Part shown: positions 1-64,000 of the stretch, piece after piece
How the letters are laid out: every line of letters begins with the position of its first letter
How positions within the stretch are numbered: position 1 is the first letter of the stretch
Assembly: GCA_001247695.2 (NCBI GenBank)
Contig: LGRX02034412.1
Coordinates: forward strand, 37,418 to 101,417
Source of the DNA: Cymbomonas tetramitiformis
Lineage: Eukaryota; Chlorophyta; Pyramimonadophyceae; Pyramimonadales; Pyramimonadaceae
Reading direction: 5' to 3'
Length of the DNA: 64,000 bases
Made by a program: the position numbers and the translations under genes
The notes under the pieces: generated by a model
Databases searched by the model: none
What the model saw: only the letters and a program-made list of their open reading frames with translations
What the model was told of the DNA's origin: nothing

Positions 1-810
1 CGGCGTTCGTCCAGATATGTGTAGGTTTCATGTAGGGTGTCCCATACCTACAGTAGGAGACGGGTGAGGAGCGGGCAAACCCTTCATCACAGATCGCGTG
101 TGCAGCCCTCGCAGAGCATCTCCAGCCGGGTTCTCAATGAAGTAGTATGCTGGATCGTAGTACTCGATGATCTGCCGGGTACGCTTCACTCGCCGATCAG
201 CCAGCTCCAGGTCCGGTACTCCCCTAGTCTTGGCCTTGCTGTACTCCTTACATGGTGGGCTCGCCCAGATCACGTCGAAATAGTGTCGGGGGTACAGCCT
301 GTAGTTCCAGTGGAGAATGTCCTCGGTGCATGTTGCTTGCCACTTAGGGAGAATATCCACTGTCACCACTTCGCAGCCGTCGAACTGTCGCTGGAACTGC
401 TGGTCTACAGACCCAGTCCCACAGAAGAGGACGAGGATCCTCACAGGATGTTGCACCGTCGTGAGATGCGGCTGATAGACCTGACTGGCACCCTTACTGT
501 AAACCTTGGGGGTGGGGGCTCTCATTGTCATGAGCTGAGCCCTCTGCTCCTGCTGTTGGCTGTGCGTCTCCCTACGCCTCCTTTCTGGGGCCTTCCTCTG
601 CTTCTCCTCATCGGCCTCAAAGGCTCTCAAAGGCTCCAACCTGCCTCCCTTGCCCTCCAGGTCCTCTCGGGTCCGCCACTGGCTGTGACTGTGTGGCAAT
701 CCTTTCCACTTGGTCAACCACTCCTGCACTGACCCGCCAGTTTTTCCGCCTAACTTCCTGAAGCGTGTGCGGATGATGCGCTCCACCTCGCGCTCCTTTT
801 GCCCTTCCAC
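1..810 (-). pseudogene. Chromodomain plus C5-MTase-like domain, copy 1
   Basis: This is the 3' end of the copy 1 polyprotein. From 810 downward it encodes a chromodomain (EVERIIRTRFRKLGG, then WLTKWKG and W/RTREDLEG), a charged linker, and a C5-cytosine-methyltransferase-like domain. Visible methyltransferase motifs are LVLFCGTGS (motif I), WASPPCKEYS (motif IV, with the catalytic Cys after PP) and YYFIENPAG (motif VI). Compared with copy 2 it has lost one base near 61-64, which shifts the frame just after the LPAPHP segment. It also carries a 4-base insertion near 808-815 between tether and chromodomain. It is therefore a broken copy; the window edge removes the rest. Confidence 0.85.
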
Positions 811-1875
811 GCACCATTACTGGTGGCGGTGCCATCTCTTCCCGTCTGCTGACAAAGTGATTTGCGCCTGGCTGTACTGGGCTGAGCCTGTCTGCGGTGA
901 AGGTGTCATGTACCTTCCAGTGCACGGGCAACTCCAGTCTGTATGCTGACGGGGCTCCTCGGTCCTGCACTGGTAACTCCTGTTGCCTGTCGCTGTACAA
1001 ACATTCTACTACTCGCAGAGGTCCGTGCCGCAATTTGCGCAACTTGGGTTCCAGGCCCCTGTCACCAGGCAATGTCAAGTGTTGTCCATCCACCCACACC
1101 TGATCATTCACCTCGTATACTGCTGGAGCCGGTGCCGAGCATCAAACTGCTCCATCATACGCTGCTGAGCCATTTGCAAACCCTCTCGTGCCGCCTGCAG
1201 CTGCTGCGCGAACTGCTTGGCCAACTGATGTGCTGTACCTTGCTTGTCCGCTGCCGTGCGACCTCCCTTTCTCCTCTTTGCTCCTCCCTCCAGTGCTGCG
1301 TCCATGAAGAGGTCCAACTGGGTTGCTGGCGCATGTCCGTACACCAGCTCGAATGGTGAGAACCCTGTTACTGCTGACTTAGAGTCATTGATGGCGTACT
1401 CTACTGGAGCCACCCACAGGTCCCAGTCCTCCTGGTTCTCTGCTACATAACAACGCAGCATGCGCTCCACGGTGTGGTTACTACGCTCAGCCTGGCCATC
1501 ACTCTGCGGGTGATAAGGGGTGGTGCTGGCTACCTTTACGCCCATTAATCGCATGAACTCCTGAGTCAGAGCATCTCGAAAGCGCGGATCCCGGTCGCAC
1601 ACAATCTTCATCGGGGCCCCGTGCAGTCGCCACACTGCATCCATGAACATTCTGGTCACCACCTCCGCTGAACTATCGTTATACGCCATTGGGACCACGT
1701 GCACCATCTTACTCAGTTTACATGTAAATGTGGCGAAGGCATTCACACCTCTCTCTGTCGTGGGGAGACCCGTGACAAAGTCTATGCTCACCACTTCCCA
1801 CAAACGGCTAGGCACAGTGTGGGGCTGCAACACGCCTGCTGGGTATCCTTGGCGCGGCTGGGTTTGCTGACAGGT
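811..1875 (-). pseudogene. Ty3/gypsy integrase core and tether, copy 1
   Basis: The minus strand encodes an rve-type integrase core. IDFVTGLPTTERG carries the first Asp, IVCDRDPRF the second Asp, and HPQSDGQAERSNHTVERML the Glu. A post-integrase tether follows (NDQVWVDGQHLTLPGDRG). The frame changes near 1108 between core and tether, at the same place as in copy 2, so that lesion predates the duplication. Unlike copy 2, the stretch after HTVPSR is in frame here (LWEVVSIDF). The 5' side is cut by the LTR element that begins at 1876; the integrase resumes at 5161. Confidence 0.88.
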
Positions 1876-2118
1876 TGCTGGACTTCGGGTTTAGGCTTAG
1901 TTATTATGGGCTCTGACTAGCCCCTAGCCTGACCCTGCTTCCGTCTCGTGTCCGTGACATCCTAGCACTGTACTGTACAGTAGTACAGTACAGTAGTACA
2001 GTCATCGTTTCACTGTCTGGGTTTCCGAGAGCATAAAGCTTCGGCCAGACACAAGTTATATGATTATCAGTTTGTCTCCTAGCGAGCTTAGCCGGACAGC
2101 GTATCTGTCTTCCTCGCA
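1876..2118 (+). repeat. 5' LTR of element B
   Basis: This 243-bp LTR begins TGCTGGACTT and ends CTTCCTCGCA. It contains a perfect 12-bp inverted repeat around an AGTA loop at 1967-1994 (ACTGTACTGTAC and its complement). A possible TATA-like AGCATAAAGC lies near 2030. It matches 4918-5160 base for base by eye. Confidence 0.93.
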
Positions 2119-2133
2119 GGTTATAGGCCGCAC
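2119..2133 (+). promoter_or_regulatory. Primer-binding site, element B
   Basis: GGTTATAGGCCGCAC lies directly after the 5' LTR. It resembles, with changes, the complement of the initiator tRNA-Met anticodon half (GGTTATGGGCCCAC) that is exact in the copia element at 44163. Position and shared GGTTAT support a primer site; the tRNA identity is inferred. Confidence 0.55.
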
Positions 2134-2557
2134 CGGCTTTCCGGTGATTCTGATGATGGCACAGCGCCTTGCTGTTGCCATGTTCGGCTAAGTAGGACGT
2201 AGGAGGGGTTGAGCGCCCACTTGGGCGGTGGTGAATTACTCTTACGGTATGGCCTTTTGACTTGGCAGTGATGGCGGCACGCATTGTGCTCGCCTTCGCT
2301 GCGCAGGAGATCAGTTAGTGACGGATTATTTTTATTTTACGGAAGCATCGTCGCAGCGAGAGTTAATCTGTTTCGTGCGCCGCTGGCTCCGGCGAGGTCG
2401 TTCCACACGTGACTGATTTTGGCCGCTCTCATGGTTTCGCTTACGACCTGTGAATTTTGATCTGTCAGCTGAGACTTCTACAAACTATCTGGCCGCTGTA
2501 AGCGTTCTTCCACCATCTCCCTGTTTAGCTCAGCCTTCTCCCCTGTCTCTATCTATC

Positions 2558-4732
2558 ATGGTTACCACGACGAACAACATGACGCGGTCTCGCGTCCGTA
2601 GATTAGAAACTATTTTCGATGATGTGGGTGCGCAGCATTCTGCGACGCCACACACCCCGCAGCTGCCGGCTCCGACCACCGCAGCTGCGAGAGAAATTTT
2701 GGACAAGTGTAAGCAGCTGGCCCGTGAAAATTTCGACAGAAAGGTTGCAAAAACCGTTGCCACAAAGATTCTTGGCGACAAATCGCAGCGCTTTGCAGGG
2801 ACAGAGGCGGACGCAGTGGACATTTTTTCGCAGTTGATGCATGAGCTCCGCGCGCAGTTTGTGCTTCAGTCGACGGCGTTTGCTCCCCTGTTTGACTTGA
2901 CTGACATGGCAGTTGAGGCCAGGCATGAGGCAAATGAGTTATTGCTTTCGGCTCTGACATTTCTGGCTCGCCCTGGCTCACCTGCCCGTGACTGGCTTGA
3001 GGCCTCTGGGTCCGACGTTCCTGGGGATGGCAAGCGCGCTGCCCTTGAGGTGGTGCGCATGCTCCAGGAGCGTTCGGAACCTTTTGACTCTTTTGAGTTG
3101 CTGCTGGCGGTCCGCATCCCCAGCAGCAAAGATCCTGACCGTGGTATCCGCGACTTCAATGGCCTGTTGAGGGACGTTCAGCGTTCCCACAACTTGCCAG
3201 AGGACGCGGTGAAGCGGCAGTTTCTGAAGGCTCTCGGCGATTCGTGGCTGTACCGTGATTTGGCTAACTCTCTGGCTCGGGCTGACCAGCGGCAGGGCGT
3301 GTCTCTCCTGACTATTCAGGCTCGTGTGCGGGAGCAGTTCCGCCACGGCCTGAAAGTCTCTGACGCCCCTGTCTCTGCTCTGTCGTTCGGCGATGGCGCG
3401 TCTGACCTGGCTGCGGCGTTGTCCAGTCTGCAGAAGCAGCTGGAGCGCATGCAACAGGACATTCGTGACCTAAAGCGGCAGAGGCGGGAGGGGCCTCCGC
3501 CTGCGGGCAAGCACCTCACCCGCTCTGCTGCCAGGCATCATCGTGCTGGTGTTAAACCACTTGGCACCGCTCCTTCTGTCTCGTTTGACAAGAAGAGTGG
3601 TGCCTTCGTGCCCCACTGCCAAAATGCGGTGTGTGCCAAAAGTGGTTTGAAGCACTGGCATGCTGAATGCCCCAACGGCGGTCTTCACTCTGCACACTAT
3701 TGTAGTGCAGTTGAAGACTACGAGACTGACTGCCTGGCTGTTCGTTTCCAGCGTTTCTATGACGCGGGGGATGAGCACGCCTTCGAGTCGCTCTGCACGA
3801 TGGAGGGTCGCCCGGAGGTGTGCGAGCTGTCGGCACATTCTTTTGTGACGGCTGAGCCCACGTCTCTGCGGCACTTTCAGGATGCGGCGGCTTCCGCTCA
3901 GGATGCGGCAGCTGACGATGACGTCGTGGCTCATTTTCCTCTAGCCACATTCCACTCGGGTGCACAGGGTTCGATTCCGCCACCGCCTGCGGTTCGGGGT
4001 CCCTCTGCACTCGTGGCTGGTGGTGTGCCTACGGCTCGTGACCCGCCAGTGGCTGTCCTTGGCTCTCTCGGCTTGCCTGGTTCTGTCCCATCGCTCCAGC
4101 TTGGCGACTCTGCACCGGCTCCGCTGTTTGCTGGCATGACGATTGAGGCTTCTGACATTGGCTCTGAGGTCTCTGACAACGACCAAGGCTCTGACAATGA
4201 CTCTGACGGCGGGCAGCAAGTGGCTTTTGACTCCTTCGGCACTCTTGAGCATGACTCTGACAGGGGGGCATCGCCACTAGCAGCTCCGATGTACCGTCCA
4301 CGGGCGCCGCCGAGTTTTCTCCGGTGTGCGTTAATGTCCTCGATGCTCTGTTGTTCTCTACTGGCCAGTGCTACGGCATCTCTGGTTGCCGTGGGCGGTG
4401 GTGACAGGGGCCTGGTTGAGCCCGGAGTCACCGTCCATCGGTCTACTGGGGGTATCTTTGCTTCGGATCCGCCACTTGGCTCTCTGGACATCCGTGACTG
4501 GCCGCCTGGCGATCGAGTTCTTTCATCTCTTTCTTCAATGTTCAAACCACCATGGGAATCTGCTTGTATGAGTTCTTCAGTTGATTTACTTTCTGCTGTG
4601 GAACCGCCTTGCCCACTTGGGCCTGGTGGTGCTCAATTTCAACAAGACGGTCTGCAATTCACTTCGGGGTTACTCTGTGTGTACGTCCCAATCGCTGAAC
4701 TCAGCTCTGCTGACCAGCTTCAAAGTGGCTGA
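2558..4732 (+). CDS. Gag-like protein of element B
   Basis: The single protein of this element is about 724 residues long. The start is the first in-frame ATG, which has A at -3 and G at +4; the frame is open upstream only through non-ATG codons. The N-terminal half is helical and capsid-like. A coiled-coil-like stretch follows near residues 290-310 (LSSLQKQLERMQQDIRDL), then a Cys/His cluster (CQNAVCAKSGLKHWHAEC) resembling a zinc knuckle. The C-terminal third is acidic and Ser/Asp-rich, with a hydrophobic stretch (ALMSSMLCCSLLASATASLV) that could span a membrane. The last residues are LQSG, echoed by FQSG in the fragment at 30064-30075. No enzyme domain is seen. Function as virus-like-particle Gag is inferred. 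Confidence 0.8.
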   Translation: MVTTTNNMTRSRVRRLETIFDDVGAQHSATPHTPQLPAPTTAAAREILDKCKQLARENFDRKVAKTVATKILGDKSQRFAGTEADAVDIFSQLMHELRAQFVLQSTAFAPLFDLTDMAVEARHEANELLLSALTFLARPGSPARDWLEASGSDVPGDGKRAALEVVRMLQERSEPFDSFELLLAVRIPSSKDPDRGIRDFNGLLRDVQRSHNLPEDAVKRQFLKALGDSWLYRDLANSLARADQRQGVSLLTIQARVREQFRHGLKVSDAPVSALSFGDGASDLAAALSSLQKQLERMQQDIRDLKRQRREGPPPAGKHLTRSAARHHRAGVKPLGTAPSVSFDKKSGAFVPHCQNAVCAKSGLKHWHAECPNGGLHSAHYCSAVEDYETDCLAVRFQRFYDAGDEHAFESLCTMEGRPEVCELSAHSFVTAEPTSLRHFQDAAASAQDAAADDDVVAHFPLATFHSGAQGSIPPPPAVRGPSALVAGGVPTARDPPVAVLGSLGLPGSVPSLQLGDSAPAPLFAGMTIEASDIGSEVSDNDQGSDNDSDGGQQVAFDSFGTLEHDSDRGASPLAAPMYRPRAPPSFLRCALMSSMLCCSLLASATASLVAVGGGDRGLVEPGVTVHRSTGGIFASDPPLGSLDIRDWPPGDRVLSSLSSMFKPPWESACMSSSVDLLSAVEPPCPLGPGGAQFQQDGLQFTSGLLCVYVPIAELSSADQLQSG

Positions 4733-4917
4733 GTTCCTAGTCAATCATCCTGGCAGCTTGATTAGCTTTAGCCCAGTAGTGGGATGACCGGGTCAAGACC
4801 CCGGCACCCAGCTAGAAGTGATCGGTTTCCACCGAGTTGCACGTAGGTGTTTGTTTATTATCACGTGGCTGTATACCCTGTACCTGCCTTGCTAGGTAGT
4901 CACACCCACGGGTGGTG
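4733..4917 (+). other. 3' untranslated region and polypurine tract, element B
   Basis: This stretch runs from the gag stop to the 3' LTR. It contains a GGTTTCCACCG motif shared with the fragment near 30200, and ends in GGGTGGTG immediately before TGCTGG. The same GGTGGTG/TGCTG junction occurs in the elements at 25538 (minus strand) and 30296, so it is probably the polypurine tract of this family. Confidence 0.6.
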
Positions 4918-5160
4918 TGCTGGACTTCGGGTTTAGGCTTAGTTATTATGGGCTCTGACTAGCCCCTAGCCTGACCCTGCTTCCGTCTCGTGTCCGTGAC
5001 ATCCTAGCACTGTACTGTACAGTAGTACAGTACAGTAGTACAGTCATCGTTTCACTGTCTGGGTTTCCGAGAGCATAAAGCTTCGGCCAGACACAAGTTA
5101 TATGATTATCAGTTTGTCTCCTAGCGAGCTTAGCCGGACAGCGTATCTGTCTTCCTCGCA
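4918..5160 (+). repeat. 3' LTR of element B
   Basis: This 243-bp copy matches 1876-2118 over its whole length, with the hairpin at 5009-5036. It is followed by the CAGGT target duplication at 5161-5165. Confidence 0.93.
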
Positions 5161-5165
5161 CAGGT

Positions 5166-6028
5166 TACGCAAGATAGTCTTCACCCATTCAGCTACGTCC
5201 AGGTCCATTCGCGGCCACCAGAATCGCCGTCTGACTCTGTCCAAGGTTTTGTCCCTCCCTGTGTGACCTGCTGCAGGTGCTTCGTGAGCTTCGCTCAAGA
5301 CCAGCTCTCTTAGAGGGGAGTCGGGAGCTAACACCACCTGATAGCGTCCTTCCGCCACTCTCCAGATGATGTTACTTACCAGCCGAAAGTGCTCGGTGCG
5401 GTGGTGCTGTGTGGCCAGTAATTCCTGCTTCAGGGCTGATAGGTACTCACTGCGCCTGTGTTCTGCCCGTAAGGCACGCAGAAACATTCCCGGTTCCACC
5501 ACACCTGCCCGGTCCCTGATCTTTGTTGTTGCACCCTTGAGAGTCACTGCTGGTGATGCTGAGGGTCTTTCTCTCGGAGCCGTGATCTCGTCGAAGTGCT
5601 TACGCTGTGGTTTGGCCAATACTACCAAGACGGGCCATGGGATGGGCAACTCCTGCAAGGCTGTACGGTGCCCCCTTTCTTCGCCAGGAGAGATGAACAA
5701 TCGGTTGGGCTCCCCTTGCTCGTTCACGCGGGGTACGGTCTCCACGATCTCCATCCCATATTCTCGCAGCAAGGGCCGCCAGTCCGCTTGCGGAAAGTCG
5801 GGCAACAGGAACAGCGCGGCTGTGCTCTGGGGGGCGTGCCGGGCCTCTGAAGCGTAGTGCCTTAAGATGTCTGCAATGCTCACCTTGGAATCCGAGAAAG
5901 GTGGGTTACACCACACCACGCGACCCCTCCACTGTTCCTTTAGGCAATCTGTCCAGAATGTGTCCACCTGCCGGTTTTGCCCCATGAGGTCGCAGCATGC
6001 ATCCACCTGGAACCGGCCACCCAACACT
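5166..6028 (-). pseudogene. NPPF (Dam-like) domain and integrase zinc region, copy 1
   Basis: The minus strand encodes a Dam-like N6-adenine-methyltransferase-type domain: FQVDACCDL near 5980, then VVWCNPPFSD with the NPPF catalytic-type motif, then ALFLLPDF and the RLFISPGEE end. A linker and the start of the integrase zinc-binding region follow (GHTGRDKTLDRVRRRFWWPRM). The sequence then runs into the inserted LTR element, so the reading ends in element sequence. It is nearly identical to 8662-9520 on the plus strand. The open frame runs on past 6028 into low-complexity sequence, which I take to be junction rather than gene. Confidence 0.85.
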
Positions 6029-8542
6029 GCTGCTGCTGCTGCTTGGAGACATTCGGGCAAGACACCTTTGGAAGCAGCTGCTGCCTTGTCAAGGACCTCC
6101 TCCTCTTCATCATCGGAGTGTGACGTCGCCAGCCTGAGGGGGGGGGAGGAGACCTCATGCGAGGAATACGGGGACAACGATGGCACGGAAGCAAGCATGG
6201 CAACTCTGGCTTCGGACACTAGCTCCTCAGACTCGGAGGATCTCGTCGCGGACGACGCAGCTCAGGAGCTAGTGTGCGCGGTGCGCCCGGTAACGTGCCC
6301 CACTTCTGCCACTCTGGCAGTGCTGGACTGGGGACCAAACCCCGTACGAGCTCGATGGGAGGCTTTTCAGATGTTGCCCCGAGAGCGCAGGGAAAACGCT
6401 GCGCACGATCACGCAGAAGGGTTGGAGCCTGATTGGGAGAGTGAGGCTCACCAACTGTGGAGGACAGCACAGGCGCTGCGGGAGCATAGCGGTGCTCCAT
6501 CGAGAAGAAAAGGGCGTAGACGACGCGCGCCGGCAACTGCGGCTCCAGTGGTGACGGCGGCTGAGCAGGTGCGGAGCGGTGGTGAGGACAACGAGGCCGA
6601 GCAGCGGAGCCGTGGTGAGGACAATGAGGCCGAGCAGCGGGGCAGCGGTGAAGCCAAGCTCAAGCAGACCCCAACTCAGTCAACCCCTCCTGACGAGGAA
6701 GACGCTGAGGAAGTCCCACAATGGATATGGGACGAGCTGGCGGAGCTGAAGAAGGCATATGTGGACGTGGTGGGCATGGAGCTTCCCAAGGGCGTCGTGG
6801 ACCGCGACCACAAATCGCCGCTGCGCGTGGACCCCGAGTACCGTGATGGCGCACGACACAAGAGGTGCTACAAGCTGTCCATGGAGGAGTTGCGACAACT
6901 TCGTGGACAACTGGACGAGCTTCTGGCAAAAGGGTGCATCCGCCCTTCTTCCTCGCCATGGGGCAGTCCGGTGTTGATGGTGCCCAAGCCTTCGAACCCA
7001 AAGGAACTAAGGCTGATGATTGACTACAGACAGATCAACGAGATCATTGTTAAGGACCGTTACCCCTTACCGGACGTACAGTCTCTCATTGATGACCTGC
7101 AGAGAGCGACCATCTTCTCCACCGCGGACGCTCTGTGGGGATTCTGGCAGGTGCCCATGGAGGAGGACGCAATCGAGAAGACGGCGATGACCACGCCGTT
7201 TGGAGCATATGAGTGGTTGGTCATGCCAATGGGGCTGTCCAATAGTCCTTCGTGTTGGCAACGGATGATGCAGAAGTACTTGGGCCATCTACCGTTCGTC
7301 AGAGTTTTTGTGGATGACATTATGATCTTCTCGCGCAACCCCGAGGAGCACCTAGACCACCTGCGGCAGGTTTTGGAGGTATGTCGACAGAATAAGGTCA
7401 AGCTGAAGGAGTCCAAGCTACGATGCTTTAAACGCTCCGTACGTTTCCTGGGACATGGCATTGACCGCTCTGGCTGCCGACCACAGCAAGACAAGATAGC
7501 AACCATACGGGACTGGCCGCGACTGGAAACGGTGAAGCACGTGCGACAGTTCTTGGGTTTGGCTGGGTTTTATCGACGGTACATACAGGGTTTTGCTGAC
7601 TTGGCGCACCCCTTGACCAAGCTAACCAAGAACCTAGTGCCATGGGAATGGGGACCGGAGCAGGAACACGCCTTTGCACGCCTCAAGACCGCTCTCACCA
7701 CTGCACCGACCTTGATCTTGCCCGATCAGGAAGCAGCTCATCGCGGTACCAGCCCCTTTGTTGTGCAGACCGATGCGAGTGCAGTGGCATTAGCTGGCGT
7801 GCTGATGCAGGATCTAGGCAAGGGCCTGCAACCCATAGCCTTCGAGAGTAAGCAATTCTCTTCAGCCGAGCAGAACTACCACGCGGGTGAGCGAGAGCTG
7901 GCTGCGATTCACCACTGCACCACACAGACGTGGAGACACTACTTGATCTTCACGGAGTTTAGGTTGATGGGGGACCATGCTCCACTGAAGTGGTTGTTTG
8001 CACCTGGACGTGAGCTCAGCCGACGCCAGGCCAGGTGGTATGAAGATCTGGTGGAAGTAGGAGTGCACGCAATGGAGCACGTGCCAGGACGCACACTAGT
8101 GGTGCCAGACGCTGCCTCACGGCGACCGGACTATGTGCAAGCGACGGCGCGAGAAGGGCTTAAGGAAGCTGGGTATGTGGACCCGAACACCGACCAGCCG
8201 GTATCTGCACAGGAGGGCAGAAGAGCCGCGGGAGCTAAAGGGAAACCAGAAGAAGAGGAGAACGTGGTGGCTGGCCTGAAGAAGGTTGTAGAGGAGGAGG
8301 ATCCCACTTCACCCTTGGACTTGGAGCTCAGCTCGTCGGATGAGGAGGAAGATGAGTACCCACCGGTCAGTGAGCCCAAAGTAACCGGTAAGCTAACTCA
8401 GCTGAACGGCCTCTGGTGGGCGGAAACACCGGACTTGTGGTTGGACGCTATGGTCACAGTGGAAAGGATGGCTGCGCTACCAACAATGGCGGGAGTCCAG
8501 ACACGAGCCCAGAATGAGCAGCGGCCAGCAGAGAAGCAGTAG
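6029..8542 (+). CDS. Gypsy reverse transcriptase and RNase H, 5'-truncated
   Basis: The frame opens in acidic low-complexity sequence; the first in-genuine-sequence ATG is at 6197. RT motifs are clear: LRLMIDYRQIN, FSTADALWGFWQVPM, MPMGLSNSPSCWQRMM and the catalytic VFVDDIMIF, an FVDD variant of YxDD. The thumb includes FLGHGI and FLGLAGFYRRYI. RNase H shows FVVQTDASAVALAGVL, AGERELAAIHHC and LMGDHAPLKWLF, giving the D-E-D set. A charged tail ends at a TAG (8540-8542), after which the same frame continues straight into the NPPF domain. The 5' part of the polyprotein (Gag, protease) is absent. Confidence 0.93.
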   Translation, partial: AAAAAWRHSGKTPLEAAAALSRTSSSSSSECDVASLRGGEETSCEEYGDNDGTEASMATLASDTSSSDSEDLVADDAAQELVCAVRPVTCPTSATLAVLDWGPNPVRARWEAFQMLPRERRENAAHDHAEGLEPDWESEAHQLWRTAQALREHSGAPSRRKGRRRRAPATAAPVVTAAEQVRSGGEDNEAEQRSRGEDNEAEQRGSGEAKLKQTPTQSTPPDEEDAEEVPQWIWDELAELKKAYVDVVGMELPKGVVDRDHKSPLRVDPEYRDGARHKRCYKLSMEELRQLRGQLDELLAKGCIRPSSSPWGSPVLMVPKPSNPKELRLMIDYRQINEIIVKDRYPLPDVQSLIDDLQRATIFSTADALWGFWQVPMEEDAIEKTAMTTPFGAYEWLVMPMGLSNSPSCWQRMMQKYLGHLPFVRVFVDDIMIFSRNPEEHLDHLRQVLEVCRQNKVKLKESKLRCFKRSVRFLGHGIDRSGCRPQQDKIATIRDWPRLETVKHVRQFLGLAGFYRRYIQGFADLAHPLTKLTKNLVPWEWGPEQEHAFARLKTALTTAPTLILPDQEAAHRGTSPFVVQTDASAVALAGVLMQDLGKGLQPIAFESKQFSSAEQNYHAGERELAAIHHCTTQTWRHYLIFTEFRLMGDHAPLKWLFAPGRELSRRQARWYEDLVEVGVHAMEHVPGRTLVVPDAASRRPDYVQATAREGLKEAGYVDPNTDQPVSAQEGRRAAGAKGKPEEEENVVAGLKKVVEEEDPTSPLDLELSSSDEEEDEYPPVSEPKVTGKLTQLNGLWWAETPDLWLDAMVTVERMAALPTMAGVQTRAQNEQRPAEKQ

Positions 8543-9607
8543 CCAGCAGCGGTGCAGCAGCAGTCCACACCAAGGATGCAACCTGGGGAACCCCTGGTGG
8601 ACAATCAGGACTGGAAGCTAATTCCGTCCGAGTTCCGTCGACTACAAGCCAAGTATGCGAAAGTGTTGGGTGGCCGGTTCCAGGTGGATGCATGCTGCGA
8701 CCTCATGGGGCAAAACCGGCAGGTGGACACATTCTGGACAGATTGCCTAAAGGAACAGTGGAGGGGTCGCGTGGTGTGGTGTAACCCACCTTTCTCGGAT
8801 TCCAAGGTGAGCATTGCAGACATCTTAAGGCACTACGCTTCAGAGGCCCGGCACGCCCCCCAGAGCACAGCCGCGCTGTTCCTGTTGCCCGACTTTCCGC
8901 AAGCGGACTGGCGGCCCTTGCTGCGAGAATATGGGATGGAGATCGTGGAGACCATACCCCGCGTGAACGAGCAAGGGGAGCCCAACCGATTGTTCATCTC
9001 TCCTGGCGAAGAAAGGGGGCACCGTACAGCCTTGCAGGAGTTGCCCATCCCATGGCCCGTCTTGGTAGTATTGGCCAAACCACAGCGTAAGCACTTCGAC
9101 GAGATCACGGCTCCGAGAGAAAGACCCTCAGCATCACCAGCAGTGACTCTCAAGGGTGCAACAACAAAGATCAGGGACCGGGCAGGTGTGGTGGAACCGG
9201 GAATGTTTCTGCGTGCCTTACGGGCAGAACACAGGCGCAGTGAGTACCTATCAGCCCTGAAGCAGGAATTACTGGCCACACAGCACCACCGCACCGAGCA
9301 CTTTCGGCTGGTAAGTAACATCATCTGGAGAGTGGCGGAAGGACGCTATCAGGTGGTGTTAGCTCCCGACTCCCCTCTGAGAGAGCTGGTCTTGAGGGAA
9401 GCTCACGAAGCACCTGCAGCAGGTCACACAGGGAGGGACAAAACCTTGGACAGAGTCAGACGGCGATTCTGGTGGCCGCGAATGGACCTGGACGTAGCTG
9501 AATGGGTGAAGACTTGCGTAACCTGTCAGCAAACCCAGCCGCGCCAAGGATACCCAGCAGGCTTGTTGCAGCCCCACACTGTGCCTAGCCGTTGTGGGAA
9601 GTGGTGA
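8543..9607 (+). CDS. NPPF (Dam-like MTase) domain and integrase N-terminus
   Basis: This continues the RT frame after a single TAG. A Dam-like domain occupies about 8662-9000: GRFQVDACCDLMGQN, TFWTDCLKEQWRG, VVWCNPPFSDSK with NPPF at 8783-8794, ALFLLPDFPQADW and NRLFISPGEE. This order resembles the phage-type N6-adenine methyltransferase family (DPPY/NPPF catalytic motif). It may act on element or host DNA, or be a structural relic; activity is not shown. After a linker comes the integrase HHCC zinc region (GHTGRDKTLDRVRRRFWW, then CVTCQQTQPRQG). A one-base loss near 9593, relative to copy 1, shifts the frame and ends this part at 9607. Confidence 0.88.
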   Translation, partial: PAAVQQQSTPRMQPGEPLVDNQDWKLIPSEFRRLQAKYAKVLGGRFQVDACCDLMGQNRQVDTFWTDCLKEQWRGRVVWCNPPFSDSKVSIADILRHYASEARHAPQSTAALFLLPDFPQADWRPLLREYGMEIVETIPRVNEQGEPNRLFISPGEERGHRTALQELPIPWPVLVVLAKPQRKHFDEITAPRERPSASPAVTLKGATTKIRDRAGVVEPGMFLRALRAEHRRSEYLSALKQELLATQHHRTEHFRLVSNIIWRVAEGRYQVVLAPDSPLRELVLREAHEAPAAGHTGRDKTLDRVRRRFWWPRMDLDVAEWVKTCVTCQQTQPRQGYPAGLLQPHTVPSRCGKW

Positions 9608-10287
9608 GCATAGACTTTGTCACTGGTCTCCCCACGACAGAGAGAGGTGTGAATGCCTTCGCCACATTTACATGTAAACTGAGTAAGATGGTGCACGTGG
9701 TCCCAATGGCGTATAACGATAGTTCAGCGGAGGTGGTGACCAGAATGTTCATGGATGCAGTGTGGCGACTGCACGGGGCCCCGATGAAGATTGTGTGCGA
9801 CCGGGATCCGCGCTTTCGAGATGCTCTGACTCAGGAGTTCATGCGATTAATGGGCGTAAAGGTAGCCAGCACCACCCCTTATCACCCGCAGAGTGATGGC
9901 CAGGCTGAGCGTAGTAACCACACCGTGGAGCGCATGCTGCGTTGTTATGTAGCAGAGAACCAGGAGGACTGGGACCTGTGGGTGGCTCCAGTAGAGTACG
10001 CCATCAATGACTCTAAGTCAGCAGTAACAGGGTTCTCACCATTCGAGCTGGTGTACGGACATGCGCCAGCAACCCAGTTGGACCTCTTCATGGACGCAGC
10101 ACTGGAGGGAGGAGCAAAGAGGAGAAAGGGAGGTCGCACGGCAGCGGACAAGCAAGGTACAGCACATCAGTTGGCCAAGCAGTTCGCGCAGCAGCTGCAG
10201 GCGGCACGAGAGGGTTTGCAAATGGCTCAGCAGCGTATGATGGAGCAGTTTGATGCTCGGCACCGGCTCCAGCAGTATACGAGGTGA
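9592..10287 (+). CDS. Gypsy integrase core (frameshifted from 5' part)
   Basis: This rve-type integrase core has VVSIDFVTGLPTTERG (D), KIVCDRDPRFRDAL (D) and HPQSDGQAERSNHTVERML (E). It also has the FSPFELVYGHAPATQLDLF segment usual for Ty3/gypsy integrases. It is in a different frame from the zinc region because of the base lost near 9593; copy 1 is in frame there. Its end at 10287 overlaps the next frame. In that next frame the text reads PAVYEVNDQVWVDGQ, so an ancestral frameshift lies just upstream. Copy 1 shares that lesion. Confidence 0.9.
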   Translation: MWEVVSIDFVTGLPTTERGVNAFATFTCKLSKMVHVVPMAYNDSSAEVVTRMFMDAVWRLHGAPMKIVCDRDPRFRDALTQEFMRLMGVKVASTTPYHPQSDGQAERSNHTVERMLRCYVAENQEDWDLWVAPVEYAINDSKSAVTGFSPFELVYGHAPATQLDLFMDAALEGGAKRRKGGRTAADKQGTAHQLAKQFAQQLQAAREGLQMAQQRMMEQFDARHRLQQYTR

Positions 10288-10654
10288 ATGATCAGGTGTG
10301 GGTGGATGGACAACACTTGACATTGCCTGGTGACAGGGGCCTGAAACCCAAGTTGCGCAAATTGCGGCACGGACCTCTGCGAGTAGTAGAATGTTTGTAC
10401 AGCGACAGGCAGCAGGAGTTACCAGTGCAGGACCGAGGAGCCCCGTCAGCATACAGACTGGAGTTGCCCGTGCACTGGAAGGTACATGACACCTTCACCG
10501 CAGACAGGCTCAGCCCAGTACAGCCAGGCGCAAATCACTTTGTCAGCAGACGGGAAGAGATGGCACCGCCACCAGTAATGGTGGAAGGGCAAAAGGAGCG
10601 CGAGGTGGAGCGCATCATCCGCACACGCTTCAGGAAGTTAGGCGGAAAAACTGG
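10284..10654 (+). pseudogene. Integrase tether and first half of chromodomain
   Basis: This frame carries the tether (NDQVWVDGQHLTLPGDRG and LRKLRHGPLRVVECL) and the first part of the chromodomain (EVERIIRTRFRKLGGKTG). The chromodomain is cut by the DNA transposon that starts at 10655; it resumes after 16343. The chromodomain would be expected to steer integration to marked chromatin, as in other chromoviruses. Confidence 0.88.
10652..10654 (+). repeat. 3-bp target duplication TGG (left)
   Basis: TGG at 10652-10654 is repeated at 16344-16346. The uninterrupted site (AAACTGGCGGGT) is present in copy 1 on the minus strand, so the duplication is confirmed by the empty site. Confidence 0.85.
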
Positions 10655-10689
10655 CCCTACAAAATAGGGATTATTCCAAAGGCTTGGAC
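10655..10689 (+). repeat. Left terminal inverted repeat
   Basis: This 35-bp terminus begins CCCTACAAAATAGGGATTAT. It pairs with 16309-16343 with mismatches at positions 13 and 26. Confidence 0.85.
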
Positions 10690-11740
10690 GGCACCATTCC
10701 GGGCGCCCGGAACCGTCCTGAAAATATTTGGTAAAATTCCAAGCCTTTGGAAACCGCCAGGAATTGCAAGGTGAAGCTTTGGGTTTTTCCCTAGGAGTCC
10801 TATGGGGTTCCAAGCCGATGTTCCTACGGGGTTCCAAGGGGCTGGACCGAAATTTGTTAGTCCAATGGGTCCTGGTCGATTCCAAGCCGTTGGACCTATG
10901 TCTTCGGATTACGTATGACCGAAGTCGTCGGTCCAAGGCGGTTCCAACGGTTTGGAATTCATTTTGGACAATTCCAAGCCTTTGGAACTTTCCAGTCTGA
11001 GGTCGGCAGTCTGAAATCGGAGGTTCAACGGCTTGGAACCCCATTGGACCGGTCTCCGCGCAGCACGGGCGTGGTTTCAAAAGATTCCAAGCCTTTGGAA
11101 CTTGCTAGTACGAGTAATGAAGCTCGAACCCGGAGGCTCAACGGCTTGGAACCCCATTGGACCGGTCTCAGCGCAGCACGTGCGAGGGTTTCAAAAGATT
11201 CCAAGCCCTTGGACCTTGTTAGTACGAGGAATGAAGCTCAAACCCGGAGGCTCAACGGCTTGGAACCCCATAGGATCGGTCTCTGCGCAGCACGGGCGTG
11301 GGTTTCAAAAGATTCCAAGCCCTTGGACCTTGTTAGTACGAGGAATGAAGCTCGAGCCCGGAGGCTCCACGGCTTGGAACCCCATAGGACCGGTCTCTGC
11401 GCAGCACGAGCGCGGGTTTCAAAAGATTCCAAGCCCTTGGAACCCCATAGGCCCAGTCTCTGGGCAACACGGGAGCGTGTTCCGAAATTCCAAGCCCTTG
11501 GAACTTCCCGATCTGAGAGCGGAACGCTATGAGCAAGTGCTTGATATATAGACTGATAATTCTCTGGACCGATCATTCTTGCTACGTGCAGTTCAAGACC
11601 GTCCAAGCCTTTGGAACGATTATGGAAGTGATATCTTATGGTGTCCAGGCTTAGTCCAATGGTTTGGAACCGCTTCGGAACTTGCGTTTGACGGATTCCA
11701 AGGCGCATCCAAGCCTTCGGAACCCCTTTGGAACTCCAGG
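10672..11740. repeat. Left subterminal palindromic repeats
   Basis: This block holds dozens of copies, in both orientations, of a short partly palindromic motif close to TTCCAAGCCCTTGGAA. Within it, about four units of roughly 123 bp (11030-11450) repeat with the marker CAACGGCTTGGAACCCCAT. In EnSpm/CACTA elements such subterminal motifs bind the transposase; that role is inferred here. Long open frames across the block are low-complexity artefacts. Confidence 0.8.
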
Positions 11741-12367
11741 TAAGTTAGTATTATCTGTACAATGCGTGTTATATATTACAGTATATTTACAACTGGTAGG
11801 TTCTGACTTGGCAGCACGTGGTGCTCAACGAGACCGATACACTAAGTGAAGTGACTTGGAAGCTGTTAAATTGGATCCAAGGCGCCCGTAGTCCCGGGTC
11901 CACTGTTGACCTTGTTCTGAGCAGAGTGCTACTCCGAACGAGGCTTGCCTCAAATCCGGCGACGCGTTAAAGCGGCATGCACCATCGAAGAAAAGCAATC
12001 CCTTTCGTGGGGCTGAGTCTGGCTCGTGTCCCTGTTCGAGACAACAACCACACCAGAGCACTCTTCCTTTCAGGAGAAATGCTCCTCGAAAATCGCACCC
12101 CGGTCTCTACCGGGCCCCAATCTTGTGGAAAGGGATGGACGATTTTCGAGCCTGGCCACTTCCGGTGTGCTACTCGTGTAGAGTAACCCACCCGTCGTGG
12201 TCAGTACTCTAACCGTCCAGCATCCCCATGAGGCTTCTATGACGGACGGGCACCAGGTGGTCCGTGCAGGCAAGATAATTGGCATTAATTGCCTGTATTT
12301 GCGAAGCACTCCAATTTAAGATATGCATCCCAAAGTCCGAAACCCAGTGTTCCGAAGCTGACCCACG

Positions 12368-12620
12368 AAATCTAACGTAGAGCAAAAAAACAAATCCAAA
12401 TTCGAAATCCAGGATCCCGAAGACTGAAATCTGAAATCTAACGTAGAGCAAAATCAGCCAAATCGAAATTTCGAAAATCTAACGTAGAGCAAAAAACAAA
12501 TCCAAAATTCGAAAATCCAGCATCCCGAAGACTGAAATCTGAAAATCTAACGTAGAGCAAAATCAGCCAAATCGAAATTTCGAAATCTAACGTAGAGCAA
12601 AAAAACCAAATCCAAAATTC
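12368..12620. repeat. Tandem repeat with CTAACGTAGAGCAAAA
   Basis: Five occurrences of CTAACGTAGAGCAAAA lie in alternating longer and shorter A-rich units (AAATCCAAAATTCGAAAATC types). No coding sense is seen. Confidence 0.75.
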
Positions 12621-12809
12621 GAAAATCACTTTCCAGGTCAATTTAACGTGACCGATACATTAAGTGATGGCTCTAAAGGTGTTCCAAAGGCTTGGACGAT
12701 GCTTGGACTCTTCTTCGTGGGGGAATCCAAGGTTGTTCCAAAGGCTTGGACGGGGCTTGGATATTGTTAAACAATGGTTCCAACGGCTTGGACGGGATTT
12801 AGAACTCAC

Positions 12810-13157
12810 CGAGTCGGACGATGCATACTCAATCGGGCTGAAGAAGTTTTCACGGATCTTCCGGAGCATCCGTTCGGCATGGTCATGAAGATATGTGTCA
12901 TCCTCGTGTTCTTCCTCTTCGTCCGTCTCTGATGGTGGATCCGTCTCACCGTCATCATTCACACTTTCGGCACCGTCAAGAGAGTCGTTTTCTTCATGAT
13001 CTCGGTCATTGGAGAGGCGTGCGACGGGCGGATGTAGGATCAAATGCCGCTTAATCTGTTTTTTGGAGTAGCAAAATCGGAGTCTGCATTGATCGCATGG
13101 GCATGGAGTGCCTTCCGCGTTCTCGTTTCGAGCTAGTCCACGCCTTTGCCTAGCCAT
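12810..13157 (-). pseudogene. TNP2-type transposase N-terminal exon
   Basis: The start is the ATG at 13157 (MARQRRGLARN). Residues about 17-45 read TPCPCDQCRLRFCYSKKQ then IKRHLILHP. This is a Cys/His motif like the transposase-associated N-terminal domain of TNP2/En-Spm transposases. An acidic stretch follows (TDEEEEHEDDTYLHDHAE). A strong donor, TCG/GTGAGT, ends the exon at 12810; beyond it the frame falls into palindromic repeat sequence. The catalytic body of the transposase was not found, so this looks like the remnant of a deleted gene. Confidence 0.55.
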
Positions 13158-13411
13158 TATTCCTGCGAATCCATGTAAGAAGTGTGAGTTGTCTGACCGG
13201 ACTTGTAAGGTTTTCAGATGCATTCCGGGCGCCCGGACCCATGGTCCGGCGCGTGGGAACGTAGTTCCGGGCGGTCGGAATTAAATACCTTCAACATTCG
13301 GCAAAAGTCCGGTTTGTCACCTTTACATCAGGGTTTCTACGTTTTTAGGCACAATCCGGGCGCCCGGACAGGCCAGGGATTACGGTGTCCATCGGTTTGG
13401 AAAAGCCATCT

Positions 13412-13755
13412 TAAAAATCGACTAGGTCCACTTCTGGGGATTAATCCAGAGGCTTGGAAGTCCATTGGAACTGGACATTTGCTCCCACTTGAAAAATTCC
13501 ATGCCTCTGGAATTCCAAAGTGAAGCATTGGAATCGCACAAAGTTTTTTAGAACGTTTTGAGGATTGCAAAAATCACCTAAGGACCAATATTCCAACGGG
13601 TTGGCCCACTCAAACCAATGGCATGGAACTTTTTTGGTAAAAATCGACTAGGTCCACTTCTGGGGGTTTATCCAAGCCCTTGGAAGTCCATTGGAACTGG
13701 ACATTTGCTCCCACTTGAGAAATTCCATGCCCCTGGAATTCCAAAGTGAAGCCTC
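13412..13755. repeat. Two direct copies of a ~115-bp repeat
   Basis: Copies at about 13412-13527 and 13637-13755 share AAAATCGACTAGGTCCACTT. Both also contain a CTTGGAAGTCCATTGGAACT core and the GGACATTTGCTCCCACTTGA segment. They carry the same TTCCA/TGGAA half-sites as the subterminal blocks. Confidence 0.75.
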
Positions 13756-14118
13756 TTATTTCAAAGCTTAATACTTGGCTGTTTTTTGTGTAAAAAGCCC
13801 AAAAAACAAAATTTCGGAAAATTTTCTGTTTTTTTGAAAAGTGGACATATGTTTGGCCCCGATGTTTTTGATATGCAGCGACGTGAAAAATGCAGAAAAA
13901 TTGTTTTCTACCGTCAATTGTGCACATCTTACGGGAAATTTCTAAAAATAGAGCTGCGACGAATTCTGTAGAAGGACTTGCTCCAAAAATAAAAAGCAAC
14001 AGTCCAGAAAACAGAAATATACAGTATAGCGATGGACTGCTCAGATCGAAGATTAAATTGGATTCGTCGTGCACGAATGGTTGGATCGACTGCTCAGTCT
14101 TTCGCCGTACGTAGTATA

Positions 14119-14235
14119 ATCGCGAGTAATCGCGAGTAATCGCGAGTAATCGCGAGTAATCGCGAGTAATCGCGAGTAATCGCGAGTAATCGTTAGTAAT
14201 CGCGAGTAATCGCGAGTAATCGCGAGTATCGCGAC
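14119..14235. repeat. Exact 10-bp tandem repeat CGCGAGTAAT
   Basis: About eleven head-to-tail copies of CGCGAGTAAT occur with one variant unit (CGTTAGTAAT). The period is exactly 10. Confidence 0.95.
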
Positions 14236-15384
14236 CTTTGAAGACGATGGATTTTCAAATGGCTAGACGAACGGTACTCTGTGACTGTGGACTGTGGACA
14301 CAGTGAAGACCCGACACTTTACAATACGGAACTTCATATTTCACCTCAACGCCGTCGAAGACTTGCAGTATTGTATGTCCAGGTTTGTACTGTAATTATC
14401 TATATGAGCTTAGCCGTGTCTTCTTTCTTCTCATTTTTCGCAAGATTACTTTGTGGAGATCTGCAGGAAATTCTCCGGTGACGCTCGGGTCCGGGACGTA
14501 AACGCGATTCCAGGAAGTCTGAAAGATCTCTGCGGCGGAGTTATTCAAACGGTACGGGCTCAATTCGCTGTGACACTGAGAATGCCGCAACGACAGTTCT
14601 TGAACGTACCTGCCGTTATCTAGCAGCCTTGCATGTTGCGCGCGCAGAGTTGTTTTCAGCATTTTGTTTGAAAACAGTTCAGCATCATCGTAGTAGCAAC
14701 ACCGTATCATTAATCCCACAAACCTGCACTTTTAAAAATAGCGTCAGCCCAAAATAGTACCGATGCTCGAGAATCGGCCATAACACGCCGGTATGTTTTC
14801 CACATATGCGTGTAGAACTGAGCTTTGTGTTTTACTTTTTCAGGGATTGGTACCGCCCGGGTCGAGAATTGCTCTATCGCAGGTAAGACTGTTTAAACGT
14901 TGGATCTGATTTGCGTTTCGTTGACTGAAGTTTATTATTTTACTTGCGGTTCGGCGTCTGATGAACGCTGATTTTGTTCTGTTTTACGGCATGTTCGCAG
15001 GTCGTGTTTCAAGTGCGTCGGTGCTTGCAATTAGCGGAACAGATTTCAATTTAAAAGTTTCAAACTAATTAGAGTAGTTTTAAGAGTAGTTTCGAAAGCT
15101 TGCAGCTTTCGGTAGAATCCCTGACTTGTGATAGCATTATTAGCCTGAACCTAGATCCCACGCACTTGTAACTCTGTCAAGTAATGTTATTTATCCAATG
15201 ATGATGACGTATTTGCAGCTTAGCATCGCAACCTTTAAACTTTCTGTGCACAGCATGCACACGACATCATAATGTATGTGTGCAAAGAAACATGAAAACA
15301 ATGTAGCAACAATTGCAAGTGTATTTTGGAACTGCGCAGTACCCCTTAACCCTGCATACCTGCATATTCTCACTGTAAATGTAT
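14236..15384. other. Transposon interior, no recognised gene
   Basis: A 107-codon open frame lies on the minus strand at 14396-14719, with a basic tail and no recognised motif. It could be a transposon exon upstream of the TNP2 fragment. The rest is AT-rich with no coding signal I can support. Confidence 0.4.
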
Positions 15385-16330
15385 TTGGAGCCATGGTTCC
15401 AAGTCTTTGGAACCATGTCCGTTTAAGCCTTTGGAGCCATATATGTTTAAGCCTTTTGGAAACGTTGTTCCAAATCGTTGGAAATGCGGTTCCAAGCGTT
15501 TGAAATTAATGAAATGTATGAAGCAAAATAAATGTATTTGGAACCATGGTTCCAAGCCTTTGGAACCTGTCCGTCCAAGCTTTTGGAAACATTGTTCCAA
15601 AGCTTTGGAACAATGGAACCTGGCCATGCAATTCTCGTTTAACAGATTCTAAGCCCCGTCCAAGCCCTCGGAACTCGCTTGGAACCTTAATTTAACAGCT
15701 TCCAAGCCCTTGGAATCACGTTGGAATCTCTGTTTAACTGAGTCCAAGCCCTATCCAAGCCCTTGGAACCCCCTCGGAAACTTCTTTTGACGGAGTCCAA
15801 GACCCGTCCAAGTCTTTGGAACCCCTTTGGAACCTGTTTTTTTGCAGCGTCCAAGCCCTTGGACCCTCCTCGGAATCACCGTTTGGCAGAGTCTAAGCCC
15901 CGTCCAAGCCTTTGGAACCCCATTGGAATGCCCGTTTAATAAGGTCCGAGCCCCGTCCAAGCATTTGGAACCCCCTTGGAATCGCCAATCTAAAAAAATC
16001 CTATGGGAATCCAAGCCGATGGTCCAAGCGGGTCCAACGGGGTTCCAAGCCGACGGTCCAAATGGGTCCTACGGTATTCCAAACCGACGGTCTAACGGCT
16101 TGGAAACCGATTGGAATTTTATGTAAATTCCAAGGGGGTTCCGAGGGCTTGGATAGCAAATGTCCAAGTCCAAGCCCTTGGACCGCGGCTTGGACGGGGC
16201 TTGGACCTGGACATTTGCTGTCCAAGCCCTTGGAATTCCCAGTGTTAACGCCAACGCCTCTCAAACACATACCTGTCCTACCGGGTCCTATGGGGTTCCA
16301 AGCCGACGGTCCAAGCCCTTGGAATAATCC
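15385..16330. repeat. Right subterminal palindromic repeats
   Basis: This mirrors the left block: many TCCAAGCCCTTGGAA-like motifs spaced irregularly, at intervals of tens of bases, often as GTCCAAGCCCTTGGAACCCC. The run continues into the right terminal inverted repeat. Confidence 0.8.
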
Positions 16331-16343
16331 TTATTTTGTAGGG
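16309..16343 (-). repeat. Right terminal inverted repeat
   Basis: Read on the minus strand it begins CCCTACAAAATAAGGATTAT. It pairs with 10655-10689 at 33 of 35 positions and is followed by the TGG duplication (16344-16346). Confidence 0.85.
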
Positions 16344-17379
16344 TGGCGGGTCAGTGCAGGAGTGGTTGACCAAGTGGAAAGGATTGCCACACAGTCACAG
16401 CCAGTGGCGGACCCGAGAGGACCTGGAGGGCAAGGGAGGCAGGTTGGAGCCTTTGAGAGCCTTTGAGGCCGATGAAGAGAAGCAGAGGAAGGCCCCAGAA
16501 AGGAGGCGTAGGGAGACGCACAACCAACAGCAGGAGCAGAGGGCTCAGCTCATGGCAATGAGAGCCCCCACCCCGAAGGTTTACAGTAAGGGTGCCAGTC
16601 AGGTCTATCAGCCGCATCTCACGACGGTGCAACATCCTGTGAGGATCCTCGTCCTCTTCTGTGGGACTGGGTCTGTAGACCAGCATTTCCAACGACAGTT
16701 CGACGGCTGCGAAGTGGTGACAGTGGATATTCTCCCTAAGTGGCAAGCAACATGCACCGAGGACATTCTCCACTGGAACTACAGGCTGTACCCCCGACAC
16801 TATTTCGACGTGATCTGGGCGAGCCCACCATGTAAGGAGTACAGCAAGGCCAAGACTAGGGGAGTACCGGACCTGGAGCTGGCTGATCGGCGAGTGAAGC
16901 GTACCCGGCAGATCATCGAGTACTACGATCCAGCATACTACTTCATTGAGAACCCGGCTGGAGATGCTCTGCGAGGGCTGCACACGCGATCTGTGATGAA
17001 GGGTTTGCCCGCTCCTCACCCCGTCTCCTATTGTAGGTATGGGACACCCTATATGAAACCTACACATATCTGGACGAACGCCGTGCTACCCGTACCCCTG
17101 CTGCAGTGTACCCAAGCAACACCATGTCCCGCGAGAGCTGTGCTGGGAAAGCACGAGAACACATCGCAGCAAGGAGTTTCAGCGTCCAGAACACGAGGCA
17201 TGGGGTCAGCGCAAGCAGTATACGCGATCCCCCGCACCTTGTTGCACCATCTGTTCTGTGGGCTGAAGTTGGGTAAGCGCATGAGCGAGGAAAGCGCAGC
17301 AGCAGTCATGGACCTCATCGCCACTCTGACAGCGCAGACGGACGAGATCCCGATGCAGGAACAAGATACTGGGGTCTAA
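16344..17379 (+). CDS. Chromodomain end and C5-cytosine MTase-like domain, copy 2
   Basis: This is the C-terminal part of the gypsy polyprotein after the transposon. It opens with the second half of the chromodomain (WLTKWKGLPHSHSQWRTRED). After a basic linker the MTase-like domain starts near 16642. Motif I is RILVLFCGTGSVD, VTVDI is the acidic strand end, motif IV is WASPPCKEYS (PPC at 16825-16833) and motif VI is YYFIENPAG. CRYGTPYMKPTHIWTN follows, as in phage-like single-domain enzymes of this superfamily. All core catalytic-type residues seen are present, so the domain could be active; the recognition domain is short or unusual. About 100 further residues end at the TAA. Confidence 0.87.
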
Positions 17380-17722
17380 AACCCTCAGGGCGCAAAGCAG
17401 CGCAAGACCCGCAGAGCGAGAGGAGTACCAGGGCGACAGAACCGTTTAAGCGTTGGCAGCGTAATTCGGGGACGGAGCCTCGGGAAACCTCCAGCGCGGA
17501 AGGGGACTCAGACCCAAGGACTGAGGGGCACGGGACCCAAGAACCCGAGGCTTAGAAGCCAGGGGGACTCAGACCCAAGGACTGAGGGGCACGGGACCCG
17601 AGAACCCGAGGCTTAGAAGCCAGCATCACTGTGCATGTTTGTTGATCCCCAGACAATGTAAATACAGGCGAACACTAGACGCTAGCGAGGACGTAAGCGC
17701 GCGCCTAAAAGGGGGGGAGAGT
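17380..17722 (+). other. Gypsy 3' region with 61-bp repeat and polypurine tract
   Basis: This holds two tandem copies of a 61-bp unit (17502-17623; GGGGACTCAGACCCAAGGAC) and a purine run AAAAGGGGGGGAGAG at 17707-17721. The purine run sits next to TGTGCTAG and is a convincing polypurine tract. Confidence 0.75.
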
Positions 17723-18480
17723 TGTGCTAGGGTAAGTCACGAGACAGAATGACGGCGTGTCAAAATGACGAGTGACGGGTACTATGACAGTCACCAATGA
17801 CAGGCATTTATATGACCAGATGACGAGAGTGTCTGACAGAAATGACTGACAGAAATGCCTGACCCGAAAGTGAGTTTTGAACATCTGCAACCACAGCAGA
17901 TCAGGTTGAGAGAATTGGTGGGAAACCATTCCAGAAATGGGGGGAACCATTTCATATTCAAACAGCCACACAGAACTGGAGGGAAACCAGGAGAGCCCCA
18001 GTTCTTGCCACATCATCAGATCTATGACTATTCAGCAATTCAGAGCAGAGATCATCGTATGACTGGCAGCTGCAGCCCAAGGGCTAAATGACAAGACCTG
18101 TCATAGGATATGTGAACATGAAGTGACTGAGCACTGTGACTGTCGAATTCGGATGAGATATGAGGGAATTCGAGTCGACATGTTACTACTTAAAGAGCTG
18201 AACAAGCTCTCATGTCAGTTTTTGAATTAGTTACACATTGGCACTGACCTCTGGTGTCTTGTAACTTCAAACAGTGAAAGGTCACCTAAGTTATACGAAA
18301 TATCTGACAGTATACAAAGTCTTCCGATATCAACCTATGGTCCCAGTACCATATTCCCTGTAAGTGTTACTTGCACCCTTGTGAGACTGGTTCAGTCCTC
18401 ACAACCGAACATATTCAGTCCTCGGTTGAAGTCACCGTGTAGCACTCTCGTTATAAGTCTACCCACGTGACCTGCTGACC
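17723..18480 (+). repeat. Gypsy 3' LTR (right end uncertain)
   Basis: It starts TGTGCTAGGG just after the polypurine tract. The first 150 bases are dense in TGACA/TGACG motifs, which could be regulatory. No second LTR is present for comparison, so the right end is an estimate. Confidence 0.5.
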
Positions 18481-20167
18481 GTAAGCTGTGCGCAGAGATA
18501 TAAGGGAAACTCAAGCAATGGACCAACAGCTCATCAACGACGCCGATGCCAAAGCGGATGTTGAGCATCGCGCGTTCGTGCCGCATACTAACGGTGGCCG
18601 TGGTGATCTGGATCTCCTGAATAATGACTCAATACGACATCCAAAATCGACAAATACGACACTGCCGTTGGTGAAAACCCGTCGAACTAAAGGTCGTTCT
18701 GTTTGAATCGTTCACGCATCAGTTGAGTCGAGTGTTGTGATGGGCTGTGCATGGTAGGGCTATTGACTGTGACCTTTTTAAGCTCATCGACCGACGGTCC
18801 TCCTAAGTTTGCATTGCTGCTAGTAATCAGAATGCCCAGTTGAGAGAGGCGACCTAACAGATACGCATGTTGGATTTAAACAAAAACTGTGTTCAGCCCC
18901 GCATACCGAAGCATGTTGGAAATCTCCGTCTGTTGATGACAATTTTACAATAACCTCTATCTTAAGGGTTCTTCTGCTTCATGGAGCGCGGACCGCTTTG
19001 GGGAAACGCTGTACGCATTATACCATGGATGTATGATATGCATCCCACACATATCAAGCAGCAGCAAGCGCATGCGGCAGTTTCCACGATTCCAAAAACA
19101 CTCACAATAACAACTATCACCCTCAAAATGGTACGTTGGATCCACAATAGTATTGACAGAATTATGCAGAGGTTATTACGAGATACCGACTTGCATATCC
19201 CGAGGAGGCTTTAGATTCCTGTGATCTCTTTGGATTCTCTAGGATATGACACCAAAACGTTTTCTCGCGGTTGAAAACCATCGATGATGATGCACACGTT
19301 CCCTGTCCTCGACGCTGCAGAATCGGTTTCGAGATAAAAACTGAATCGCTGTCTTCCCGATTACAGACAAAAGGCCGCGGGGGCAGGCCTTTCCAGAAAA
19401 TCCGGAAGATTCGGCAACCGGGGCATCTTCAGATTCCCTGAGACTGGTGCATACCTCACTCATCGTCCACTTCGAATCTCATTGCTTCCGACAATTCCAT
19501 GCTCCATGAAGTGAAGAAAAGGCAACCGGATTGTCCGATTGGTAGAAGTACACACATTATTGGAATGCAGTGACACCTGTTCGGTCTATGTACTTTCTAT
19601 GATTTTCAATCAGATTCAGATGTGATTTGTTCACTGGGAAACCTCCATGGAGATGGCAAGTGACTGGGAGGATAGCTATGAAATACACATCATTACCTTT
19701 TGCGTTCGTGCATTTCACCAGTTCATGTGTGCCACTTGCATTCAATAGGTTTCTTCAACTTCTGCTGTTACGATCTTCAATTTGTGCAATTATGTACATG
19801 TCTACTCGAGAAGATTGTTTCACCGCAGTATTTGCATAGCCTACCATTATCTTACTTCTATTGCGCTGCTGTGGATCATCTGGTTACAATGCAATTCTTG
19901 GTCACACAGCATATGCTATAAGCATATTTTTGGGTCAAATTCAGGGCTTTCGCATCTCTTATGTTACCCATCATTATATAACCCGCTTCCGCCAGCATAA
20001 TAATACGTGTGTGAGTGGATATCCTCCATGAACACTGTGCTGCTAGTATTGGGGAATCTCCATTTCAGGGAGGGAAACCATCCTTCTGTGTGTTAGGGAA
20101 CGAATGGCATGGATATTCTGTGCGCGCTGCTGGTTGCACTCCATTTGTCTCCTACATCAAGTGCCCC
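18481..20167. other. Intergenic, no gene recognised
   Basis: The stretch between the gypsy LTR and the hnRNP U-like gene has only short open frames on both strands without known motifs. I see no RNA gene or repeat structure here. Confidence 0.5.
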
Positions 20168-23100
20168 TTACAGTCCATACCTGTGCATCCCTGCCGCCCC
20201 TTGCAGTCCATACCCCTGCACCCNNNNNNNNNNNNNNNNNNNNNNNNNNNNNNNNNNNNNNNNNNNNNNNNNNNNNNNNNNNNNNNNNNNNNNNNNNNNN
20301 NNNNNNNNNNNNNNNNNNNNNNNNNNNNNNNNNNNNNNNNNNNNNNNNNNNNNNNNNNNNNNNNNNNNNNNNNNNNNNNNNNNNNNNNNNNNNNNNNNNN
20401 NNNNNNNNNNNNNNNNNNNNNNNNNNNNNNNNNNNNNNNNNNNNNNNNNNNNNNNNNNNNNNNNNNNNNNNNNNNNNNNNNNNNNNNNNNNNNNNNNNNN
20501 NNNNNNNNNNNNNNNNNNNNNNNNNNNNNNNNNNNNNNNNNNNNNNNNNNNNNNNNNNNNNNNNNNNNNNNNNNNNNNNNNNNNNNNNNNNNNNNNNNNN
20601 NNNNNNNNNNNNNNNNNNNNNNNNNNNNNNNNNNNNNNNNNNNNNNNNNNNNNNNNNNNNNNNNNNNNNNNNNNNNNNNNNNNNNNNNNNNNNNNNNNNN
20701 NNNNNNNNNNNNNNNNNNNNNNNNNNNNNNNNNNNNNNNNNNNNNNNNNNNNNNNNNNNNNNNNNNNNNNNNNNNNNNNNNNNNNNNNNNNNNNNNNNNN
20801 NNNNNNNNNNNNNNNNNNNNNNNNNNNNNNNNNNNNNNNNNNNNNNNNNNNNNNNNNNNNNNNNNNNNNNNNNNNNNNNNNNNNNNNNNNNNNNNNNNNN
20901 NNNNNNNNNNNNNNNNNNNNNNNNNNNNNNNNNNNNNNNNNNNNNNNNNNNNNNNNNNNNNNNNNNNNNNNNNNNNNNNNNNNNNNNACTCCAGCCCCCT
21001 GCATCCCTGCTGCCCCTTGCACTCCAGCCCCCTGGGTGCCCATTGATCCTTGCACGTCTGCTTGCCCTTGCACTCCAGCCTCCTGCGTGTCCACTGACCC
21101 GTCCACTGCATATTCTTGCGTGCCGAGCCAGGTCATTCCGCGCCCCTGCATCACTGCCGCCTGCGCTGTCTCCAGGGCGTGGATGGCTGCAGCAGAGGCT
21201 CTCACCACCTCTTCCTCAGGGGGCACAACTTTACTCACATGCGCCTTTTCTTTTGGTCGAGTTTTCGCCACCGCTCCCTTAGTGGGGGTTAAAAGCTGCG
21301 AAACATTGCGCATATGCGCCCTTCCTTTTCGGTGAGTTCTCCACATTTTCTTTCCGTTCAACTTCACGTTGCAGATCGTGCACATGGCCCTTGAACAGGT
21401 TTCACCTGGTATCACTTGGTACCCCAGCTGTCCATCCATCGCGTCCACTTCCTGAGCGCTCGCACCTGCGTCTCCCGGCGCATGATTGGCGAACCCCTTC
21501 TCCCGCAACTGCTGCTCGAGAGCGTCCACGAGGGCCTTCTTGCAGGCTTTCTTGCTCAGCTTTTCCGCCGGCAGAGCGCTCCGGAGCTCCTCCAGGATGG
21601 CCCCCGCCCGCTCCGCCGCCTGCTCCACATACACAATATCGTCGAAGCCCTCGTCGAGCGTTGGCAGCGCGAAGCCGTGGCAGAGCGAACCCGGGTTCTC
21701 GTACCAACCCTTGTTCTTTCCGAGCGGGGAGGTGGAGAGCTGGCGCAGCAAACGGCGCTTCTGCTCGTCCGGCTCAACCACACACACCACCGCAACGCGA
21801 CGGAACTGCCCGGCGAAGGGCGCCATCCTCCGCGCACGAACCCCTGGGAGCACGTTGTTCGCATCGTCGAGCACGCAGTTGCGGCGGCGAGGGCCCAGCA
21901 GCTTCTCAAGCAACTCCGGAATCAAGTTGGACGCCATGGACATATACCGAATATCCAGGAGTGCGCTCCGGCGGCGATCTGGCGCGCAAGAGGCCCCAAT
22001 CTGCAGCAACACGTGGTCCGCACTCACCAGCACGTGGCGCTTCTCGCGCGCCTCGCGCATGTAACGCGTCGCCCAGTGCGTCTTTCCAGAGCCGGGCAGC
22101 CCCACCATCATCACCATCTCAGGTCTGTCATCCCCGTTCGAGGGGCGAACGAGGGGGAGGACTTCCAGTTGTGCTGCGTCCCCCTCCTGATCAAGCTTCT
22201 CGACAAGCCTCCTCGCCTCCTTCCTCTCTTTCAGCAACCTTTCCACAGCCTCGTCCTCGATGTCCTCCTTGTCTTCCTCGTCCTCGATGTCCTCCTTGTC
22301 TTCCTCGTCCTCAATGCCCTCCTTGACTTCCTCGTCTGAATTATTCTCCTCGCCGTCCTTGTCCTCCAACTCCTCCTCCTCTGCCTTGTCCTCCTCCTGC
22401 TCTTCCGCCTTGACCTCCTCCTCCTCAGCAGCCGCTGCAACCGCCGCTATCTCACCCCCCGCAGGTTCTGCCACCGACGCTGAGCCCCCCTCCCTGGCAG
22501 CGTCTGCAGAAGCTGCCGCGTCCTCCCCAGCCTTTTCCGCCACTGCCAGTCCCCCCTCCTCCTGCCCGGCGGATACCCCGCCAGCGGCGCACTCGAGGGG
22601 CTGGAACACCTTGAGACGTCCGCGGGGCGGGAACCACGGGGGCAGGGCGCCGAAGTTGACGGTGCAACTCATGTTGCGGAGGAAAATGTGAGGCAGGTAG
22701 CGCTTGCCGGCGTTCAACACCACCGGCGCCGGCGCCTCCTGGAGCTCCTCACCATTGAAGGTGAAGAAGGCTTGGCCCATATCTAGGTCCAGGAAGCACC
22801 CCACGACGTCCCCTGACACACAGTTGGGAGCGTCCCCATAGCGCTGTGCCGCCCCGCTTTGCATCACGTATCCTTGTTGGTATCCAAACGCATCCGAGCA
22901 TTGGGCGTCCTCCGCCAACTCCAAGCTGCCAAACCCCTCCCCGCTTCCTTCACATCAGGCGTGACCGTGGTGAGGTGTCTGTGCTTGGGCTGCCATTCCG
23001 TGATGAGGTCATTTCGTGGTGTCGGCTTCGAGGCTCCGCTTGGTATGACACCCTGCTCAATATTACTCTCAGGTTGGTGTCATACTATGCACTTCAGGAC

Positions 23101-24078
23101 AAAGTAATTTACAGGGCACACTGGTTATTGAGAACTAGCTCGCTGATAGGTATTGCACAATGCTTGGTATTGGTGTACAGGTTACGCCTGTTTGCCCATC
23201 TAGACCCCGCCAACCGCCGGCAGCTGGAGCCTGCTTCCACGTACCACGTTCCAAGTGCACAGCCAGCCGACCGCTTCAAGATGAACCTGCTGCGATGTAC
23301 GCTATGGCTGTCGCCGACCGAAGTGATTGGGACGCACGCGAGGGCTGTTTCCGACCGCAGTAGTTGGGAAGCGCGCTAGGGCTGTTTACACGGATGCCAC
23401 AGCGAAACGGCCCTTTACTTCAGAGAGGAGAGATGATCAAGTCTAGGTTTTGTTTTTCCTCTGCGGGGCCATTCACCTGGAGTCCTCTGTGGACCATCCG
23501 ACACGGAGTCCGGTTTTATAAGCAGCAGACATATTCTGTTCTCTGTACCTACGGACACTCGTGCGGACCTCGAAGTACCACTGCCCGCGCGCTACCCCGA
23601 AGTCCGCGCGCACCCCGCAATATAGGCGGGCGAACACTCTATGGTGCTCGAAGGTCGCCGCGGAGAGGCCACTGCGACCCAGCACCAGGCTGACATGGCA
23701 GTCCTCCGGGTTGAGCCTAAGGCGGGGACTCCTTGCTGCGGCCAGGCACTCCGCGTCCCCCGGGTTGAGCGCAAAGCAATCCACGAGGTCGGGCTGAGTC
23801 TCCAGGTTGCCGTCGATGAAGATGCTTAATTCTTTTCTCTGAGTTTTTATTTCTTTGCACTTCTCCAGGTTGCCGTCGATGAAGAGGCTTAATTCTTTTC
23901 TCAGATTTTTTGTTTCTTTGCGCTTCGTTTTATCTGCTGCGTGCCCCTTCTTCCCTCTCTTCTTCTTCGACTCGTGCTTCTTATTCTTGTTCACGGCCGC
24001 CTTTTGGACGCCCACCTGCCGGGAAGGGTCACGTAGACATAACTGAGACGCCACCCTTTGAGACGCCGTCATAGGCAT
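20168..24078 (-). CDS. hnRNP U-like protein (SPRY, P-loop kinase, zinc finger)
   Basis: This two-exon model covers 24078-23477 and 22925-20168. The junction reads GACTCCAG/GTGAAT and GGCAG/CTTGGAG and joins GWSTEDS to SLELAED in the middle of the SPRY domain, which supports the splice. The N terminus is Lys-rich, with two copies of a KELS(L/I)FIDGNLE unit (about residues 61-92). SPRY spans about 145-305. An Ala/Glu-rich acidic stretch follows (340-430). A polynucleotide-kinase-like P-loop domain starts near 470 (MVGLPGSGKTHWATRY; later NCVLDDANNV). A matrin/U1-type C2H2 finger lies near 715-738 (CTICN, then HRKGRAH). The SPRY plus P-loop order matches hnRNP U/UL proteins, which bind RNA and chromatin in the nucleus. 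The tail is a Gly/Gln-rich repeat (GVQGAAGMQGAG type) broken by an assembly gap, so its length and the last exon are uncertain. The start codon choice is moderate. Confidence 0.85.
20224..20987. other. Assembly gap of 764 N
   Basis: The run of N lies inside the Gly/Gln repeat-coding tail of the hnRNP U-like gene. Sequence on both sides is the same short-unit repeat (CCTTGCAGTCCATACCCCTG-like), so a collapsed tandem repeat is the likely cause. Confidence 0.95.
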
Positions 24079-25054
24079 TTTCACACGCGAGAGACGAAAG
24101 AGAATGCAAAGGGTAAAAGCCTGAAACAGAACCCGGACACTTCGAAACGCGCAGTGTGACAGACAAGTGGAATCGTCAGGTAGGGTGAGCCAGGACAGTT
24201 GTTTCTGTGCACTGTTTGTCAACGCAGAGTGATTTTCCAGCACAGTTGTTGCCCGGAGGTCCCAGCGCGATGGAAACACTATGTTGGCAGGTTTCCTTGG
24301 ATGCAAACGCAAGATCTCGTATGGTAGGGTACGTTGTGAAGGGGGGGTGGGCAAGCATTTCAAGGAGCAAAAAGGAAAGAAGAACAAAAAACTTCACTCA
24401 CTGAGCGTAAGGAGTTATTTTGCTAAGATTCTGAGTCTTGGGTCGGTCCCACGGTCAACCCTAGCTATCAAGACCCAGTTCACGGAGCACATCCTATAGT
24501 GTAAGCAAAAGGTGGCGTGCTACCTCTGACAAAGTGAATAACATGATGGCGGTGAAGAAAGAGATGCGTTTGAATGACGATCATTTTGCGCAAGCGGGAG
24601 GGGGAACGCCTAGTGCCAAAACAAGCAATACGGTGCAGCGTCAGAGAGACGGGCGGGCGGGAAGGCTTACAGGTTTGGGAACGTGCGTGTTTTGCTTTCC
24701 GCACTGCTTCTTGGCGACATTTTTTCCTTTGGTCATAGTGGCGCCTTGCGGCTCCTTAGGAGTGAATGGTGGTGCTTTGCGGCTCCTTAGGTGTGAATGG
24801 TGGCGCTTTTCGGCTCGTAAGCTTTTTGCCACACAATACTCTACTGTGTCACACGGGTTTGCATAATTGTTAATTCAGCCTCCATCGCATTTTGCCTCCT
24901 TGCGCACAAAGGACTTGGTTAGTATGGTTACAATACACGTGCTCCCATAGGTCGGAGATTGTGCGAATGCATATGAGCACTTGAAAACCCTACTGTCCTT
25001 GGGGGACTGGGGGAGCGGCTGGGGGCGACGGGCGACGGGCGGTGGGGGGTGGGG
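24079..25054. other. Intergenic region upstream of hnRNP U-like gene
   Basis: This is the presumed promoter side of the gene on the minus strand. It contains two to three copies of a ~33-bp unit (GCGGCTCCTTAG then GTGAATGGTGG) at about 24745-24815. No other gene is seen. Confidence 0.5.
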
Positions 25055-25273
25055 CACCCCTTAGACTATTTGAACTTTTGAGATTTATGACATCCCAAAA
25101 TGGGACAAGATGAAAAGTGACTCAGGGGCGAGGGAGTAGAACTTTTGAACTTTTGAGACTTTTGACATCCCAAAATCTAAATGGGAAAAGATCGTGAAAA
25201 GTGACGACTCAGGGTCGAGGGAAGAGAACTTTTGAACTTTTGAGACTTTTGACATTCCAAAAAAGGGGAAAAA
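25055..25273. repeat. ~75-bp minisatellite, left part
   Basis: About three units carry GAACTTTTGAACTTTTGAGA, CTTTTGACATCCCAAAATGG and AAAAGTGACGACTCAGG. The array resumes at 29405 on the far side of an inserted LTR element. Confidence 0.88.
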
Positions 25274-25538
25274 TACGGGAATATCCTAGTTCACCAGATA
25301 TCAGAAACTCCCGAACTGTGTGGATAAACTCTCCTAAGAAATAAACCCTAAGCTAGATATACCCGGAACGGTCTCGGAGTCGGAACGGTCTCGGACCTAG
25401 TTTCATCGGTGACACCTTGGTGTGTCACAACCGCGAAAAATCATCAGTCCGCACCAGCCCAGTGTTGGCTACCTAGGAATCTGTCATAGGGGCCTGCACC
25501 GGGACTCCCGGTCAGGGCTGCCTATACAGATTTCAGCA
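25274..25538 (-). repeat. 3' LTR of element E
   Basis: This 265-bp repeat shares the stretch from GGAATATCCTAGTTCACCAG to CAGATTTCAGCA (plus strand) with 29146-29404. It includes a doubled CGGAACGGTCTCGGA segment. Confidence 0.88.
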
Positions 25539-26359
25539 CACCACCCCAACACTATGGGTGGTGACTGACAGGCAAGTCAGAAATGTAAGATTGCTAGTTA
25601 GGTTGACAAGGCCTAATGCTAATCCAACTGTGCTATTCTGATACACAAATTGGAACCCTCTAGCTAGCAAAAGAGCAGAAACATACGGGCAATAAGGTCC
25701 CGCTAAACTACTGAAAACCTTTGTGCCGGCAAGTCTGATTGAAGATTTCAAAGGTGTCAAAGTAAAACCATAAACCAGATTGAAGAAGCCGTTGATGTGA
25801 AAGTACATCTCAGCACACCACCAGAACAGTGATGTACTGCCAGAACCAGAAGCATAACTACTCGGGGTCAAAGTCCAAAGGAGCACCGTCACCACAATGT
25901 CCACTGCAGTAGCTCGCAGCACTACACTCCAGCGGGTCAGGCAGCCGGTGAGCCACCGCTGCAGCACCCAGGGAGTGCAACACCGCATCCAGAGTGACAG
26001 GGTCCAGCTCTGTGATACCAGAGTAGATGCAGAGATCCCCCTGCACAGTACAGGCTGCGGAGCAGCCTGACCCGATACCTGCACAGACTCGATGTCATTG
26101 TCCGCCGTGAAGGCGGCAGCCCCCACTCCCATGACCAAGGGTCGGAATCGGTTTCATTTTTGTAATCGCTTATCAACAATCATAATTGTTACATTTGTTG
26201 AAATCGATTTGATTGTCTAATTGTTTCGCCCTTAACACTGGCGATTTTTGCGAGTTTGAAACATTGAAAGTAGTTATCACGATTAATCATAATTGTACGG
26301 CTCAAATCCAAATCGATTCGATACCAATAATCGATTAATCGGACAATTACATTGCAAAA
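25539..26359 (-). other. Element E 3' region
   Basis: Between the gag remnant and the 3' LTR, the minus strand starts at the LTR edge with a GGGGTGGTG purine tract. Further in is a short acidic-ending frame (25858-26046, ending APLDFDPE) that may be a shifted Gag C terminus. The longer 201-codon frame at 25533-26138 has no recognised domain. Confidence 0.45.
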
Positions 26360-28471
26360 TCACAAATCGATTCCGACCCTTGCCCATGACTGAGACCAAG
26401 AGAATAAGAGAAAGGATGTAGGGCATCCCCCACATACCCGCGTGTGCGGGGAAGCCCCATGGCGGCTTGCCACAACCATAGGTGCGGTGATGGAAGCACC
26501 ACCAGACCAGTCCCCGTAAGCACCACCAGACCGAGGTGCGTGGGCAGTGGACTCCGACGCATGATTCGCCGAAATGGCCGGAGTCCGCGGCTCCACGATG
26601 AAGCCGCCGTCAGCGAGGTCTTCGTAGTCGTCGGTGTCGTAGCCAGTGAGATCAACCTGTGCGATGGCGGCGTGATTGACGGTCTGAACGAATCCAGCGA
26701 ACTCGCCGTCCGTCGCCGCCGTGGCGGTCACCCGTGCCGATTGAAGTGGCACGGGTTCAACATCCTTCTCCTGCGAGACAGGCATAGCAGGTTCCGGCAC
26801 GGCGGATGCCGATGCCGCCGCACCACCTGCCGGAACCTGCTCCTCCGGCGTGATCCCCGCTGCGGCGGGGCCGCATACCAGAGCCGAAGTCTGTTGCTCG
26901 ATGCCGTCGGGAGGCGGGACAGATGCGTGTGTGAAGTGCACCTGGTGATTGGCCGCGGAGTGAACCTCCGCGGCAAGATCGTCGAGCCGTCGGAGAATGT
27001 CGTCCCCCACGGGCTCGTCGGGAGGCGACTGCCGCTCCACCGCAAAGCCGTAGGCGGACACGTCGATCCCGCCCACCGCGCCCGCACAAAGCACCGCAGG
27101 CGGCCCGTACGTGGCGGCCGCACGAACGAAGGCCTCCGCACCATCATCCGCTGCCTGCTGGAATAGTGCACACATGGCAAGTGCATGCACCCCTTCCGCG
27201 TCCTCCTCGTCGATAGGAATGCTTAATGCCGCGGCGGAGGTGGGCGGGTGTTGGCGCCCGCCCAACGGGCAGTCGCGGTAGAAGTGGTAACTCTCACCCT
27301 TGCCCGCCTTCTTGCACCTGCCGCAGAACGGCTTCGCCCGCTGGTCGTCGCGGTCGAATCCAACGGGTGGCGTCTTGTGCTGACCCACACGGAAGCCCCT
27401 CAGCGGCTGCGTACGCTGCTGCTGCTGCCGGTGTTGCACCCGCTGCTGCCGCACCACCGGAGCGCCCTCCCCGTGCTGCCGCTGCACCAATTCCTTCAGC
27501 TCCGTGATCTTCGCGAGGAGGGCGTCGTAATCGCTGTTGGAGAGGTGCGCGGAGATGCCGACCGCGCCAGAAGCTGCCTTCCCCGTGTCCGTTTGAGCCC
27601 AAGCCTGGTAGATCTCTACCACCATGGAGCGGAGCGAGGCCAACGGGACATGAGCCAAATCCGCAGCCATGGGGTAGCGCACCTTTACCGCAACGTAGAA
27701 TGCCGGGTCTAGCTTGGTGTACATGCTCAGCTTACGCGTAGCCTCCATAGGCGTCCAGTCGGAGGCCTTGTTATCCCGCACCAAACGTTGTTCCCTAGCC
27801 AAGATCGGCTGCGGGTCAACGTTTGCGGGATAACGCAAGGCCGCATGCTCCTCCTGCTGCGACTCCCGTAGCGCCACCGGTACGCAGCCCTTGATGATGT
27901 CGATCAAAGCTCGCCGGCCATCTCGGTCAGACGAAGCATCCGTACCGGTGAGCCAGACATGCGCGTTGTTGTGCTTCTCCACCACGAGAGCCAGCACGTC
28001 GTAGAGCAGCCCATTCACCCGGTTCACAACCATTGCAAGGGGGTCGTCGAGGTCAAAGGACTTGAGCTCCACCCCAGCCGACTCAAACTCCGTACGCAGC
28101 TGCACCCGACCAGGTCGGACAGAAGGCCAGCGTCGTCCGTACCGCGAAAATGGTGCTTCTTGTCACCAAGAACGTCCTCGCGGATGCTCTTGGCCCAAGC
28201 ACGATGCAGACGTGTCTTGTAGATGTCGTCGGCGCAGCTTGCCTTGCTCCTGCAAGTAACGCCTGATAGCCACGTCGGCGTCCTCGTTCGAAGCAGGGTT
28301 GGGGGTCGGACCAATCGATGTCCGCACCGTCGGACTGTTCCGAACCCCATCGATAAGCCTCGGCGAGGCGTCAATGTCGCTGTCGCACATACTAACGTTT
28401 TCTAAAATGGTAGGGTGTCCCTCGTGAGGGACTTCTTCGCTCTGGTGGTAACACCCATCTCCAGGGAACAT
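26360..28471 (-). pseudogene. Gag-like protein of element E, frameshifted
   Basis: The frame is broken into three pieces. The N-terminal part ends near 28200 (DASPRLIDGVRNSPTVRTS). A second frame, near 28130-28260, reads IREDVLGDKKHHFRGTDDAG; this resembles TKILGDKSQRFAGTEADAV of element B Gag, so the two are homologous. The third piece (28105-26360) runs about 580 residues with capsid-like helices, then a Cys/His knuckle CGRCKKAGKGESYHFYRDCP, then an acidic C-terminal region. No protease or polymerase is encoded. Two frameshifts make this copy inactive. Confidence 0.75.
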
Positions 28472-29145
28472 ATCAACCCCCTATGGCCGGTCTGTGGCCG
28501 TACGATGAGGGTTGTGGCCGAGGTTTGGCCGAGTGTGCTTTTGCTTGTTGGCCGAAACGAATTATGTAAAATTTTGAAAATTCCCCCGAAAATTTGCGAT
28601 TTTTATGATATTGCCATACATAAAATTAAAATTTTACGCTTGCGGCGGGCAATTTTGGATTTTGGCCGGGATGGCCGAAATTTGGCCGATGGAAATTTTG
28701 AGTGTTGGCCGTACGACATAAATGTTTGATATGTTGCCCTGCCCATCTCTCGAAAAGCCTGAGGGAAGGTGGTGTGCATGAGCGTGTTCGGGTGTGGTTG
28801 CGGAAAAAATTGGGATGAACCGCCGTGGAGCGAGCGAAGAGAACATGTAATCGACGGGCACGTCGGAGATGTCGTCGAAGTCGAAGGTGTCGCGAACACC
28901 AGCCCAAAACTCAGTAACTAGCGGGATCAAGGCCAGAATAAAACTGAGGATGAACATTGCGTCAACTAGTCCAGAACGAGGCGCCGTCCCCATAGCCGCT
29001 GCCTCAAGTCGCCCGCCGACTCAGCTCAAACCATAATTCCTAGATGCACCCAAACGCGCCCTCGCGCACCACCTCTCCAAGCGGCCATTTAGCCCATCAT
29101 GGCCAAAGTAGCAAGTGGAATAAAAGCGTGGATGGGGCCACGACC
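28472..29145 (-). other. Element E leader between 5' LTR and gag
   Basis: Directly after the 5' LTR on the minus strand is GGTCGTGGCCCCAT, a weak match (10 of 14) to the GGTTATGGGCCCAC primer-site sequence. The region 28480-28720 is dense in GGCCG motifs. No coding region is supported. Confidence 0.45.
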
Positions 29146-29404
29146 TATTGGAATATCCTAGTTCACCAGATATCAGAAACTCCCGAACTGTGTGGATAAA
29201 CTCTCATAAGAAATAAACCCTAAGCTAGATATACCCGGAACGGTCTCGGAGTCGGAACGGTCTCGGACCTAGCTACCTGTGACACCTTGGCGTGTCACAG
29301 CACGAACAATCATCAGTCACCATTCCAGTGTTGGCTACCTAGGAATCTGTCATAGGGGCCTGCACCGGGACTCCCGGTCAGGGCTGCCTATACAGATTTC
29401 AGCA
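29146..29404 (-). repeat. 5' LTR of element E
   Basis: This 259-bp copy is paired with 25274-25538; GAAAA follows at 29405-29409. It shows small substitutions relative to its partner, such as CTCATAAG for CTCCTAAG. Confidence 0.88.
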
Positions 29405-29879
29405 GAAAATGAAAAGTGATGGCTCAAGGTCGAGAGAGGAGAACTTTTGAACTTTGCGACTTTTGACATCCAAAAATGGGGGGCAATAAAAAGTGACGGC
29501 TCAGGGTCGAGGAAGGGGAACTTTTGAACTTTTGAGACTTTTGACATCCCAACATAGGAAACAATGAAAAGTGAACACTCGGGGCTGAGGGAGGAAAACT
29601 TTTGAATTTTTGAGACTTTTGACATCCCTACGAAATGGGAAAACATGAAAAGTGACGGCTCAACGGTCGAGGGAGGAGAACTTTTGAACTTTTGAGACTT
29701 TTGACAACCCAAAATGGGAAAAAATGAAAAGTGACGACTCGGGGTCGTGGAGGGAACTTTTGAACTTTTGAGACTTTTGACATCCCAAGATGGGAAAAGA
29801 TGAAAAGTGACGGTTCAGGCTCGAGGGAGGGGAACTTTTGAACTTTTGAGACTTTTGACATCCCAAAATGGGAACCACT
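29405..29879. repeat. ~75-bp minisatellite, right part
   Basis: Six to seven units of the same repeat as 25055-25273 (ACTTTTGAGACTTTTGACAT; AAAAGTGACGGCTCAGG). Minus-strand frames through it are repeat translations. Confidence 0.9.
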
Positions 29880-30640
29880 TCCAGGATTGGACAGCCCTCC
29901 TCCATCACCGGACTACTCCCCTGGACCGACTGACGATGAGGCCGAGACTTCTGGTACCGCTGATTCCGACAACAACTTCAATCTGGACTCTGCTTTTCTG
30001 GATTTTGAGATTGAGAACGACAATGACAACAACTTCTGTGAACTTTGCACTGTGGATCACTTTCAAAGTGGCTAGAGTAGCTTTCAGACTGTTAGTAGTG
30101 CCGTTAGATCAAGTTACAGCTTACAAGCCAAGATGCCTTCTGTGTACTGCACTAGCTAGAGGTTGGGACCGCCCTGACCAACGAAGGGCACAAGCCCCCA
30201 CTAGAAATAGGTTTCCACCGTTTGAGATGGTGTGTGTTCCGAACAAATTTGCCTGCCCCACCCTAACTTTTCCTTCGTAACAGTACAGGGTGGTGTGCTG
30301 GATGTGACACCGTGTGGGTCACTTTCCTATAGTTGTACTAGATAGTACTCCGTACAGTACGGGTGACACAGGTTTAGGGTTTCCGGCTTAAGCCGAGCTT
30401 TCGTTATGTTATCTGGGACTTAGTTTGTTTACCAAAAGTGAAAGCATTCTGACTGTAACCCAATATATGGTCACACCTATATATCTAACAACTACCTTAC
30501 CCTACCACGATTCATCACCTAATCGACGACCACGCGACTGCCTCCCCCCTTCCCCCTTCAAGAATGTCTCGCACCAGCTCTGCTGCCAAACCACGCGAGG
30601 TACTCCGGGGCTTGCTTACTGATGTGAACAGTAAAATATA
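29880..30640 (+). mobile_element. 3' end of a third gag-only element (F)
   Basis: A frame open to 30075 ends in an acidic tail (PTDDEAETSGTADSDN, then VDHFQSG stop), like the LQSG end of element B Gag. It is followed by GGTTTCCACCG and then by CAGGGTGGTG/TGCTGG at 30296, the family polypurine/LTR junction. The LTR body (TGCTGGATGTGACACC onward) differs from B and E. The 5' part of the element is missing, replaced by the minisatellite edge. The right limit is an estimate. Confidence 0.6.
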
Positions 30641-30990
30641 AGCAAAGGGTGGGTATACATTACGTTCACAGAACTTAAGAAGCAGGCACGTGCAAACCCT
30701 TAGTGTCACGGTGTGAGATGAGATGATAAATGACTTAGATTTATTATCGGTCGGAACTGACGGAGACGGGCAGGCAAGATGCAAGTGACACCACAGGGCG
30801 AGGAATGACACAGGAAGAGACAATCACCCCCAGTTTATGGGGTGGCGAAAGTCTGCCTCTCCGTGACTTACTCCGAAGCCCACTTCGCCGTCGGGCTCTA
30901 CTCGACCCGTCTCTGGTGGTGTCGCACCGCTTGACACGAAGACTATACCCTTGGAGCGACCCGATCTTGCGTACGAACGAGGTGTAGTTC
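30641..30990. other. No gene recognised
   Basis: This stretch lies between the element F LTR and the copia-type gag relic. It probably contains leader sequence of the relic, but no LTR was found. Confidence 0.35.
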
Positions 30991-32371
30991 GTGCGCGAGA
31001 AACCGACACACCGTGAAATTCGACCCTTGGACTTCCTCGAGAATTCCGGCAACCTCCGCATCACGCCCTACCGCGCTTCTACACGTGGGTTGCTTGCTGA
31101 GCCGTTGGCCAAGATATTCGACTACGCCGACAACGTTGTCAACGTCTTGAAGGCGCGCAACTACCAGCCCAAGAGCTCTTCGGATGGGATTACTCTGGAG
31201 GAATACAGCGCGAAGGAGGACTTCTTCGCCCTTTGCTCCGCCATGGTTGCCGTCCTCAGCTCCGTCGGCTCCACTGAGGTCGCCAAGATCTTCGACCTTG
31301 ACTTGACCTGCGTCTACCACCACTACGACATCAACTCCATGGTCTTCACTATGCTTTCGGTCTTACTTCGCGGGTCCGCTCTCGCTGTCTACCACACCAC
31401 CGCCAAACGCTACCCTTTCGATGGACGTGCACTTCTACTCCGTCTGCACTTCGAGGTGGAGGGTTTTCAACCGGTGGATAGAGGTAGGTACATGGAGGAC
31501 ATGCGGTCCTTGCGCGTCAACGAGCGTGAGGACCCCCGACCGATCATCAACCAGTTTCCGGCTCTTGCGGAGAAGCACTGCCACTCCCACCACGACTTCT
31601 CCTTCAATGACCGCGCCGAGACCTTCCTCGTGGTAATTGAGAAGTCTGCCGACTCGTCCCCCTACGAGGTCGCCCTCTACCAGGGAATCATCGAGGATCT
31701 TTTCACCAGCGACTCCCCGCTGTCGTTCGACACCGTCGCCCTTCGCGTCCGCCGCGTCTGGCAGCGGGATGGCACCCGACGCCTCGCTCGTTTCCTGCCC
31801 CCAGAGTGCCCGACTCTGGTGGTGATGGCTGGGTGATATCTGGTGGTGCCAGAGCGTACGTACGCCTTCCACCCCAAGTCCATTCAACCGGCGGTAGGTG
31901 AATGGAGCACCACCCCGCCCTGGCCCCTACCGCGCTTGGGAGGGGCAAGGCCGCCCTTGTTTGGTTTGGCACAGGGTGTGGAGCCTCATTGAACTGCACC
32001 AAGGGGCTCTGCCCCTCCTACGCGTGCAAGGGCGCCTTTTCGGACGGGCGCGTCCCGCCTTCCGCTCTGGACCCTGTACCGCGACCCACTGTATCTCGTG
32101 GGGCCCCGTCGACTGCGGACAAGCAGCAACAGTCGGCGTCGTCTTCGTACACTTCCGTGGACCGCGCATGGGCTGGCGGATGCTCTACCTGACCCTCTGT
32201 ACCCGACCGACGAGGTGGGGCCCGTTGATCAGCCTTCTATCTACGGATGACGATGAGCCGGCCGCCCCCACTCTCGCCATGATTGCGGGCTACGATGAGG
32301 AAGGAGATGCGACAGACTGGCCTGCCTTTCGGGAAGGCCCCGTGTACATTCCGGGGTCTGCCACACCTTAA
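30991..32371 (+). pseudogene. Copia-type gag relic (element D)
   Basis: A 281-codon frame (30991-31836) without a proper ATG start includes FDGRALLLRLHFEV, then MRSLRVNEREDPRPIINQF. This corresponds to VDGRLLLLHVHCRL and AKALRISESEDPAVKLNTF of the copia Gag at 55613, so the two are related. After a frameshift, a Cys-rich stretch (CGASLNCTKGLCPSYACKG at about 31980-32030) may be the nucleocapsid knuckle. A third frame ends at 32371 in acidic residues. No pol is present. This is a 5'-truncated, frameshifted, probably non-autonomous element with only its 3' LTR remaining. Confidence 0.65.
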
Positions 32372-32556
32372 TGTGCCGACAATTGTGTGTTAGCTCTGCA
32401 CTTGCTACTTCCTTTTATTAGATTTAACCAGCACCGGCGGATGCCCCTCTAGCTGAGCCGAAAAAGGCTCCACCTTAGGGTTCATGATGTAGGATGATGG
32501 CCGGTAGGCCTAAGGACATTGCTTTCTAGTTCTCTCTCCTTCAGGTGGAGGTGGTG

Positions 32557-32850
32557 TCACGGGGATACCGAATTCCCCCCACTATAAAGTGGGGGCATAC
32601 CTCTTGCTGTCCCCCCTCGGAGAGCTGTGTCACGCGCATTTGTCTCTGTCACTTGGACAGCCGTTGCACAAGCATAAAATGCCTACGTGTATTGGATGTT
32701 ATTCATCTTAGTTTGTGTTTCCACCTGTGTTTCTGTGATATATATATATATATATATATCCCACCGCACTGCGATATTTCACCTCGCATCAATTCTCACC
32801 CCCATTTCATCCGTCCTACATCACCCCCCGCTATTACATATAAAGGCTAG
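32557..32850 (+). repeat. 3' LTR of element D (right end uncertain)
   Basis: It starts TCACGGGG after GGAGGTGGTG, the same junction as the LTR at 54738. It contains CCCCACTATAAAGTGGGG, a perfect 7-bp inverted repeat with a TATAAA in the middle, a plausible promoter core. It then shares CCCCCCTCGGAGAGC and GCACAAGCATAAAA with the LTR at 52760. A (TA)11 run lies at 32738-32759. Confidence 0.65.
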
Positions 32851-33470
32851 CCGGTAATCCCGTAAGGCCTGTACTCCCTGTAAGCTCCTGTAGTTAACGG
32901 TAAGCTCCTGTAGATGACGGTAAACCCCTGTAACTTACAGTAGTCGACTGTATACCCCTGTAGTCACGGTAAGTGTCTGTACTCGCTTGTACTCGCCTAT
33001 ACTAAACGGTACATGCCTGTATATCCCGATACCTGTCAGTATATGCATGTATTGTCGATACGTGTCAGTAGGTCCCAGTAGGGGCCTGCAACCCTGCATG
33101 TGCCGGCATGTGCAAGTAGGTACCTGTATTGCCCGGTAGATGCCAGTACTGCCGGTAGGTGCCGGTAATTACATGTATTTCCCTGTAAACGCTGGTAGTT
33201 TCCAGTAGGTGCCTGTAGGCACCGGTATCACCCTGTAGATGCCTATATTATCCTGTAGGCGCCAGTAGCAACCTGTACCCGCCTGTACGTGCCAGTACTC
33301 CCGGTACCTCCCGGTAAGCGCCTGTATAATCCTGTAAGTCCCGGTAGATCCATGCCAATACTAGTAAGCGCTTGTAAATACTTGTAGGCGCCTGTAGGCG
33401 CCGATAAATACCAGTAAATACCAGTAGGCGCCTGTAGCTAGCGGTAGGGACCAGTAGGCACCAGTAGGCA
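32851..33470. repeat. Degenerate array with 10-bp period (CCNGTANNNN)
   Basis: About 62 consecutive units, nearly all exactly 10 bp with a few of 8 or 9, follow the pattern CC(T/G/A)GTANNNN. The GTA is kept in almost every unit while the last four bases vary freely. Typical units are CCTGTAGGCG, CCAGTAGGCA and CCGGTAAGCG. There is no open frame across it. A TA step therefore recurs once per helical turn for over 600 bp. Confidence 0.95.
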
Positions 33471-35124
33471 TTTCAGGTTTCACTATAAAATCGATAGCTA
33501 TGAATGCACGACGATCCATCGGGCATATGATGGCTTCCTGAGCTCACAACACATACATCTATCATTCCGAAGCCTCAACATCAGCATATCTCGACCGCAA
33601 CCCAAAATTTGTAGGGCATGCGACGGCCAGTCCAACTCCAAATCGCGAATCGTGTCCCACTCCGCTCCGCAGCGTGTCACGCGTAGAGCTCTACTCTGTC
33701 CGCCCTCATCCTCACCTGAATGCCTGTCATATCATCGCATGGCATATAACGCTTTCGTTCGTTGCTCCCATGAGGCGTGAGGCGACAGTCGCAGGATACA
33801 TGTGGGAGAATGCCACACTTTTTGCACTTTGATCCGGTTGAGAGATCGTATACCTTGAAATCCCCCATTGGATTTCGCTCTTACTTGGGGCAACATCGCA
33901 ACAAGCATTGCAATTATATATCATTGTAATTAAACATAAATATGACACACAATTATATATTCATCAATAATTGGATATTACATAAATAAATACTCGTAAC
34001 AAACTATATACCAAAGTATAATAAATATATTTATATTTATATATTGCGACTGAAAATATTCGGATATATAAATTATCATTTTTTATTTCAAACGATTTAG
34101 TGGTATATAATTATAAATGTAAGTATATCGCGCGGCTTTGTGTATAAACAGGAGGGAGGGGGGATGCCTATCATGTCATCGCCATGGCATATCATATCAT
34201 CGCATGCCATGTCATGTCATGTCAAAACGCTTCTGTGATGATGCTCCCATAAGGTGTTGAGTGAAAGCAACTTAATAAGTTTAGGAGAACAATGTTGTCA
34301 TGCCGATCGCATTGCCTTATCTCGACTGAGAGACTGATCACATTGAATCCCCCACTCGACTTCGCTCTTTACACTTAGAGCAGCGGTGCGACCCTGTGGA
34401 TGGCATTGGTCTCCGTTTATACGGGAGGAAGTTTGATGTGGCTAGGGGTGCCGTTACGGCAGTGATACAATTATACCGCATATTTAAGGAAACAGGAATT
34501 TGGGGTCAGCCCAGCCATTCTCTTATTTTCATAACGTTCTTAAATATGGAGTGTTATATGTTAAATATTGTGGACAATGCCCAAAAGCTGGCTGGTTCCT
34601 TAACCTAGCATTTCCTTAAATGTAAGGTATTACTGTACGTTGCATTCCATCGGGTTGGCATCACCACTGCTAACATCGGACTCATAGGACGGATTCTTTG
34701 AATTTAAATTTAAACTGTTGCCTCGCGCGAGCAGTAACCGAAATCAAAGGAAAATATTGGACCTCGCATGGTACATCGCTAGTGTCTAGGGACAATTAAC
34801 ACCCTATTTTGGATTTTTCGACCATATTTTAGAATTTCTTTCTCGGAATTTTTCCGGATGTCAACCACGCCAAAGAGAATCGTCAATTGTCATGTTGTGC
34901 GACAAGCACAGCAAATCGTCCGCGCCTATGCACGTACCCGAAGATATAACATACGAACGTCTCAAAGAAACGGCCGCAGGTGGCCTCCAAAAAGAAATAG
35001 ACTTTTGTGCCGAATATTTTTGTATCCGAACACAGCCGTAACTATTATAAGTTGTTTACAAGTTGTTCGACCGTTAACTTTTCTAACCATTCCCGTTGAC
35101 TATTATAAGTCGGTTACAAGTTAT
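33471..35124. other. AT-rich non-coding stretch
   Basis: No gene is recognised. The 33880-34130 part is very AT-rich. Two loosely similar segments (33710-33900 and 34150-34400) share CATATCATATCATCGCAT-type words and a CCCCCATTGGATTTCGCTCTT / CCCCCACTCGACTTCGCTCTT match, so they are diverged duplicates. Confidence 0.5.
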
Positions 35125-35470
35125 TTCAAACCAGAACTTTTTCTTCAGGCCCTGCTATTTTTCTTCAGGGCTTGAACTTTTTCTTCAGGCCTTGTACTAT
35201 TTCTTCAGGGCTTGAACTTATTGTCCATGCCCTGTACTATTTCTTCCGGGACTGAACTTATTCTTCAGGGACTGAACTTATTCTTCAGGGGCTGAACTTA
35301 TTCTTCAGGGTGGGCTGAACTTTTTCTTCAGGGCCTGAACTTATTTTTCAGGGCTCCCCTGAACTCTTTTTTGAGGACCTCAACTTATTGTTCATGCATT
35401 GTACTATTCCTTCAAGGCCTGAACTTTTTGTTCAAGCCTGAACTAGTTCTTCAGGGCCTGAACTTAGTGT
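35125..35470. repeat. ~21-bp degenerate repeat (CTTCAGGGCCTGAACTT)
   Basis: About 16 imperfect units of CTGAACTTATTCTTCAGGG occur, including several GTACTATTTCTTC variants. No coding frame is present. Confidence 0.85.
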
Positions 35471-35687
35471 GTTACTATTACTAGGCGGGGCTTCCGCGCA
35501 CTCCCTGGCGGATAATGTATTATTCTTCATTTTGATGCTTATGCAGAGTTCGGGGTTTCGGGGACTCTGGGGGGTCGATTTGATAACTCCATCTATGCAA
35601 ATCGAATGCACTAAGCTTTGAAGATTTGACCATAGGTTTCAAAGGTATGTGGGGATTTCGGAGTGGGTGACAGGCATCATCGATCGG
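35471..35687. other. Non-coding
   Basis: Short stretch between the satellite and the MITE; nothing recognised. Confidence 0.4.
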
Positions 35688-36501
35688 TTAACACCTAAAA
35701 GGCGAATTGGTATATTCAGTATGTTAATCAGCTTTTTTGCACACCCATCACGATTGCGTACAGTAATCACTCAGTGATAAGGAACTCCTATGCTAAGGAA
35801 CCAGCCAGCGTTTTCCCAAACTCCGTCATATTTAATACATCGCCCCCATATTTAATAACTCTATGTAAAAATACGCTGGCGTGAATTTCCTGTTTTCTTA
35901 AAGGTGAGTGATTACTGTACATTACTCTCACTTGCGGCGCTTGTATGCGGCCCATGACATATCCCCGTCATGTAGACACGTCCCCCGACCCACTCCAAGG
36001 TCTCACGCACCCTAGATCTCGGAATGTCGCCGATGATATGCCCCAGAAGCTCTGGAATTTCTCTGGTCACTGCTCATTTCGTATGGTGGCATATGACCCG
36101 GCACCGATATGCCCACGACTTGCGGCACTTGTGTGCGGCCCATGACATATCCCCATCATCTAGACACATCCCCCAACCCACTCCAAGGTCTCACACACCC
36201 TAGATCTCGGAATATCGCCGATGGCATGCCCTTGAAGCTCTGGAATCGTTTCTTTAGTCACTGCTCGTTTCGTATGGTGGCTACCACCTCCATAGAACGC
36301 TTTCATAGCTTGATGTAGGCATATCGAAATCATATCATGCGACAATGTATACAACCCGTAGGTCATAACTGTTCAATTTGCGCGAAGAAGGGATGAGATT
36401 ACATATGCTTAGCTCTAGTGACGGAAGGTTTAGTGAGCGCGTACCACCTGCAAAAAGTTAATCAGCTTTTCAGTATGACGAATTCGCCTTTTAGGTGTTA
36501 A
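35688..36501. mobile_element. MITE with TTAA target duplication
   Basis: Perfect 17-bp terminal inverted repeats CACCTAAAAGGCGAATT (35692-35708 and, inverted, 36481-36497) are each flanked by TTAA. A TTAA duplication is the signature of piggyBac-type transposition. The 806-bp body has no transposase and is mostly two tandem copies of a ~187-bp unit (35932-36118 and 36119-36292; GTGCGGCCCATGACATATCC). Confidence 0.75.
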
Positions 36502-36758
36502 GAGGTGCAAAAAACACGATCAACTTGTGTTATGATGGCCGATGCCGGTGAGGTGATTTCAAGCAACTACTACCATTCCCAAGTTTCCGCCCCTATACGG
36601 ACAAAGCGGAATACGCCTAGGGACTAAATCATCTGAATAATGCAGTAATGTGTACAGCTGCCGCGTTTGAACACGCGTTGAGTGCTGCATCATAATATTG
36701 CCGCATTCATTGATATACACACGTGTCGTCGTGTGTTGCATCAGAATGCTACTACACA

Positions 36759-36855
36759 TTTTACGTGTGACACGTAAAACGGCGCTGAAAGAGCACGTCG
36801 CGTATTATACGCGTATTTTACGTGTTTCAGGGGTCCGATATTTTACGCGTATTGC
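36759..36855. promoter_or_regulatory. Cluster of ACGTGT/ACGCGT palindromes
   Basis: TTTTACGTGT-G-ACACGTAAAA is a perfect 10-bp inverted repeat. It is followed within 80 bases by GTATTATACGCGTATTTTAC and ATTTTACGCGTATTGCGTAT. Such dense ACG(C/T)GT words could bind a factor; no downstream gene is clear. Confidence 0.35.
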
Positions 36856-37722
36856 GTATACATAAACATCGGTCGGTCGGAACTTACTGTACTCTGTACT
36901 ACTTCCGCTACTGTACTGCTACTGCTACTGTCACTACGGTCTGTATGGGACTTCTGATCCGAGTTAGGGGCCTCGCCTGTCGTGGCTGCCGAAACTCAGA
37001 TCTCAGCAAGTTGGCCTTCGCCCAAACCCCAAACCCCAAAGCCCCCCGCGCTGCGCCCCTCGCCTTCGGCGAGCCAATAAGCCCCAAGCGGCTCCCCATA
37101 TACCAACGATTTCACTCTACTCTGTACTCTCGTCCCCAGAGTATACACGAACCGCGTTTCGCGCGGCCGGCTACCCACGAGTCGATTCGAGGGCTGCGTT
37201 ACTTGATGATGGTGAAGCTCGTTTTAAATGATCTGGTCTTTCTCGTCAGGAGCCATAATTTAGACGATGTACGTTTACCTTTTTTCTTAAGGACGTTGGC
37301 AGTCGACAGCTCATCAACAGCGTATTTCGCTCCCGACTGGCTAGTGATGCCGATATATGTATGGTCTGATGAGGATTGAATCTTCAACCCCCGCTCGGTA
37401 CATGTTATACTGGAGGGGTCCACTTTAGTCATGTCATCTCGCGTTTCGTTATTTCGTTTCCGGCTGTACACGAACGAACGTGACAATCCTAGAGGAGGAG
37501 GAATGCAGCGTCTCGTCCGCCCGCTCGTGTCGTTGTCGCCGTCACTCGGCTGTCGCGATCTGATCTCATCTGACGCTGGCTCGTTGTTGCTCGGTCGCAT
37601 CGGTCAGATCCTGAAAAATGGTAGCGAACGCTTAGAAAGGCAAGGGAAAAGGCAAGGGAACGGCAAGTGAAAGGCTGAGGGTAAGGGCTTAGGATATCGG
37701 CAGTCGCATATTGTTTGGGGGA

Positions 37723-37760
37723 ATATGAAAAATATGTACGTTCACAAATATTTTTCATAT
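37723..37760. repeat. 13-bp perfect inverted repeat
   Basis: ATATGAAAAATAT and its complement ATATTTTTCATAT are separated by 12 bases and could form a strong hairpin or cruciform. Confidence 0.8.
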
Positions 37761-38348
37761 GCTTCTAAACTCATATTCATACTGATCGCGCTGACGGGGA
37801 GGGCGACTCGCAAGCAACTTTGAAACTTCCGTGTTTCAAAGATGCGTTTTGTATTTGGGTGCGCACTCCCAAATTACAAATCAGCCGAGCGCTTCTTGCT
37901 TCGTTTGCGCGGGGGTATCCATCGGATAAATCCATAATAATGCGGACCTTTTATCGATTTTACAACTAAATAATTATTTTCACATTTTTCTACCGTTTCA
38001 GTTTCTTTTCCCCTTTCTAAACGACTAATGGTTGTGCCCGAAAAGCAAAAGAAAAAGTGAGTTAACTCCAAAAGAGATGAAATAAGATAAACGATAAAAG
38101 TGCTAATAAACTAGTTTTCCATGACACACCACACACTATACTGTATGTGGGAAATGCGTATTTATTGTGCTGCGGTACAGTAGTGGGCTTATATCTAGCT
38201 CCAATGGACTCAAATGGAAAAGTACAAAAGTGCAAGCATACAGTATAGGATTTAAAAGATACATAATAATAATTGCAAATGAAATTTAGGGCGAGTACAT
38301 ATGTGTATATTAATACTAGGTCTCTTGCGAGTAGATGTCCACAGCATA

Positions 38349-39742
38349 TTAGCGCAGTGTATTTGCTGCCATGCTGTTAATTATGCGGTATTCATATATG
38401 GTGCCAGTCTCCTTGTGGCGTCGAATGTATGCAGCGAGGACTTCTAGAGTATCAAAAGGCGCGTCCACTCCACAGAGACGTTGAAAGATGGCGCCAGGAG
38501 GTCCGGATATGCGGATCTGAAAAAGGTCCTCAAAATCGAAGCCATAAGTGGTGCCGATACCGACATTCCGGACTAGCAGTACTTGTGCACCAGAGAGCAC
38601 ACTGCGGTGTAAGCTTCGCCGTTGTTCTCCAGCGTGTTCCGCCTTCCTCGCTTCTGCGCGACGGCACATTCCGAGGCATAACACAGGTTAGGAATGAGCG
38701 AACGAGGCATACGTTATGCGTAAGAACAAACAAATACAATAGTGTGACGCACTCGGGATACATGCATATAAGCGGCGAGGTGAAGTAACACGCACGTCGC
38801 GTCGGCATGCGTAATAAGGACGGAATATGTATGTTCAATGGGCGGGCCTTACTGATAAAAGGGAAAATGGACGTCGTAGTACGTAGAACATACCTTAGCG
38901 ACACGCGTGGAGTCGCGAGTTTCACCCAATACTGGATGTGCGCACAGAGAAGGGTGGCCAGCACGGTATCCGCAAACAAGGGGTCGCGCTGAAAATAGCG
39001 AGCTGTGTCAGGGCGATTGTAGTGCAGCTCCATGGCCTTCTTCATAACCATCTGCTTTTCCATAGGATGCCAAGCATAGTGGCTGGAAGACAAAAAAGGG
39101 CAATTATTCTTGGACATCGTCAACCTCCTGTAGCCCCCAGGAGTCCTCCTCGAACCAGCGATCAAAGGCAGGCGAACGCAGCGACAACGAGGGCGGCCGG
39201 AGACTGCGTTGCTTGTTCTTATAGGTGTACCTCCGGATGATGTTCTCGTGTTTCCTTACCAACTTAAGCGTCCCACCAACCAACGCAATGCGCTTTCGGC
39301 GACCGGGTGGTTTGGATGCAGCTCGAAAAGCTCTCGCGAGGATACCCCAACAATGCGCTTCGGCCCGGTCGGTGTCGTGGAACCTCTTTCCATGTTCATC
39401 AAAGGAAACATGGTTCAAACCATACGCGTTAATCGTTGGCGTCTTCTTAACTGGATCGGGACACGTTTTTTGCACGCGGACTCGAAAACCAAACCGGCCA
39501 GTTAGAGTGGAGGAGGGCATAGCTGTGAGCCTCTGCGCCTCTTTGAACATGTATAAGGGTTTGACCGTGTTGCGCTTGCATGGTCCTAGGTGTCCTCTCA
39601 GGGTGCATATCCTACAATCTTGATCGTTGGAGCACATGGTGTGTGAGGGGCAGTCACCTTTCCCAGCTATATATTCGTTCAGCAAAGTCGCATGTTCAGA
39701 CTGTCGAAGCCACCCTGTCCCACATAGCCAACGTGTACACAC
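38349..39742 (-). CDS. Unrecognised spliced gene
   Basis: Three coding blocks lie in order on the minus strand. The first (39742 to about 39110) has Cys-rich CSNDQDCRICTLRGHLGPC, then KKTPTINAYGLNHVSFDEHG and RRKRIALVGGTLKLVR. The second starts after a clear acceptor (TTTTTTGTCTTCCAG) at about 39080 with HYAWHPMEKQMVMKKAMEL and ends near 38890 at a donor AAG/GTATGT. The third (about 38670-38349) has VLLVRNVGIGTTYGFDFED and ends NSMAANTLR. Long frames and good splice signals suggest a real gene, but I do not recognise the protein. The first donor could not be fixed in frame, and the true start may lie upstream. Confidence 0.5.
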
Positions 39743-42700
39743 GACGTTTCGATTTCATCTCCAAAACGGCGCGAATTTCAAACGGAAGCTGTAACACCAG
39801 CTAAACAAACGCGCTTACGTAACGAAAAATTGCAGTTGAGGTTCCTCGAAGTGATGTGTTCTCCGTACCTCCTTACAACGTCGACATTGTTAGAATTCCG
39901 TCCCCAACGGTGATTTGCCCGACATCAGAACATACAGATATTTCATATTACTCTCTAGTCTCTACACAGGATTCCGTCTCCCGTGAATTAGGCCGTCAGA
40001 TCAGATCGTAATATTTTGGATGTGAGGGATCGTACTCAATCGTATTCTCGAAGCTGACGGGTTATAAAAAAAGTTAACACTATGGTTATTGTATATCGCA
40101 TAGCCGTTGAAAAATGAAAAAGTTAAAACAAGAAATCAAGAATTAGATAATTCTGGTATGTAATCTGCACCTGCTTCTTTTATAAAACAGTTTAAACCTC
40201 GTTTGGGAATTAACATGAATAAAAAATCCGCAGTGAACAGTCAGCATGCAAGCGCACAAAGGCATTGGGCAGGCATCTTTGAGACTGTCGAGTCTCGACG
40301 AAGATGCGTTTTGGAATATGGTTTCGCTTGAATGCGAACCTATTCCAAAGACCCCAAACTGCCGAGCGCTTCCGCCTGTTGGCGCGGGGTATCCAACGCT
40401 GAAATATACAATATTCACAAGATTGTCACTTAGCATGCAAGCACACAAACGCATCGGGTCAGCACGTTTGGAATTGCCCTTTGCCTTTTGTCACGAGCAC
40501 ACTGCTAGGAGACTATTGAAATCAGATGGAACCTACCGACACAGGACTCCCAGCTAGGGCTGCCAGGCTGATTTCGGCACATGCCACTGAATGTCGTATC
40601 ACAGACAACGCCCCGCGCATATGACGTGGCAGATACCGCACGCGAGCACACGCTTGTAAAGTGGTACCACAATGGGGTGCTTAACAGGATATATCCGTAC
40701 TATCAAATAATTCTCAAAACACGTTTTCGGTCGGTCGGAAGAGGTAGATGTAAACCGTATGAAAATAATTACCGAAACCGAAACCTACGAATAATCCGAA
40801 TTTCGAACTGTACGAATGCTGGAGTGGACCGACTTATGTAATTATATGGAATATATACGCATTAAAAACCACCGGATGTACGTACCACCCGACCCAGAGC
40901 CAGAATATCCAGAGCGAGAGCCAGCACCATAACACCCTCAATGTGATCTCACCGCACCACCGTCGGGGGGTGCGAGACGCGGTTGCTCCACTCTAAATCG
41001 CGTTATAATGTGATATTCGTATGCGCCACAGGAGCGATTTTCCCTTTTAAATGTACCAACATTGTCGTTGAATAGTGGGGTTATTCCGAGTCAATGGCGT
41101 GTGCTCCAACCCCCGCCTCCCCAGGACTTGCTGTCTGCCTCTATGGGGAGAGTACCGCCCCACTAGGATTTGCATTCTGCCTCGGGGGGGGGCGAACCCC
41201 CCTCCCCACACACACACACAGCAATTTGATTGGGCATCGACTTCGGTGACAATAGATTGTGGCATATCGCCTGACTATCTAGAGACGATCTCCGAGCTCA
41301 GATAGCCGCCAGAACGTATGTATTCATATGGTCACGCGGTACGTTTTATGAAGTGTGATTGGCTTGCATGATCGATGCTGTGCGTTTAGTGATTCGATTG
41401 CGTGTAGTATATGATATACTGCTACGTTAAACCGCATCGTACCGATTCTGGGAGAACCCAGGACGTGGCCGATTACCTGACGACTACCTTGCGATTCAAA
41501 TCGGTGGTCCGCATCTGATCAACGCCACTAGCGTGCACATATTACATCATTATACAGGGAGAAGTATACGAAGCCGATCTGTATGGGGACGATGTTCCGT
41601 TGACGGAAGCAGTGTGCGGTGATGCCCCCTTGTCCTGGCGTGTGGGTAACTGGAGTACATCCGGCGGCTGCTCAAGTAGGACCACATCCAGGGCAAACGC
41701 GTATGCGGAGGTCCCATACAGTATACATTGTCCCAGCAGCCTGCGGGGTCGATGCATACTACCGTCCAATATGGAGACCGTAGGTCGCATTTTCTCATAT
41801 CGACGTGAGGATTACATACATCGGTGTGAGGGTCACAACTGAATAAATAATATGGAGATCGGACACTCAGATTGACGACTAATGATTCGGAGAATACTCA
41901 AAGGAATCGAGAAAGCTGAATTAGAGTTCAAAGGAATGTTAATGGAAATAAGTAAAGGATTGTTGTGACCTTGATTCGGCGGCTGTTGAGGTGCGGTCGA
42001 GAATCGATAAAAAGGAGCGGACTTGCCATAATGAACAGACTTGGTTACGATTGTAAAAAACCCCCTTTCGTAGCTCGGATTGTCGACCATAATCGCATAT
42101 CAGCGATCTAATAAATTCTTCACGGTTTGCAACAAGAATTCGAATAATCGCTCGTACGTACTGTAACAACGTATGCATCGCCATCGACACTATTACATCA
42201 AAGTCGGCATTTTTACGATTCAGCCGGACACTCGGAATCGAAAAAACTTGTCTTTTTAATGTTCCCTGTCGGCGGTGTTGCAGGACACAAAGTTGAGTTG
42301 TCCACCGCGCGATACATCCCCTGTAGCACGCCGGGGGGGCTTGCATTCGCCCTGGATGTCTGCACACTCGAGTCCTGTGCACTTGCACATGCGCAGTCGT
42401 ACATCGCAGGCATGGTTGCTTGTTTGGTTGGGTTTTCAAGAGTGATGTTGAGTCACTACTCCCGGCCCATCGCCATGATGCAAATATTGTGGTTTGTGAG
42501 ATGCTCACCGCCCATGCCCCATGGGAGCATGATGCAATTTCTAAAAGCAAGTGAGCTGAAGCGTAAGAGGGAAAATACGCTTTTTGAAGAGGATGGGGAC
42601 TGCTGAGCCCCCAGTCGCAGCATGCAAGCATTAAGAGAAGATATGTCCAGAACCTTACGCAAGCAATGGTCTGTGGCTATATCTACTACATACCAGGTGG

Positions 42701-42746
42701 TGATGGAGAAAGCCCTTAGATGAATGGGTCCTGCAAGGAAACGAAA
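39743..42746. other. Non-coding, relic-rich region
   Basis: No gene is supported. Two dispersed-repeat copies are similar: 37812-37925 and 40258-40400 share AAGATGCGTTTTG, GCCGAGCGCTTC and GCGCGGGGTATCCA. Another pair in opposite orientation near 41670-41800 and 42270-42400 shares a CATCCAGGGC(A/G)AA word and may be old element relics. A (CA) run lies at 41206-41219. Confidence 0.4.
40544..40590 (-). repeat. Relic LTR fragment of the TGCTG family
   Basis: Plus-strand GGACTCCCAGCTAGGGCTGC then GATTTCGGCACA resembles the LTR end of element E (GGGACTCCCGGTCAGGGCTG, GATTTCAGCACA). It is short and diverged. Confidence 0.4.
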
Positions 42747-43253
42747 GAAAACTTTCCCGAAAGATGGAATGAAGCCACGGTCCTCAAGAATGCAAGGTTC
42801 ATGGTTGTTCAAACTTTCCCGAAAGATGGAATGAAGCCACGGTCCTCAAGAATGCAAGGTTCATGGTCGCTCAAATCCCTCCAAAGATGGAATGAAGCCA
42901 CGTCCAAGAATGCAAGGTTCATGGTCACGCCTAAACTTTCTCCAAAAGATGGAATGAAGCCACAGTCCTCAAGAATGCAAGGCTCATGGTCGCTCAAACT
43001 TTTCCAAAAAGATGGAATGAAGCCACAGTCCTCAAGAATGCAAGGTTCATGGTCGCTCAAACTTTTCCTCGAAAGATGCGAAGCCAGGTCTCCCCAAGAA
43101 TGCAAGGTTCGCGCCTGCCTTCTCAAACTTTCCGAAAGATGGAATGAAGCCACGTCCCCAAAGAATGCAAGGTTCGTATGGTCGTTCAAACTTTCCCGAA
43201 AGATGGAATGAAGCCACAGTCCTCAAGAATGCAAGGTTCATGGTCCTTCAAAC
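42747..43253. repeat. ~62-bp minisatellite, eight units
   Basis: Eight units carry AAGATGGAATGAAGCCAC, then TCAAGAATGCAAGGTTCATG and CTCAAACTTTCC. Unit 5-6 is shortened and rearranged. Frames through it are repeat translations. Confidence 0.92.
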
Positions 43254-43473
43254 GAATCCTTGAAAACCATCGAGACCAAGGCAAGCATACACAAGGTTGT
43301 GGTACTTGTTCAGGCCGCTGCTTCACCACTATAAAGTAAGCCGCATCAGTTGCCTCCTGCAGCTCAAGCATCCCTCAACACAACCCCTCTGCGGCAGGAA
43401 GAAAAACGCATGACACCAGCATTTCCGAGGCGGGAACGTCAGACATGCTGTTGCCCAATGCCTGGGATAGCAT

Positions 43474-43751
43474 CAGCATTCAGCCCTGGCGCTTCTCGCA
43501 TGGGGAGGCGCCAGCGGACCTGTGGAGCATTCAGCCCTGGCGCTTCTCGCATGGGGAGGCGCCAGCGGACCTGTGGAGCATTCAGCCCAGGCGCTTCTCG
43601 CATGGGGAGGCGCCAGCGGACCTGTGGAGCATTCAGCCCTGGCGCTTCTCGCATGGGGAGGCGCCAGCGGACCTGTGGAGCATTCAGCCCTGGCGCTTCT
43701 CGCATGGGGAGGCGCCAGCGGACCTGTGGAGCATTCAGCCCTGGCGCTTCT
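43474..43751. repeat. 51-bp minisatellite, left part
   Basis: About five and a half copies of a 51-bp unit (GGCGCCAGCGGACCTGTGGA; CATTCAGCCCTGGCGCTTCT) are nearly identical. The array continues at 48926 after the inserted copia element. Confidence 0.95.
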
Positions 43752-44162
43752 TGTTGGAATCTGCAGTGTCTGCTGATCAGTTTGATGTAAAGCATGACTG
43801 TCTAGGCCCTGTACAGCAGTCAGGATGATCAAACCCTGAAGAAACCCTGAAGAAACCCTATGAAACCCTTAGATCTAGATCTAGATCTGCTGAACTAATC
43901 GTGGCCGTTGGATCACATGATGACCATCGGCAAGACACAGTGTGTAATAGTTCACGGCCCATCGCAGACGTGTCACTGCAGTCGTTATGAACTTGGCAGT
44001 GGCACGTCATAACTAACTAAATAGCGAACTTTCACTTAGACTGGCCAATCAGTAATGATTGAGCGACAATATTCGTGGCGTTTCGAGCTGCGAACTGGTA
44101 TATCTTTTGACAATGAAAGTTAGCGCTTGCTTTTGCAAATTACCCGACTCTGAATTCTAAAA
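43752..44162 (+). repeat. 5' LTR of copia B
   Basis: This 411-bp LTR starts TGTTGGAATC and ends TTCTAAAA. It differs from 48515-48925 at the AGCAGTC/AGCACTC, GACAATG/GATAATG and CTCTGAA/CTCTTAA positions. It includes AGATCTAGATCTAGATCT. Confidence 0.93.
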
Positions 44163-44176
44163 GGTTATGGGCCCAC
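44163..44176 (+). promoter_or_regulatory. Half-tRNA primer-binding site, copia B
   Basis: GGTTATGGGCCCAC directly follows the 5' LTR. It is the exact complement of GTGGGCCCATAACC, the anticodon stem-loop of plant-type initiator tRNA-Met. Drosophila copia is known to prime from the same tRNA region rather than its 3' CCA end, so this element probably uses a cut half-tRNA. Confidence 0.8.
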
Positions 44177-44245
44177 TTACGTTGTAAGTGAGGATCCATT
44201 TTTGTTTATCACGCAAATTTTCCGCTGCGCGTAAGAGAATTCACT

Positions 44246-47200
44246 ATGGTCAAAGGGAAGAGCTACAGCCAAGCTGCGACACCGCCACCTTCTGGTAGCG
44301 CGCCAGAATATGAAGTGTCCTATTCTGGCGAGTCGTCTTCGCGAGATGTTATGCTGAGTAACCAGCAGGAGGATATCTCGGCGCTTAAGGATATGGTGAA
44401 AGGTTTGAGTGCTCAGCTCTTCGACCTGCGCAACCTTCATCAGCCAGGCCTCAACGCCGCTCCTGTCCCTGAGGACAAGCATCTACCTTTGTCGCCCGCT
44501 GGTGGGCAACGTCCTTTACCTAGTCTTTCTTATATGACTAAGGGGCTTTCCGCGGACTCGCACTTTTCTGGTAAATCTGACCAGGAAGGAACTTGGGACG
44601 AGTTTTGTTCGAGAATTAAGCCTTCTTTACGCCATCCTTCTCTAGCACTGCTGCTTTCGGCGTCTACTCCGCTCCAAGAGGTGAGGGAGGATAAACATTA
44701 TCTTGAGGAAGCAAATGAACTGTTTTATGACTTCCTCTGCCGTGTTACCACGGGTACTGCGAACGCTGTTGTTCGCAGCTACGAAGAACATTCTGACGGT
44801 CACGGAGCTTGGCGGGAACTGGCCCAATTGCGACACAACACCAGCGCTGTCTACTTCATCACTCAGGTGGACAGGCTGCTGTCGCTACCGAATCAACTCT
44901 CGAGACTTGCCCCTCCTCTCTCCACGTTTTTGGAGTCGAAGGAGACACTTCGTCGTATACGCGAATACTCCGCGAATACGCGCGTTACTCCTTCTGGCAA
45001 GCCTCTGTGTATGGAGACGGTTGAGACCATCTTTTCTGCCATGGCTATTGTACGACTGCACCCAGACTATATGCTCCTCAAGTCCAAATTCATGTCTGAG
45101 GCCATGCCGACCGCGAGTGTGCTGTCGGCCCAAGTAGCATCTCACTACGACACCATACTCGCCCCGCGCGCTGGTATAGCGCAAACTGCCCACGCACTGC
45201 ATACTCAATCTGAGACTGCTGGTGCTATCGTTGACGACAGGCGTAAGCAGGAGGAGGGAAAGCGAAAGCTGCTGGCTGTCAAGGTACCGTGCCCTGTGTG
45301 TCACAGACGCGGGCACTCTGCTAAGGACTGTTTCATCAAGAACGTCGAGAAGAGGGAGGCTTTCCTCAAGAAGGCTACGGCGACCGCCAAGGCGGCGGTT
45401 CTCAAGAGGGTGGCTGACTACGAGAAGAATGGTAGCTTACCGAAGCCTGGTGAACATCTTGGCGCTGCAGCTGGGAAATCTGAGCTTTATCCTGGACTGG
45501 AAGAGGCTGGTGAGGTCCTTTTTGCCATTCGGGAGGCGAGTACATCTGACTTGCACCCTGGTCTGGACGAGACTGGTGAAGATATATATGCCAGTCACTA
45601 TGGTTCTGGGCTATTGGAATCTGGTTGTGATAGCATCTCTGGCTCGCTGACCTCTTGTCCGACCTTGGGCCAGTTGTCAACGTACCAGGAGTTCTCGTTG
45701 TGTGAATTTCTGGAAGCTGAACACTCTGCCCTCGGCTCAGACTCAGGTGAGAGTGTTATATCCCACACTGCTGGCGAGGCGGAGAAGCACTCTGATAGTC
45801 TCAGCATCTCTGGGTCACTGCCTTCCAGTTCGACCCTGTGCGAGCATTGGACATGTGGTCGAGGCTCTGTACCTGTGGAGTCCCAGCCACATGGGTTCCC
45901 AGTGTTCAATTACTACTCTGTGCTGGCGGACGTGGGCGACCCTGAGCTCGTTGTGTCCCACGCCACTGGTGGAGACACCGAGGGCAATGAGGGCACTGTG
46001 AGTGCACCTTGTGTGGAATTGTCTTCAGTGGGGTGCCCTCCTCGCAGGACCAGGAAGAAGCACCACTGCTACGTCCCCAGCAAGCATTCTCACAGCGCCA
46101 AGGTTGTGCCTGTTTATGACTCGTGGGTCTACGTTGATGTCCTTACTGCCTTCTTCCCTGACAAGGCTCGTCTGAAGAGGACACAGGCCCAGTGGGATTG
46201 TGGACGTGATCAACACCTGGGTGGCATTTTTCAGATATCCCCCAGGCAATTGTGGTTCAAGCCTGAATTGCAGCAGTGGCACTCTATCATGATGGCTGGG
46301 ACTGTGGAGATATTCCTTCGTGCTTGTGACATACTTGACAGGGGCACTACCCTTCCTCGTGGTGTTGAATGTACTGTCAGTCCCGGGGTGATCCTCTACC
46401 AGCGCAATCTCATCAAGCAGCTTACAGATGACATGGATATATTGCTGAAGCTGGAGTCCGTGATGGTGCGCACCTCGCTTGCAGACCTGCACAGCTGGGC
46501 CTCTGAGCTCGGGAAGGCCACTAGAGCCTTGATACGGGTGGTGCAGCACTATGCAGGCATGCTGTCCCTCGATGAGGGGTGGGGTATCGATGAGTGCTCG
46601 GACTATGACTCGGATGGTGATGATCCCCTGCCAGACTTGGAAGATGCCTCTGACTCTGACGAGGAGGAGGAGGAGCCAGTGACAGGTGATTCTGGCTCTG
46701 CTGATGTGGTGGGTTCCCCTAATTATGATCGGCTTCTTGCAGACCGGGATTCCTGGTCTTATCATCCGATGGGGGACAACTGTATGCCTGGTGCTCTCTC
46801 CGTCTCTGAGCTACCTGGCAGTGACTCTGATATCGAGGTTTCTGACCTCGCTTCAGGTTCGGGCTCTGCCTCAGATTGTGGTGATTCTCTGCCGGATCTG
46901 GAGGATGCCTCTGACTCTGACGAGGAGGAGGAGGGCATGTATCATGGACACTCTGACGAGGAGGAAGAGTACATGAGCCTTGGGCAGCCCGTTGAAGGAG
47001 TGGGTTACAGCCCCTCTGATGATTGGGCCTCTGGACTACTTTCTCAGCCTTGCAGGGTTCCCCTCTGCACTGTGGGTCTGCTCCCCAGTGACTATTATGA
47101 GGACAACTGTGGGGACTGCTGTGATGGTGCCTGTGGTGGCCTCGTCGAGGAGGTGGATTTCCACTATGCTTCGGGTGATGGGTGTACTCGGGTGCCTTGT

Positions 47201-47686
47201 GATGCTTGGGCATCTGGTGTGGCTGGTGCCTCTGATACTGGCCATGCTCAGGTGGCATGTGGTGTGCGTGCTGGTGACGGTCGCACTCAGTCTGCTGGGG
47301 ACAAGAGTGCTGTTATTGACAGTGGTGCCACCAAGCACATTTTCAACTCTGTCCGGATGTTCAATGCGGACTATGACACTACAGTCTGTGAGACTTTCAG
47401 TGTGGTGCAGAGTCAGTCTGTGGACTCCTCTGGCAGTGGCTCAGTCACCTTTGCCAAGAGGGATGTGGAGTCTGGACGTATGGTTGGGCTGCAGTTCATG
47501 GACACGCACTGCATACCTGGGCAGCCCTTCAACCTCTTATCTGTGGTGGCCCTGGAGGATGCGGGTTTCCGTGTGGACTTTGGGGCTAGAACTTTATCCA
47601 AAGGGGGGCTGTGTTTTCCTTTGCCAGAGTTGGCAACCAGTATATTATGCATGAAGACACATATAGCACTCTGGATACACATCTAG
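44246..47686 (+). CDS. Gag-protease polyprotein of copia B
   Basis: ATG at 44246 opens 1,146 codons. Residues about 110-330 form a copia-type Gag (GTWDEFCSRIKPSL, AWRELAQLRHN). The zinc knuckle is CPVCHRRGHSAKDC near residue 350. A long acidic, Ser-rich spacer (about 400-1010) contains two similar copies of LPDLEDASDSDEEEEE-type sequence. The retropepsin follows: SAVIDSGATKHIF with the DSG active site, later PFNLLSVVALEDAGF. A frameshift near 47620 ends the frame early at 47686. The intact continuation is in another frame. Confidence 0.9.
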   Translation: MVKGKSYSQAATPPPSGSAPEYEVSYSGESSSRDVMLSNQQEDISALKDMVKGLSAQLFDLRNLHQPGLNAAPVPEDKHLPLSPAGGQRPLPSLSYMTKGLSADSHFSGKSDQEGTWDEFCSRIKPSLRHPSLALLLSASTPLQEVREDKHYLEEANELFYDFLCRVTTGTANAVVRSYEEHSDGHGAWRELAQLRHNTSAVYFITQVDRLLSLPNQLSRLAPPLSTFLESKETLRRIREYSANTRVTPSGKPLCMETVETIFSAMAIVRLHPDYMLLKSKFMSEAMPTASVLSAQVASHYDTILAPRAGIAQTAHALHTQSETAGAIVDDRRKQEEGKRKLLAVKVPCPVCHRRGHSAKDCFIKNVEKREAFLKKATATAKAAVLKRVADYEKNGSLPKPGEHLGAAAGKSELYPGLEEAGEVLFAIREASTSDLHPGLDETGEDIYASHYGSGLLESGCDSISGSLTSCPTLGQLSTYQEFSLCEFLEAEHSALGSDSGESVISHTAGEAEKHSDSLSISGSLPSSSTLCEHWTCGRGSVPVESQPHGFPVFNYYSVLADVGDPELVVSHATGGDTEGNEGTVSAPCVELSSVGCPPRRTRKKHHCYVPSKHSHSAKVVPVYDSWVYVDVLTAFFPDKARLKRTQAQWDCGRDQHLGGIFQISPRQLWFKPELQQWHSIMMAGTVEIFLRACDILDRGTTLPRGVECTVSPGVILYQRNLIKQLTDDMDILLKLESVMVRTSLADLHSWASELGKATRALIRVVQHYAGMLSLDEGWGIDECSDYDSDGDDPLPDLEDASDSDEEEEEPVTGDSGSADVVGSPNYDRLLADRDSWSYHPMGDNCMPGALSVSELPGSDSDIEVSDLASGSGSASDCGDSLPDLEDASDSDEEEEGMYHGHSDEEEEYMSLGQPVEGVGYSPSDDWASGLLSQPCRVPLCTVGLLPSDYYEDNCGDCCDGACGGLVEEVDFHYASGDGCTRVPCDAWASGVAGASDTGHAQVACGVRAGDGRTQSAGDKSAVIDSGATKHIFNSVRMFNADYDTTVCETFSVVQSQSVDSSGSGSVTFAKRDVESGRMVGLQFMDTHCIPGQPFNLLSVVALEDAGFRVDFGARTLSKGGLCFPLPELATSILCMKTHIALWIHI

Positions 47687-48268
47687 CCTGTGCTGTGACA
47701 CATACTGACGATCAACGAGACCGTTCTGACTGGAAATTTGAGGACACCAAGCCTCACTTCACTACTCATGGTCCTTTTCTCCTGGAACTATTTTCCTCTG
47801 ATGACAACCACATCCTGGAGCACCACTATACCATCACTGACTCATGCTTTGATAAGGATTGGGCTGGCAAGCAATGCTATGGGAACCCGCCATTTGACCA
47901 CGACATCATTCTACAGTGTCTCCAGAAGGCCCTCGCTGACTTCGCCAGAGACCCCTCCAACACCAAGTTCATGTTCATATTGCCTAAATGGGTTACGGCG
48001 AGCTGGTGAAGTCTGGTCTCTCAGTTTGACATCATTCATGAATACCCTGTTGGTGCTAAGATCTTTTCTGCACCAAGGGAGTCATGCTATAACGTAGCCA
48101 ACCTGGAACCCTGTGGAGAAGATCGTGTGTGGATCAAGGACACAGAGGCGCTATACACTGGAACTGATGACAACACCGCTGACATCATGACCAAGCCCCT
48201 GGCACTCCCTATATTTCGTGTACACCGAGAGCGACTGGGTATCATGAACCTGCCTCGTGGAGACCAAT
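47611..48268 (+). pseudogene. NPPF domain joined to RNase H tail, copia B
   Basis: In the frame after the shift, FARVGNQYIMHEDTY leads into an NPPF domain: DSCFDKDWAGKQCYGNPPFD (NPPF at 47884-47895), then FMFILPKWVTASW. A TGA at 48007 follows, in a place where the frame otherwise continues sensibly (SLVSQFDIIHEYPVGAKIF). It may be a TGG to TGA change. By about 48130 the same frame has become the copia RNase H end (DNTADIMTKPLALPIFRVHR). Integrase, RT and most of RNase H are therefore deleted with the frame kept. Confidence 0.85.
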
Positions 48269-48514
48269 GAAGACTGAAGTGATACTGATACTGGGCTATA
48301 AGCTCACAAGTGGCCCACGAGTGGGCAGCTTCCTTGGAGGACCCGAGTATCATTCCTGTGACATGAAGAACTGGAGTCTGAAGACTGAAGGGGCACCATC
48401 CTAAAGACTGGAGCTGGAGGGGCACCATCCCAAGAACTGGGCATTGCTGACTGAAGGGGCACCATTCCCAAGAACTGGCAGTAGGACAACTAGACAGTCA
48501 CCCTTTAGAAGGGG
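48269..48514 (+). other. Copia B 3' region
   Basis: Three copies of a ~35-bp unit (GGGGCACCATCC then AAGAACTGG) lie at about 48390-48480. A purine-rich AGAAGGGG abuts the 3' LTR at 48515. Confidence 0.75.
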
Positions 48515-48925
48515 TGTTGGAATCTGCAGTGTCTGCTGATCAGTTTGATGTAAAGCATGACTGTCTAGGCCCTGTACAGCACTCAGGATGATCAAACCCT
48601 GAAGAAACCCTGAAGAAACCCTATGAAACCCTTAGATCTAGATCTAGATCTGCTGAACTAATCGTGGCCGTTGGATCACATGATGACCATCGGCAAGACA
48701 CAGTGTGTAATAGTTCACGGCCCATCGCAGACGTGTCACTGCAGTCGTTATGAACTTGGCAGTGGCACGTCATAACTAACTAAATAGCGAACTTTCACTT
48801 AGACTGGCCAATCAGTAATGATTGAGCGACAATATTCGTGGCGTTTCGAGCTGCGAACTGGTATATCTTTTGATAATGAAAGTTAGCGCTTGCTTTTGCA
48901 AATTACCCGACTCTTAATTCTAAAA
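48515..48925 (+). repeat. 3' LTR of copia B
   Basis: 411 bp, paired with 43752-44162, followed by the CTTCT duplication and then the minisatellite. Confidence 0.93.
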
Positions 48926-49433
48926 CTTCTCGCATGGGGAGGCGCCAGCGGACCTGTGGAGCATTCAGCCCTGGCGCTTCTCGCATGGGGAGGCGCCAGC
49001 GGACCTGTGGAGCATTCAGCCCAGGCGCTTCTCGCATGGGGAGGCGCCAGCGGACCTGTGGAGCATTCAGCCCTGGCGCTTCTCGCATGGGGAGGCGCCA
49101 GCGGACCTGTGGAGCATTCAGCCCTGGCGCTTCTCGCATGGGGAGGCGCCAGCGGACCTGTGGAGCATTCAGCCCTGGCGCTTCTCGCATGGGGAGGCGC
49201 CAGCGGACCTGTGGAGCATTCAGCCCTGGCGCTTCTCGCATGGGGAGGCGCCAGCGGACCTGTGGAGCATTCAGCCCTGGCGCGCATGGGGAGGCGCCAG
49301 CGACCTGTGGAGCACATGACCTGTGGCATTCAGCCCTGGCGCTTCTCGCATGGGGAGGCGCAGCGGACCTGTGGAGCATTCAGCCCTGGCGCTTCTCGCA
49401 TGGGGAGGCGCCAGCGGACCTGTGGAGCATGGG
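48926..49433. repeat. 51-bp minisatellite, right part
   Basis: About ten units follow, continuing the array at 43474-43751. Units between 49283 and 49370 are degenerate, with deletions. The array ends just beyond the 3' end of the GNAT gene. The unit is 17 codons long, so frames stay open through it. Confidence 0.95.
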
Positions 49434-49447
49434 GATGCGGAGAGGGC

Positions 49448-52053
49448 TCACCTCGGCCGTTTGTGCTTCGCGGCGTCTTCTGCCGTTTCTTCCTTCTCAA
49501 ACACAAAGCCGAGGTGGCTGTACAGGCGCTCAGCAGCTTTGTTCTCCACCTCCACGTGGATGTACAGCTCTCGCACGCCCCGCTCTGTGGCCTGCATCTT
49601 GGCCTGCGCGCTCCGCTCCACATCCAAGCTCAGCACTCCAGCGCAGGAACCAAGGCAACCCTGGCATCTCTCGCCCACCGCAGGCCACACACTGCAGGCA
49701 TTGATCTGGCACCGCATCACCGTGCGACGGCGCTCCAGGCACAGGCGCGACGGCTTGGACAGTTGGTGGGTTACTTGTAAGACTCCTAGTAACCGAAAGA
49801 GGTGAGTAGATGGAAGGCGGTGTCCAATGGTGGAAGGGGGACAAGTTGAGGCAGCTGTGAGACTAGAAAGCTCCATAAGAAGGCTATGGGAACTCTACCT
49901 TGGTAAGGAGGGCGCTGGCAACCCCCTGCCGGCGAACTTCGGGCATAACACACAGGTTGAAGACGTATCTGCCAAAGAACACCCACCGCTTTACATGCAT
50001 GGAGCTATGCCTCCCCCTCAGCCCGCTCCCCTGCATGGAGCGATGCCTCCCCCTCAGCCAGCACCCCTGCATGGAGCTATGCCTCCCCCTCAGCCCGCTC
50101 CTCTGCATGGAGCTATGCCTCCCCCTCAGCCAGCACCCCTGCATTGAGCTATGCCTCCCCCTCAGCCCGCACCCTCAACTCTAAAGTGGAGCGTGTAGGG
50201 ACCGCGGCCCGCACCATGCAAGGTCCTTCGTGGGGAAGCTGGGCAACCGGCAGCCGGCAGCCGGTAGCCGGCCAGCACCGTGCAAGGTCCTTCGTGGGGA
50301 AGCCGGGCTGCACACGCGACGGAGCAACAGCATCACTGCAAAGAGGGAGGAGAGGGGGCCACCGCGGCAAGCAGGTGACACGTGCGCGCAGAAGATAGGG
50401 GGAAAGAAGTCGAAGCAGAGGGTGGGAGGGCGGCTCACGCGCGCTCGCAGTCACGATGTGAGCTTGGCCACTGGATCGCCCTTGGGTCAAACCGCCTGCC
50501 AGGGCCGGCTGTCACTGCAGGCCCTCGCATCCTGCAGCTCCGCCCCTTCCTCCGTCACCTGCAGAAGCAGACTTCAGCCCACTCCGAGGGAAATGATGAG
50601 GAGTGAGAGCCAAAGGTGGGGGCGTTGGCTGACTGGTTCATGCCGGGGCACCGGCTTAGAGGCAAGGAAGTCGAGGCCAGGAAGCAGGGGCCGAGACAGG
50701 GAAGGAGGGGCGCCGAGCACGCCTGCTGTAGTTGTATCGGGCAGCCAGGTCTCGCGGGTCTACAACCTCAGGATTGCTGAGGAGAACCGGGTGATTCCCC
50801 ACCAGCTGCTCGCCGGGAAGTCTGCTCGACACAGGCCGAGGCACAGCACAGGCGGAGGTGAGAAAGCGTTTATTGAAGCACGGGCGGAAGCGAGAAATAG
50901 ACGCCACCAGGGCGCCACCAACAGACGAAAAGAGATCGTTTGTGTGAAAACGCGCCAGCCGTATGACAAGACACGAAAAAAGGCAGCTGCGAGCGGCTCC
51001 TACTCGAGAGGAGAGCAGCTACGGGCGGATCACTCCCTAGATAAGGGCAGCTTAGAGTGGCCCTTGACGCGTCTGCGTAGTGCTACTTCAGCCGCTCTTG
51101 AGCATGAGGTGTTCTTAGCAAGCTTCTCTCTACGACACAGCTCTCAGATTTTCTCGTGCAGGGTTCCCAGGGGCTCAGCATTTAATACCTCGGTCCAATA
51201 TGAACATCCAAAGTTCCCACGGCGTACCGCTCGCCTGCGCAAGGCACCGCCTCCACGCGCCCACGCAGTCACGTCGAGTTCAGTGCGCGCACCTTGAAGG
51301 TCAGCGCACCCCGCCATTCCAGGGGTCGGTGAGAGAGGATGACATGCAACGCCGCGACTGCGCGCAGATCGGAAGAGATTGATTTCGGACGTAGGAGTGA
51401 CATTCGGACCTGACATTCGGCACTCCTTTAGCCATTCCACGTTCCCCACCTGTAGGGTTGCTGTGACCTCCTGGACGGGCGCCGTTGCCATGAGGCAAAT
51501 CACCTGAAGTGCAAGCACGAACGTGACCTATCACACAGCCATTCAAGCCTCGATACAGCGCCTCTATCGAAGGCGCAGTTTTGCAGGGCACTCCTATAAT
51601 CGGACTTCCCTCAATGAAAATGATAGCAAGCTTTGCTGCACTTACATTCATTCCAAGATCCGCCTGCCTCAACGCTCGACTTTCTTCACTCCTCCGTTTC
51701 TGATCAAACCAGCGCGCGTGAGCTTTATCCGCGCAGTCGCCAAGGAGGAACACGTCTTCTCCTTGAACGGGCGGTGTGTAGAACGACTGAACTCTGAGCG
51801 CGGCGCAGGCACACGCCATCTCCTTGTCGGTATCCAGCGCTCTTGCAATCTGGAGACCATCAAGGGCGTCTATGACAGGAATCCCACGTATTCTTCCCAA
51901 CATTGGCAGCTTCGTACTTTTGCATCGACGGCTAGGCGGGTGGAGCCTCCTCCTCGAGACAGAAAAGCTGGGCGCGGCGGAGCCCGAAGGCCGCCACGCC
52001 ACGGAGCCCCCAAAAGAGCGAGCTGTATATTTGGACTGCATTGGCGTTTTCAA
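49448..52053 (-). CDS. GNAT-family N-acetyltransferase, plastid-type, spliced
   Basis: Exon 1 (52053-51646) encodes a Ser/Arg-rich, transit-peptide-like N terminus. It then has ACAALRVQSFYTPP and RALRQADLGMN, ending at a perfect GTAAGT donor. Exon 2 (51503-51450) is VICLMATAPVQEVTATLQ. A further exon near 50760-50830 may encode LPGEQLVGNHP, but its borders could not be fixed. A late exon (49969-49899) has YVFNLCVMPEVRRQGVASAL, the acetyl-CoA-binding motif A (R-R-Q-G-V-A). The last exon (49603-49448) has ELYIHVEVENKAAERLYSHL, motif B, and ends KHKRPR. The last junction AAG/GTAGAG to GCGCAG/GCC keeps frame. The layout resembles plastid GNAT proteins of plants and algae. The substrate is unknown. 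Confidence 0.75.
49996..50166. repeat. 36-bp tandem repeat in GNAT intron
   Basis: Nearly five copies of CATGGAGCTATGCCTCCCCC then TCAGCCCGCTCCCCTG. It lies upstream (in gene sense) of the motif A exon, within an intron. Confidence 0.9.
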
Positions 52054-52759
52054 TAGAACCGTGCTCAGCGATTTTATATGAGCATATCCTTATTTTTGCT
52101 ATTTCTGGCCTTCAAATTACTTTTCGAGTGAAAAAAACATGTTAATTTCAACGCGCTGCGCCCCACGACGACTCTCACTAAGGTATCTATACACAGAAGA
52201 AGGGGAAAACCAAGGGCACACGCGTGGACGAAAGCGGACTCGCAGTTCCAAGAATAAAGTGTGCGGGACAAAACTGAGAACTGCAGGTCCTCACACTCGT
52301 CCCGACTCCAGACTCCTGGCGTGGGCTCGGGAATCAGTCGATCTGAGTATCACTTTCTCTTTGGAAATTCTTTTGAGGTTGCAGGTATCCGCAGTACATT
52401 CCGCACCAAGATGATCGATTTGTGATAGATGAGTTGCAACTTTCAGTAAAAGAATTTCTAGTTATCACGTGTTACTGGAGTAAATTTGGACCATATTGTG
52501 AATTATCGCGAAGCTCTGTCTGACAAGTGTGGCACATTGGGCGTCAGATATTAGTTGAGCAGATTATGCGGTCTGGATGTTTTGGAAAAAGGAATGGTGC
52601 TCTTTTGTGATTCCGATTCACCTTCACGTTTTCTGACTCAGCTCTTTGCTGAGCTGTATTTATAGCTATCCCCAGCTACCACCTACCGAGCTCCCACCTA
52701 CCAGACGGAGACGTGATCTGATGCCCTCCCCGCCCGAATGAATAGGGTGTAATTACGGG
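52054..52759. other. Intergenic between GNAT gene and copia A
   Basis: This is the presumed promoter side of the GNAT gene. Nothing else is recognised. An AGCTGTATTTATAGCTA word near 52655 is palindrome-like. Confidence 0.4.
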
Positions 52760-53178
52760 TCCCGGGGAGACCGATTTCCCCCCCACTATAAGGTGGCGGG
52801 TCTGTCTCCTGCAGTCCCCCCTCGGAGAGCCGTGTCACATGCATTTGTCTCTGTCACTCGGACAACCGTTGCACAAGCATAAAACACCTAAGTATTTTAT
52901 GTTATTATTCATCTTACTTTAGTTGTTGACCTTGCCGCGTTTGACGAGGCCGAAGAATTTGAGCAACACTCAATAAGGTCACGGGGGACTAGATATCCAG
53001 TATTGCCCCTTGTATGACATTCCTCGACGCATGTGACAGATGACTGCATTATTCGGCTCGAGACCGCGAGTCACAGCGACAGAGACCGCGAGTCACAGCG
53101 ATAGTGACCGCGAGTCACAGCGACAGTGACCGCGAGCCACGTGTTAGAGTACTCGAGCATTACCGTAGCCGTACTCGT

Positions 53179-53429
53179 TCACGGGGAAGCCGATTTCCCC
53201 CCCACTGTATGGGGGCCTGCTTCTCCTTGCGTCACCCCTCATTGTGTGTGGCATGTGTCACCCGTGACCGTGTCCCCGTCACGTTAGCCTTCTCTATTTA
53301 GACAGTCCGTATGTCTGTCTCTCCCGTTTATGCTATCACATTCCGAGCACCCGTCATTGTGTGTTTTCTGACTGCTTTGTATATATATATACACCTTATA
53401 TATATACACCGATATCACCGTTTCTATCA
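53179..53429 (+). repeat. 5' LTR of element C
   Basis: 251 bp. Contains CCCCCCACTGTATGGGGG, a hairpin-like core in the position of the TATA box in the related LTRs, and a TA-rich run (TATATATATATACACC) two bases longer than in the 3' copy. Confidence 0.88.
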
Positions 53430-54737
53430 GGTTATCGACCCACATCACGCTTGGTGGTGTTCGGTTTGGCTGGACTCGCTTTGGCTTCGCGTCAATTCTA
53501 CAATTCCCTATTACTTCCTTCGGACTTACTTCGGTTTGAGTGCAACTGCCTCATCCCAACTTCCTTGTCCAACTTCGTGTGTTGCCTACCGTCTGTGACT
53601 GGTTTTACGCGATCTCCCTCGGCCAAACTTCCTTATTTACTTCCTTCACTCTGGCCGCCTACTTCCTTCGACGTCCTTCAACGCTCTGGCCAGCAGCGCC
53701 TCTGCTGCCGGAAAACTGACGTACCTTACGGCATTTTTTGACGTGACCACCGTGTTCCTCGTCGAATTTTACCCTAATTTGACCCCTACATCGTCCGATT
53801 CCGTTAATTTTACAAGAAGTTACGTTATCACCATCAACCCAAACGTCCACTCGACTTTCTGACCAGCAGCACCCCTTCTGGCGGGAATACGGGTTACCGT
53901 ACGACGTTTTTTACATTACCCCCGTTTTCCTCGTCAAATTTCACCCCAATTTGACTTCTCCATCGCTTGATTTGGTTAATTTTTCGAGGAGTTACCTTTC
54001 ACCCACGAAACCCTATCGACGCGCCTTCCAGATTTTGCAGCCGCAGAGATCATGGCCTCGCTACGCCAGCGTGCGCGCATGGCCGCAGTTCGGTCTGCAT
54101 TGGACTTGCTTCGACGACAGCATCTTCCCTTTGGCTGTGGTCTGGTGGTGCCTGGTGGTGCTTACACACCAAGCACCAAACTCGAGTCCATCGCGTTCGC
54201 CATCAACAACGAGTGCTTTGACTCCTTCGACTTCGTCCCTCCACTCCCTTCGCCCTCGCCTTGCACCCCACCTGTTCACCATCTAGTGGTGTGTGGTGAT
54301 GTTGCCACGCCCACTTCGCCCCTCACCATCGTTCCTTTCGAGCCATTCCCAATGCGCTCAATCGCGCCCCCTTACCGCATTTTTCACCTTCCACCTCCCC
54401 ACCCCCTTCTCGTCGATGCATTCGCTCTGGTGGTGCCAGGCTACTTTTGGCTTTGGCACCGCACAGGAGTTGGTTGATTCGTCGTCTGGATGCCCCTCGA
54501 CATCTTCGAGAACACCGCCGCCGCCACTTAGTGAATACGCGGCCACATCGCAACCAACATGTTGAGTGAACTAGTCTAGACCTTAGCCGCAATTGTCTTA
54601 CAGAGTGACACCGCATCTTGCCAGCTGTTAGCTGGCTGCAATGGTCCCATGAACTCTGACATTAAGTGACATTGGGTTTAGGTTTTAGGGTTTGCTTGCT
54701 TTGGGATTGCCACTCACACCTTCGGGGTGAGGTGGTG

Positions 54738-54986
54738 TCACGGGGAAGCCGATTTCCCCCCCACTGTATGGGGGCCTGCTTCTCCTTGCGTCACCCCTCA
54801 CTGTGTGTGGCATGTGTCACCCGTGACCGTGTCCCCGTCACGTTAGCCTTCTCTATTTAGACAGTCCGTATGTCAGTTTCTCCAGTTTATGCTATCACAT
54901 TCCGAGCACCCGTCACTGTGTGTTTTATGACTGCTTTGTATATATATACACCTTATATATATACACCGATATCACCGTTTCTATCA
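54738..54986 (+). repeat. 3' LTR of element C
   Basis: 249 bp, a few substitutions from 53179-53429 (for example CTCATT/CTCACT), preceded by GAGGTGGTG and followed by CTCGT. Confidence 0.88.
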
Positions 54987-55169
54987 CTCGTATAGCTTTA
55001 CACAGCGCACGTAGCATAAGCTACTTAGACTCTCTTACTCTCATATGTTATATCTTTTTTTACAGACATATATCACCCGTTTCAGCCTCATATTTTTGCG
55101 TACAGCGATAGTATTAAAACACTGATATACAGAATATTATACCCTGTATGTGTTTCAAACTATCTATTA

Positions 55170-55183
55170 GGTTATGTTTGACC
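55170..55183 (+). promoter_or_regulatory. Candidate primer-binding site, copia A
   Basis: GGTTATGTTTGACC follows the presumed LTR end. It shares GGTTATG with the exact half-tRNA site of copia B and then diverges. Confidence 0.45.
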
Positions 55184-55612
55184 ACGACGCACCACTGCAA
55201 TTTCTGATGACACTCCGGATTTCAAATTAGCCGCCAAACGCGTTTCGAACTGGCAGTCAGCAAAATTTCTTGATGATTGCCTTTTGCGTTTAAGCTAACA
55301 CTCCGCAGGTCGGGCCGGCTTTAATTTTACCTTGCCCTAACCTTTTATGATTGGGAATTCTACTACGATTGCCCTCTCGGCTTTTCAATCAACTTCAATG
55401 TCAAAACGCGTTACTTAATTATCGCATGCTCTGCCGAAATTTGAGGGACGCCTTGGATTTCAGCTTCATTACGAGCATTTACCGCGGAAGCGCTGACAAT
55501 TTTTTTAAAAATTAACAAATCTTAGCGAAAATCTACATCTCCACCCCTACGAGAACGACTTGCACAACATCCGCGTCACCTCCACCAACTCCAACGGTCT
55601 GGAAGGTCTACC

Positions 55613-57853
55613 ATGTCGTCGTTCACGCCAACTACAACTCCGGGATCCCAACCACCAACCGAAGAGCGTAATCTACATGCTCAACAACGTTTATTTACCT
55701 CACGTCAACCTCTTTCGCCATCTCCAACAATCGAAGAAGTCTCCATCACGACCAACGCCCTTCTTCAAGATGTCCATGCGCTCACCGCCAACGTGGCTGA
55801 GCTCACCACCACCCTCGGCTCGCTTGGATCAGCATTTCAGCGTTCATCTGCCCAATCCGACGAGATCTACGAGAATTACGTCACGAAGGAGGAACTCAAC
55901 GACATCAACCAACTCAACGAGACCATCATCAACGACTTAATCAAAGTCCGAGACGAGTGCGTCAACGCCACCTTACTGGCTCGCACTGTGGCGAGTAGAA
56001 CTACTTCATCTTCGACGCCATCTTCAGTCGTAATTACTTCGGACAAGATGTTTGACACCACCAAGGAATTGGAAACTATTCCAGAAGTAACGCCATTGGA
56101 ACATCGAGATGGCCAAGCACTTCCTCCAACCAAGATCAAGCACATCATGGACGACAACACGAGCGCCTACAACACGCGCTCCACTACCCCTGACGTCACT
56201 CCACTTCTGAAGCAGTTGAAGACCGCCTACTACGCCCTCACGGATATTCACGAGCGTCAACAACAACGAGAACTTCAATTGAACTTTCTCACCACGGGCG
56301 GCGACATTGTCTTCAAGCGGTTCTGTGACGCCCTGACCCGTGTCCTCACCGCCACTCGACCTGGCCACGCCCCAGCACTACTTAATCTTCAACGCCGACT
56401 GAAGGACGAGGCCTACGACGGTATCTCCAACGGTCTTCTGGCTCAACTTCTACTTGCGGCCACTTGTGGCAACACACAAATTGTGTTGTCACAAATTGTG
56501 AAGGACTCCCCGCAGGCTCAAGTGGACGGCAGGCTGCTTTTGCTGCACGTGCACTGCCGCCTGATCACCTACCCCCCCTCCCTGGACAACTCCTTCCTCA
56601 CCAAGGCCAAAGCCCTTCGAATCTCTGAGTCCGAGGACCCCGCCGTGAAGCTCAACACCTTCACCACCCTCATTGGCAACCACAGGCAGCTCCACCCCGC
56701 CTTCTCTGGACAGCAGGAGCAGGAGGTCCTCATCGAGATCTTACGGGCCTCCCAGGACACGGCTGAGCACCTCTTCAACATCCCCCTGTACTTCGAGGTC
56801 ATCCGTACCTACGACGAGGACAACCGCCTGACCGCCTCTGGCTACCCCGGTGGTCTTCAGAAGTTCATTGAGGCCATCGGGAAGGTATGGTACACCCAGG
56901 GCTCTGCCCACCATTCCCAGCTCCCTGGCTCTTCATCCCGCCCCCGAGCTGCCTCCATGACGGGGAAAGTCCGTGAGGGGGGGCGGGGCTCGGCTGACAA
57001 GACCAAGCCGAAGGAGAAGCACCCTGGTGGGAAGGGCGGCAAGGGGGGCAAGGGGGGCAAGGGCACGCACCCTCGGGCTACCACACCACCCCCATCCAGG
57101 CCCCGCTCACCACTACGGGGCGGCACCAGAGCTGACTTCCTGGAGCACGAGAAGGCCCTGTACAATGCGGCCAAGCTCAAGCACACCGGCTCCACCAACA
57201 AGGACTCCACCCCCTCTGGCACCTGGAATGGCCTGAAGTTCACCCCCTCCGACCCCAATGACAAGTCCATCGGCCACCCCTGCCGCTCCTGCAAGTTCAA
57301 GCACGGCAAGACCGTCACCCACTCCCTCGGCAGGTTCGGCTGTCCCTGCACACTGGCTGAGAAGGCCGACATGTGGGTGAAAGCCGGCCCCCCTCCATCT
57401 GTGAACCATGTCTCCGCCCCCCATCCCTCCACACCGCACTGCCACTCCCTCCACACCCGCACCCCCTGTCACCCCCACACCCCTCCGACGAGTGCATCAG
57501 CGGCCGCATCCGGCGGCAGCCCTCAGCAGGTTGCACGGCTGAGCAAGCACCCCTCCCGCCTCCCCACCGCTCTGAGCTGCACCATCCAGCTAAAGCAGTC
57601 AGCTTCCAGGCAGACCAGGAGTTTGATGAGACTGAGTGGCCCGCCCTCACCAGTAAGCCCTGGATCCCTCAGATCTCTGGCCCGTCACCTCACCCACCTC
57701 CCTCGGCTTCGGCCAACCACTTCTCCCCCAATCCCTTCAGCTCCCTCTCCCCCTCCGCCTCTCCACCCGACACCCAGTTCTCCTTCCCCCAGCTGGAGCC
57801 CCCCGCCCTCCTCGTCTTCAGGTACTTTGACACCGTCACGGCTACTGACTTGA
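55613..57853 (+). CDS. Gag of copia A
   Basis: ATG at 55613 (context ACCATGT). The N terminus has a predicted coiled-coil region (LTANVAELTTTLGSLGSAF). Residues about 190-460 are capsid-like with the VDGRLLLLHVHCRL and AKALRISESEDPAVKLNTF segments shared with the relic at 30991. A Gly/Lys run (GGKGGKGGKGGKG) follows near residue 480. A Cys/His cluster (HPCRSCKFKHGKTVTHSLG then CPC) lies near 565. After about 57500 the more convincing protein sequence is in the next frame, so the true Gag-to-spacer junction involves a frameshift and the last 100 codons of this frame are probably spurious. Confidence 0.82.
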   Translation: MSSFTPTTTPGSQPPTEERNLHAQQRLFTSRQPLSPSPTIEEVSITTNALLQDVHALTANVAELTTTLGSLGSAFQRSSAQSDEIYENYVTKEELNDINQLNETIINDLIKVRDECVNATLLARTVASRTTSSSTPSSVVITSDKMFDTTKELETIPEVTPLEHRDGQALPPTKIKHIMDDNTSAYNTRSTTPDVTPLLKQLKTAYYALTDIHERQQQRELQLNFLTTGGDIVFKRFCDALTRVLTATRPGHAPALLNLQRRLKDEAYDGISNGLLAQLLLAATCGNTQIVLSQIVKDSPQAQVDGRLLLLHVHCRLITYPPSLDNSFLTKAKALRISESEDPAVKLNTFTTLIGNHRQLHPAFSGQQEQEVLIEILRASQDTAEHLFNIPLYFEVIRTYDEDNRLTASGYPGGLQKFIEAIGKVWYTQGSAHHSQLPGSSSRPRAASMTGKVREGGRGSADKTKPKEKHPGGKGGKGGKGGKGTHPRATTPPPSRPRSPLRGGTRADFLEHEKALYNAAKLKHTGSTNKDSTPSGTWNGLKFTPSDPNDKSIGHPCRSCKFKHGKTVTHSLGRFGCPCTLAEKADMWVKAGPPPSVNHVSAPHPSTPHCHSLHTRTPCHPHTPPTSASAAASGGSPQQVARLSKHPSRLPTALSCTIQLKQSASRQTRSLMRLSGPPSPVSPGSLRSLARHLTHLPRLRPTTSPPIPSAPSPPPPLHPTPSSPSPSWSPPPSSSSGTLTPSRLLT

Positions 57854-59153
57854 GGGAGGACCCGGACCACGAGGACCCGTCTTGGGAGAAGACGAAGCGG
57901 CAGAGGAAGCGGGAGAAGCAGAAGAAGAAGGCCAGGCAGCAGCAGCAGAAGCATGACCGGCAGCACCAGGTAGCTGAGTCACTGGCTTCGGCCAACAGCA
58001 CCGCCACCGCCCCAGTCCAGACAGACATCACCGTGGACTGCAACACCCAGTGCCCTCTGCCTTACCTGACCGACCTCCTGACCGGCAGCACCTCAGTGGC
58101 CTCCACCATCTCCGAGGACACTCTGGACACTGCCACCACCCCTCTCCCACCACCATCATCACCTCCCGACTGCCACCAGCCTGAGCCTCGGGCCACTGGT
58201 ATCCCCCCAGCCACCACAATTGCACCTGACACTGCATACATCCATACTGCAGTGCCTGGGATGGGGATGCATTGGGAGGGCACGCATACAGATCTGGTTC
58301 ACACTGCTGCCGTACACACCGCCGCACCACAGCCTGGCTGTAACACTCCCTCGGTCACACGCACCCTAGTAGCCATTGCCATGCACTGGTTCTCCTTCAC
58401 GGTTGCTGTGCTTCTCACACTTCTGCACATAACACTGACATACACACTCTATATGTCACCTCGGCCGGCTACCACCTTCTCACAGCCGGCCTCTGCCAGT
58501 GCTTCGGCATCGGCCAATGCCTCCACACAGCCAGCCTCCGGTGGTGCCACGGCACCGGCTACTGCCTCACCTCAGCCGACCTCCGGTGGTGCCACGGCAC
58601 CGGCTACTGCCTCCACACAGCCAGTCTCCGGTGGTGCCACGGCACCGGCTACTGCCTCACCTCAGCCGACCCCCGGTGGCGTGCCACGGCACCGGCCACT
58701 GCCTCACCTCGGCCGACCTCCGGTGGCCTTGCCGCACCAGCTACTGCCTCCCCACAGGCGGCCTCCGCCAGTGCTACGGCACCGGCCAACCACACGCCAC
58801 ATTTGCCCTCCGGCGGTGTCACCGCAGCTCCCACCACACGCTGTGAGCCAGCAGCTGCCTCCACACCGCCCCCGGGACACGGTGCCGATGAGGCCCTTGT
58901 GGGCATGCCCACCGATCACACCGTCTATACTGACGGTGCAACCGCCGCTGACACCCCTACATCTCTCAGCACAGCTCTCGAGGCCGACACTACAGTGGCC
59001 TCCGATCAACCGCCTACACCCGGTGCCCCTGACAGCTCCCCAGCCCGCCCCTTGGATTATACACCATACCCCGGGCTTGAGAGTATTGGCCGGTGGGCCG
59101 ATATCTCCGACTCAGACTGCGAGTCAGACACCGAGGGCTATGATCCGCCCTAA
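57500..59153 (+). pseudogene. Copia A spacer with membrane-like and mucin-like segments
   Basis: The frame running to 58690 carries AVSFQADQEFDETEWPALTS, then a very basic stretch (KRQRKREKQKKKARQQQQKH). Near 58350-58460 comes a hydrophobic segment (IAMHWFSFTVAVLLTLLHIT). Four repeats of the type QPTSGGATAPATAS follow. Near 58690 the sense passes to another frame that ends with YPGLESIGRWADISDSDCES and a TAA at 59151. Such a Ser/Thr/Pro-rich, membrane-like region is not usual between copia Gag and protease. Whether it is ever a membrane protein is unknown. Confidence 0.6.
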
Positions 59154-61955
59154 CACACACCTCCTCCTCCTCCAGTATCCAACACTGACGGTACGGTGCC
59201 TGTTCAGCCCACTGCCGATAGGGCAACTACACGGGCTACAGCGGGCACCCTGCCTGCATTGGTGGACACTGACCGGCTGGCTGCTACCTCAGCCACACAC
59301 ATGCAGCCCCCGGTCCCGTCCACAGTGCAGGCCTGTGCCGTCACACCGGATTTCCACTTCCCTCCTATCCCTGAATCTCAGGAGGCCACCTCGGAGACCA
59401 CTACTAAGTGGAAGCAGTTCATGGCAGACACCTCGATCCGCACTGACACACCTCGGCCACGGCCAAACAGCTCACACCCCCCAGAGCACTCTCAGTGGGA
59501 TTTCTCAGTTATGCCATCTCCCTCCTTCCATCAGCTTAATCAGTTCCTTGAGAACTACAGCCTAACACACTCCTCATATTGCACCGACGACCCTGATCAG
59601 GATTGGGCCCAGTTTGAGGTCTTTGATGACCACCATTTGGGCCCCACAGATCAGCATTGAGGTCTACGACCCTGCGGTTGCAGCGCCGTGGGGAGAGACC
59701 TCAGCTGCACCGACGGTGCCCCGCACTGTCACCACGGCACACCAGTGTTCCTCCCTCTGCTTGGGAAAGGCCGCCGTGCCTCCAACACGCACGGACACCT
59801 CCTTGTAGATTCAGGAGCCTCACATCTCCTCCTGAATAACAGGGAGCTCTTCACTGAGTTGTCCCCGTGCACCTCCAGCATGACCACAGCCTCGGATCAG
59901 CATTACAGGCCTCACAGTGTCGGCACAGCCTCCATTGATTTCCAGTACACCGACGGCACTTGGATCACACTCCCATTTCTCCAAGCCTTCTATGACGATC
60001 CAAATGCCCCAAATCTCCTCTCAGTCCGCCAGATGCTCAGAGACGGGGGCCGCTCCCCTGACTTCATCGACCTCACATGGCACCACGGTGCTTCTCTCTT
60101 TGACCTCTTCTATGACACTGGCAGAGACTATGTTGTACACCCCAGCAGCTGGCGAGCCACCCCATCTGCCCACTCCATAGCACAGAGGAGAACCCTCCTG
60201 CAGCCTGCCCCTTCAGAGCTTGCAGAGAAGGGCACAGTCGACTGGATGGTTGCTAGGTCCGCCTATAGACAGTTTGCTCAGCACAGTCCATACGGCTATT
60301 GTGACACAGACCTCTACACAGACGGCATCCCCTACCCACGGGGTAACACACAGTGCCAGCATTACTACTCCCTCGAGGACCCTGCTGAGGACCATGTCTG
60401 GTGCGGGCGCTCTTTCTGGGCCAACCCGCCCTTCATCAACTCCATCATCCAAAGGATGTTGATGAAGATGCTAGAGGACTTCTGGTTAGACCCTAATAAC
60501 ACCTCATACACGGTGTGTCTCCGGAAGTCACCATCTGCAGCCTGGTGGCCACTCACCTATCACTTTCAGGAGATGGCCACCATCCCAGCAGGCACAGCCG
60601 GCTTCTTCTCCCGCCCTCGCGCTGGTACCTACTCCCCCCAGGACCTCACAGATGCAGGAGAGGAGGGCGGTGCTGACCGTGTCTTCATCCAGGGGGCTCT
60701 GTTCGACACCATCATCCTTTTCAAGGATGCCACCACAGTCCCCAGGATTGACCCTCATCAGTACCTCCATGCCTGTCTGGGCCACTACTCACACCAGTAC
60801 ATTGCTCACCTCTTCTCACAGGGGCTTCAGTTTGCAGTACCCAGACGACACTTCTCCATGAAGACACTCAGGACTATCCTGTCAGGCTGCGGGTGTGCTC
60901 ATTGCAACACCTGGAATGCCAAACGCCCAGGACCCTTTAATGTATTTGACAGAGCCAACCGCAGACCGCCTCCGGCTTTGCCAACCAACCACCGGCCTGT
61001 CAAATGAGAACAGTCCAAGCCATTCCAGCACATATTTGCTGACATTTGGGGCCCATGCAAACCCCCTGGCTACGACGAGTCAGTCTTCATCAGTGCCTTT
61101 AAGTGCCCCGTCACTAAAAAGGCCTTCGGATTTGCCTCGCCTTCTAAGGGAGGCCAACACTTCCACCTCCAGTCTGTCCTTGATGACATTCAGTCCCACG
61201 GCTTCACACCAGAGACCATCACTTTCCACACAGACTGTGCCACAGAGTACGCATCGGAGGAGATGAGGACACTGCTCCGACAGTACCGCATGCGTCACGA
61301 GACCGGTCCGCCATACATGCACGAGTTCCAGGCTCAGATTGAGGTGCTCTGGAGAGACATGCAGAAGATCATGAACAGCACCATGCGCACATATGATGCC
61401 CCGCTGTACACATGGCCTCTTGCTGCACTCTATGCCATTAACACAGTCCTCAATGTTATGCCTAACAAGCACATTGGAATGGACACACCTCATCTCAGAT
61501 ACACCGGCCGTCACTTCGACTACACCGAGCTCCGGCCCTTCTGGTCCGAGTGCAATGTCTGGCAGGACCCCGCACAGCGCTTTAAGGCAGGAGCTAAAGC
61601 TGACCCTTCGGCTAAGCTACAGCCTAAGAGCAAGCCATACCGCTATGTCGGGAATCTCACACCAGGCAACTATCTATGCCTTGATACAGTGAAAGGGAAA
61701 CTCGCGGCTCTCTCTAGGCCTACGTTAGTCACTGACCCTGCTCTCATGGCTAAGACACTTGCCAACACGCACAGCACTCTGGTTGATCCCGCCTCCACAG
61801 CTACAGTATCTTCACAAAGAAGCTGTACCCCATCCGACGCCCCACAGCCCTCTCCTCCCCCGACATCCTCGAGCTTGCATGCAGCACCCACGAGTCAGAG
61901 ACCTTTGCCTATGTCAAGGTCCAGTGTGCTAAACTCAGACATCCAGTCTGGGTAA
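59154..61955 (+). pseudogene. Protease, NPPF domain and integrase of copia A
   Basis: One reading frame spans this part, broken by TGA at 59658 and TGA at 61005. Protease: HLLVDSGASHLLLNNRELF, later NLLSVRQML. NPPF domain: GYCDTDLYTDGIPYPRG, RSFWANPPFINSIIQRML (NPPF at 60423-60434), AAWWPLTYHFQEM and AGFFSRPR. Pre-integrase zinc region: YLHACLGHYSHQYIAHLFSQ then CGCAHCNTWNAKR. Integrase: FADIWGPCKPPGYDES (D), TFHTDCATEYASEE (D), HEFQAQIEVLWRDMQK (E). All catalytic-type residues are present. The TGA at 61005 falls just before the integrase core, so it is either a nonsense mutation or a readthrough site. Confidence 0.88.
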
Positions 61956-62303
61956 AGCTCATACACTATCTTCAGCTGGCCAAGAGCCACTATGCCACTC
62001 TCATCAGCTTTCTCAAGCACAGACACAAACATGGGGCACCTAATGTCTTTTACCCGTGTTTTGCTATGTGCTCGGCTAAGCCAGCTGACCGACAGAAGTA
62101 TCACCCTGCGGTCATCGTGTCTGTAGACCATAAGCCTCAGGTCCAGCACAGATACCAGGTGTACTTCGACTCTGCTGACTCACACTCCACCCAGTATGCA
62201 GACACCGATGCTGTCATCATCTCCCCAGACCAGAAGGCCGTGCTCCTTGCCCTCAGAGACGCAGACTCAGACCCCGCAGACTTCCGTCCCGAGTGATGCC
62301 TTC
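61780..62303 (+). pseudogene. Integrase C-terminal region of copia A, shifted frame
   Basis: The sensible reading moves to another frame near 61780 (FTKKLYPIRRPTALSSPDIL, LIHYLQLAKSHYATLISFL, YHPAVIVSVDHKPQVQHRYQ). It returns to the original frame near 62240 (TQTPQTSVPSDAFMDEP). Two compensating frameshifts are therefore present. Confidence 0.7.
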
Positions 62304-64000
62304 ATGGACGAGCCAGACCCTGCTACATACAGACAGGCTCGGCTCAGCCCTAATTGGAGACAGTGGCACAAAGCCATTCAGTCAGAGATTGACGGCATAC
62401 TTCAGCCAGACAGGGCCGATCCACTCACCGCTTTCCCCCCAGGCTCCACCGTCCTCCCCAGTAAGTTTGTCTTTAAGCTCAAGAAGCTGACAGACGGCTC
62501 CCTTGACAAGTTCAAGGCCAGAAGCACCACCAGAGGAGACATGGACCGCACCTTCTATGAGGAGGCGGAGACCTTTGCCCCTACACCTCAGCTCACCACC
62601 TTCAGACTCCTACTAGCGCTCTGCCTGACACACAGCCTCATGCCATACCACTATGATGTCTCTCAGGCTTTCCTCCAGGCTCTAATACCTGAGGATGAGC
62701 GGTACTATGTCAGGTTTCCGAAGGGGTACGTCCATCCCCTAGGATATGTAGGTGCCTATATGAAGAAGGCACTCTACGGACATCGAACCTCAGGCAGACT
62801 TTGGTCAGAGACGTCTCTGTACGGTACCGCACACAGGTTCATGACAGACCGCTACCCTACACTCAGCAGGTCCACATATGACGAGTGCCTGTACATCGGC
62901 TGGATTGACAGTCAGCTCTTCATAGTCCTCATCTATGTTGATGACTTCATTGTGGCTTGTACCGATGAGCGGTCCAGAGCCCGGTTTCACACTGACATCA
63001 TGTCCACATTCCAGGCCACCTACTCTGGTGTCCTCAACCAGTTCCTCCAGCTCAGAGTTGATGTTCAGACTGAGACACTTCCTACAGGAGAGTCATACCC
63101 GACCAGGATTGAGCTTTCACACGAGCGGAGCATCACAGATCTGTGTGCTAAGTTCAGCATAGCCACGGATAAGCAGCCACCTCGATCACCGATGACAGAG
63201 GGTCTCTCCCTCCCCATTCCCCCACCTGATGCCATTGACAGGTCCATTGAGACACCCCTCAGATCCTTGATCTACTCTCTGCTCTGGTTAGCCAAGACAG
63301 TCAGACCCGACATATACTACCACGTCACGTATCTGGCTCAGTTCTGCCACCAGTCCACAGTTGAGGCCCTCACCGCTGCCAAGCGGATCCTTCACTATGC
63401 CTATTCCACCAGAGACTACACACTTACTATGGCTATTGACTCTACAGCACCCCAGCTCACAGCGTTCTGTGACTCAGACCATGCAGGAGACACTGCCACA
63501 CGGAACTCAGTTTCCGGCTACTGTCTCTACTTTCACGGTATGCTCATTGACTGGTGGTCAAAGAAGCAGAAGTCATGCACTGCCCTTCACTCTACAGAGG
63601 CAGAGTATGTTGCCATGTCAGAAGCCTGCACCTCCGCCCTGGCCATCTACAACACACTGACAGAGTTCTTCCCCTCAGCTGAGCCCATCACCATAAATGT
63701 AGATAACTCAGCAGTTCAGACTTTGGTCACTCAGCGGGCACTCTCTACTAAGCTCAAACACATTGCGGTTCGGTTCCACGCGGTTAGGAACTGGTGTCAG
63801 GGGCCCCTCAGGAAGTTTATCCCGGTCTGGATTCCGACCGATGACAATCAGGCTGACATTTTCACTAAAGCCCTTCCTACCACAAAACACGGGGTTCACA
63901 TTATCGACAAGTTCACCGCCCGCCTCTTGGATATTAAGGACCGGGGTGTTAAGCTGAAGGAGAGACTACGAGCAGCTGAAGCACAGAAGCTACATGCCCA
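62304..64000 (+). CDS. Copia A reverse transcriptase and RNase H
   Basis: The frame is open from ATG 62304 to the window end. RT: SKFVFKLKKLTDGSLDKFKA, YHYDVSQAFLQALIPE (catalytic Asp), ALYGHRTSGRLW, and LIYVDDFIVACTDE with YVDD at 62934-62945. RNase H: LTAFCDSDHAGDTATRNSVS, ALHSTEAEYVAMSEA, NVDNSAVQTLV and the DDNQADIFTKAL end. The tail continues RGVKLKERLRAAEAQKLHA past the window. This module looks intact, unlike the upstream frames. Confidence 0.92.
   Translation, partial: MDEPDPATYRQARLSPNWRQWHKAIQSEIDGILQPDRADPLTAFPPGSTVLPSKFVFKLKKLTDGSLDKFKARSTTRGDMDRTFYEEAETFAPTPQLTTFRLLLALCLTHSLMPYHYDVSQAFLQALIPEDERYYVRFPKGYVHPLGYVGAYMKKALYGHRTSGRLWSETSLYGTAHRFMTDRYPTLSRSTYDECLYIGWIDSQLFIVLIYVDDFIVACTDERSRARFHTDIMSTFQATYSGVLNQFLQLRVDVQTETLPTGESYPTRIELSHERSITDLCAKFSIATDKQPPRSPMTEGLSLPIPPPDAIDRSIETPLRSLIYSLLWLAKTVRPDIYYHVTYLAQFCHQSTVEALTAAKRILHYAYSTRDYTLTMAIDSTAPQLTAFCDSDHAGDTATRNSVSGYCLYFHGMLIDWWSKKQKSCTALHSTEAEYVAMSEACTSALAIYNTLTEFFPSAEPITINVDNSAVQTLVTQRALSTKLKHIAVRFHAVRNWCQGPLRKFIPVWIPTDDNQADIFTKALPTTKHGVHIIDKFTARLLDIKDRGVKLKERLRAAEAQKLHA

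Follow-up and report, generated by a model that had tools for sequence, protein, structure and literature searches.

The window, i.e. the whole stretch of 64,000 nucleotides analysed on contig LGRX02034412.1, holds a retroelement copy (copy 1) and a partial, inverted second copy (copy 2, minus strand, 62-6028). The element has the order protease, reverse transcriptase, RNase H, Dam-like domain, H2C2 domain, integrase core, SH3-like domain, chromodomain, C5-type domain, polypurine tract and LTR (Table 1), and a gag-like ORF lies upstream of pol in a different frame. The succession of protease, reverse transcriptase, RNase H and integrase is that of Ty3/Gypsy elements, and a chromodomain C-terminal to the integrase, as in chromoviruses, is present (Pfam Chromo in the window and in the distant relative L111; contiguous in copy 2). 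The direct LTRs (TG...CA) form a 689-bp pair of 97.4% identity without an established target-site duplication; the 5' LTR is located beyond the window (contig C24315, 21875-22563). Tyrosine recombinase gave no Pfam match in the five ORFs scanned and rve and H2C2 were found, which sets the element apart from the DIRS type. The closest named proteins are from Cymbomonas (94-97%), and distant hits comprise one Prorocentrum protein (P0035) and two proteins labelled Tetstr1 (P0036, P0111), which we take to be Tetraselmis. A dinoflagellate host was rejected on this combination of close Cymbomonas and only distant Prorocentrum matches. The element is a multicopy Ty3/Gypsy chromovirus, likely of the marine green alga Cymbomonas tetramitiformis.

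Table 1. Features of the two element copies in the window.
Feature	Position	Strand	Evidence or remark
Inverted copy 2: chromodomain and C5, contiguous	62..739	-	6 mismatches/678 vs copy 1
Inverted copy 2: integrase core, SH3 region	812..1803	-	3 mismatches/992
Insertion in copy 2	1876..5160		Flanked by 243-bp direct repeats (1876-2118, 4918-5160)
Inverted copy 2: Dam (5'-truncated) and H2C2	5176..6028	-	3 mismatches/853
Reverse transcriptase and RNase H section of pol, in ORF 5858-8542	6059..8539	+	RVT_1 5.9e-33, RT_RNaseH 3.1e-27 (Pfam)
In-frame stop between RNase H and Dam ORFs, copy 1	8540..8542	+	Relative P0121 reads through, no stop
Dam-like N6-adenine methyltransferase domain, predicted (DACCD, NPPF)	8603..9067	+	PF05869; predicted fold; conservation in copies
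Integrase H2C2 zinc-binding domain, in Dam ORF	9368..9544	+	Integrase_H2C2 1e-23 (Pfam)
Integrase core (rve)	9589..10287	+	PF00665 4.6e-9
Integrase SH3-like domain and N-terminal chromodomain half	10254..10667	+	PF24626 1.4e-5, 25.5 bits, cut-off 30
Insertion of ~5.7 kb splitting copy 1 chromodomain, ends approximate	10660..16343		Copy 2 without insertion
C-terminal chromodomain half	16357..16434	+	PF00385 2.1e-4, residues 6-31
C5-cytosine methyltransferase domain, predicted (FCGTGS, SPPC, ENPAG, YCRYG)	16633..17256	+	PF00145; predicted fold
Polypurine tract directly before 3' LTR	17707..17721	+	Sequence
3' LTR, 689 bp, TG...CA	17723..18411	+	vs 5' LTR: 18 mismatches/689 sites, 0 gaps

Within ORF 5858-8542 the element sequence starts at about 6059, where the match to P0138 begins. 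Copy 1 is dead because of its in-frame stop, changes of reading frame near 9590 and 10270, and the insert in its chromodomain. This insert contains many short repeats. The initial annotation had described a single polyprotein in which a Dam-like domain separates RNase H from integrase and a C5-type domain follows the chromodomain. Both domains are indeed found at these places, beyond chance, whereas the single polyprotein is broken in the window copy and was recovered from other genomic copies and from L111. The genome contains more than 100 closely similar copies. In 19 of the 39 that were examined Dam lies in the same frame as C5 (one of the 19, C18964, has a stop within its C5 match), and a base-by-base check found both domains in one frame in 7 of 8 copies. 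Protease and reverse transcriptase also shared the C5 frame, of at least 2,563 aa, in 6/6 copies that had been selected for long frames. The marine relative L111, which comes from an unrelated assembly, encodes Dam and C5 in one frame of 1,325 aa with the motifs NPPY, SPPC and ENP and a Chromo match above the cut-off (1e-5); PF00145 had no match in L111 at E<=0.1.

Motifs of the type NPP[FY] are the catalytic motif of Dam enzymes, and motifs I, IV (PC) and VI (EN) are hallmarks of C5 methyltransferases. The initial annotation had taken both segments for methyltransferases; profiles and predicted folds point in the same direction, with single-sequence Pfam scores that are weak. The Dam segment (ORF 8543-9607) matched PF05869 at E 2.1e-6 with 27.9 bits, just below the cut-off of 28.1, and 16 of 18 aligned Dam relatives matched this profile at E<=1e-3. 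Its model predicts a methyltransferase fold. The C5 segment (ORF 16342-17379) reached E 0.0039 and 17.1 bits against PF00145 (cut-off 22), a profile that was matched by 45 of 61 aligned C5 relatives at E<=1e-3; the Chromo match in the same ORF scored 21.6 bits (cut-off 25.1). The C5 segment combines motifs I, IV and VI with a predicted methyltransferase fold (Z of 16.1 to DNMT3A and 14.3 to HhaI). The sequence neighbours found for it are small free-standing and phage enzymes. The C5 tree held no Dnmt3 rows, used 30 of 80 viral-contig loci and excluded segments shorter than 140 aa and 26 near-identical rows. A single-protein C5 query against viral contigs gave no confirmed locus. Judged by sequence, both the C5 and the Dam domain are akin to phage-type enzymes; the Dam tree omits ten rows that were partial and three viral-contig loci whose matches were short.

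Plant chromomethylases likewise unite a chromodomain and a C5 methyltransferase in one protein, with the chromodomain embedded in the methyltransferase. In the Cymbomonas element, by contrast, the chromodomain is the integrase's own and stands in front of the methyltransferase: the chromodomain part precedes C5, which covers residues 98-305 of the ORF, and is joined to the integrase. A chromomethylase or host gene is ruled out by the location of C5 inside the LTRs and its fusion to the chromodomain of the integrase.

Both domains appear to be retained by selection. The catalytic motifs were checked across copies, as was dN/dS (run as Ka/Ks between copy groups), and the outcome favours the initial assignment: all 29 genomic Dam hits keep NPPF and all 30 C5 loci keep SPPC together with ENP, and Ka/Ks was low with 0.04 for Dam and 0.07 for C5, the latter biased down because the C5 copies were picked by C5 protein score. 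L144 (3-base insert) and copies with a partial or split Dam hit were not part of the Ka/Ks set. Some database relatives have a changed or lost Dam motif, namely P0146 (CSLSS), P0147 (SPPY), P0165 (TPPY), P0207 and P0208 (both NAPF) and P0073. Since P0146 overlaps the C5-bearing P0020 (98.8% over 164 aa), Dam may be dispensable. For 10 of 28 rank-order copies the 901-base piece gave no Dam hit, and the Dam hit of L158 contains a stop.

Retroelements with captured C5 methyltransferases and, separately, with Dam-like domains are already known. The initial annotation mentioned the former in dinoflagellates and a charophyte, which agrees with the available text of PMC5890265 (dinoflagellates and Klebsormidium), and left out the Dam-like domains of DIRS elements (PMC6338049, PMC3537659, PMC5890265, as excerpted). 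It knew of no described element with both chemistries, and our search of the open-access literature likewise found C5 elements and Dam-bearing DIRS elements and none with both. KnitGypsy-Dnmt3 of Klebsormidium nitens (de Mendoza et al. 2018, PMC5890265) is similar in being an LTR Gypsy element with a C5 methyltransferase in its Pol polyprotein and in being under purifying selection (Ka/Ks < 0.2). It differs by its Dnmt3-related enzyme and, in the excerpts of that paper, an adenine methyltransferase is not mentioned; the Cymbomonas element has a C5 domain with phage-type neighbours behind the chromodomain, plus Dam. DIRS elements with a Dam-like domain and SymbioDIRS-Dnmt3 resemble it in carrying a methyltransferase-type domain in or next to the reverse transcriptase-RNase H polyprotein, and the excerpted sources describe none with both chemistries (PMC6338049, PMC3537659, PMC5890265); DIRS elements use a tyrosine recombinase, whereas the Cymbomonas element has an rve-type integrase and direct LTRs. 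Chlamyvir chromoviruses share the Ty3/Gypsy type, the chromodomain and green algal hosts, and related chromodomain pol genes are mentioned in Cymbomonas (PMC10675990); compared by description, they differ in that methyltransferase domains are not mentioned in the available text (PMC3350952, PMC10675990). Burns et al. 2015 reported Cymbomonas scaffolds of >10,000x coverage with homology to chromodomain, RNaseH and cytosine methyltransferase, and a Dam domain is not mentioned in the excerpted text (PMC5741210).

With predicted Dam and C5 domains in an open pol frame, we propose, with a probability of about 0.5, that the element methylates the DNA of its new copies at about the time of reverse transcription and integration. 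The initial annotation had suggested that the element could mark its own DNA or, alternatively, counter silencing by the host. Both domains would be made as Pol products and carried into the particle. The Dam domain, adjoining RNase H, would methylate adenines during formation of the double-stranded cDNA, and the C5 domain, linked to integrase and chromodomain, would modify cytosines in the ends of the cDNA and at the target site. By such methylation the new copy may come to resemble host or heterochromatic DNA or may be shielded from nucleases. More tentatively, and with the odds against it, the element could represent a self-marking lineage that took both methyltransferases from phage-like sources, kept them through deep divergence and leaves a 6mA plus 5mC signature on cDNA and insertion site.

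The domains might instead act mainly on others, either by altering the chromatin of the host, so that silencing is blocked or redirected, or by modifying DNA viruses. Such roles have been proposed for retroelement methyltransferase domains in general, antiviral transposon methylases are speculated on in the available part of PMC6338049, and many endogenous giant and Polinton-like viruses are reported from Cymbomonas (PMC10675990, in excerpt). However, both domains are fused within Pol, which would tend to confine them to particles, and no link to viruses or host genes emerged here; we consider this rather unlikely. Alternatively, one domain or both may lack catalysis and have been retained for a structural role or to bind nucleic acids. 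Iyer and Aravind state this of ALOG-type DIRS elements with regard to their adenine-methylase-like domain (PMC3537659, excerpted text), and it would suit the relatives with altered NPP motifs. The invariant motifs of the genomic copies, their presence in L111 and the low Ka/Ks argue against idleness, which is thus unlikely. A point against the proposed self-methylation is that the domains of KnitGypsy-Dnmt3 and SymbioLINE gave no methylation in yeast, an outcome that the authors call inconclusive (PMC5890265, available text).

The Dam-like domain could also be an RNA adenosine methyltransferase (cap-type, CAPAM-like) that acts on element RNA, leaving C5 alone to act on DNA. The best fold match of the Dam model is in fact this mRNA-cap enzyme: a Foldseek search against PDB gave no match at E<=0.001, and CAPAM came closest at 2.0e-3. 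By sequence, however, the kinship is to phage Dam, as indicated by PF05869, by viral contigs, where tblastn confirmed 27 loci among 129 pattern matches, and, among structures, by a phage Dam model in BFVD; a sequence search of PDB with a limit of E 1 listed no CAPAM (best E 0.56), and tblastn against phage records gave no match. A role on RNA is accordingly improbable. Finally, the co-occurrence of the domains could be an accident of nested insertions or of misassembly in a repeat-rich contig, given that the window shows nested insertions as well as a partial copy in inverted orientation. The frame shared in other copies and in L111, and the position of C5 inside the element between chromodomain and polypurine tract/LTR, rule out chance or nesting for practical purposes.

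The element bears on the puzzle of why a retroelement would carry the very mark by which hosts silence such elements. A family that keeps both chemistries at low Ka/Ks, with many open-frame copies, makes this puzzle directly testable, and it suggests that phage-type modification enzymes are able to enter eukaryotic retroelements as a pair. If a self-marking lineage exists, marking could contribute to its high copy number and help to set the methylome of the algal host. Against the proposed methylation, no CpG mutation footprint emerged: transitions in CpG context were not raised among copies (relative to other C:G transitions, 1.1 in Dam and 0.8 in C5) and a trinucleotide scan of the copies revealed no CpG peak, although the LTRs have a low CpG observed/expected ratio of 0.42-0.44, compared to 0.83 in window positions 20000-64000.

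The combination of a predicted N6-adenine methyltransferase domain (Dam) and a predicted C5-cytosine methyltransferase domain (C5) in one Ty3/Gypsy chromovirus is real. It falls within an already known kind, retroelements with a captured methyltransferase, and is apparently new to the literature: in line with the initial annotation, which knew of no described element with both chemistries, none was found in the accessible parts of the open-access literature (including PMC5890265, PMC5741210, PMC10675990, PMC6338049, PMC3537659, PMC3627910, PMC12477816, PMC12344493 and PMC3350952; subscription papers and Repbase lie outside this scope).

The closest named proteins for the domains of the window element (copy 1; window C24315:37418-101417, source assembly of 851.7 Mb) are those of Cymbomonas tetramitiformis (taxid 36881, Pyramimonadophyceae; 94-97% identity), which makes this species, or one closely related to it, the likely host. 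Since the C5 ORF is followed by a polypurine tract and an LTR, and a 5' LTR, a gag-like ORF and PR lie on the left, C5 is located inside the element. Repeats in the insert between the chromodomain halves comprise direct repeats of 113-114 bp and a tandem array of 10-bp units (within window 10960-11441 and 14097-14248).

Features of copy 1 (window positions unless a contig or L112, the stretch left of the window, is named)
Feature	Position	Strand	Remarks
5' LTR	C24315 21875-22563		18 mismatches/689 sites to 3' LTR
gag-like ORF	L112:4173-6584		assigned from its position and, on visual inspection, a zinc-knuckle-like stretch
PR	L112:6350-8104		matches P0138, a database protein with Pfam protease domains
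Inverted partial copy 2	L112:8092 to ~window 6058		lies between PR and RT
RT-RNase H	ORF 5858-8542	+
Dam-like domain with integrase H2C2 domain	ORF 8543-9607	+
Integrase core	9589-10287	+
SH3-like domain and half of chromodomain	10254-10667	+
Repeat-rich insert			~5.7 kb, between chromodomain halves
Second chromodomain half and C5-type MTase	ORF 16342-17379	+
Polypurine tract	17707-17721		3' of C5 ORF
3' LTR	17723-18411		689 bp, TG...CA

The initial annotation placed both domains in one polyprotein. This does not hold for copy 1, which is dead because of the insert, an in-frame stop (8540-8542) and shifts of the frame around 9590 and 10270, but it does hold for other genomic copies. All 117 C5 loci scored out of 9,125 first-look candidates matched at E<=4.1e-231 and 96-100% identity; three carried a stop within the match, and 11 had an open frame of 2,552-2,577 aa around C5. 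A stretch of 901 bases where Dam would be expected was checked in 39 copies. Of these, 28 were taken in rank order (one of the first 29 non-window rows was skipped because its contig ended) and 11 were picked lower in the list, eight of the 11 having frames of at least 2,552 aa. Dam was present in 29 of the 39 (18/28 and 11/11), and its catalytic motif is conserved across copies, NPPF being kept in all 29 hits (one with a stop, five partial or split). Both domains shared a frame in 19/39 copies (8/28 rank-order, 11/11 picked), one of which, on contig C18964, has a stop within its C5 match. Checked base by base, seven of the eight rank-order one-frame copies were stop-free from Dam start to C5 end; in the eighth, the frame starts just inside Dam. 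PR and RT were in the Dam-C5 frame in 6/6 long-frame copies, with gag in a different frame.

A distant marine relative (L111, NHEN01000032.1), a contig of 13.4 kb assigned to a Verrucomicrobiaceae MAG, is taken for a misbinned eukaryotic retroelement. Within one 1,325-aa frame, open at its 5' end, Pfam recognises RNase H, Dam, H2C2, integrase core, SH3 and chromodomain, three of these matches (Dam, rve, SH3) scoring below their respective cut-offs; C5 follows in the frame, identified from 49% identity and SPPC/ENP rather than from PF00145. This frame independently shows the one-frame architecture. Among 255 database proteins, both domains were matched in five (P0160, P0004, P0102, P0166 and the fragmentary P0073, where their order is reversed). 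Three Gypsy-like pol proteins from environmental records (P0185, P0207, P0208) differ in layout: their Dam-like domain lies close to the N-terminus, and in the latter two NAPF replaces NPPF. P0146 and P0020, overlapping at 98.8% over 164 aa, look like pieces of one element family; the Dam motif is degenerate and C5 retains SPPC. On L111, a 1,382-aa open frame (1-4146, minus strand) lies 3' of the pol frame on the same strand; a Pfam search gave nothing better than E 0.026, and one stretch may resemble an OTU protease motif.

Ka/Ks across genomic copies (Nei-Gojobori with Jukes-Cantor, between two copy groups) was low for both domains: 0.04 for Dam (Ks 0.31; 4 copies including the window against 20, not selected by Dam's own sequence) and 0.07 for C5 (Ks 0.18; 14 including the window against 16), the latter biased downwards because loci were chosen by C5 score. 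The window element and L111 have diverged almost to saturation at the four-fold sites of identical residues in Dam (18/24) and C5 (31/45); the counts are 20/26 in RNase H and 17/23 in integrase core. Residue identities of 45% (Dam) and 49% (C5), compared to 54% and 56% for these replication enzymes, indicate that both methyltransferase domains are constrained comparably, if somewhat less tightly.

In a quick, unrooted C5 tree of 119 sequences, built without L111, a 44-row set (SH-aLRT 96) includes the window and 8/8 rows carrying a precomputed Chromo domain but none of the viral-contig rows; chromodomain remnants were seen by eye 5' of C5 in several of its subgroups. In the Dam tree (47 rows), 23 retroelement rows cluster (99/98) separately from 24 viral-contig rows. 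Neither tree included Dnmt3 or DIRS sequences.

Adjoining RNase H, Dam would be placed to methylate adenine where double-stranded cDNA forms; the position of C5 beside the integrase chromodomain would let it methylate cytosine where this cDNA integrates. We infer that the simplest use of the predicted pair would be marking of the element's own new cDNA, based on this placement, domain conservation, the low LTR CpG (0.42-0.44 versus 0.83) and, as a precedent, the CG activity shown in yeast by C5 domains of retroelements (PMC5890265). Against it count the changed NPP motif of some relatives and the CpG transitions, for which no excess was found among copies (ratio 1.1 for Dam, 0.8 for C5).

The 689-bp LTR was found 3' of C5 in 4/30 C5 loci (L114-L143, window locus counted), only a 157-base piece in 25/30 and only 74 bases in 1/30; near-identical C5 copies thus differ in their 3' ends. 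Copy 2 splits the match to P0138 (residues up to 302 in L112, from 300 on in the window) and, over 2,600 compared bases, is separated from copy 1 by 2 gap columns and 16 substitutions. Just beyond its LTR end (L112:8060-8125), a 22-base stretch equals the polypurine tract and first LTR bases (window 17705-17726); the inversion may have originated via such microhomology or by self-integration. Copy 2 itself holds an insertion of ~3.3 kb (window 1876-5160) that is bounded by direct repeats of 243 bp and contains a 771-aa plus-strand ORF (2417-4732); a similar protein, recognised by eye, is encoded by L113:7732-9564.
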